From NCBI GenBank assembly GCA_020725625.1, contig DYET01000028.1:1-33409 (forward strand): a stretch of DNA of 33,409 nucleotides. The letters are read 5' to 3'. The first letter of the stretch is position 1, and each line of letters opens with the position of its first letter. Below, piece by piece: positions 1 to 33,409 of the stretch. The notes beneath the pieces are model-generated. The model saw only the letters and a program-made list of their open reading frames with translations, was not told where the DNA came from and searched no databases. Origin of the DNA: Desulfovirgula sp. GTDB lineage: Bacteria > Bacillota > Desulfotomaculia > Desulfotomaculales > Desulfocucumaceae. The translations under genes and the position numbers were made by a program.

Positions 1-20
1 GGGGGGGGGGGGGGGGGGGG
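1..20. other. Homopolymer G run at window start
   Basis: The first 20 bases are all G. A pure G run exactly at the window edge is more likely a sequencing or contig-end artefact (for example dark-cycle poly-G) than biology. Nothing nearby explains it. Confidence 0.6.
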
Positions 21-88
21 TTACCCTGATTACCCTTCTCACCGAGATTTTGTGCAGTTTGGCAATTTAACGAAGTGAACCCATATAT

Positions 89-150
89 ATCTTAGGTGCC
101 TGGCACCTAACTTATAACTTATTTATCTTAGGTGCCTGGCACCTAACTTA
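89..150. repeat. Two copies of a REP-like palindromic repeat
   Basis: A 26-bp unit occurs twice, at 89-114 and 125-150, with a 36-bp period. Each copy contains a perfect 19-bp dyad (92-110 and 128-146): TTAGGTGCC, a central T, then GGCACCTAA. Such extragenic palindromes resemble REP elements that are dispersed by RAYT/TnpA-REP (Y1 transposase) proteins, although no such transposase is present here. The repeats lie in the non-coding stretch 21-264, where no other gene or RNA was recognised. Confidence 0.7.
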
Positions 151-264
151 TTACCCTCCCCGACCAGGACTTAATTTAATGTTGAAATATTTGGTAATAT
201 CTGTCAAGGAATTAACCTCCACCATAGCGAATAGTATGGGAAACTATGATAGGGAGGTGATTTT

Positions 265-450
265 GTGGCAAACATCCCGGGAGGAGATGGCGAAGAAGCC
301 ATCAAGATGGAAACTGCTGAAGAGGAAAAAGACGCAAGTGCCGCAGTTGAAGCCGAAGCTGCAGTAACCCAAGAAGAACCCGAAACAGCCGTAGAGGAAC
401 AAGTCCAGGAAGATTCCGGAGAGAGCAGCGAGGAAGCTGATTCTGATTAA
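265..450 (+). CDS. Small acidic Glu/Ala-rich protein, unknown function
   Basis: This is a 61-residue protein starting with GTG, five bases after a very good Shine-Dalgarno site (AGGGAGGTGA, 251-260). The sequence is low in complexity and strongly acidic. Glu and Ala dominate from residue 10 onward, and it ends in a Ser/Glu/Asp tail (SSEEADSD). It has no Cys, no aromatic residues, no signal peptide and no membrane segment, so it is probably cytosolic and intrinsically disordered. A weak hairpin terminator follows about 30 bp after the stop, so it appears to be a single-gene unit. I do not recognise the family. The strong ribosome binding site and the terminator are the main evidence that it is real. 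Confidence 0.6.
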   Translation: MANIPGGDGEEAIKMETAEEEKDASAAVEAEAAVTQEEPETAVEEQVQEDSGESSEEADSD

Positions 451-481
451 GACAGCTAATCGTGTGAACATATTTTTTTAG

Positions 482-503
482 GAGCCGTAAGGCTCTTTTC
501 TTT
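482..503 (+). terminator. Short hairpin terminator
   Basis: The stem GAGCC/GGCTC with a GTAA loop is followed by TTTTCTTTT. It lies about 30 bp after the stop of the small acidic protein gene. The stem is only 5 bp, so efficiency is uncertain. Confidence 0.5.
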
Positions 504-641
504 TAGGTGATGGCATGTCCAGGGGGTTTCCCGGCCGGCTCAGTGCCGTCCACCGCCCATTATACGATAAACTACTGAGAAATAATGCTATTCATATTAA
601 AAAGATTTTGTGTTTTTCTATTATAAAAGAAAGGATAATTT

Positions 642-671
642 TTGCAAACGACGAAAAAGTATTGATATAAT
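642..671 (+). promoter_or_regulatory. Candidate sigma-A promoter
   Basis: TTGCAA (642-647), an 18-bp spacer, then a consensus TATAAT (666-671). It points toward the membrane protein gene at 897 but is 225 bp upstream. In AT-rich DNA such matches arise by chance. Confidence 0.3.
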
Positions 672-737
672 ATGGCTGGAGAACAGTTATTACATTTTAT
701 AGTCAATTCAGAAATAAAGTTGCAAAACAAAAAACAT

Positions 738-768
738 TTGACACCAGTGAATGCCTTATCTAGATAAT
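738..768 (+). promoter_or_regulatory. Candidate sigma-A promoter
   Basis: A consensus TTGACA (738-743) is followed by GATAAT (763-768) with a 19-bp spacer, slightly longer than ideal. It would leave a leader of about 125 nt before the ATG at 897. A further TATAAT at 843-848, with a weak TTAAAA 17 bp upstream, is an alternative start point. Confidence 0.35.
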
Positions 769-896
769 ATACAAAATTACACATAGTAAGCAAACATTGT
801 AGTTAAGTTTTAATTAACATTAAAAATGTATTACTGTATCTATATAATGGCTGTCTGCTGCCTGCCATTCTGAATTAAATCTGGGAGGGTGACAAA

Positions 897-1637
897 ATGA
901 AATATATTTCGCTTGTACTAATCGTTGTAATCGGCAGTGTTTTTGGATTGGTTGCATCTTTAATGCTTTTGGAAACCAGGAAAAAAGGCATGGATCAAAA
1001 AGACAAAAAAGGCAACATTTACGGTTCCATTTTTCTATTCATTGTTTCAATCATACTTATATTGGGGGGAGTTTCTGTTTGGCTTTCATCGAAAACAGTC
1101 AAAAATGAGATTGAAAGTACTGCGCAAAAGACTCAAAATACCTTAACACAAGAAGCTGCACTCCCGGTAAAAATACAGGAACAACCACAGCAGACCCAGG
1201 AACAAATCCAAGCGCAAAGGAATACGAAAAAACAAGAAGCAGAAAAGGCAGTTAAATCTTTTACTCAGCTACAGAAAAATTTTAGTAATATTTTAACATC
1301 GTATCAGTCCGAAATAAAAGATATTAGCAATGGAACTATTGATGCTGCAACTTATAATGATCTTGATAAGCTAGGTCATCAAGCTCAAGAGCTGTTCAGG
1401 AATGTTAAAAATATGGACATAGCCCATCAATATGCTAATGAAAAGCAAATTATGGTGACTGCAGTTTTATATTTACAAGGCTCTATAGATAACCTAAAAA
1501 ATTACATCTATGATAGGAAAATCAGCAAGTTTACAGAAGCTCAGGACTTTTTGCAAAAGGCTATTGAAACAAATAAACTTGTGACTCTTGGTGTTGCAAA
1601 ACAAGCATTAATTGATGGATATAGTCCACCACAGTGA
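897..1637 (+). CDS. Two-TM membrane protein with coiled-coil region, unknown
   Basis: This is a 246-residue protein with a good ribosome binding site (GGGAGGGTGA) and ATG start. Two hydrophobic segments, at about residues 4-25 and 42-64, are separated by a short Lys-rich loop. They would place both ends on the same side of the membrane. Residues 80-115 form a Gln-rich linker, and 115-235 are Lys/Gln-rich and probably helical or coiled-coil. No catalytic motif or known domain was recognised. Base composition is more AT-rich than most of the window, with A/T-ending codons such as AAA and AAT, so it may be accessory or acquired DNA. It lies just upstream of the PilZ protein, but a 91-bp gap and a change in base composition make a shared operon doubtful. 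Confidence 0.75.
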   Translation: MKYISLVLIVVIGSVFGLVASLMLLETRKKGMDQKDKKGNIYGSIFLFIVSIILILGGVSVWLSSKTVKNEIESTAQKTQNTLTQEAALPVKIQEQPQQTQEQIQAQRNTKKQEAEKAVKSFTQLQKNFSNILTSYQSEIKDISNGTIDAATYNDLDKLGHQAQELFRNVKNMDIAHQYANEKQIMVTAVLYLQGSIDNLKNYIYDRKISKFTEAQDFLQKAIETNKLVTLGVAKQALIDGYSPPQ

Positions 1638-1728
1638 AAATGAGAAAAATACAATTCCTTCAGCAAAGATTGTTTATTACCCGGGGGCAAGGAACCTTGA
1701 TTGATCAGTTGTCCAAGGGGAATGCGGT

Positions 1729-2421
1729 ATGAAGGGAAAAGATAAACTTTTGACGGCGATGTTTGTATTGCTGCAAATGACGGTTTATGTCTTGCCTTGC
1801 CAGGCCGAGTCGACCTGGAGCCAGATTTCCCGCGGCTTTAACGAAGCTTTCAGCGGCAGCCAGGCATTAAAGAACGTTATTGGATTTTTGTTTACGATCC
1901 TGGCTTTTGGTTTAATAATACTTGCTTTCCGCGCTTACTTGATGAAAAAGGAAAAGGAAATTCACCGCCACAGGTTCGGAGTAATCTTACGGCCGTTGAG
2001 CAGCCAGCAGAAGCGAAACTGGTTTAGATTGCGAATAAATGCAGAGATTCAGTGGATTCCTGCCGCCGAGGCCTGGAAAACCAAGGAAGGTCATTATAAA
2101 AAGGACCGCCTGGTCGATATTAGCGGAGGAGGCCTCTGCTTTACAACCGCTGAGAAACTGAATCCCGGCGATGAGATTAAATTTCTGCTGGATGTTGGGG
2201 GGGACAAACCCCTGTCGCTGACGGGGCGGGTTTTGAGAATACATGATGAGCCCGGTGAAAACAAAACCATGTCTAAAGTGGCCGTCCAATTCGAAAACAT
2301 ATTAAACGGGGTACGCGACAGGATAGTCTGCCTGATAATGAAGCGTCAGCGCGACGCCATTCAAGAAAAAAAGCGTGACGATGACGGTTCCTCCCGGACG
2401 GAAGGCGGAGGGGAAGGGTAG
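1729..2421 (+). CDS. Membrane-anchored PilZ-domain protein (c-di-GMP receptor)
   Basis: This is a 230-residue protein. An N-terminal signal-like hydrophobic segment (about 7-26) ends in an Ala-rich cleavage-like site, and a second TM helix spans about 49-70. After a basic stretch comes a PilZ domain at about 94-205. Both c-di-GMP signatures are visible: RxxxR at R96-R100 (RNWFR) and DxSxxG at D130-G135 (DISGGG). The PilZ domain should therefore be cytoplasmic and able to bind c-di-GMP, with the short N-terminal part outside or in the membrane. The C-terminal 25 residues are charged and disordered. No cellulose synthase or flagellar gene lies nearby, so the output is unknown. A control of surface attachment or glycan export is only a guess. 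A strong terminator follows. Confidence 0.85.
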   Translation: MKGKDKLLTAMFVLLQMTVYVLPCQAESTWSQISRGFNEAFSGSQALKNVIGFLFTILAFGLIILAFRAYLMKKEKEIHRHRFGVILRPLSSQQKRNWFRLRINAEIQWIPAAEAWKTKEGHYKKDRLVDISGGGLCFTTAEKLNPGDEIKFLLDVGGDKPLSLTGRVLRIHDEPGENKTMSKVAVQFENILNGVRDRIVCLIMKRQRDAIQEKKRDDDGSSRTEGGGEG

Positions 2422-2489
2422 GCTTTAAAAACGGCCATCCTTCTCGGCTGCCTTTATCCTGAAAAGGTAATCACTTATTCACGGCAGAA

Positions 2490-2544
2490 GCAACAAGGTT
2501 GGGGATATGGAATGAACATATCCCCTTTTTGTCTCCCTTGTTGC
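2490..2544 (+). terminator. Strong intrinsic terminator nested in a second inverted repeat
   Basis: A perfect 9-bp stem (GGGGATATG 2501-2509 / CATATCCCC 2517-2525) with a 7-nt loop is followed by TTTTT. It ends the PilZ gene transcript. An outer 9-bp inverted repeat, GCAACAAGG (2490-2498) and CCTTGTTGC (2536-2544), encloses the terminator and its U tract. Confidence 0.85.
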
Positions 2545-2553
2545 AGGCCCGAT

Positions 2554-2592
2554 CGGAGAAAAAGTGCGGGAAAAACTCCCGCACTTTCTCCG
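2554..2592 (-). terminator. Intrinsic terminator of the minus-strand tiny gene
   Basis: Read on the minus strand, the stem AAAGTGCGGG / CCCGCACTTT has a 7-nt T-rich loop and runs into a T tract (TTTTT then CTCC). Flanking bases extend the pairing to about 15 bp with a 2-nt bulge. It lies 31 bp after the stop of the 46-residue gene at 2624-2764. Confidence 0.7.
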
Positions 2593-2623
2593 GTGTGACC
2601 GCTGCCGATACAGGATTACAATG

Positions 2624-2764
2624 TTATTTTTTCTCACCGTAATACCCGCCGGAGCAGGGGAAGAAACCGGTGCCGAAGACAAGCAGGATCAGAATCAGGA
2701 AGATTATGAAACTGCCGTCAAAATAAGGGGGTCCGTAACCATAACCGCTGGGGTAACCGGACAT
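2624..2764 (-). CDS. Tiny Gly/Tyr-rich transmembrane protein (YjcZ-like)
   Basis: This minus-strand gene encodes 46 residues. It starts at ATG (2762-2764) after AGGAGATATTTAAGCT and stops with TAA at 2624-2626. The N-terminus is rich in Gly, Tyr, Pro and Ser. One hydrophobic helix spans about residues 19-30 (FIIFLILILLVF). It is followed by GTGFFP and a Gly/Tyr tail ending in KK. The architecture resembles the tiny TM sporulation proteins of the YjcZ type (glycine/tyrosine flanks around one helix), but family membership is inferred. Its paralogue at 2982-3113 shares the helix and the GTGFFP motif, and a decayed copy lies between them. A minus-strand terminator follows. The neighbouring CotF-like genes support a spore-coat or sporulation role. 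Confidence 0.75.
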   Translation of the reverse strand: MSGYPSGYGYGPPYFDGSFIIFLILILLVFGTGFFPCSGGYYGEKK

Positions 2765-2829
2765 AGCTTAAATATCTCCTTTCTGGTGGATTTTACTGGG
2801 ACAGAGAGTTTATGGGTTAAGATGTTACT

Positions 2830-2937
2830 CTTTGTCCTAGGCACGGCAGTACCCGCTGTAGCTGAAGCCGGGAAGAAGCCGGTGCCGAAGAGTGTCAGCT
2901 TCATAATCCGGAGGATTATGAAGCTTTCGTCATAGTA
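2830..2937 (-). pseudogene. Decayed paralogue of the tiny YjcZ-like proteins
   Basis: On the minus strand the frame reading YYDESFIIL, then RIMKLTLFGTGFFP aligns residue by residue with PYFDGSFII and the helix-GTGFFP part of the 46-residue gene. The helix is broken by Arg and Lys. There is no start codon or ribosome binding site in frame at the expected place, and the C-terminal Gly/Tyr tail is lost, reading on into unrelated sequence. A perfect 13-bp inverted repeat (2897-2909 / 2913-2925) lies in the helix-coding part. It is best read as a dead gene copy between two live ones. Confidence 0.65.
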
Positions 2938-2981
2938 CAGGGCCCATTCGACAGGAGACCGGCACCTAGTAACGGTGCTCG

Positions 2982-3113
2982 TTATTTCTGTTCGCCGTAG
3001 TAGCCGCCGTAGCCGGGGAAGAAGCCGGTGCCGAGAACGAGCAAGATCAGGATCAGGAAGAGAAAAAACCCGCTAAAGCCGCCGTAACCGTAGCCGCCAA
3101 AACCGTATCCCAT
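2982..3113 (-). CDS. Tiny Gly/Tyr-rich transmembrane protein (YjcZ-like)
   Basis: This minus-strand gene encodes 43 residues, from ATG at 3111-3113 to TAA at 2982-2984. The N-terminus is a Gly/Tyr/Phe repeat (MGYGFGGYGYGGF). One hydrophobic helix spans about residues 16-28. It is followed by GTGFFPGYGGYYGEQK. A TTG three codons upstream (3120-3122) stands closer to the AAAGGAG site and could be the real start, adding three residues. It is a paralogue of the gene at 2624-2764 and, like it, resembles YjcZ-type sporulation mini-proteins. It runs divergently from the CotF-like pair 220 bp away. The short length is typical of this class rather than a truncation. Confidence 0.75.
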   Translation of the reverse strand: MGYGFGGYGYGGFSGFFLFLILILLVLGTGFFPGYGGYYGEQK

Positions 3114-3335
3114 ATAAATCAAGTAACTCCTTTCTTAAAATTTTAAGAACGCATCCGCAATTCCCATAAACTCCCTTTTCTTTAAACAGACTATTCAGTG
3201 AAGGATAAATTTGTTACTCGTACTAACCCGTTTAGAATTACTGGAATAACCCGGGAACCGAGGGGATGCTGTTCGCGTATATTCTTTTCTTCAATGGGAT
3301 AAAATGACTTCAGTCTAAATCGGGAGGTGAAAGGG

Positions 3336-3572
3336 TTGCTTTCGGAGAGGGAAGTGATTGAGCTGAACGAGAGAATCATGGGGCATCTCAGCCTTATGGA
3401 GAAGTACAGGGTGTACACCCAGCTGTGTCCCGACCCGCAGGTAAGGGACATGGCGGCCAGGCACCAGCAGGTCTTCCAGAACCACTACCAGACCATGATC
3501 GGGTTCATGCAAAACGCCCAAAACCTGCAAGCTGTGACCGCCGCCGGCCAGCTTCAATGGCGCGTAAGTTAA
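3336..3572 (+). CDS. CotF-like spore coat protein, short paralogue
   Basis: This is a 78-residue protein. I place the start at TTG 3336, because the upstream GTG at 3327 lies inside the ribosome binding site (GGGAGGTGAAAGGG). It is an all-helical sequence, from the LSEREVIELNERIMGHLSLM stretch to QNLQAVTAAGQ, with a C-D-P-Q segment in the middle. It is typical of short ferritin-like/CotF-related coat proteins of Firmicutes. No signal peptide or TM is present. It is followed after 22 bp by a second, longer CotF-like gene with its own ribosome binding site. The two probably form one sporulation operon acting at the mother-cell side of the spore coat. No clear sporulation sigma-factor promoter could be picked out. 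Confidence 0.75.
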   Translation: MLSEREVIELNERIMGHLSLMEKYRVYTQLCPDPQVRDMAARHQQVFQNHYQTMIGFMQNAQNLQAVTAAGQLQWRVS

Positions 3573-3594
3573 AAATCGAAAGGAGACCGGAAAA

Positions 3595-3939
3595 ATGCCG
3601 TACCATCAGCAAATCAGCGCCGTCAGCGTTGCCATTGACTGCCTTAACAGCGCCAAGTACCTGGCCCTCCGGGATACCCAAGGGGCCATGGAAGCCTCCA
3701 CCCCCCAGTTAAGGCAAGCGTACAGCCGCATGACCCAGGAACACCTGGCCATGGCTGACGAGTGGTTCAGGCTGATGAACAGCCGCGGCTGGTACCAGGT
3801 GTCCCAGGCCCGGCCCGAAATGGTGGCCCAGACAATAAACCAGCTGCAGTCCATCGTCGCCCAGGTGCAGGGCCCGCCGGTCCAGGCGGGGTTCCAGCCG
3901 TACCAGACGGCACAGGGCACCCTCGGTCAATTTAGATAG
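3595..3939 (+). CDS. CotF-family spore coat protein
   Basis: This is a 114-residue protein with ATG start and an AAAGGAG ribosome binding site. The helical body (about residues 8-85) carries family-typical features: a leading segment CLNSAKYLALRDTQGAME, then LRQAYSRMTQEHLAMADEWFRLMNSRGWYQVS. The GWY at the end of the second helix pair is characteristic of spore coat protein F domains. The last 25 residues are Gln/Pro-rich. It is the second gene of the coat-protein pair and is followed at once by a strong hairpin. Its role is inferred as structural in the spore coat, with no enzymatic function. Confidence 0.8.
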   Translation: MPYHQQISAVSVAIDCLNSAKYLALRDTQGAMEASTPQLRQAYSRMTQEHLAMADEWFRLMNSRGWYQVSQARPEMVAQTINQLQSIVAQVQGPPVQAGFQPYQTAQGTLGQFR

Positions 3940-3944
3940 TCCAG

Positions 3945-3979
3945 TTGAAAGAAGCGGCCACTAGGGCCGCTTCTTTCAA
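3945..3979. terminator. Long perfect hairpin, likely terminator
   Basis: A perfect 15-bp stem (TTGAAAGAAGCGGCC / GGCCGCTTCTTTCAA) has a 5-nt ACTAG loop. It begins 5 bp after the stop of the CotF-family gene. The T-rich part lies inside the 3' arm and there is no separate long U tract, so it could also work as an mRNA-stabilising hairpin. Confidence 0.7.
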
Positions 3980-4327
3980 CCGTAGCCGCCAAAAGCGTTT
4001 TTTAACACTCCCTGTAACCGTATATCCTTTTTGTCTTTTTTCGCTCCGGGGTAGGGATCCTTGGGGAACGGCCTCCACCTCGGCCAGGATGCCGATGCCG
4101 GTTTTTCAGGCCGAAAGCCACTTCCTTGGCCACCGCACCGTATCGTGAAAAATCTGGTGGTCGGGGTTTTTCCTGATTATCGTAAAAATAAATACCGGAA
4201 GAAGGTAGAATATCCGGCCAGTTTCGGCGACAGGCCATCATTTGCTGTTATTTTCTGGCTTCCTGGATATTGAGAATTTTGATATATTATTTATTGATAT
4301 CGGGCCCATAATCATCCGGAGGCTTCT
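3980..4327. other. Gene-free stretch with possible gene remains
   Basis: No convincing gene is present between the hairpin and the TVP38-type gene. Positions 3978-3998 match 20 of 21 bases of 3086-3106 in the tiny Gly/Tyr gene, so a scrap of a further copy may be present. The minus strand of 4002-4241 is open for 79 codons but has an atypical composition and no recognised motif. It may be debris of a lost gene. The last 60 bp are AT-rich and probably hold the promoter of the next gene. Confidence 0.4.
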
Positions 4328-5035
4328 ATGGCTAAAAGGATTTTAATAGCATGTTCTTTGCTTGTGGTATTTTTTTCAATTGGTGTGGTTATTTTTGAGG
4401 AAGTCAGTAACGGAAGATTTATTTGGCACGGCATATTCAAGGATAGCAGGGAATTGGCCGACTGGCTGAAGTCCTTCGGGACGTGGGCCGTTATAATCAG
4501 CATTGTGGTTATGATTATCCAGACCATCGCCACGCCGGTCCCACTTTTCCTGGTGGCCGGTGCGAACGGATTTATTTTCGGCGCTGCCTGGGGCATACTG
4601 ATCACCCTGGTGGGCGCCCTGCTGGGGGCAACGGTGGCTTTTTACCTGGCCAGGGTGATAGCCCGGGATTACTTTTCGAAACGACTCGCCAAGTACATGC
4701 CCCAGGTGGACGAAATGAGCAAAAAAACGGGTGTCAAGGTTATATTCCTGGCCCGGCTGGTCCCCGTTCTTCCCTCCAGCATCGTCAGCTATGCTGCCGG
4801 TCTCAGCAAGGTCAGCTTCGGCGGCTTCTTTGTGGCCAGCGTGTTTGGGAAACTCCCCGAGATAATTATATACACCATTCTCGGCCACAGCCTGGAGAGA
4901 GCCGAGGGTTTGTTCACCAAAGTCACGCTGGTGATTATCGTAATCAGCCTGCTCTGCTTTTCACTGCAGTCAAAGAAGGTGTCATCCCTTTTTAATAAAA
5001 AATTTAACCAGGACAAAAAGGACACCGACCAGTAG
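4328..5035 (+). CDS. TVP38/TMEM64-family membrane protein
   Basis: This is a 235-residue polytopic membrane protein. The start ATG follows CCGGAGG with a 5-nt spacer. Hydrophobic segments lie at about 5-23, 53-75, 80-110, 137-160, 165-187 and 197-214. The conserved core is visible: G81-F-I-F-G with the glycine-rich GALLGATVAFYLAR at about 96-109, and FLARLVPVLPS followed by AAGLS at about 140-160. These features mark the SNARE-associated/VTT domain (DedA superfamily). Relatives act as lipid scramblases or ion-coupled transporters at the cytoplasmic membrane. The exact substrate is unknown. The Lys-rich tail is cytoplasmic. It converges on a second member of the superfamily, the DedA gene at 5122-5739. 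Confidence 0.85.
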   Translation: MAKRILIACSLLVVFFSIGVVIFEEVSNGRFIWHGIFKDSRELADWLKSFGTWAVIISIVVMIIQTIATPVPLFLVAGANGFIFGAAWGILITLVGALLGATVAFYLARVIARDYFSKRLAKYMPQVDEMSKKTGVKVIFLARLVPVLPSSIVSYAAGLSKVSFGGFFVASVFGKLPEIIIYTILGHSLERAEGLFTKVTLVIIVISLLCFSLQSKKVSSLFNKKFNQDKKDTDQ

Positions 5036-5121
5036 CCTCTTTAGAGTTATACATAATCAATGCGCTAAGCTTATTTAATATATTTCTCCTGTCTCCTGTA
5101 TTCCTCTCCGAATGCGGGCCT

Positions 5122-5739
5122 TTATACTCTCCTTTTGTGCCTGTACCAGAGGTAAAGAACTGCGCCCAGAATTACGGCCGCCACCAGCGCATCGGCCCGG
5201 TGGAACCAGACCTTCAAATCCTCCCAGTGTTCCCCCAGCTTGAGTCCGAGGTAGGTGAGAAAAAAACACCAGGGAAGCGACCCGAGAAAGGTGTAAACGA
5301 CGAAGCGGGGAAAATTCATCCTTGATATCCCGGCCGGAAGCGAAATGAAGGTCCTGATTATGGGCATCAGCCGGGTAAAAAAGACCGTGGCCTCCCCGTA
5401 CCGGTAAAACCAGTAGTCGGCCATGGCCAGCCTTTTCTCGGAGATTCCGATGTACCTTCCGTAGCGCAACAGGAAAGGCCGGCCCCCCCGGAGGCCGATC
5501 AGGTACGAGAGGATCGAACCCGCCGTTCCGCCGGCAGTTCCGGCCATGGCCGTCCAGAAAAAATTCAGTTTGCCCGTGGAAACCAGGTAACCTCCAAAAG
5601 GCAGGATTACTTCGCTTGGCAGGGGTATGTTGCAGCTCTCTATAGCCATGCCGATGGCCACTCCCCAGTAACCCAGGGCGGCGATTTTGGAAGTAACGGC
5701 CTTTAAGATTGGTTCCATCAGTTCAAATATAAAATCCAA
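5122..5739 (-). CDS. DedA-family membrane protein
   Basis: This is a 205-residue protein with a TTG start at 5739 preceded by GGAGGAAAATCA. It has the DedA/VTT core: E34 in a re-entrant segment followed by PLPSEVILPFGGYL (about 39-52), then GLRGGRPF (82-89), and FTRLMPIIRTFISLPAG (121-137) with the conserved Arg and Pro residues. Five or six hydrophobic helices are visible, and a basic tail ends the protein. Members of the family support undecaprenyl-phosphate or phospholipid flipping and membrane homeostasis. UPP recycling would fit the large glycan locus downstream, but nothing here proves it. It is downstream of, and on the same strand as, the multidomain protein at 5833-7257, 93 bp away. 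Confidence 0.88.
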   Translation of the reverse strand: MDFIFELMEPILKAVTSKIAALGYWGVAIGMAIESCNIPLPSEVILPFGGYLVSTGKLNFFWTAMAGTAGGTAGSILSYLIGLRGGRPFLLRYGRYIGISEKRLAMADYWFYRYGEATVFFTRLMPIIRTFISLPAGISRMNFPRFVVYTFLGSLPWCFFLTYLGLKLGEHWEDLKVWFHRADALVAAVILGAVLYLWYRHKRRV

Positions 5740-5832
5740 TGATTTTCCTCCACAGGCTGTTTTCTAAAAAAAGCTGTTTTTCTCAAAGTTTCAGCCGGTT
5801 AAAGATCTTCGCCAGCAGCGGGTCGCAAAGTT

Positions 5833-7257
5833 TTAGTTCCCAATGGGCGATTTGACCGAGGTATACCTGCGGTCGAAAACAACCAGGTCAAGGCTTTTGC
5901 ATATGGAACGGTATTTTTCCGAGAGACTGGAGGGGCTCACCCCGTATTCGTCGGCCACCTTATGCTGCGGGACGTTTCCGTTGAACTCCAGCCGGGCGAG
6001 GGTGTACACTACTGCGGCCAGCCACAGTTTTTCCTTCCGGACGCCGGGATTCTCCCTGTCGCAGTAATCCGACCAGAGCTTCAGGGCACCCTCTATTTGA
6101 ATCGGTGAGTAGTTTTTTGCCTTCAGGTCTTTTTTAATCATCAGGGCAACTTCCGCCTGGGCACGGGTGGCCCACTTATAGCCCGGCCTTGCCGGGGCCG
6201 CCGGCGGAGACTGAATTTCACCGGGGACGGCGTGGTCCCGGTTCCCGGGGATAAGGCCAAGCCTTGTACGGACCTTGTTGATGTCGTAGTAGGGCTCCCC
6301 CTTTTTAATCCTGATCATTTCAACTATTTCCAACTCTTTTAAAAGGTCCTCGACTTTCGCCCGGCCTTCAACGGTTTTGCACGACTCCCGGGGTGTTTTG
6401 CCGTCGAGGGCCTGAACCGGCCGGTTAATCCATTTTTCATAGTAGTCGTCGAGAAACAGGTCGGTAATCCGCTGGGCGATCAGGGAAGACATGGAATGAG
6501 CCGGCCGGCACTGGCTTTGTCCGGCGGGGTCCGGCGGGTTGAGGGCAAAATCCAGCATCCAGGCGTTGATTTTATGGGCCCGGTCTCTTAAATATCTGTC
6601 CAGGGAAAATGATTTCCGCCGGCTCCGGGCGGCATACCTGTCCAGGTCGGCCTTTATTTTCATGATCAGCGGCTTTCCGCAGTCCGGCGGCAGGGCCAGG
6701 CCCCCCGTGGAGAATTCGTGTTCGTTTCCCACCCGGAGAACCCTCATGAAAATCACCGAACCCTTTTCCAGTTTTCCGCTCACGGCGTAGTTGTTCACGG
6801 TAAACTTGCGGCTTAAGATCAGGTCCCGGATCCTGAGGCCCTTCTGGCCGGAAATAGCGCAAACTTCGAATACCGACATCCTTGAGCCCGACCAGTCCCC
6901 GATCAGTTTTTTCTCCATGGCCGAGATGTTCGATACAGACGAATAGATATCAATCAGCGTTTCCCCGTCTTCCATGACATAATCAAAAATGAACCACTCA
7001 AAACACCGTTCCATAAGTATTTCGTCATTTTCATCCACCAGGTGGGGGTTGATGTCGGCAAGGTACAATTGCCGGGCCCTGGCCATCTCGTCCGAGAAAA
7101 CCGGGTCGGCCGCGAATTCGCCCAGCTTCTGGCGCAGGATCCGGCCGGCCTTCCTCCACCTGTACTGATCCAGGAAAAGCACCTTGGCGGGCCGGTTGCA
7201 CTTTTTCCTGCCTCCGCCCCGGCAGCCGCCGGCCTCATTGCCGTTCCCGTGCCCCAT
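5833..7257 (-). CDS. Multidomain protein: MbcA/ParS-like segment and TFIIB/cyclin-like C-terminus
   Basis: This is a 474-residue protein with ATG preceded by GGGAGGTGG. The Gly-rich N-terminus with C12 and C20 may be a degenerate SEC-C-type metal motif. Residues 84-190 hold a region met in SEC-C proteins: FEWFIFDY, a GETLIDIY strand, then SVFEV and a GSVIFMRVLRVG beta segment. Residues 272-310 look like the toxin-binding MbcA/ParS/Xre antitoxin domain (WINRPVQALDGKTPRESCKT, then EGR and an LLKELE helix). Residues 365-455 are helical and end in a cyclin-fold/TFIIB-like helix-turn-helix (WLAAVVYTLARLEF, VPQHKVADEYGVSPSSLSEKYR). There is no signal peptide or TM. A cytosolic nucleic-acid-binding or regulatory role is inferred. 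It lies 66 bp downstream of the S41 peptidase gene on the same strand. The extreme C-terminus may be frameshifted. Confidence 0.7.
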   Translation of the reverse strand: MGHGNGNEAGGCRGGGRKKCNRPAKVLFLDQYRWRKAGRILRQKLGEFAADPVFSDEMARARQLYLADINPHLVDENDEILMERCFEWFIFDYVMEDGETLIDIYSSVSNISAMEKKLIGDWSGSRMSVFEVCAISGQKGLRIRDLILSRKFTVNNYAVSGKLEKGSVIFMRVLRVGNEHEFSTGGLALPPDCGKPLIMKIKADLDRYAARSRRKSFSLDRYLRDRAHKINAWMLDFALNPPDPAGQSQCRPAHSMSSLIAQRITDLFLDDYYEKWINRPVQALDGKTPRESCKTVEGRAKVEDLLKELEIVEMIRIKKGEPYYDINKVRTRLGLIPGNRDHAVPGEIQSPPAAPARPGYKWATRAQAEVALMIKKDLKAKNYSPIQIEGALKLWSDYCDRENPGVRKEKLWLAAVVYTLARLEFNGNVPQHKVADEYGVSPSSLSEKYRSICKSLDLVVFDRRYTSVKSPIGN

Positions 7258-7323
7258 GTTCTGCCACCTCCCTTGCTGTCCGGTTAATTACCGCGCTTTT
7301 CAGCCTTGTTTGTTAAAGGCCGG

Positions 7324-8808
7324 TCAGCCCTTGATCACGATCCGGTCATCGTGCTGTTTGACGGCGTGGCCCAGCTGTTCGATCAATTCCAGTGAAATAT
7401 ATGAAATGCCGTCCTCTATGATTACACTGCCCCCGGCTTTTATTTCCCTGCCGTTGAGAAACGGGTATCCTTCCACCGGCATAAAAATCTTTACATCCCG
7501 CTTCCGGGCCGAAATGCCGGCGGAGTCCTGTTCCCAGGCAACCACGTAGCCCAGGGCTTCCAGGGTGAAACGCAGGGGCAGGTACACGCCCCTTTCATTG
7601 ATCAGGGGTGCGCTCGTGGCGGTTATTCTGTTTCCGTCAACGGCAACCTCTTTTTTGCCGGAGGTGAACACTATCTCCTTCGGCCCGGACTCAAGTATTC
7701 CCAGGGCGAAGGGAAGCTGCAGGCTCCTGATGTGCACCTCGTAGTCCGGCTTCAATCCCTGGTTGTGAACCTTTGTTCCTTTCGGCGTGGTGTATTCGGC
7801 GGTGGTTAGTTTCAAGGCGCCCCCCGTGTCAAGGCGGATCAGGCTTTGGGCGGTTCCCTTGCCGAAACTCCTTTCACCCACCAGGGTGGCGATTCCATTG
7901 TCCCTAAGGGCCCCCACCATTATCTCGGACGAACTGGCGCTCTGGGAGTTAATCAGCGCCACCACCGGGACCTTGACCCTTTTTACTTCCTTGCCGGCCA
8001 GGTGGGTGTTCACCGAACCGTCGTAATACCTGGTGATTACTATCGGTGCTTCCGGGTCGAGGAATATTTCGACCATTTCCAGGGCAGCATCCATGTACCC
8101 CCCGGGATTGTCCCTGAGGTCGATAACCAATCCGCCTATATGCTGTGACATCAGTGTGTCCAGGTGCTCCCTGAACAGTCCGGGGGTATTTACCCCGAAT
8201 GTTTTGACGGCTATGTAACCGGTGTTTTTGCCGACAACCTTTGACTCGATGGTGGGAATATCGAGGTGGGCCCGTTTCAGCTTGATGCTGATCTCCTTTC
8301 CTCCCCGGTCGATGACCAGGACCACCTCGGTCCCTGCCGGTCCTTTGATTTTTTCCACTGCCGCGGGGAGGGACCACCCTTTGATGTCGGTCCCGTCCAC
8401 CTTTATTATCTTGTCGCCGACCTGTAAACCCGCTTTCATGGCCGGGGATCCGGAAAAGACTTCCTGCACCCTCGGGTAGTCCGGCCGGGCCTCAAGGTAT
8501 ACCCCGATGCCTCCGTAAACCCCGCCCAGGTTCTCGGCCAACTTCTCCAGTTCGTCCTCGCTGAGGTACTCTGTGTAAGGGTCGTTTAAGGTGTCGATCA
8601 TGCCCCGGACGGCGCCCTTCAGCAACTGGTCCGCCTTCGGCTGGCTGATGTGGGCCCGGTGCAGGTACTCGAATACCTCTAGAATGGCCTTCTTGGCGTT
8701 GGCGGCATTTCCGGAGGCATACACCGGGCTGGGGCCGGCTAAGAAAAACAGGCAAAAATAAAAAAGAAAGATACACCCGAGGACTGCCGGTAACACTTTC
8801 CTGGCCAT
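7324..8808 (-). CDS. S41 carboxy-terminal processing peptidase with PDZ and stalk domain
   Basis: This is a 494-residue exported serine peptidase. The signal peptide or anchor spans about 5-31 (cleavage-like VYASG). The PDZ domain is at about 95-180 (GGIGVYLE; GLQVGDKIIKVDGTDI). The S41 catalytic core is at about 190-360, with the GYIAVKTF strand and the DLRDNPGG turn at 230-237. The nucleophile is expected at S292 in NSQSASSSE, with general-base K317 in SFGKGTAQ. The 25-residue spacing matches CtpA/Tsp. Residues about 385-494 match the copper-amine-oxidase N-terminal-like stalk module (PLINERGVYLPLRFTLEALGY), common in clostridial exported proteins. The role is cleavage of C-termini of envelope or sporulation proteins outside the membrane. 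The ribosome binding site is mediocre (AGGGGG). It is transcribed divergently from polA. Confidence 0.92.
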   Translation of the reverse strand: MARKVLPAVLGCIFLFYFCLFFLAGPSPVYASGNAANAKKAILEVFEYLHRAHISQPKADQLLKGAVRGMIDTLNDPYTEYLSEDELEKLAENLGGVYGGIGVYLEARPDYPRVQEVFSGSPAMKAGLQVGDKIIKVDGTDIKGWSLPAAVEKIKGPAGTEVVLVIDRGGKEISIKLKRAHLDIPTIESKVVGKNTGYIAVKTFGVNTPGLFREHLDTLMSQHIGGLVIDLRDNPGGYMDAALEMVEIFLDPEAPIVITRYYDGSVNTHLAGKEVKRVKVPVVALINSQSASSSEIMVGALRDNGIATLVGERSFGKGTAQSLIRLDTGGALKLTTAEYTTPKGTKVHNQGLKPDYEVHIRSLQLPFALGILESGPKEIVFTSGKKEVAVDGNRITATSAPLINERGVYLPLRFTLEALGYVVAWEQDSAGISARKRDVKIFMPVEGYPFLNGREIKAGGSVIIEDGISYISLELIEQLGHAVKQHDDRIVIKG

Positions 8809-8940
8809 TTTCCCATTCCCCCTGGTTTATGATTCGGCCCCGGCGCCTTTTTTCCTGCCGCGAAAAATGGGGGCCGGAAACATCTCTTTGGAAGGCGGCA
8901 GGTATTTTCAACACTTCCGGTGAAAAATAATTTCATAAAA

Positions 8941-9016
8941 GAATACAGGAGACAGAATTCAGGAGTCAGAATTCTGAGTTCTGAGTTCTGAGTTCTGAGT
9001 TCTGAATTCTGAATTC
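8941..9016. repeat. 7-bp tandem repeat array upstream of polA
   Basis: Six perfect 7-bp units lie end to end from 8975 to 9016: four TGAGTTC and two TGAATTC. They are preceded at 8941-8974 by related degenerate units (CAGGAGACAGAATTCAGGAGTCAGAATTC-like). The array ends 26 bp before the polA start codon. The piece 8941-8955 recurs in inverted orientation at 5089-5103. Confidence 0.85.
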
Positions 9017-9042
9017 CGGCTTCTTAAGGCAGGTGTTTGTAA

Positions 9043-11697
9043 TTGGACTCCCGGTCCTTTCTGATTATAGACGGTAACAGCCTGGTCCACCGGGCTTTTC
9101 ACGCCATCCCCCTCCTCTCCACCAGCCAGGGGGTAATCACCAACGCCGTTTACGGCTTCGCCGCAATGCTTCTGAAAATCCTTGAGGAGAAAAAGCCCGA
9201 AATGGTGGCTGTTTGCTTTGACAAGGGGAAAATAACCTTCCGCCATGACGAACTGGAGACCTATAAGGGGACCCGCAAGGCCACCCCCGACGAATTGCGG
9301 CCCCAGTTTCCCCTGGTCAAGGAAATGCTTTCGGCCATGGGCATACCGGTGCTGGAAATGGAGGGTTACGAGGCCGACGACTTGATCGGAACCATGATTA
9401 CCATGGCCGAAAAGGAAAAAATTAACAGTTTAATTGTCACCGGGGACAGGGACGCCCTTCAGCTGGTTTCCCCTTTGACCACCGTATTGCTGACCAAGAA
9501 AGGTATTACCGAGCTTGAGGAATACGACGAGGGAAAGGTCTGGGAAAGGTACGGCCTGACGCCGGATCAGCTGGTCGACTTGAAGGGACTGACCGGGGAC
9601 GTCTCGGACAACATCCCGGGGGTTCCAGGGATCGGCGAGAAAACGGGAGTCAAGCTGATCGCAGAATTCGGCAGCCTTGAAAACCTTATGAACAACCTGG
9701 ACCGGGTCAGCCCCAGGCTGGCCGGCAAGATAAGGGAGTTTGCCGACCAGGCCAGGCTCTCCCGGAAGCTTGCCGCCATCGAGAGGAACGTTCCCCTTGA
9801 TTTTAACCCTGAACGGTGCCGGTGGGAGGGGCCGGATTATAATCTCCTCCTGCCGCTCTTCGGCAGGCTGGAATTCAGGAGCCTGATCAAGGCCATTACC
9901 CGGATGGCCGGGGACAATTCCGGAAAGGGCGGACAGGACCGGAAGGGGGGAGAGAAGGTCCGAGCCGGCCGAGAACCCTCCCTGAAAACCTACCGGGTGG
10001 GTTATGTAATATTAGAAGGGAAAGAGGAATTCGAGGCCCTGCAGAAAAAAGTGGCAGGCGCCCGGATCGGCCTGGCCCTGGAGGGAAACCGCAGGGAGGG
10101 GCTGGTTGCCGCGGCCGTAAGTCTTGCCGACGGGGACAACTTTTATTTCCCGGTCACATCCGCCGCTGCCCAGAAGTTTATAGCAGCCGCCGCGGGCGAC
10201 CCCCGCCTGGAAAAGGTATGCCACGACGCAAAATCGGACATGTGGGTTCTGGCCGGAAACGGGATCAGGATGGAAGGGCTGGCCTTCGACGTGATGATTG
10301 CCGCCTACCTGTTGAACCCCGGCGCCCAGAACCGCAACCTGGATGACCTGGCCCTGGAGCACCTGGGCGTGGTGCTTCCGGCCGGCGGGCCGCAGGGCCT
10401 GTGCGCCCGGGCCGACGCCGCCAGGAGGCTGGCCCCGGTGATGGGGGATAAGCTAAGGCTGGCCGGGATGGAAAGGCTCTATTACGAGGTGGAAAACCCG
10501 CTGGTGGAAATACTGGCCGAGATGGAGATGGCCGGGGTGAAGGTGGACGCCGGGATCCTGTCGGAAATGTCGGCCGAACTGGGCGGGAGGATAGAAGAAC
10601 TGGCCGAAATCATTTACCGGCTGGCCGGGGAAAAATTCAACATCAATTCCACCCGCCAGCTTGGGCGTATTCTTTTTGAAAGGCTGCAGCTCCCGGTGAT
10701 AAAGAAAACCAAAACGGGATATTCTACTGACGCGGAAGTGCTGGAGGAACTGGCCGACACCCACGAAATCATAAACCACGTCATTCTCCACCGCCAGCTG
10801 ATGAAACTCAAGACCACGTACGTCGACGGGCTTTCGTCCCTGATCGACCCGTCCACGGGACTGGTGCACACCACCTTCCACCAGAACATAACAGCCACCG
10901 GGAGGCTTTCCAGCGCCGAGCCGAACCTGCAGAACATACCCATCAGGCTGGAGGAGGGAAGAAGAATAAGGAAGGTCTTCACGCCGCGCCGGGACGGCAA
11001 TGTCATCCTAACAGCCGACTATTCCCAGATCGAGCTGAGGGTGCTGGCCCACCTGGCCGGGGATCCGGTGCTGCTGGAGGCATTCAGGGAAAATCAGGAC
11101 ATCCACACCAGGACGGCTTCGGAGGTATTCGGGGTGGCCGTCAGCGAGGTCACCGCCGACCTGCGGGGCAGGGCGAAGGCGGTTAATTTCGGAATTATAT
11201 ACGGTATCAGCGAATTCGGGCTGGCCAGGGATATAAAGGTGACGCGCCATGAAGCCGGGCGCTACATTAAAAACTACTTTGAAAGGTACAGGGGCGCCAA
11301 GGCCTTTATCGACAGAACCATTTCCGAGGCCAAGGAGAAGGGTTACGTAACCACCATCCTGAACCGCCGCCGCTACCTGCCCGACCTTTTCAGCCCGAAC
11401 AAGGTGATTAGAAATTTCGGCGAGCGGGCTGCCATAAACACGCCCATCCAGGGGAGCGCCGCGGACATAATTAAGCTGGCCATGGTTAAAATATGGAAAG
11501 AGCTAAAGAAGCGCAGGCTGGAGACCAAAATGGTTCTCCAGGTTCACGACGAGCTTATATTCGACGTGCCGGGGCGGGAGCTTGAGGAAGTGAGGGAACT
11601 TGTCAGGGACTGCATGGAAAATGCCGTCCGGCTGGACGTACCCCTGGTGGTGGAGATGAAGGCGGGACCGAACTGGTATGATGTGAACAAGATATGA
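9043..11697 (+). CDS. polA: DNA polymerase I
   Basis: This is an 884-residue protein starting at TTG 9043 after AAGGCAGGTG. The N-terminal 5'-nuclease domain spans about 1-290 (LIIDGNSLVHRAF, YEADDLIGT, TGDRDALQL, a GDVSDNIPGVPGIGEKTG helix-hairpin-helix). The 3'-5' exonuclease-like domain spans about 315-480. It is degenerate: the first Asp of motif I is missing (GLALEGN instead of a DTE-type site), although HDAKSD remains. Proofreading is therefore probably lost, as in many Firmicutes. The polymerase domain spans about 490-884: motif A with D659 (ADYSQIELR), motif B R710-Y720 (RAKAVNFGIIYG), motif C H835-D836-E837. It acts in Okazaki-fragment maturation and excision repair. mutM follows after 52 bp, so they are probably co-transcribed. 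Confidence 0.97.
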   Translation: MDSRSFLIIDGNSLVHRAFHAIPLLSTSQGVITNAVYGFAAMLLKILEEKKPEMVAVCFDKGKITFRHDELETYKGTRKATPDELRPQFPLVKEMLSAMGIPVLEMEGYEADDLIGTMITMAEKEKINSLIVTGDRDALQLVSPLTTVLLTKKGITELEEYDEGKVWERYGLTPDQLVDLKGLTGDVSDNIPGVPGIGEKTGVKLIAEFGSLENLMNNLDRVSPRLAGKIREFADQARLSRKLAAIERNVPLDFNPERCRWEGPDYNLLLPLFGRLEFRSLIKAITRMAGDNSGKGGQDRKGGEKVRAGREPSLKTYRVGYVILEGKEEFEALQKKVAGARIGLALEGNRREGLVAAAVSLADGDNFYFPVTSAAAQKFIAAAAGDPRLEKVCHDAKSDMWVLAGNGIRMEGLAFDVMIAAYLLNPGAQNRNLDDLALEHLGVVLPAGGPQGLCARADAARRLAPVMGDKLRLAGMERLYYEVENPLVEILAEMEMAGVKVDAGILSEMSAELGGRIEELAEIIYRLAGEKFNINSTRQLGRILFERLQLPVIKKTKTGYSTDAEVLEELADTHEIINHVILHRQLMKLKTTYVDGLSSLIDPSTGLVHTTFHQNITATGRLSSAEPNLQNIPIRLEEGRRIRKVFTPRRDGNVILTADYSQIELRVLAHLAGDPVLLEAFRENQDIHTRTASEVFGVAVSEVTADLRGRAKAVNFGIIYGISEFGLARDIKVTRHEAGRYIKNYFERYRGAKAFIDRTISEAKEKGYVTTILNRRRYLPDLFSPNKVIRNFGERAAINTPIQGSAADIIKLAMVKIWKELKKRRLETKMVLQVHDELIFDVPGRELEEVRELVRDCMENAVRLDVPLVVEMKAGPNWYDVNKI

Positions 11698-11749
11698 TTG
11701 AACACCCTATGCTTTGTTTGAGTTGATGCGATATCGGGGGTTATAGCCG

Positions 11750-12589
11750 ATGCCGGAACTGCCGGAAGTGGAAACCATCAAAAGAAGCCTGGAAAGCCGG
11801 ATAACCGGCTTGACTTTTTCAGGCGTTGACCTGTTCACGCCCAAGGTGGTGCGATTTCCAGAACCCCGGGATTTCATAGGCAGCCTGACCGGAAAAAAGG
11901 TGAAGAGGGTCGGCCGCAGGGGAAAATACCTCCTGATCCACCTGGCCGGCAACCTCATCCTGGCCGTTCACCTGCGCATGACCGGAAAACTGGTCTGCCT
12001 GCCCTCAGGAACTCCACCGTCCAAGCACACCCACGCCGTCTTCAAGCTCAGTAACGGCTTTGAGCTGCACTTTTCCGACGTTCGCAGGTTCGGCCGTCTG
12101 GCCCTGCTGGAGGCCGGCCGGCTGGAGACCTGGCCGGGGTTGAAGAACCTGGGAGTGGAGCCCCTGAGTGAAGACTTCACCAGGGGCTTCCTGAAAAAAG
12201 AACTGAAGAGAAGACGGACAAAGATAAAGGCGCTGTTGCTGGACCAGACCTTCATTGCCGGAATCGGCAATATTTATGCCGACGAAGCACTGCACAGGGC
12301 CCGGATAAGCCCGGAAAAACCCGCGGCCAGCCTGACTCCAAGGGAAGTGGCCAGGCTCTACCGGGCCGTCAGGGAGGTGCTTGAGGAAGCCATTGCCAAC
12401 CGGGGCACCACTTTCAGGGACTATGTCGACGGAATGGGGGAATCGGGAACCAATCAGGAAAGCCTGAAGGTATACGGCCGGGAGGGAAAGCCGTGCTCCG
12501 GGTGCGGGTATCCGATAAGGCGGGCCAGGCTGGGCGGGCGCAGCACTTATTTCTGCCCCGAATGCCAGAAATCACGGCCCATATTGTAA
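11750..12589 (+). CDS. mutM: Formamidopyrimidine-DNA glycosylase (Fpg)
   Basis: This is a 279-residue bifunctional DNA glycosylase/AP lyase that removes 8-oxoguanine and formamidopyrimidines. The sequence begins MPELPEVET, giving the catalytic P2 (after Met removal) and E3. The DNA-contact Lys is K59 in GRRGKYL. The helix-two-turn-helix has FIAGIGNIYADEAL. The C-terminal zinc finger is complete (CSGCG, about 17 residues, then CPEC), with the binding Arg in LGGRSTYF. The ribosome binding site is weak (CGGGGG). It stands 52 bp after polA in a repair pair common in Firmicutes. A hairpin region and terminator follow. Confidence 0.97.
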   Translation: MPELPEVETIKRSLESRITGLTFSGVDLFTPKVVRFPEPRDFIGSLTGKKVKRVGRRGKYLLIHLAGNLILAVHLRMTGKLVCLPSGTPPSKHTHAVFKLSNGFELHFSDVRRFGRLALLEAGRLETWPGLKNLGVEPLSEDFTRGFLKKELKRRRTKIKALLLDQTFIAGIGNIYADEALHRARISPEKPAASLTPREVARLYRAVREVLEEAIANRGTTFRDYVDGMGESGTNQESLKVYGREGKPCSGCGYPIRRARLGGRSTYFCPECQKSRPIL

Positions 12590-12639
12590 ACAACCGGCCC
12601 CCGGACAGAGAAACCGGAGCCGGGCCGGCGCCGGATGTT

Positions 12640-12668
12640 CAGCCGCGGGCTGTTTTTTTTTATTTTTT
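12640..12668 (+). terminator. Terminator after mutM
   Basis: The stem CAGCC/GGCTG (loop GCG) is followed by TTTTTTTT, A and TTTTTT. A second GC-rich hairpin just upstream (12597-12627, GGCCC/GGGCC ends) may contribute. Confidence 0.65.
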
Positions 12669-12741
12669 GGGGAAATGTATAGAAAAGGCCAGGATTATCC
12701 ATAATATTTGAAAAAACAACTCTTCAAGGAGGTGAGAAGGA

Positions 12742-12957
12742 ATGGTCTGGTTGTACAGGATTGCTCTGGCTCTGGTCATCATAGGAGCTATCAACTGGCT
12801 CCTGGTGGGGTTGTTCCAGTGGGACCTGGTGCAGGTGCTGTCGGGCGCAGACCCGTTCCGACCGTCAACCCTGTTCAGCAGGATTATCTATTCCCTTGTC
12901 GGAATAGGCGGACTTTATCTCATTCCCTTCTTATTTAAAGAAAAAATCAATCTGTAA
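12742..12957 (+). CDS. DUF378 small membrane protein
   Basis: This is a 71-residue protein with an excellent ribosome binding site (CAAGGAGGTGAGAAGGA) and ATG start. It matches the DUF378 (YuzA-type) pattern: one helix containing IIGAINWLLVGLFQWDLV at about 13-30, a short loop with DPFRPSTLFSR, and a second helix (IIYSLVGIGGLYLIPFLF). Both helices should be membrane-embedded. Function is unknown. It is monocistronic, since terminators stand on both sides. Confidence 0.9.
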   Translation: MVWLYRIALALVIIGAINWLLVGLFQWDLVQVLSGADPFRPSTLFSRIIYSLVGIGGLYLIPFLFKEKINL

Positions 12958-12967
12958 GCAGGACAGG

Positions 12968-13005
12968 GGAGGGGCGGCACAAAAAACCGCCCCTCCAACT
13001 TTTTT
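12968..13005 (+). terminator. Strong intrinsic terminator
   Basis: A perfect 10-bp stem (GGAGGGGCGG 12968-12977 / CCGCCCCTCC 12987-12996) with a 9-nt A-rich loop is followed by AACTTTTTT. It ends the DUF378 transcript 11 bp after the stop and sits 18 bp from the convergent MarR gene. Confidence 0.9.
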
Positions 13006-13022
13006 AAAAAACCCTCACGGGC

Positions 13023-13448
13023 TTACTGCAGCGCCATGGAATCGACAACCTGCAGGAGCTTTGTGAGCGCCTGTTTTTGCCGGTCGTCAAAGGCCGAAGC
13101 AAGCTCCTCGTTGAAATCCGAGGCAATTTTAAAGGCCTCCCGGGCCAAGCTTACGCCCTTTGTGGTCAGGAACACCCTCAGGGCCCTCCTGTCCCCGGGG
13201 TCGTTTCTCCTTTCCACCAGGTCCTCTTTTTCCAGCCGGTCCAGCAGCCCGGTAATGGCCGGGCTGTCCAGGGAAAGGCGGCCGGCCAGGTCCTTTACGT
13301 TCTGGCCGTCCTGTTCCAGGAGGGCAAACAGGATAAAAGACTGGGGGACGGTTATTCCGTATGCGGCATACCTGTTGTTGTAGTACCTGTATATCTTCCT
13401 GGCCGCCAGACCCAGCTCAAAACAGAGAAAGCGGGTAAAACTCTCCAT
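13023..13448 (-). CDS. MarR-family transcriptional regulator
   Basis: This is a 141-residue protein starting with ATG after GAGGAGT. It is a typical MarR winged helix at about 35-100: recognition region LAGRLSLDSPAITGLLDRLEKEDLV, and wing RNDPGDRRALRVFLT with the conserved DxRxxxxxLT signature. N- and C-terminal helices form the dimer interface. The ligand and target are unknown. A near-consensus promoter with an overlapping 10-bp palindrome lies just upstream, which suggests autoregulation. The neighbouring genes do not reveal a controlled efflux pump, so targets may be elsewhere. Confidence 0.93.
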   Translation of the reverse strand: MESFTRFLCFELGLAARKIYRYYNNRYAAYGITVPQSFILFALLEQDGQNVKDLAGRLSLDSPAITGLLDRLEKEDLVERRNDPGDRRALRVFLTTKGVSLAREAFKIASDFNEELASAFDDRQKQALTKLLQVVDSMALQ

Positions 13449-13480
13449 AAAAACTCCTCTTTATTGATTATTCAAGCTTT

Positions 13481-13508
13481 ATTATATAATATATTATCTA
13501 TTTGTCAA
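13481..13508 (-). promoter_or_regulatory. Promoter and possible operator of the MarR gene
   Basis: On the minus strand TTGACA (13503-13508), a 16-bp spacer and TATAAT (13481-13486) form a near-perfect sigma-A promoter. The -10 element lies inside the perfect palindrome ATTATATAAT (13481-13490). A dimeric repressor binding there would block transcription. The operator role is inferred. Confidence 0.65.
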
Positions 13509-13592
13509 AAAGGAAATAGATCACCCGCTCATTGCCGCCGGCGCCACTTCCAGGCCGTACGCGCGATGTCCCCCGCAAGGGCGGGGAGGATT

Positions 13593-13853
13593 TTAAGGTA
13601 TAACAAGCTCGTAAACCACATTCCCCTTTTTCATGGAGTAAACCTTGACTTCCGGGTCGCCCGAGGGAATATATCTTCCCCCGCTTGTGTCTTCCAGAAA
13701 TTCAAAGCCGCCTTCGGTGGCGTTACCCGGGTAAAACCTTTGGCGGCCGTACACCCAGTGACTGATAATGAAATTGCCGCTTTTGTCCAGGAGAGGTTTA
13801 TCATAGATATCTTTTGCGATTACCGCCGTGAGATAGAAACGCATTTTATTCAT
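13593..13853 (-). CDS. Small protein of unknown function
   Basis: This is an 86-residue protein starting with ATG after CGAGGTGGGC. The sequence is aromatic- and Gly-rich with alternating strand-like segments (MRFYLTAVIAKDIYD, FIISHWVYGRQRFY, VKVYSMKKGNVVYELVIP), suggesting a small beta-rich cytosolic fold. No signal peptide, TM or known motif was recognised. It stands alone between the MarR gene and the S-layer protein gene, 145 bp upstream of the MarR start on the same strand. The MarR gene has its own promoter. Confidence 0.6.
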   Translation of the reverse strand: MNKMRFYLTAVIAKDIYDKPLLDKSGNFIISHWVYGRQRFYPGNATEGGFEFLEDTSGGRYIPSGDPEVKVYSMKKGNVVYELVIP

Positions 13854-13958
13854 TTCACGCCCACCTCGAGCACTATGTGGTACAATACAATTCTATATAT
13901 ATAATTAATACCCTTGATCCAAAAACAAAGATTTTATTGCAAAATCTGACAGTTGCTC

Positions 13959-13991
13959 GGACAAAAGTCGAATTTAGTTAAAATTTTGTCC
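13959..13991. repeat. Inverted repeat upstream of the S-layer gene
   Basis: GGACAAAA (13959-13966) and TTTTGTCC (13984-13991) form a perfect 8-bp inverted repeat with 17 nt between. AATTT and AAATT inside can extend it. It lies 108 bp before the SLH gene start and could be an operator or an RNA hairpin. No promoter can be fixed around it with confidence. Confidence 0.4.
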
Positions 13992-14098
13992 TGCGGCCCA
14001 TGAACAGTTCCCCGAAAATTTTTCCTTAAAAAAGGTTTTGCAGCAAAAAACATAGAAGAAAATATTTCAGAAGCTTTAAATCGGGGGTGAGATCAACG

Positions 14099-15712
14099 GT
14101 GAAAAAAGGAATTGCCTTGCTTATTGCCGCCGCGGCACTCTATTTCTGGGGCCTCTGTTTGCCGCAGATTGTGCCCTCTGCCCGGGCGGCCACGCTGTCG
14201 CAGGCCTACCAGAAGCTGAAGGACGATTTCCCGCAAACCGTCCAGCAGCTTAAGGATGCGGACCATACTGTCACCGACTCGCACATAGAGTCCTTCGTCA
14301 ACGATCTGAGCAGTGAACTGCAATCAAAAGGAACGCTTAACGAGGCAAACCTGGAAAGCAAATTCTATGAGGCAGCACTGGACGTCATGCTGAAACCGGA
14401 GCATGAGAAAGTGGTCAACGCCGCCCTTTCCGGCTTTTCCATCAGCTGGGGCGACATCCTGAACAAAAAAATTCCTCAGGGTTTTCAGTCAATTAAGGCC
14501 GCCTTAAAAACGGAGCTGTTGAGCGGTTCCGGGACTTCAGGCACCTCCCGCGCCGGTGGGGGCGTCCCGGCCGAACCCCTGGATCAGGTCCCGCCCGGTG
14601 TCGCGGCCACAGTGCCGCAGGAGGTCCTTGAGGATGCCCTGAAAAAGGCCGTAGAGACTGGGATAATAAGGATTGCCGCAGCTACCCCGGCCGGGGAGGT
14701 TGCCTTCAGCAAGGACCAGCTGGCCAGAATAGGAAATGCCGGCAGGCCGCTGGTGGTGGAAATCCAGGGCGTCCAGTTGAAGGTGCCGGCCGGTGCGCTG
14801 GAGGTGTCCGAGGTCCAAAATCCGGACACCATCCAGGTGGAGTTGAGGGTGCAAAAAGTAACCGACGGCCAGGGGCTGACCGCCGCCTCCGGGTACAGGG
14901 CGGTGGGGGATGTTTATGAGATAACCGCCGCAGCTGTTCAGCAGGATGGGAAAAAGACAGGGATCACAGCGTTCAGGGCGGGTGTGACGCTGTCCCTGCC
15001 CGTCCCGGCCGCTTACAGCGGATCACCGGCCGTTTTGAAAATATTCCGCTACCATGAAGAAGGCGGCCGGTGGGTCCTCCTGGGCGGGAGTTACGATGCC
15101 GCTGCCGGGAAAATAGACTATGTCGCCGGCCACTTCAGCAAGTACGTATTGATGGAGGCAAGGCAGGATCGGCCGGTTGTCCGGTCGTTCTCGGACATTC
15201 AGGGACACTGGGCGGAGAAGGACATCCTGGCCATGGCCGAAAGGGGAATCGTCAAAGGTTTCGACGGCAGGGCCATGCCCGAGGACAAGGTGACCCGGGC
15301 GCAGTTCGCCACCTTCCTGGTTCTTTTGCTGAACATTCCCGGAACAGGTGCGGAACTGCCTTTTGTGGACGCAGACAGGTCGGCCTGGTACTATGGCAGC
15401 CTGTCCAGGGCATACGGGGCGGGGCTGATCAGGGGTTACGGAAACGGGCTGGTCGGGCCGGACGATTTTATCACCAGGGAACAGATGGCGGTCATGGTGG
15501 TGGGAGCGGCCAGGTATGCCGGCAAGGCCCTGCCCGGGGCAGAGCGGCTGACGTTCAGCGATACGGGCGAGATCTCCCCCTGGTCTTCCGGGCCGGTTTC
15601 CGTGGCCAGATCGCTGGGGATAATCAGGGGTTTCCCGGACAATACGTTCCGGCCCCGGGAAAACGCCACCCGGGCCGAGGCCCTGGTCATGCTGAGCCGC
15701 CTCAAGTTATAA
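14099..15712 (+). CDS. SLH-domain surface protein
   Basis: This is a 537-residue exported protein. I prefer the GTG at 14099, since the alternative GTG at 14087 overlaps the GGGGGTGA ribosome binding site. The signal peptide spans about 1-31 (MKKGIALLI, ending SARA). Residues 32-140 are helical, followed by a Gly/Ser/Pro linker. A beta-sandwich-like region lies at about 195-355 (VEIQGVQLKVPAGAL; the KYVLME edge). Three S-layer homology domains occupy about 364-411, 422-471 and 486-534 (FSDIQGHWAEKDI; FVDADRSAWYYGSL; FSDTGEISPWSSGPV; TR motifs in each). SLH triplets bind pyruvylated secondary cell-wall polysaccharide. The protein should therefore be wall-anchored, and it stands at the head of the glycan locus that may supply such a polymer. 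Confidence 0.9.
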   Translation: MKKGIALLIAAAALYFWGLCLPQIVPSARAATLSQAYQKLKDDFPQTVQQLKDADHTVTDSHIESFVNDLSSELQSKGTLNEANLESKFYEAALDVMLKPEHEKVVNAALSGFSISWGDILNKKIPQGFQSIKAALKTELLSGSGTSGTSRAGGGVPAEPLDQVPPGVAATVPQEVLEDALKKAVETGIIRIAAATPAGEVAFSKDQLARIGNAGRPLVVEIQGVQLKVPAGALEVSEVQNPDTIQVELRVQKVTDGQGLTAASGYRAVGDVYEITAAAVQQDGKKTGITAFRAGVTLSLPVPAAYSGSPAVLKIFRYHEEGGRWVLLGGSYDAAAGKIDYVAGHFSKYVLMEARQDRPVVRSFSDIQGHWAEKDILAMAERGIVKGFDGRAMPEDKVTRAQFATFLVLLLNIPGTGAELPFVDADRSAWYYGSLSRAYGAGLIRGYGNGLVGPDDFITREQMAVMVVGAARYAGKALPGAERLTFSDTGEISPWSSGPVSVARSLGIIRGFPDNTFRPRENATRAEALVMLSRLKL

Positions 15713-15769
15713 CAGCTGTGACAGCGGGCCGATCTGGGTCCGGCAGCCGGATTGGGAAGGTATGACACA

Positions 15770-16447
15770 TTGGGAAGACACAGGAGCAGGTCGAAAATCA
15801 AGCTGTCATCGCCCGGGACCGTCCTGGCGGCATCCCTTTGCCTAGTTGTGGTCACCGTGGGGCTGGTGCTGTGGTTCTTGAACCTGGGCCCCCGGTTTCC
15901 GGAAATTTCCTACGTGCCGGACCGGGGGTGGGCCGACCCGGGCGGGGAAATCGCAAAGGGGCCGCCGGCGGTTGCCCGGCCCGGAGTTCAGGATGCCCCA
16001 ATGTCCGGGGCTCAGGACGGCCTCCGGACGGCGGGCCGGCCCGGATTGTCCGGGGAGGCCGGCGTTTCGACGGCCCAATTGAGCAAAGAGGAGAAACTGG
16101 CCGCCATAGGGCAAAAATACGAGTTCCTTTTAAAGAATCTCAAAAGCTGCTATGAAGCGGAGCTGAACCGCCTGATCCAGCATGCCAGGAACGACTACCA
16201 GGCTGCCGGCAGGGGTGAGAAAGACATTTCCCTGTCCAGGCTGGCCGTCGAGTACTACCGGGCCGGGCGGGCCCTGGAAAAGGAATGCGACCGGAGGTTC
16301 GACGGGCTCCTGGAGAATATGAAAAAGGAGCTGAAGATGCACGGCCTGCCCCTGGACCTGGCCCACCAGGCGGAAAAGGAGTACATCGATCAAAAAAACA
16401 GGGCCAGAAAGGAAATTTTGGTGAAGATAGCGAGGCACGGAGGATGA
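15770..16447 (+). CDS. Single-TM membrane protein with coiled-coil, unknown
   Basis: This is a 225-residue protein. I choose TTG 15770 because GGAAGG stands nine bases before it. The upstream TTG at 15752 would place that site inside the gene. A basic N-terminus (RHRSRSKIK) precedes one TM helix (about 17-38), giving an N-in, C-out topology. A Pro/Gly-rich linker (about 40-105) follows, then a highly charged helical region from about 105 to the end (EEKLAAIGQKYEFLL; KKELKMHGLPLDLAHQAEKEY). No known domain was recognised. It lies between the SLH gene (57 bp) and the CpsB-type gene (ATGA overlap), so it is probably translated with the phosphatase and acts at the envelope. Confidence 0.75.
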   Translation: MGRHRSRSKIKLSSPGTVLAASLCLVVVTVGLVLWFLNLGPRFPEISYVPDRGWADPGGEIAKGPPAVARPGVQDAPMSGAQDGLRTAGRPGLSGEAGVSTAQLSKEEKLAAIGQKYEFLLKNLKSCYEAELNRLIQHARNDYQAAGRGEKDISLSRLAVEYYRAGRALEKECDRRFDGLLENMKKELKMHGLPLDLAHQAEKEYIDQKNRARKEILVKIARHGG

Positions 16448-17244
16448 TCGACCTTCATGCGCACATCCTCCCGGCCCTGGACGACGGACCCCCGGACCTG
16501 GAGGAGGCCGTGGCCATGGCGCGGATCGCCGTGGCCGAAGGAACCGGATCGCTGGTGGCCTCCCCCCACGTCGTCAGGGGCGCCTACGAAAACGACAGGG
16601 CAGGGATTCTCCAGGCCGTGGAGGACTTAAACGGGGAACTGGGAAGGCGCGGCATAAAACTGAAGGTGCATCCCGGCGCGGAGTACATGCTGGACCCGGA
16701 TCTCCCCCGGTGGCTGGGGGAGGGCCGGGCCCTTACCATAAACGACAGCGGTAAATACCTGCTGGTCGAATTTCCCTCGGCCGGCATACCGCCCTATTCC
16801 GCTCAGACGCTCTATGAAATCGCCCTCCAGGGCGTTATCCCGGTTATTGCCCACCCCGAGCGCAACTTCGATTTAATCCGCGATCCGGATCTATTGGCCC
16901 GGTTTTTGGAAAGGGGAGCCGTCTGCCAGGTTACGGCGGGCAGCCTCACCGGCCTTTTCGGCCGGCGTATACAGCAGGTGGGCTGGTATTACCTGAACCG
17001 GGGAATGTGCCATCTTATCGGCAGCGACGCCCACTCCCCGGGATACAGGGCCCCGGTCCTGTCCGGGGCAGCAGGCGCCGTGTCAAAGGCCCTTGGCGGT
17101 GAACTGTCGGAACTCTTAACCAGCGGCAATCCCGGCCGGATCTTGAACGGAATGTCCGTCCTGCGGCCGGCGGGGGCAGAAACTTTGACGATGTATCCGG
17201 GAAAGGGATTCTTCTCCAGGATATTCAGAAGAAGGGAAAAGTAG
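16444..17244 (+). CDS. CpsB/YwqE-type PHP-fold tyrosine phosphatase
   Basis: This is a 266-residue metal-dependent protein-tyrosine phosphatase of the CpsB/CapC/YwqE family (PHP fold). Its ATG overlaps the stop of the previous gene. Metal ligands are visible: H5 and H7 in DLHAHILPALDDG, H42 in SPHV, E80 in HPGAEY, H137 in AHPERN, D195 and H197 in GSDAHS. It should remove phosphate from the Tyr cluster of the BY-kinase encoded at 18705-19436, resetting the Wzz/kinase cycle that sets polysaccharide length and export. The family is usually about 240-260 residues, so it is full length. Confidence 0.93.
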   Translation: MIDLHAHILPALDDGPPDLEEAVAMARIAVAEGTGSLVASPHVVRGAYENDRAGILQAVEDLNGELGRRGIKLKVHPGAEYMLDPDLPRWLGEGRALTINDSGKYLLVEFPSAGIPPYSAQTLYEIALQGVIPVIAHPERNFDLIRDPDLLARFLERGAVCQVTAGSLTGLFGRRIQQVGWYYLNRGMCHLIGSDAHSPGYRAPVLSGAAGAVSKALGGELSELLTSGNPGRILNGMSVLRPAGAETLTMYPGKGFFSRIFRRREK

Positions 17245-17368
17245 CTTGATGACTGATTTCAACAAATTTCTCGGCCGAGGAAGGAATTGCCGCCGATATG
17301 TTGAAGTAAATAAACTGGTTTCCTTAAATTGGACCTGCGTGTAATTTATGACTTTTGGGGGAATTGCA

Positions 17369-18679
17369 GTGGCGGACCAGGAACTGATGTCTTCGGACGA
17401 GATAGATTTAAGGCACATATTCAGGGTCCTCAGCAAGTGGAAGAAGGTCATCGCCCTTATTACCCTGGCTTCGGTCCTGACCAGCGTGGTGTTAAGCTTT
17501 TTTGTCCTGGAACCGGTTTACGAGTCCAAGGCGATGCTGCTGGTGACCAGGACCTCGGACAAGGAGCGCGTGGTGACCACCGGCGACAACCTGGAATCGC
17601 TGATCAGCACCATTTCCCGGATACCGCAGCTCACCATGAACACTTACGTCAACCAGCTCAAGAGCGAGATACTGCTGCAGAGGGTGGCGGACAGGCTTTC
17701 CCTTGACCCGAAGGCGTACAACCCGGCGGTCCTCTCCAGTATTACCACGGCCACGGCGCTGAAGGACAGCAACCTGATCGATCTGAAGGTCAGGCACAAC
17801 GACCCCGTAATGGCCGCCAGGATCGCCAACACCATTTCCGAGCAGTACCTGGAGCTGATCTCCGAGAAAAACCAGGCCCAGATGACCAAGTCGGTGGGCT
17901 TTTTGGAAACCCAGCGGGAAAAGGTCGAAAAGGAACTGGACGAGGTGTTGGAAAAACTTAAAGAGTTCGAGTCCAGGCCCGGCGGGGTGGCCTTCCTGGA
18001 GCAGCAGTTCAACACCAGGAACCAGGACCTTTCCAGGTACCAGTCCATGCTTAACGAGACGCTGGTGGATCTGAGGCAGGCCCAGGCCGGGGCGCGGCGA
18101 CTGGAGGAAGAGCTGAGCAAAACCCCGAAGACCATCCCGGTAAAAAAGGTCAGGGAAGGAAGCTCCCCGGAATACATTACCGAGGAGGCAAACCCGGTAT
18201 ACGCAAGCCTGTCCCAGGAGTACGCGGCCAAAACCACCAGGATATCCGAGGCCATGGCCAGGATAGAGGTCATGGAGTCGATTATAGGACAGGTCCGGCA
18301 GGAGGTGGACCAGATCCAGAAGGCCCTGGTGGAAAGAAAGGCCGAGCGGGAGAAGCTGGAGGCCCATAAGGCCCGCCTGGTGAACGCCCGCAACCTGCTG
18401 GCGGAAAAGGTCACCCAGACGCAGATCGCCAAGTCCATCGATCTGGGAGAAACGTCCATAGTGGTGGTGTCGCCCGCCATGATACCCTCTGGCCCCATAA
18501 AGCCCAACAAGCAGCTGAACATGGCCGTCGCCTTCGTGCTTGGCCTGATGATGGCGGTGTTTACGGCCTTTCTGATGGAGTACCTGGACAATACGGTAAA
18601 GAATCCCCGGGACGTAACCGACAAGCTGAAAGTTCCCTTCCTGGGTTCGATCCCGCAGGTTGCGGTAAAGCGGCAGTAA
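17369..18679 (+). CDS. Wzz/GumC-type chain-length determinant protein
   Basis: This is a 436-residue protein. I prefer GTG 17369, which has GGGGGA upstream. The ATG at 17348 has no ribosome binding site. TM1 spans about 27-47 and TM2 about 397-417, enclosing a large extracytoplasmic helical domain with long coiled coils (about 165-390). The Pro-rich segment before TM2 (SPAMIPSGPIKPNK) is the Wzz signature. The short cytoplasmic tail (DVTDKLKVPFLGSIPQV) resembles the part that contacts the BY-kinase. The role is a polysaccharide co-polymerase that fixes chain length in the Wzx/Wzy pathway. It pairs with the separately encoded kinase 25 bp downstream, as in Gram-positive CpsC/CpsD. Confidence 0.92.
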   Translation: MADQELMSSDEIDLRHIFRVLSKWKKVIALITLASVLTSVVLSFFVLEPVYESKAMLLVTRTSDKERVVTTGDNLESLISTISRIPQLTMNTYVNQLKSEILLQRVADRLSLDPKAYNPAVLSSITTATALKDSNLIDLKVRHNDPVMAARIANTISEQYLELISEKNQAQMTKSVGFLETQREKVEKELDEVLEKLKEFESRPGGVAFLEQQFNTRNQDLSRYQSMLNETLVDLRQAQAGARRLEEELSKTPKTIPVKKVREGSSPEYITEEANPVYASLSQEYAAKTTRISEAMARIEVMESIIGQVRQEVDQIQKALVERKAEREKLEAHKARLVNARNLLAEKVTQTQIAKSIDLGETSIVVVSPAMIPSGPIKPNKQLNMAVAFVLGLMMAVFTAFLMEYLDNTVKNPRDVTDKLKVPFLGSIPQVAVKRQ

Positions 18680-18704
18680 AGCAAGGTTGGCCAGAGGTGC
18701 GAGG

Positions 18705-19436
18705 ATGTTCAATTTTTTCAAGTCGCCGAAAATTAAAAAAATGGGCCGTATCGAGAATGGATCCGGCTACCTGTACGCCCTGAAAGACCCGAAATCGCCC
18801 GCGGTGGAAGCCTTCCGCACACTGAGGACCAATATAGGCTTTGCTTCGGTGGACAGGCCGGTGAAGCTGATCCTGGTCACCAGCCCCACCCCGGAGGACG
18901 GCAAGTCCACGGTGGTGGCCAACCTCGGCATGGTCATGGCCCAGGCGGGGAACAACGTGCTGATAGTGGACGCCGACCTGCGCAAGCCCACCCAGCACCA
19001 CATATTCGAGGTAATCAACAACAGGGGCCTGGTAAACATCATGGTCCAGGGAGAGGAGCTTTCGGGAGTGGTGCGCCCCGGGCCCGTAGAAGGTATAAGC
19101 CTGGTTACCAGCGGCCCCATTCCGCCGAATCCCTCGGAGCTGTTCGCATCCGGTAAAATGGCGGAGTTCCTGTCCGCACTGAGGGAAAAGTACGATGTTG
19201 TGCTGATTGACTCTCCGCCGGTGGTTGCGGTTACCGACCCGGTTCTCCTGGCGGCCCGGGTGGACGGGGTGATCCTGGTGGTCAAGGCCGGCGTCACCAG
19301 GATCGACATTATTAACAGCGCCCTGGAACAGCTTAAAAAGGCCAACGAGAGGTTCCTGGGGGTGGTTTTGAACCAGGTCAGGGCAACCGGCGGGGGGTAC
19401 AATTACTACTATTACTACGGAAAAACCGAAAAATAA
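18705..19436 (+). CDS. BY-kinase (CpsD/CapB-type tyrosine autokinase)
   Basis: This is a 243-residue protein starting with ATG after AGAGGTGCGAGG. The P-loop kinase motifs are: Walker A SPTPEDGKST (60-69), Walker A' VLIVDADLRKP (85-95), and Walker B VVLIDSPP (165-172). The N-terminal AFRTLRTNI is the oligomerisation helix that reaches the neighbouring subunit. The C-terminal tyrosine cluster is plain (YNYYYYY, 232-238) and is the autophosphorylation site. With the Wzz-like partner it forms the CpsCD-type complex, and the CpsB-type protein would dephosphorylate it. A 150-bp gap to the next gene may hold a second promoter or regulatory leader. Confidence 0.95.
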   Translation: MFNFFKSPKIKKMGRIENGSGYLYALKDPKSPAVEAFRTLRTNIGFASVDRPVKLILVTSPTPEDGKSTVVANLGMVMAQAGNNVLIVDADLRKPTQHHIFEVINNRGLVNIMVQGEELSGVVRPGPVEGISLVTSGPIPPNPSELFASGKMAEFLSALREKYDVVLIDSPPVVAVTDPVLLAARVDGVILVVKAGVTRIDIINSALEQLKKANERFLGVVLNQVRATGGGYNYYYYYGKTEK

Positions 19437-19542
19437 ATTACTGTTGTATTGTTGAAATTTATGTCATAATATTCATTTTAACCCTAAATATGTCAATATA
19501 TGTCCGAAATTAATTATGTTAAATTTTGGACACACCGGGAGG

Positions 19543-19575
19543 AATGCTTATTTTATTGTAGAAAATAATAGCATT
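19543..19575 (+). promoter_or_regulatory. Hairpin and five-codon open frame in the leader of the dehydratase gene
   Basis: AATGCT-TATTTT pairs with AAAATA-(AT)-AGCATT around a 7-nt loop. Directly upstream, GGGAGG (19537-19542) precedes ATG (19544) and a five-codon frame ending TAG (19559-19561) inside the hairpin. The structure ends 11 bp before the ATG at 19587. It may modulate translation. There is no T run, so it is not a clear terminator. Confidence 0.35.
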
Positions 19576-19586
19576 GGGAACTAAAG

Positions 19587-21530
19587 ATGTTAATTATTCA
19601 CACTGGTCTCAGATTTTACCTCAGGGGCCTTTTGTGTCAGAAGGTCGGGTGTGGTTCCGTGGGGTTCCGCTTAAGGGTGGTTTTGCTTGTACTGATTGAC
19701 GCCCTTCTTGTCAACGTCGCTTTTGCCGTGGCGTTTTCCCTGCGCTTTTTTGAAGCGGGCATACCGGTAAAGCATTACCTGTCCTCTGTCAGCCTGCTGT
19801 TGCTGGCCACCTTCATGCATTTGGCCGCTTTTTACATCTTGAAACTATATCACCGGGTGTGGTCCTATGCCAGCACCGGCGAACTGCTGGCGGTGATATA
19901 CGCGGTTTCCGCCGGTGCCCTGGGGACTGTCGGGGCATCGTTCTTTTTGCGGGTTCCCCTGCCCAGGAGCGTCATAATTATGGCCTGGGCCTTCACCATC
20001 ATGCTGGTGGGCGGGTCCCGCTTCGCCTGGCGCCTGTACGTCCAGGGAAAGAAGAATCACAGCAGCCGGAGGCCCGCCCGCAGGGCGCTGATAGTCGGGG
20101 CCGGGGATGCCGGCGCCATGGTGGCCAGGGAGCTGACGGGCAATGATAGGGTCAATTTAAAGCCGGTGGGCTTCGTGGACGACGATCCGGGAAAAAGAAA
20201 CATGACCCTCCTGGGCATACCCGTGCTGGGCAGGAGGGAGGACATCCCGGGGATCGTGAGGCGGCGTCGCGTGGACGAGATCATTATCGCCATGCCCTCG
20301 GTAAACGGCCGGGCCCTCAAGGACATAGTGGAAATATGCCGGAACACGGAGGCCGAACTGAAGATACTGCCGGGCATGTACGAAATAATCGGGGGCCGGG
20401 TGTCCATAAACAGGATCAGGCCGGTCCGGGTGGAGGACCTCCTGCGCCGGGAGCCGGTGAAGGTGGACCTGGCGGCCATCGCCTCCTACCTGGAAGGCAA
20501 AGTGGTCCTGGTGACCGGGGCCGGGGGGTCCATCGGGTCCGAGCTGTGCAGGCAGGCGGCCGCCTTCGGTCCAGGCCGCCTGGTTCTCCTGGGGCACGGC
20601 GAAAACAGCATCCACAAGGTGTGGCAGGAGCTGGAAGATTCCTTCCCGGCGCTGGATGTGGCGGTGGAAATAGCCGACGTCAGGGACTTCCCCCGGATGG
20701 AGTACATATTCAACCGGCACCGCCCGGCGGTGGTCTTCCACGCCGCCGCCCACAAGCACGTGCCGCTGATGGAGATGCACCCCGGCGAGGCAGTCAAAAC
20801 CAACGTCCTGGGCACCCGCAACGCGGCCGAGGCGGCGCACCGGGCCGGTGCCGGCGTGTTCATCCTGATTTCCACGGACAAGGCGGTCAACCCGTCCAGC
20901 GTCATGGGGGCCACCAAGCGGCTGGCCGAGCTGGTGGTCCGCCGGTACAGCAGCCGCAGCAACACCGTCTTCACCGCCGTCCGCTTCGGCAACGTGCTGG
21001 GCAGCAACGGCAGCGTGGTGCCCGTGTTCGAGCAGCAGATTCGCAGGGGCGGCCCGGTGAAGATCACCCACCCCGAGATGAAGCGCTACTTCATGACCAT
21101 ACCGGAGGCGGTGAGCCTGGTCATCCAGGCCGGGTCCATGGCCGGGGGCGGCGAGGTGTTCGTGCTGGACATGGGCGAGCCGGTGAGGATACTGGACCTG
21201 GCCCGGGACATGATCCGCCTCTCGGGCTACGAGCCGGGGAAGGACATAGAAATCGTCTTCACCGGCATCCGCCCGGGAGAAAAGCTGTTTGAAGAACTCC
21301 TCACGGCCGAGGAGGGGTCCACGGCCACCCGCCACAAGAAGATCTTCATCGCCCGCCCGGGCCTGGTGGACGCCACCGCCCTGGAGAAGGAGCTGGCCGC
21401 CCTGGAAAAACTGCCCCCGGAGGCGGACGGCGAGAGGATCATGCAGGCCCTGAGAAGGGTCATTCCGGGGTTCACCCCAGGCCAGCAGCAGGCGGGGATC
21501 CCCAGGCCCGGAACGGCCGCCGGGGCGTGA
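19587..21530 (+). CDS. Membrane sugar-nucleotide 4,6-dehydratase (WbpM/PglF/CapD type)
   Basis: This is a 647-residue protein. Four TM helices lie at about 30-150, followed by a first Rossmann-like domain (ALIVGAGDAGA, 167-177) and a catalytic SDR domain from about 305. That domain has TGAGGSIGSE (310-319) for NAD(P) and STDKAVNPSSVMGATKR (429-445), with the M440-xxx-K444 pair that replaces the usual YxxxK in UDP-GlcNAc 4,6-dehydratases of this group. It converts UDP-GlcNAc into a 4-keto-6-deoxy sugar, the first step to QuiNAc, FucNAc or bacillosamine-type residues. The ATG at 19587 has only GGGA nearby. A GTG at 19659 is an alternative start. No dedicated reductase or C4-aminotransferase for the 4-keto product is obvious here. 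Confidence 0.93.
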   Translation: MLIIHTGLRFYLRGLLCQKVGCGSVGFRLRVVLLVLIDALLVNVAFAVAFSLRFFEAGIPVKHYLSSVSLLLLATFMHLAAFYILKLYHRVWSYASTGELLAVIYAVSAGALGTVGASFFLRVPLPRSVIIMAWAFTIMLVGGSRFAWRLYVQGKKNHSSRRPARRALIVGAGDAGAMVARELTGNDRVNLKPVGFVDDDPGKRNMTLLGIPVLGRREDIPGIVRRRRVDEIIIAMPSVNGRALKDIVEICRNTEAELKILPGMYEIIGGRVSINRIRPVRVEDLLRREPVKVDLAAIASYLEGKVVLVTGAGGSIGSELCRQAAAFGPGRLVLLGHGENSIHKVWQELEDSFPALDVAVEIADVRDFPRMEYIFNRHRPAVVFHAAAHKHVPLMEMHPGEAVKTNVLGTRNAAEAAHRAGAGVFILISTDKAVNPSSVMGATKRLAELVVRRYSSRSNTVFTAVRFGNVLGSNGSVVPVFEQQIRRGGPVKITHPEMKRYFMTIPEAVSLVIQAGSMAGGGEVFVLDMGEPVRILDLARDMIRLSGYEPGKDIEIVFTGIRPGEKLFEELLTAEEGSTATRHKKIFIARPGLVDATALEKELAALEKLPPEADGERIMQALRRVIPGFTPGQQQAGIPRPGTAAGA

Positions 21531-21539
21531 GGAGGAGAT

Positions 21540-22895
21540 ATGATGCCGGTTGCCCATGTAATAAACGGGAATAATGCCCACGCCTGCCAGTTAATGCATA
21601 AGATTAAGACCCGCCAGGCTGCAGTTGCGGTTGTCGGGCTCGGTTATGTCGGCCTTCCTCTGGCGGTGGAAAAAGCAAAAATCGGATTCCAAGTGCTTGG
21701 CATAGATCAGAACCCGAGGCGGGCCTATAAGGTTAACGCCGGCCGGAATTACATCCTGGATGTCAAAGAGGAAGAACTCCGTGAACTGGTCCGGGCGGGC
21801 AAAATACGCGCCTATACCGGATTTGAACGCCTGCCGGAGGCGGATGTAATCGTCATCTGCGTTCCTACTCCGCTGGATAAGAACCGGGACCCCGACATAT
21901 CGTACATAAAAAATGTGACCAACGAGATAGCAATCCGCCTGCGCCCGGGCCAGCTGGTGACCCTGGAAAGCACTACCTACCCCGGCACGACCCAGGAAGT
22001 GATCCTGCCCAGGCTTGAAGAAACCGGGCTCAGGGCAGGCAGGGATTTTTTCCTGGCGTATTCCCCAGAGAGGGTGGACCCCGGCAACAAGCGGTTTACC
22101 ACCCAGAACACCTCCAGGGTCGTGGGAGGGATTACTCCGGAATGCCTGGAGGTGGCGTATACCTTTTATGCCCAAACGATAAAGCAGGTCGTGCCCGTTT
22201 CTTCGCCGGCGGTGGCCGAGCTGACGAAGGTGTTTGAAAATACGTACCGCGCCGTAAATATCGCCCTGGTCAATGAGCTCATGCTCCTTTGCGACAAAAT
22301 GGGCCTGGACGTTTGGGAAGTGGTGGAGGCGGCCGGAACCAAGCCCTTCGGCATCCAGACCTTCTACCCCGGGCCCGGCGTGGGCGGGCACTGCATTCCC
22401 ATCGACCCCTTCTACCTCACCTGGAAGGCGCGGGAGTACGATTTCCACACCCGCTTCATCGAGCTGGCCGGAGAAATCAACATCCAGGTTTCCTATTACG
22501 TGGTGGACAAGGTTATCCAGGCTTTAAACAGGCAGAAAAAGGCCCTCAACGGGTCCCTCATCCTGGTGCTGGGCGTGGCTTATAAAAAAGATGTCGCCGA
22601 CGTCCGGGAGTCGCCGGCGGTGCGGATTATTCCCCAACTGGTGGCCAGGGGCGCGGTGGTGGTCTACCATGACCCGTATATTGCCGAAATAGAGCCGAAG
22701 GAATGCCGGGATTTCTCAGCGGGAAGCGTAAGCCTTACCGAAGAGGTTGTCAGGCAGGCAGACTGCGTATTGATCCTGACCGACCATTCCTGCATTGACT
22801 ATGAATGGGTGGTTCACAACGCAAAACTGGTGGTCGACACCAGGAATGCCACCAAGTCCGTCAAAATATTCAGGGATAAGATAGTAAAAATATAA
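21540..22895 (+). CDS. wbpA: UDP-N-acetylglucosamine 6-dehydrogenase (WbpA)
   Basis: This is a 451-residue NAD-dependent UDP-sugar 6-dehydrogenase. It starts at ATG 21540 or the adjoining ATG 21543, after GAGGAGGAG. Features: VVGLGYVGLPLA (31-42) for NAD, CVPTPLDKNRDPD, ESTTYPGTT, YSPERVDPGN, and the catalytic Cys C285 in GPGVGGHCIPIDP. The C-terminal UDP-binding domain has VLGVAYKKDVADVRESP. The motifs fit the WbpA/TviB/WbpO branch acting on UDP-HexNAc rather than plain UDP-glucose dehydrogenase. It makes UDP-GlcNAcA, the first intermediate of UDP-ManNAc3NAcA. It is followed by wbpB, wbpD and wbpE in the order known from Pseudomonas. Confidence 0.93.
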   Translation: MMPVAHVINGNNAHACQLMHKIKTRQAAVAVVGLGYVGLPLAVEKAKIGFQVLGIDQNPRRAYKVNAGRNYILDVKEEELRELVRAGKIRAYTGFERLPEADVIVICVPTPLDKNRDPDISYIKNVTNEIAIRLRPGQLVTLESTTYPGTTQEVILPRLEETGLRAGRDFFLAYSPERVDPGNKRFTTQNTSRVVGGITPECLEVAYTFYAQTIKQVVPVSSPAVAELTKVFENTYRAVNIALVNELMLLCDKMGLDVWEVVEAAGTKPFGIQTFYPGPGVGGHCIPIDPFYLTWKAREYDFHTRFIELAGEINIQVSYYVVDKVIQALNRQKKALNGSLILVLGVAYKKDVADVRESPAVRIIPQLVARGAVVVYHDPYIAEIEPKECRDFSAGSVSLTEEVVRQADCVLILTDHSCIDYEWVVHNAKLVVDTRNATKSVKIFRDKIVKI

Positions 22896-22926
22896 TCTTT
22901 GCAGGCATGGAAAGGGTTTAATCAGC

Positions 22927-23874
22927 ATGGGTGTTGCAGTGGTGGGAGCGGGAAACTGGGGGAGGAACCTGGTGCGGACCTTTCACCGGCTGGGTGAACT
23001 GGCCGGTGTGGCCGAGGTCGACCTGGAGTTGCGAAAAACCATACATTCACAGTACCCCGGTGTTTTCGTGTGGCGGGAATTTTCGGAACTCCTGGAGAGT
23101 GACGTTCCCGCCCTGGCCATTGCCACCCCGGCCCAGACCCACTACCAGTTGGCCCGGGAAGCCCTGCTGGCGGGAAAAGATGTGTTCGTGGAGAAGCCCA
23201 TGGCCCTTTCCCGGGCCGAGGCCGAAGAACTTCTAAAGTTGGCTACGTCTAAAAACCGCATCCTGATGGCCGGGCACCTGCTGCTGTACCAGCCGGCCAT
23301 CCGGTGGCTTAAAAATCATATTGCGTCCGGCGCCATCGGCGAAATGGCCTGCCTTTACCAGGAAAGACTTAAACTGGGGCGCGTGCGCTCCGCGGAGAAC
23401 GTCCTGTGGAGCTTCGGCGTCCACGATATCGCCGTGCTTCTCTATCTGGTAGGAGAAAAACCGCAGGAAGTCAACGCCGTAGGCCGGTGTTTCCTGCAAG
23501 AAGGAATTGAAGATGACGTCCATGTGCATCTCAAATTCAGCGGCGGCGTTCAGGCCCACTTGCATGTGTCGTGGCTTTGGCCGGAGCAGAGGCGCCGCCT
23601 GGCTATTGTCGGCTCTAAAGCCATGCTTACCTATGATGAACTGTCGCAGGAGGTCGTCCTGCATAAAAAGCGGATAACCCCGGAACTGCGAAATCGGGAT
23701 GAAGGCAGCAAGGTGGTTTTCCGGGGAAATGAAGAACCCCTTTTGCTGGAGTGCCGCCATTTCCTGGAATGTGTGGCGGGGCGCAAAGAGCCCTTGTCTT
23801 GCGGCCGGAGCGCCCTGGAGGTAATCGAGGTCCTGGAGAGGGCCGGAAAACAATTTAGGGAAGATAAAGTATGA
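22927..23874 (+). CDS. wbpB: UDP-GlcNAcA 3-dehydrogenase (WbpB/WlbA-like Gfo/Idh/MocA oxidoreductase)
   Basis: This is a 315-residue Gfo/Idh/MocA oxidoreductase. The Rossmann motif [10 protein letters not shown] is at 5-14 and EKP at 89-91 ([11 protein letters not shown]). The substrate-site helix contains [13 protein letters not shown], where the His-Asp pair is typical of the catalytic centre. Length and order after the 6-dehydrogenase support the 3-dehydrogenase that makes the 3-keto acid from UDP-GlcNAcA. In the known pathway its cofactor is reduced and then recycled with 2-oxoglutarate. It starts at ATG 22927, 31 bp after wbpA. The upstream site (GGAAAGGG) is moderate. Its stop overlaps the next start (ATGA). 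Confidence 0.9.
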
Positions 23875-24458
23875 GCGAACAGGATTATTTTGTCCACGAA
23901 TCGGCCTGGGTAGATGCCGGGGCCAAAATCGGCAGGGGAACCAAGGTCTGGCACTTCTGTCACGTTATGCCGGGCGCGGAAATAGGCGAAAACTGCAACC
24001 TCGGCCAGAACGTATTCGTGGCCCGGAATGTCAAAATAGGCAACAACGTCAAGATCCAGAACAACGTTTCGGTTTACGAAGGGGTTGTCCTGGAAGACGA
24101 CGTCTTCTGCGGGCCGAGCATGGTCTTTACCAACGTCAAAACGCCCCGGGCGGCATATCCCCGGAATACCGGCAGCGATTATGCCGGGACCCTGGTGAAG
24201 AGAGGGGCTTCCATCGGCGCCAACGCCACAATCGTCTGCGGGGTGACCATCGGCGAATGGGCCTTAATAGCGGCCGGGGCAGTGGTAACAAAAGATGTGC
24301 CGCCTTACGCCCTGGCGGCCGGCGTACCGGCCCGGATTACAGGCTGGGCCTGCGAGTGCGGCGTAACTTTAAAGTTTGCGGGGAATGTCGCTGTATGCAG
24401 TGAATGCGGCAAGAGATATGAAAAGCGAGGAGAAAATAACGTTGAGCGGATTGCCTGA
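23871..24458 (+). CDS. wbpD: WbpD-like N-acetyltransferase (left-handed beta-helix)
   Basis: This is a 195-residue hexapeptide-repeat acyltransferase. Repeats run from about residue 12 to 155 (for example [45 protein letters not shown]), forming a trimeric left-handed beta-helix. H28/H31 in VWHFCHV lie where the family keeps its active-site His. A C-terminal Cys set (C161, C163, C176, C179) resembles a small zinc ribbon, seen in many relatives. The expected reaction is acetyl-CoA-dependent 3-N-acetylation giving UDP-GlcNAc3NAcA. It overlaps wbpB by ATGA and overlaps the next gene by 17 bp, indicating tight translational coupling. Confidence 0.92.
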
Positions 24459-25554
24459 GATTCCCGTTTTGGACCTTGCACCCGAGACAGAAGCCCTCTG
24501 GGACGAGCTTATGGCGGCCATCCAGGGTGTCTTGAAGTCGGGCCGGTTCATCATGGGTCCAAATGTGAAAGCCTTTGAACAGGAAGCAGCCGCCTACCTG
24601 GGGGTTAAGTACGCCATAGGGGTGAACTCGGGCACCGATGCCCTGGTTATCGCCTTAAGAGCCGCTGGAATTGGTCCGGGGGATGAAGTCATCACCACTC
24701 CCTTCACCTTCTTTGCCACCGCCGAGGCCGTCAGCCAGGTGGGAGCAACCCCGGTGTTTGTTGATATCGACCCCCGGACTTTCAATATCAACCCTGACCT
24801 TATTGAACCGGCCGTCACCTCCCGCACCAGGGCTGTCTTGCCGGTGCACCTGTACGGCCAGGCGGCCGACATGGACCCCATAATGGAGCTGGCAAGGAAG
24901 TATAATTTAAAGGTCATCGAGGATACCGCCCAGGCCTTCGGCGGGGAGTATAAAGGACGGAAACTCGGCACTATCGGCGACGCCGGGTGTTTTTCCTTTT
25001 TCCCTTCCAAGAACCTGGGCGCCTTCGGCGACGGGGGGCTTATCGCCACCAATGACGGCGAAATTGCGGAAAAGGCCCGCATGCTGCGGGTCCACGGAGC
25101 GAAGAAGAAATATTACAATGAGGTGATTGGCTATAATTCCCGCCTGGACGAGATCCAGGCGGCCATCCTGCGGGTGAAACTGCCGCACATTGATCAGTGG
25201 AACGAGGCCAGGCGGCAGGCGGCAAAGCGTTACGACGAGCTTCTGAAAGAAGTGCCGGGCATAATAACCCCCTACGAAGCCCCGTACGCCAGGCACGTTT
25301 ACCACCAGTACACAGTACGGGTGATGGACGGTAAGCGGGACAAGGTGAAGCTGATAATAGACGAGCAAGGCATCGGCACCATGGTCTACTACCCGGTACC
25401 GGTGCACAAGCTGCCGGCATACGCAGATAACAATTGCCGCCTGCCCGGAGCCGAGCAGGCGGCCGGCGAAGTCCTGTCACTGCCAATCTGGGCGGAGATT
25501 GCCGTTGAAATACAGAAGAAGGTGATTCTATCTTTGAAGGAATTACCTGCTTAA
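24442..25554 (+). CDS. wbpE: WbpE-like PLP-dependent 3-aminotransferase (DegT/DnrJ/EryC1)
   Basis: This is a 370-residue sugar aminotransferase. I choose TTG 24442, preceded by GCGAGGAG at a 9-nt spacing. An ATG at 24418 has a weaker site. The start region [10 protein letters not shown] fits the family. Features: [12 protein letters not shown] (63-74, phosphate contacts), [21 protein letters not shown] (D161 for the PLP ring nitrogen), and the Schiff-base K190 in [16 protein letters not shown]. It should transfer an amino group from glutamate to UDP-3-keto-GlcNAcA, and the product is acetylated by the WbpD-like protein. It is full length. Confidence 0.93.
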
Positions 25555-25637
25555 ATAAGTTTTTTAAAAAGCTGGAATGCCTTCTACCCAAAGGACATTT
25601 TATCCGTAATGTAACCATACTAGGCGGAGGAACAGCC

Positions 25638-26834
25638 TTGGGGCAGGGGCTGGTGGTGCTGGCGTTGCCTTTGCTGACCAGGCTCTATACTCCGGAGGAC
25701 TTCGGTGTACTGGCAGTTTACGTATCGATCCTTTCCATCCTGGTGGTAGTGGCCAGCCTACGCTATGAGCTGGCTATACCTTTACCTGAAAGTAATGAGG
25801 ATGCTGCCAATTTGATTGCTCTTTCCCTCTGGATCGTGCTGGCCATGTCTCTGACAGTAGGCCTTATAATATGGTTATTATTTGACCAGATTGTAGTTTG
25901 GACAAAGATACCGGCGTTAAGACACTATCTTTGGCTTCTTCCTCTAAGTCTATTAGGAGCTGGGACTTATAAGGTTCTTAACTATTTTGCAGTACGTCAA
26001 AGAGCCTTTGGTCCAATTGCCTACACCAAGATTAGCCAGAGCCTAGGGCAAGTATTGACTCAACTGGGATTTGGTTTTTTGAACCTAGGTTCTTTGGGGC
26101 TGCTGGTGGGTGACGTAGTCGGAAGGATAGGCGGAAGTGGTACCCTAACTTGGTTGGCTTTAAAATGGATTCCTGATTGGCGTAAAGTTATATCACGAAA
26201 AGGTATTTTTCGGGTAGCTTATTGTTATCGCCGCTTCCCAATGCTTTCTAGTTGCTCTGCCATACTCAATAGTGCGGGGCTCCAATTGCCCGCACTGCTG
26301 CTTGCTGCATTCTATGGCCCTCAGGTCGCAGGTTGGTTTGCTTTGGGACAAAGGGTGATTGGGTTGCCTGTAAGCCTGGTTGAACAGGCAGTGGCGCAGG
26401 TATACTTGGGTGAGGCCTCCCGACTTAGGCGGGAAGACCCATTAGCCCTACACTCTCTGTTCTTACAAGTTGTTAAAAAGCTCCTTATGGTAAGCGTGTT
26501 ACCGATTGCTTTATTAGGTTTTGCTGGTCCCTGGCTGTTTGCATTAGTGTTTGGTTCCGAATGGCAAGTTGCAGGAACATATACACAGATTTTATCATTG
26601 ATGTTTTTGTTTGATTTTGTAGTGTTTCCTATTTCACAAACCCTTAACTTGTTGGAAAAGCAAGATGTTCAGTTGGGCTGGGATATTGCGCGATTAGTCG
26701 TTGTAAATGGGGGTTTGTTTTTGGCGGGGTTATATGGATTAAGTCATCAGTTAGCGGTAGGCATTTATGGAGTGAGCATGGCGTTTATGTATACGATTCT
26801 GGGGCTATTATCACTTAAGGCTATACAATCGTAG
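25638..26834 (+). CDS. Wzx-type polysaccharide flippase
   Basis: This is a polytopic membrane protein of the polysaccharide transport/Wzx group (MATE-like fold) with about 12 hydrophobic helices. It should flip the undecaprenyl-linked repeat unit across the cytoplasmic membrane. The family N-terminus is recognisable (FIRNVTILGGG, then ALPLLTRLYTPEDFG), but the first half of it is encoded upstream of TTG 25638. The frame stays open back to TGA 25506-25508 and holds no ATG, GTG or TTG in that part. Only ATC at 25530 (with AAGGTGAT upstream) or CTG at 25572 could start a full-length product of about 430 residues. TTG 25638 has GGAGGA before it and gives 398 residues. The DNA becomes AT-rich within this gene. 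Confidence 0.88.
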   Translation: MGQGLVVLALPLLTRLYTPEDFGVLAVYVSILSILVVVASLRYELAIPLPESNEDAANLIALSLWIVLAMSLTVGLIIWLLFDQIVVWTKIPALRHYLWLLPLSLLGAGTYKVLNYFAVRQRAFGPIAYTKISQSLGQVLTQLGFGFLNLGSLGLLVGDVVGRIGGSGTLTWLALKWIPDWRKVISRKGIFRVAYCYRRFPMLSSCSAILNSAGLQLPALLLAAFYGPQVAGWFALGQRVIGLPVSLVEQAVAQVYLGEASRLRREDPLALHSLFLQVVKKLLMVSVLPIALLGFAGPWLFALVFGSEWQVAGTYTQILSLMFLFDFVVFPISQTLNLLEKQDVQLGWDIARLVVVNGGLFLAGLYGLSHQLAVGIYGVSMAFMYTILGLLSLKAIQS

Positions 26835-26851
26835 CTTGGAAAGTGGGATAA

Positions 26852-28108
26852 ATGATTACTGTGAGGTTAAAACCGCTGCTACTTTTTTCTGGAACATCGA
26901 GCTTGCTCGGTGGTATTCTTTCGCTAGAAACATTTTTTGTCTTGTTTCTTTTTGCCGGTCTGTATAAGGCAGACTCACGCTTTAACTGGGTTTCAGTAGA
27001 CTTAACAGCCTTATTTGCTGCACTTATCTTAGCGTGGGGTTTTTATATTTTCTTTATCTGCGGTTTAAAGGTGAAGAGGAATGCATTAAATCTGCTTATT
27101 ATCTTTATTTTATTTATTAGTTGTGCTTTTTTAAGCTTGATTTATACGCCAGGTTTTGCTTATGCTCGTCAAAAAGTTCTTTATATTTCAACACTTAATT
27201 TGTTAGCCTTTACAATTGCTGCTTTAATTATTGCCTCTAGCCGTGCCCGTATAAAACGTTTTATGATGGCTTTGATAGTTTTTTCTATAGTTATGTTTGT
27301 TGAGGTATTTAAAAATTATCTCCAATCAGGAGGCATAGGTTTTGTTACAGCCTTTAATACAAACTACTTAGGAGTCGGGCGAGTACTTGGTCTTGGGGCC
27401 ATTTTATGGTTATCTATTTTTCTCTTCACAAAAAAACTGATTTGGCGCATATTCTCTATAGGTGCTTTAGCCTTCTATTTATTTCTTATGTTTGTCTCGG
27501 GAGGGCGTGGTCCTGTTGTAGCTTTTATCTCAACCTCCTTAATGTTTTTATTATTAGGCTTCCTTCCTGGGAAAACAGTGAGATACTATAGGTTTAGCTT
27601 TCGCCTGATAGGGTTATGGATATTGTTAATTATATTTCTTTTAATGTTCATTTCCCCATTATCGACTACAACATTACAAAGGTTTTTAGTTATTTATGAG
27701 GATCCAAGTCACGGATATTCAGTCGCGGTCCGTCTTGAATATTATAAAGACGCGTTTCACTATTGGTTAGCTAGTCCCATATGGGGACATGGAATAGGTA
27801 GTTGGCCTATTCTGGAAGGCGAAGAAGATACACGAAAATATCCTCACAACATTTTTTTGGAAATTGCTGTTGAACTTGGTCTGATAGGTGTATGTCTATT
27901 TATGGGGTTTCTTTTTTATGGGCTGAAGTGTTTGGGAGATTTGGATAGAGTTCGTAGCGATCCTCTAAAAATGACCACGCTAATGCTGCTTATAAATATG
28001 ATTGTGAATGCACAATTCAGCGGAGACCTTCATGATAATCGAGTCTTGTTCGCTTTGGTAGGACTTATAACGATGACTGATCAGGCAAACATGAAGCGAA
28101 AATCTTAG
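26852..28108 (+). CDS. Wzy-like polymerase / O-antigen ligase family protein
   Basis: This is a 418-residue, very hydrophobic protein with about 10-12 TM helices and one larger outer loop. The loop holds the Wzy_C/O-antigen ligase signature: HYWLASPIWGHGIGSW, then YPHNIFLEIAVELGLIG at about 325-350. Basic residues such as R219-G-P (SGGRGPVVAF) also fit. It should polymerise flipped repeat units on the outer face, working with the flippase and the Wzz-like protein. The gene is strongly AT-rich with A/T-ending codons, quite unlike the flanking genes, which suggests acquisition. ATG 26852 follows GGAAAGTGGG. There is a 17-bp gap after the flippase. Confidence 0.88.
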   Translation: MITVRLKPLLLFSGTSSLLGGILSLETFFVLFLFAGLYKADSRFNWVSVDLTALFAALILAWGFYIFFICGLKVKRNALNLLIIFILFISCAFLSLIYTPGFAYARQKVLYISTLNLLAFTIAALIIASSRARIKRFMMALIVFSIVMFVEVFKNYLQSGGIGFVTAFNTNYLGVGRVLGLGAILWLSIFLFTKKLIWRIFSIGALAFYLFLMFVSGGRGPVVAFISTSLMFLLLGFLPGKTVRYYRFSFRLIGLWILLIIFLLMFISPLSTTTLQRFLVIYEDPSHGYSVAVRLEYYKDAFHYWLASPIWGHGIGSWPILEGEEDTRKYPHNIFLEIAVELGLIGVCLFMGFLFYGLKCLGDLDRVRSDPLKMTTLMLLINMIVNAQFSGDLHDNRVLFALVGLITMTDQANMKRKS

Positions 28109-28195
28109 GGAAGCGGGCCCGCCGGCTTGTCATGGAAAACTATACTTGGAAGAAGAACGCCGAGAAGACCATTGAGGTTTACAAAGAGGTGTTGC

Positions 28196-29302
28196 GTGAT
28201 TAAGATATGCATCCTTACCACGGTTCATCCATCGTTTGATACGCGCATCTTTCATAAGCAGGCGAAATCACTGGTAAATGCGGGCTACGATGTGATCTTG
28301 ATCGTCCAGAACGAAAAGAGTGAGGTGGTGGATGGAGTAAATATTATCACTTTGCCTAGGCCAAGGACTCGGTTTGTTCGCATGTTTGGCCTTACCTGGC
28401 GGGCCTTCTTCATGGCACGCCGGGAGCGGGCAGACATTTACCACTTTCACGATCCCGAACTCATTCCCGTCGGGCTGCTACTTAAGCTCCAGGGCAAGCG
28501 GCTGATCTACGATGTTCACGAGGACCTACCCAAACAGATCCTCAACAAAGACTGGATACCGCGACCTCTACGCAAGCTTGTAGCAGGAGCGGCACGCTTA
28601 GCTGAGGAGTTGGCGGCTTGGGCTTTTGATGGCATTGTTGTCGCTACGCAAGCCATTGCCAAACGCTTCCTGGCAAGCAAGACAGTAATAGTGCAGAACT
28701 TTCCTATCCCTAATGAGCTGGTAGTGCTAAATTCTATACCGTACCAGAGCCGTTCAGCCAAGATAATCTATGTTGGCGGCATTACCGCGATACGGGGCAT
28801 CCGGGAAATGGTTCAGGCTATAAGCCTGCTGCCAGAGAGTTCGAATGCAAGTCTGGTTCTCGTTGGAGAGTTTTCTCCACAAGCTTTAGAAGTAGAAATG
28901 CGCAGTTTATCCGGTTGGAAACGCGTAAAGTTTATAGGCTGGCAAGATCGACCCTCCTTGGGACGACTGCTGGGAGAGGCGCGAGCCGGGTTAGTTGTGT
29001 TGCATCCGAGACTCAACTACCTAGAGGCATGGCCTGTAAAACTTTTCGAGTATATGTCCGTGGGGCTACCGGTAATCGCCTCCGATTTTCCTTTATGGCG
29101 AGAAATTGTGGAGGGTGAACGATGCGGGTTGGTGGTGAACCCTTTGGATCCCAGGGCAATAGCAGAGGCAATCCAGTATTTGCTATCCCATCCAGAGGAG
29201 GCCGAGGAGATGGGTAAGCGCGGACAGCAAGCGGTAAAAGAACGTTACAATTGGGACATCGAAAAGGAGAAGCTGCTATCGTTATATCGGAAGCTGACCT
29301 AA
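28196..29302 (+). CDS. GT4-family glycosyltransferase
   Basis: This is a 368-residue GT-B glycosyltransferase. I start it at GTG 28196 (MIKICILTTVHPSFDTRIFHK), which has AGAGGT five bases before. The earlier TTG at 28127 adds a non-homologous basic stretch. The N-terminal domain shows HPSFDTRIF and YHFHDPELIPVG. The C-terminal domain shows IIYVGGITAIRGI and the nucleotide-sugar EX7E motif (EAWPVKLFE) followed by MSVGLPVIAS. Donor and acceptor are not predictable. It probably adds one sugar to the lipid-linked repeat unit at the cytoplasmic face. Confidence 0.9.
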   Translation: MIKICILTTVHPSFDTRIFHKQAKSLVNAGYDVILIVQNEKSEVVDGVNIITLPRPRTRFVRMFGLTWRAFFMARRERADIYHFHDPELIPVGLLLKLQGKRLIYDVHEDLPKQILNKDWIPRPLRKLVAGAARLAEELAAWAFDGIVVATQAIAKRFLASKTVIVQNFPIPNELVVLNSIPYQSRSAKIIYVGGITAIRGIREMVQAISLLPESSNASLVLVGEFSPQALEVEMRSLSGWKRVKFIGWQDRPSLGRLLGEARAGLVVLHPRLNYLEAWPVKLFEYMSVGLPVIASDFPLWREIVEGERCGLVVNPLDPRAIAEAIQYLLSHPEEAEEMGKRGQQAVKERYNWDIEKEKLLSLYRKLT

Positions 29303-29315
29303 GGAGTACGAGAGA

Positions 29316-30020
29316 ATGCGTCGTTTGTGGCCTCTGCTCAAAGAGCTGCCGACTTTGCAAAAGGTCGAAATTCAGATGTGGGGTGGAGAGGAGTCCGCCC
29401 AGATTTATCGATATTTTACCCGTTTACATCCCCGATACTGGATTATTCGCAACAAGGTTTGGGGAGTAGCGTTAGCCCCTTTGCCGAATACCTTTGAAGA
29501 ATACTTACGTGGTAAAGACAAACAGGCCCTGCGGACCAACCGTAAACGCGCACTTACTGAAGGCTTCTACTTCGGCCAATTCGCTCCGGCGGAGCGCATA
29601 GAGGAGATGCTGGAAATAAACCGTTCTATGCCAATGCGACAGGGGAAGCCTATGGCTAAGAGCTACGTTGAGGAGCAGGAACTTGGTGCTTACCTTGAAG
29701 GAATACCCAGCATGTATGGGGTTTTCAACGCAGAGGGGCGCCTTAGGGCCTATGCTTACGTCCCCGTTTGTGGCGAGGTGGGTGTGGTCTCCCGGCTTCT
29801 AGGCCATGAGGAGGACCTCAACAAGGGTATCATGTACCTGTTATTGAGCGAGGTTATTGGCCATCTAATCGAGCTGAAGCAAAAGCAAGGGGTTCCACGA
29901 TGGCTCATGTACGACACTTTTTTTGGGGCCTCGCCTGGCTTGCGTTACTTTAAGGAGCGAATGGGTTTCAAGCCGTACCGGGTTAGGTGGTCATGGTGTT
30001 CAACGTGTTTAAAGGAATAG
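29316..30020 (+). CDS. FemAB/BioF2-like GNAT-fold protein
   Basis: This is a 234-residue protein with ATG after AAGGAG. The centre has a basic helix LRTNRKRALTEGFYFGQF (about 72-90) and MPMRQGKPM. The C-terminal half gives a GNAT-like core (MYGVFNAEGRLRAYAYVPV, EEDLNKGIMYLLLSEVI, GASPGLRYFKERMGFKPYRVRW). This pattern fits the FemAB/BioF2-like acyl- or aminoacyltransferase group found in polysaccharide clusters. It may acylate, or add an amino acid to, a sugar amine. It lacks the first of the two GNAT repeats of true FemX-length proteins (about 330 residues), so it may be a compact form. It is translationally coupled to the next gene (28-bp overlap). Confidence 0.65.
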   Translation: MRRLWPLLKELPTLQKVEIQMWGGEESAQIYRYFTRLHPRYWIIRNKVWGVALAPLPNTFEEYLRGKDKQALRTNRKRALTEGFYFGQFAPAERIEEMLEINRSMPMRQGKPMAKSYVEEQELGAYLEGIPSMYGVFNAEGRLRAYAYVPVCGEVGVVSRLLGHEEDLNKGIMYLLLSEVIGHLIELKQKQGVPRWLMYDTFFGASPGLRYFKERMGFKPYRVRWSWCSTCLKE

Positions 30021-30820
30021 CCTGCAGGTTTTATTCCGACTTCCTTCTTCCAAACCGTTTAAGTGAGTGGCGTCATCTGCTTGAGCAAGCTTTAGCTAGC
30101 GGATACGAGATGCATTCGGTTAAATCATTTTGGCAAATTTTGAGAAACGAAAGGATAAGATTCGGTTCAAAGTACCTGGTGGTTCGACATGACATAGACA
30201 CCGATGTGTATACGGCACGGCAAATGTGGGAGATAGAAAAATGCTTGAATGTGCGGACTTCTTATTACTTCCGCTTATGTACCCTTGACATCGATCTAAT
30301 GCGCGAGATTGAGGCCGGGGGTGGCGAAGCAAGCTATCATTATGAGGAGCTTGCCATATACGCCAAAAGCAAGGATCTCGCTAGCCGAAAAGCGGTATTG
30401 AGTCACTTGGACATCATTCGAAGGATATTTGCCCAGAACCTGAAGCGTTTACGTGAGTGGACCGGTATTCCTATGCGTATTGTGGCCTCTCACGGCGATT
30501 GGATAAACCGCAGGCTGGGTCTGCCTAATTGGGTTATCCTGGAAGATCGAGCTTTTCGTATAGAAGTAGAGGTTGATCTAGAAGTATATGATCATGAGTT
30601 CATGCGCTTTGTGACGAGCCGTCATTCGGACGCACCTTATCCAGCTTTCTGGAAACCCAGGGACCCGTTAGATGCTATACAAGCTGGAGACCCAATTGTG
30701 TACATTTTGGTACATCCCCGACATTGGAGGGCAAACTTGCATGTGAACCTCGTAGATGACCTGTCTAGGTTATGGGAGGGTGCAGTTTTTTACTTCAGGA
30801 CATTGGGGAGAGGTGAATGA
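29993..30820 (+). CDS. NodB-like polysaccharide deacetylase-fold protein
   Basis: This is a 275-residue protein from ATG 29993. GTG 29987 or GTG 29996 are equally possible around the AGGTGG site. The motif YLVVRHDIDTD (about 60-70) matches the first metal/catalytic Asp-Asp motif of NodB/WalW-type deacetylases. Further family-like pieces are TSYYFRLCT, EIEAGGGEASYHYEEL, and IVASHGDWINRRLG with a His. The C-terminal HPRHWRAN is the usual final His segment. No signal peptide is visible, so it would act in the cytoplasm on a nucleotide sugar or lipid-linked sugar. It overlaps the FemAB/GNAT-like gene by about 28 bp and the epimerase by an ATGA. That arrangement suggests a deacetylate-then-reacylate pair (inference). 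Confidence 0.75.
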   Translation: MVFNVFKGIACRFYSDFLLPNRLSEWRHLLEQALASGYEMHSVKSFWQILRNERIRFGSKYLVVRHDIDTDVYTARQMWEIEKCLNVRTSYYFRLCTLDIDLMREIEAGGGEASYHYEELAIYAKSKDLASRKAVLSHLDIIRRIFAQNLKRLREWTGIPMRIVASHGDWINRRLGLPNWVILEDRAFRIEVEVDLEVYDHEFMRFVTSRHSDAPYPAFWKPRDPLDAIQAGDPIVYILVHPRHWRANLHVNLVDDLSRLWEGAVFYFRTLGRGE

Positions 30821-31923
30821 AGCTAATCGCGATTGTTGGTGCGCGTCCCCAGTTCATCAAGGCGGCGGCCGTTTCCCGAGTGCTACGGGCTACTCCTGGT
30901 GTGCAGGAAATGTTGGTCCACACCGGGCAGCATTACGACGAAAACATGTCCGAGGTTTTTTTCCGTGAACTGGAGATTCCCGAGCCCGATTATAACCTGG
31001 GGATCGGTTCCGGTTCTCACGGGGCACAAACGGGCCGGATGCTCGAGTCTATTGAGGAAGTGCTGTTTAAGGAAAAACCCGACAGGGTTATAGTTTACGG
31101 TGACACCAATTCCACCCTAGCCGGAGCTCTGGCGGCGGTTAAGCTACACATCCCGGTGGCTCACATAGAAGCAGGCCTGCGCTCCTTCAACCAGCGTATG
31201 CCCGAGGAGGTCAACCGGGTGCTTACCGATCACTCCTCAGACCTGCTATTCGCCCCTACCCAGGTGGCGTTGGAAAACCTGCTCAGGGAGGGTATTGCCG
31301 AGGAACGAATTCATCTGGTGGGCGACGTGATGTACGACGCAGCTCTCTACTACGGTGAAAAGGCGCGCCGGGAAAGCCGTGTGCTGGAAAGGCTGGAGTT
31401 GAAGCCGAAGAGCTATGTTCTGGTTACCATCCACCGGGCCGAAAATACCGACGACTCCCTAAGGCTACGGGCCATCGTGGAGGGCCTTAGAGAGGTTGGG
31501 AAGAATGTTCCGGTGGTCTTCCCCGTTCACCCACGTACCCGCAAGGCTTTGGAACGCTACAGATTACTTGAGGTGGCCGAGGCCCGTTTGCGCCTGATTG
31601 ACCCGGTGGGATACCTGGATATGGTTATGCTGGAGCAGAACGCCCGTCTTATCGCTACCGATTCTGGCGGGGTTCAGAAGGAAGCTTTCTTTTATCGGGT
31701 TCCCTGCGTGACATTACGCGAAGAAACCGAGTGGTTAGAGCTGGTCGATCTTGGCTGGAACAAACTGGTTTCCCCCATAATGCCTGAGGGAGTTGTAGAA
31801 GGGATTTTGAACAGTTTATACGCTCCCCGGGGAATTGAAGAAAATCCATATGGTGATGGCAACAGTGGGGAATTAATTGCAAAATGCTTGTTTAACTTCC
31901 AAGTAGATTTATCCAACACTTGA
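30817..31923 (+). CDS. wbpI: UDP-HexNAc 2-epimerase (WbpI/WecB type)
   Basis: This is a 368-residue non-hydrolysing 2-epimerase of GT-B fold. Features: IVGARPQFIKAAA (6-18), HTGQHYDENMS, YGDTNSTLAGA, HIEAGLRSFNQRMPEEVNR (catalytic Asp/Glu/His region), TIHRAENTD, and TDSGGVQKEAFF, the UDP-binding loop. WecB converts UDP-GlcNAc to UDP-ManNAc. WbpI uses the 2,3-diacetamido glucuronate. The neighbouring wbpA, wbpB, wbpD and wbpE homologues make the WbpI role more likely here, but sequence inspection alone does not separate the two. It starts with ATGA overlap after the NodB-like gene. Confidence 0.88.
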   Translation: MKLIAIVGARPQFIKAAAVSRVLRATPGVQEMLVHTGQHYDENMSEVFFRELEIPEPDYNLGIGSGSHGAQTGRMLESIEEVLFKEKPDRVIVYGDTNSTLAGALAAVKLHIPVAHIEAGLRSFNQRMPEEVNRVLTDHSSDLLFAPTQVALENLLREGIAEERIHLVGDVMYDAALYYGEKARRESRVLERLELKPKSYVLVTIHRAENTDDSLRLRAIVEGLREVGKNVPVVFPVHPRTRKALERYRLLEVAEARLRLIDPVGYLDMVMLEQNARLIATDSGGVQKEAFFYRVPCVTLREETEWLELVDLGWNKLVSPIMPEGVVEGILNSLYAPRGIEENPYGDGNSGELIAKCLFNFQVDLSNT

Positions 31924-31947
31924 GCAAGGTTATTCGGGAGATCGTTG

Positions 31948-33186
31948 ATGGAAAAAAATCACACTGTCTGGATTCTCAACCATTACGCCATCAGCCCTGA
32001 CATGGCCGGTGGAACGAGGCATTACGACCTGGCGAGGGAACTCGTCGAGCGTGGATATAGAGTCACCATCTTTGCCTCGGGCTTTGTTCATTATGCCTAT
32101 AAGTTCGTAAAGATCTCGGCTGAAGATAGATTCCGAGTAGAAGATTATAATGGCGTCAGGTTTGTGTGGTTAAAGACTGTACCTTACCAGGGTAACGATT
32201 GGCGTAGGGTTATGAATATGCTTTCCTACGGCTTCAATTTCTGGCTCTATAATGGGGACTTCGAGAAGCCTGATGTGATCATCGGCTCATCCGTACATCC
32301 TATCGCACCCCTGGTGGGATGGCTAATGGCAAAGAAGTACAATGCAAAGTTTATCTTCGAGGTCCGTGACCTATGGCCACAAACTGCGGTTGATATAGGT
32401 GCTATAAGAGGGAACGGGTTGACGGCCAGGGTGCTCTATGCATGGGAAAAATTTATGTATCAAAAGGCAGAGAAGATCATCGTCTTGCTCCCCAACGCCG
32501 GGGAATATATAGCTGGGCGGGGTATTAAGCATGAAAAGATTGTCTGGATACCAAACGGTGTCGATTTACAGAGGTTTGATAACGCCGAAATCCTGGAACC
32601 GTCATCAGCAGTAGCTAGGGCTTTTAACGAACAAAGAGACAAGTTTAAGGTTGTCTATACGGGGGCACATGGGCCAGCCAACGGCCTTGAAACGGTGATT
32701 GATGCGGCGAACCTGTTGGCAAAAACATCGCCGGATATTCATTTCTTTTTTGTGGGGGACGGACCGGAAAAAGCGAGGCTGGTTCGGAAGGCTTATGATC
32801 AGTCTGCCAACAACATTACTTTTTTGGATCCTGTACCCAAATTAAAACTAGGATCATTATTACGGCAGTCAGAATTGTTGTTATTTTGTTTAAAACCTCT
32901 AAGTGTTTACAAATACGGTATTAGTTTAAATAAACTTTATGATTACCTGGCAAGCGGCAGACCTGTGGTCATGGCCGGTAGCGCTGCAAACCGGGTCGTG
33001 GAAGAAGCCATGGCCGGTCTTGTTGTAGAGCCTGACAATCCGGAGGCCTTGGTCCGAGGTATCCTCAAGATCAAGCAGATGCCGCTTGAAGAAAGGACGC
33101 GACTGGGGGCTAACGGCCGGTCCTATGTGGAGAGGTATCATAGCATAAAGTCTCTTGGTGAAACCCTCGCCCGGGTATTGGAGTAA
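31948..33186 (+). CDS. GT4-family glycosyltransferase, WbuB-like
   Basis: This is a 412-residue glycosyltransferase starting at ATG 31948, seven bases after GGGAG (a TTG stands directly before it). The N-terminus ILNHYAISPDMAGGTRHYDLARELVERGY is the pattern of WbuB-like (N-acetyl-L-fucosaminyl) transferases. The C-terminal domain has VYTGAHGPANGLETVIDAA, FVGDGPEKARL, and ISLNKLYDYLASGRPVVMAG near the donor site. The presence of a WbpM-type dehydratase fits a FucNAc- or QuiNAc-type donor, but this is inferred. It is the last gene visible in the locus. No terminator is seen in the following 220 bp. Confidence 0.9.
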   Translation: MEKNHTVWILNHYAISPDMAGGTRHYDLARELVERGYRVTIFASGFVHYAYKFVKISAEDRFRVEDYNGVRFVWLKTVPYQGNDWRRVMNMLSYGFNFWLYNGDFEKPDVIIGSSVHPIAPLVGWLMAKKYNAKFIFEVRDLWPQTAVDIGAIRGNGLTARVLYAWEKFMYQKAEKIIVLLPNAGEYIAGRGIKHEKIVWIPNGVDLQRFDNAEILEPSSAVARAFNEQRDKFKVVYTGAHGPANGLETVIDAANLLAKTSPDIHFFFVGDGPEKARLVRKAYDQSANNITFLDPVPKLKLGSLLRQSELLLFCLKPLSVYKYGISLNKLYDYLASGRPVVMAGSAANRVVEEAMAGLVVEPDNPEALVRGILKIKQMPLEERTRLGANGRSYVERYHSIKSLGETLARVLE

Positions 33187-33409
33187 CATATGGGGACTGA
33201 CCCCTAAGATATTAAGGGAATGAAATAATGGAGACGGAATAATTAATGTCTGGCTTAAATAAGTATCATGAGCCTGTCGATTAATGAGCCAAGTTATTCG
33301 AACAATGTTTGATGTAGATCAACTTAGTATAAAAAGTAGTTACTAAACATGCAATATGACCAGAACACAAAAATTACATGCGCATTTTGGGTATTATTAA
33401 TATAGTAAA
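33187..33409. other. Gene-free end of window with REP-like palindrome
   Basis: The stretch is AT-rich. GGGGACTGACCCC at 33192-33204 followed by TAA resembles, in form, the TTAGGTGCC dyads at the left edge: G-run, short centre, C-run, flanking TTA/TAA. No gene, tRNA or clear terminator was recognised. Confidence 0.45.

What the first reader, a model, noticed from the sequence alone, without database searches (positions are those of the whole stretch)
5833..7257. Bacterial protein joining an MbcA/ParS-like segment to a TFIIB/cyclin-like C-terminus
One 474-residue protein carries a conserved N-terminal FEWFIFDY region, an antitoxin-type W-x-x-x-P, GKTPRE, EGR segment, and a C-terminal helical domain ending in a TFIIB-like HTH (VADEYGVSPSSLSEKYR). 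Cyclin-fold TFIIB-like modules are rare in bacteria. No partner toxin is adjacent. It could be a stand-alone regulator or RNA/ribosome-associated factor rather than an antitoxin.
Basis: partly seen in the sequence, partly recalled or inferred. Interest (0 to 1): 0.55.

Follow-up and report, generated by a model that had tools for sequence, protein, structure and literature searches.

The report
Bacterial protein with TFIIB-like DNA-binding tail
A gene in a spore-former-type bacterium encodes a protein whose tail is predicted to fold like TFIIB, the transcription factor of archaea and eukaryotes, joined to a piece of a toxin-antitoxin protein but with no toxin nearby; it is most likely a stand-alone nucleic-acid-binding regulator whose function has not been tested.

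Summary
The ORF is real, on the minus strand (7257 to 5833, 474 aa). Both unusual segments check out. The middle (residues 274-308) is an Xre/MbcA/ParS antitoxin C-terminal domain: above Pfam's cut-off, and its family profile finds the Xre antitoxin 6gw6 at E 1.4e-5. The tail (residues ~363-462) is predicted as a five-helix TFIIB/cyclin fold: Z 14.3, 1.9 A over 99 residues against Brf2, and its family profile finds archaeal TFB at E 7e-6, in both repeats. Added here: a SEC-C metal motif in relatives, worn down in this copy; an N-terminal domain with a predicted OB-like barrel; fixed chromosomal synteny fpg-polA / ctpA-X-dedA; clean absences of X at the same site; and no RES toxin in this genome (2 of 60 relatives). 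The gene is not a toxin-antitoxin unit. Best reading: a vertically inherited, dispensable nucleic-acid-binding regulator in an operon with a conserved sigma-H-like promoter; target unknown. The C-terminal domain is a bacterial branch of the TFIIB/cyclin superfamily, close to Pfam's DUF6398, for which no paper was found. Fold supported by prediction and profiles; function inferred.

The parts
5833..7257 (-). Gene X, 474 aa, ATG at 7257, stop at 5833-5835
7195..7227 (-). Worn SEC-C metal-binding motif (residues 11-21; two Cys left of the CxC...CC of relatives)
   Evidence: alignment A1; 49 of 93 family members keep a four-ligand motif, the window copy does not
6538..7185 (-). N-terminal domain (residues 25-240), no Pfam match
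   Evidence: model pLDDT 93.5
6679..6897 (-). OB-like beta barrel inside the N domain (about residues 121-193)
   Evidence: weak matches, best Z 6.4, most of them OB folds (CusF, CspA, YB-1, SSB, RecO, IF5A)
6334..6438 (-). Xre/MbcA/ParS C-terminal (DUF2384) domain, residues 274-308
   Evidence: Pfam above cut-off; only PF09722 match in the genome; profile hits 6gw6 and 6d0h
5872..6171 (-). TFIIB/cyclin-fold domain, residues 363-462
5893..5967 (-). Helix-turn-helix of the TFIIB-like domain, residues 431-455; S446 identical in 73 of 73 rows, R450 in 89%
7324..8808 (-). Upstream gene in the same direction: S41 C-terminal processing peptidase (ctpA-like), probably same operon
   Evidence: TIGR00225 above cut-off; conserved neighbour
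5122..5739 (-). Downstream gene in the same direction: DedA/UptA-family membrane protein
9043..11697 (+). polA, divergent neighbour
   Evidence: sequence (name recalled); conserved neighbour in 53 of 53 named loci
8832..8856 (-). Conserved sigma-H-like promoter element (AGGA-N17-GAAT) ahead of the ctpA-X-dedA operon

Best explanation
Gene X encodes a chromosomal, vertically inherited, dispensable nucleic-acid-binding protein, most likely a DNA-binding transcription regulator. Its basic C-terminal TFIIB/cyclin-type HTH domain would read DNA. Its N-terminal domain carries an OB-like barrel that would bind nucleic acid or protein. Its ParS-type segment, for which no toxin partner is present, would be a protein-protein or dimerisation module. 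Shown by computation: ORF, domain composition, TFIIB-type fold prediction, synteny, clean absences, no RES toxin. Inferred: DNA as ligand, regulation as function, operon expression from a sigma-H-type promoter (so early stationary phase or sporulation). Its target site is not known.
For: TFIIB/cyclin fold of residues 363-462: Z 14.3, 1.9 A over 99 aa, and the 50 rows listed are TFIIB/Brf proteins and cyclins. Profile of 73 C domains hits archaeal TFB, E 7e-6, aligned in both TFB repeats; the Pfam TFIIB model hits 32 of 73 members at E <= 0.1, best 1.3e-5. The C domain is basic (median pI 9.3) while the N domain is acidic in the family (median 5.3), and the recognition helix is conserved (S446 100%, R450 89%). 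The C domain is the kept part: 90 of 93 members. It also occurs with SEC-C alone in a 179-aa Paenibacillus ORF. Same place next to polA in 53 of 53 named loci; the promoter-like element is in 37 of 41 X+ loci, and sigma-H itself is encoded.
Against: No DNA target was found: the conserved element in the polA/ctpA gap is also in 7 of 8 genomes without X, so it is not X's site. Only one cyclin repeat is present, whereas TFIIB/TFB have two. A cyclin fold can also be a pure protein-binding module. Foldseek's own best E-value is modest (2.4e-3) and Z about 14 is within what mostly helical models can reach by chance (note). The window protein's own N domain is basic (pI 8.8), unlike the family median. 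The sigma-H label rests on a recalled consensus, and the one control tried, the dacF-spoIIAA operon of the same genome, has no such element upstream. In the TFB alignment the position of the invariant Ser 446 is Arg (read), so the same DNA contacts cannot be assumed.
Confidence: 0.45

Rival explanations
1. RNA- or ribosome-associated factor: the OB-like barrel and the SEC-C metal motif bind RNA/ribosome (as SecA-like metal domains are linked to SecB and chaperone work), and the HTH domain contacts rRNA or protein.
For: OB-like barrel with cold-shock, IF5A, RsgA and eIF1A matches, all weak. SEC-C motif in 49 of 93 members. A review passage says E. coli YecA and YchJ carry SecA-like metal domains and that un-peer-reviewed work suggests YecA is a chaperone interacting with SecB (PMC8076867, passages).
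Against: SEC-C is lost in the window copy and in 44 of 93 members in all while the HTH domain is kept. The N domain is acidic in the family. OB matches are below the level that separates real from common folds.
Confidence: 0.27
2. Protein-binding adaptor (cyclin-like) without nucleic-acid role, for example for RNA polymerase or for the CtpA/DedA envelope proteins of its operon.
For: Cyclins score nearly as well as TFIIB (Z about 12). Conserved operon with a peptidase and a membrane protein.
Against: The HTH recognition helix is among the best conserved parts and the domain is basic. In more distant relatives the neighbours differ (a RecD-type helicase beside L101, a 5'-nucleotidase-like gene beside L117, L118 and L121: names recalled from the sequences).
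Confidence: 0.15
3. Antitoxin of a RES/Xre-type toxin-antitoxin system.
For: True ParS C-terminal domain.
Against: No RES in the genome and in 2 of 60 relatives only, on other contigs than X; fixed housekeeping synteny; the NCBIfam antitoxin model is far below its cut-off, 29 of 90 bits; gene absent cleanly in relatives without neighbours changing.
Confidence: 0.04

Closest known systems
TFIIB / archaeal TFB / Brf cyclin repeats (PF00382)
   Same: Five-helix cyclin fold with a terminal HTH; profile and structure match
   Different: One repeat, bacterial, no zinc ribbon or B-reader of TFIIB, fused to SEC-C/OB-like/ParS; no TBP in bacteria (recalled)
Pfam DUF6398 (PF19935)
   Same: 49 of 73 C domains match at E <= 0.1; in three related genomes the family protein exceeds Pfam's cut-off (L125-L127)
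   Different: The window protein itself is below the cut-off (14.4 of 27.2 bits); a DUF6398 protein in G005 carries another, unrelated-looking C-terminal region
Xre/MbcA/ParS antitoxins (PF09722, DUF2384; e.g. P. putida Xre 6gw6)
   Same: C-terminal toxin-binding domain sequence
   Different: No Xre-type N-terminal HTH, no RES partner; HTH of another fold, at the C-terminus
SEC-C/DUF2384 proteins with the same N domain on plasmids (Legionella antarctica P0001, Ruegeria P0002, Rossellomorea P0003)
   Same: N domain in all three (E 4.5e-22, 3e-12, 5e-9)
   Different: Legionella and Ruegeria have ParS but no cyclin domain; Rossellomorea has the cyclin domain but no ParS

Membership tests
TFIIB/cyclin-fold superfamily (fold level) | five-helix cyclin box | tested here: met
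   model helices 365-380, 385-402, 409-423, 431-438, 442-455; Z 14.3, 1.9 A over 99 aa; prediction, not a solved structure
TFIIB/cyclin-fold superfamily (fold level) | sequence-profile relation to TFIIB/TFB | tested here: met
   1ais_B/1d3u_B E 7e-6, both repeats; TFIIB model in 32 of 73 members at E <= 0.1, best 1.3e-5; not in the window member alone (part A)
TFIIB proper (general transcription factor) | two cyclin repeats plus N-terminal zinc ribbon and B-reader | tested here: not met
   one repeat only in the protein; N-terminus is a SEC-C remnant
TFIIB proper (general transcription factor) | binds TBP-DNA and RNA polymerase | not testable with these tools
   needs biochemistry
Xre/MbcA/ParS antitoxin | PF09722 domain | tested here: met
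   30.0 bits, cut-off 24.5
Xre/MbcA/ParS antitoxin | adjacent or genomic RES toxin | tested here: not met
   none in G000 (genome 97% complete); neighbours ctpA, dedA, polA
Xre/MbcA/ParS antitoxin | whole-protein antitoxin family model | tested here: not met
   NF049845 29.1 bits against 90
DUF6398 (PF19935) | score above Pfam cut-off | tested here: not met
   14.4 of 27.2 bits for the window protein; some relatives pass
SEC-C proteins (PF02810) | CxC...CC/H metal motif | tested here: not met
   absent in the window copy, present in 49 of 93 family members
OB fold (N domain) | five-stranded OB barrel | tested here: inconclusive
   best Z 6.4, most rows OB folds; no Pfam match
DNA-binding regulator | specific DNA binding | not testable with these tools
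   no site found

The most novel reading that the evidence does not exclude
Bacteria carry a family of basal-factor-like proteins in which a single TFIIB-type cyclin/HTH domain docks on promoter DNA (and perhaps RNA polymerase), next to an OB-like barrel and a retired antitoxin domain: a bacterial relative of TFB working beside sigma factors, and a possible link in the debated sigma/TFB kinship.
Probability: 0.1. Interest if true: 0.85.

Novelty: new variant of a known kind. Interest (0 to 1): 0.52.

Why it matters
It gives a fold, and so a testable function, to a domain that databases list as unknown (DUF6398 and its unlisted relatives) or as plain HTH/SEC-C/antitoxin. It shows a ParS domain kept in a chromosomal gene with no toxin, and a TFIIB-type cyclin domain shared by many Bacillota. 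If the domain binds promoters, it bears on the origin of TFIIB/TFB and sigma factors.

Tried and rejected
Antitoxin of a RES system: rejected. Anti-phage defence: no PADLOC match for X or its ctpA neighbour. Autoregulation through the conserved polA/ctpA element: rejected because 7 of 8 genomes without X keep the element. Sigma-H identity of that element: tried one control, the region upstream of dacF-spoIIAA in the same genome; no element there, only a match inside dacF, so it stays 'sigma-H-like'. In the whole window the plain AGGA-N15..18-GAAT pattern is no more frequent than chance (6 seen, 4.7 expected); the case rests on its conserved place in 41 loci. The pattern was chosen after reading those 41 sequences; the 8 X-less regions were not used to choose it.

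Fold of the N domain: no clear relative; all PDB matches weak; a search of viral models gave nothing useful. A family profile of the N domain against PDB sequences: one hit at E 0.91, dismissed. Search of phages with the C domain of L005: no match. Literature: no paper for DUF6398, none with SEC-C and DUF2384 together, none for cyclin fold + TFIIB + 'bacterial protein', none in two further searches for bacterial TFIIB-like proteins; three papers and five were seen as listings only and did not look relevant; one SEC-C + helix-turn-helix + ribosome paper and the other papers were seen as listings only. The library holds open-licence papers only, so this is not proof of absence.

Rows dropped: 8 of 61 named loci were left out of the synteny count for short flanks (L038, L059, L065, L069, L085, L087, L090, L091). 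28 of 122 matching ORFs were identical duplicates. The promoter count uses the 41 of 54 loci (53 named plus the window) where polA and ctpA were each called once with a gap of 20-800 bases. For L145 polA was hidden by a false ORF, so 300 bases upstream of ctpA were used. X-less genomes: 19 of 60; 11 searched for ctpA, 8 regions fetched. The domain alignments A2 and A3 leave out near-identical and short rows: 72 of 87 and 77 of 92 rows kept; of 44 non-redundant ParS rows (from 56), 36 were aligned in A4.

Full report
What is there. The ORF at 5833-7257 is on the minus strand, 474 aa. The window is contig C201 of an unnamed 3.1 Mb genome; named relatives that carry the gene are Peptococcaceae, Desulfotomaculum, Desulfofundulus, Pelotomaculum and similar. 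41 of 60 related genomes have a match, mostly one ORF each, with several listed as two pieces of one ORF.

Anatomy. (1) SEC-C motif, CPCGSGKxYxxCC in relatives, worn to two cysteines here; 49 of 93 members keep four ligands. (2) N domain, residues 25-240, no Pfam match for the window protein and only weak scattered ones among 78 members (best E 0.014); AlphaFold2 model pLDDT 93.5: helices around a beta barrel whose matches, all weak (best Z 6.4), are mostly OB folds. (3) ParS/MbcA segment, residues 274-308, Pfam 30.0 bits against 24.5; the 37-row profile finds 6gw6 at E 1.4e-5 and 6d0h at 3.6e-3. It is strong in 52, weak in 13 and absent in 28 of 93 members. (4) C domain, residues 363-462, kept in 90 of 93; of the three exceptions one (L089) has its C domain in a second ORF.

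The C domain is TFIIB-like. In the full-length model (pLDDT 81; C-domain blocks 79-95) the best Foldseek match is Brf2 at E 2.4e-3, probability 1.00. VIA-align gives Z 14.3, rmsd 1.9 A, 99 residues for Brf2 (5n9g), then TFIIB and archaeal TFB at 12.6-13.7, then cyclins at about 12. Helical models can reach such Z by chance, so the independent sequence test matters: a profile of 73 C domains finds archaeal TFB (1ais_B, 1d3u_B) at E 7e-6 with both TFB repeats aligned, and human TFIIB at 0.04-0.06 and weaker. Pfam's TFIIB model matches 32 of 73 members at E <= 0.1, best 1.3e-5; generic HTH models match too, and DUF6398 matches 49 of 73. The window member itself matches DUF6398 only below cut-off and the TFIIB Pfam model not at all at E 0.1 (part A).

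Modularity. On plasmids, a Legionella antarctica SEC-C protein and a Ruegeria protein have the N domain and ParS but no C domain; a Rossellomorea SEC-C protein has N and C domains but no ParS; a 179-aa Paenibacillus ORF has SEC-C and the C domain only. So ParS and cyclin modules come and go on a SEC-C/N-domain base. Within 398 Bacillota genomes 106 have some match to the full profile, many of them to one end only.

Context. In 53 of 53 named loci with enough flank, polA lies on the far side of ctpA or directly next to X; ctpA precedes X in 46 of 53 and a dedA-type gene is in 47 of 53 (the printed cluster sizes count one locus more because the window was included). Gaps ctpA-X range from -14 to 127 bases over 45 loci, which suggests one operon. 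In 8 of 8 X-less regions examined the neighbours remain: 7 have ctpA next to dedA, the eighth (G004) ctpA next to a second DedA-type gene; one (G001) is of the same genus as the window. X is thus dispensable and was lost more than once, or gained at a fixed place.

Promoter. A conserved AGGA-N15..18-GAA[TAG] element points to ctpA in 37 of 41 X+ loci (1.8 expected in shuffles) and in 7 of 8 X-less loci (0.3 expected). It resembles a sigma-H promoter (consensus recalled). Sigma-H is encoded, SpoIIAA too, though just below its curated cut-off; but the region upstream of the spoIIAA operon lacks the element. Since X-less genomes keep it, it belongs to the operon and is not X's binding site.

Not an antitoxin. 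No RES in the genome, the ParS domain of X is the only one found, RES is in 2 of 60 relatives, on other contigs. In P. putida, Xre's DUF2384 domain is described as interacting with the RES toxin (PMC12204516, passages); another paper regarded DUF2384 as an HTH fused to nucleases (PMC2848206, passage).

How it most likely works. A basic, conserved HTH in a cyclin fold, with an OB-like domain, points to nucleic-acid binding; DNA regulation is the likeliest (0.45), ribosome/RNA work next (0.27). No target was found and nothing was tested at the bench.

Damage in this copy. The tail shared by relatives (DPLLAxILxxLKL) lies after the stop in another frame, and SEC-C is worn. Intact copies exist in relatives. 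The core domains show no stop.

Noticed in passing
window 8809-9042: The polA/ctpA gap holds a second conserved block, ATTTCACC-N8-AAAATACCTGCC, which read on the other strand looks like a divergent promoter toward polA; it is seen in X-less genomes too.
   Followed up: partly
window 8809-9042: A short tandem run of CAGAACT/CAGAATT units sits in the same gap in the window strain; similar short repeats (ATTAGGA type) are in L072.
   Followed up: no
window 4328-5035: A second DedA/UptA-type gene, convergent with the operon's own dedA; it is found near X in the closest relatives.
   Followed up: partly
L117-L121 (e.g. L119:1504-3183): Distant relatives of about 560-585 aa carry an extra domain between the N domain and ParS; a 'VNSxxRAxxx'-like stretch also occurs at that place in the Legionella and Ruegeria plasmid proteins.
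   Followed up: no
L123:1462-2523: A 353-aa protein with DUF6398 at its N-terminus and a region that looks like a plasmid pRiA4b ORF-3 domain (recalled); the DUF6398 part is weakly related to the C domain of X (E 5.8e-5).
   Followed up: partly
window 16285-33186: A long run of capsule/exopolysaccharide-type genes (sugar transferases, chain-length regulator, tyrosine kinase, epimerases), judged from the sequences alone.
   Followed up: no
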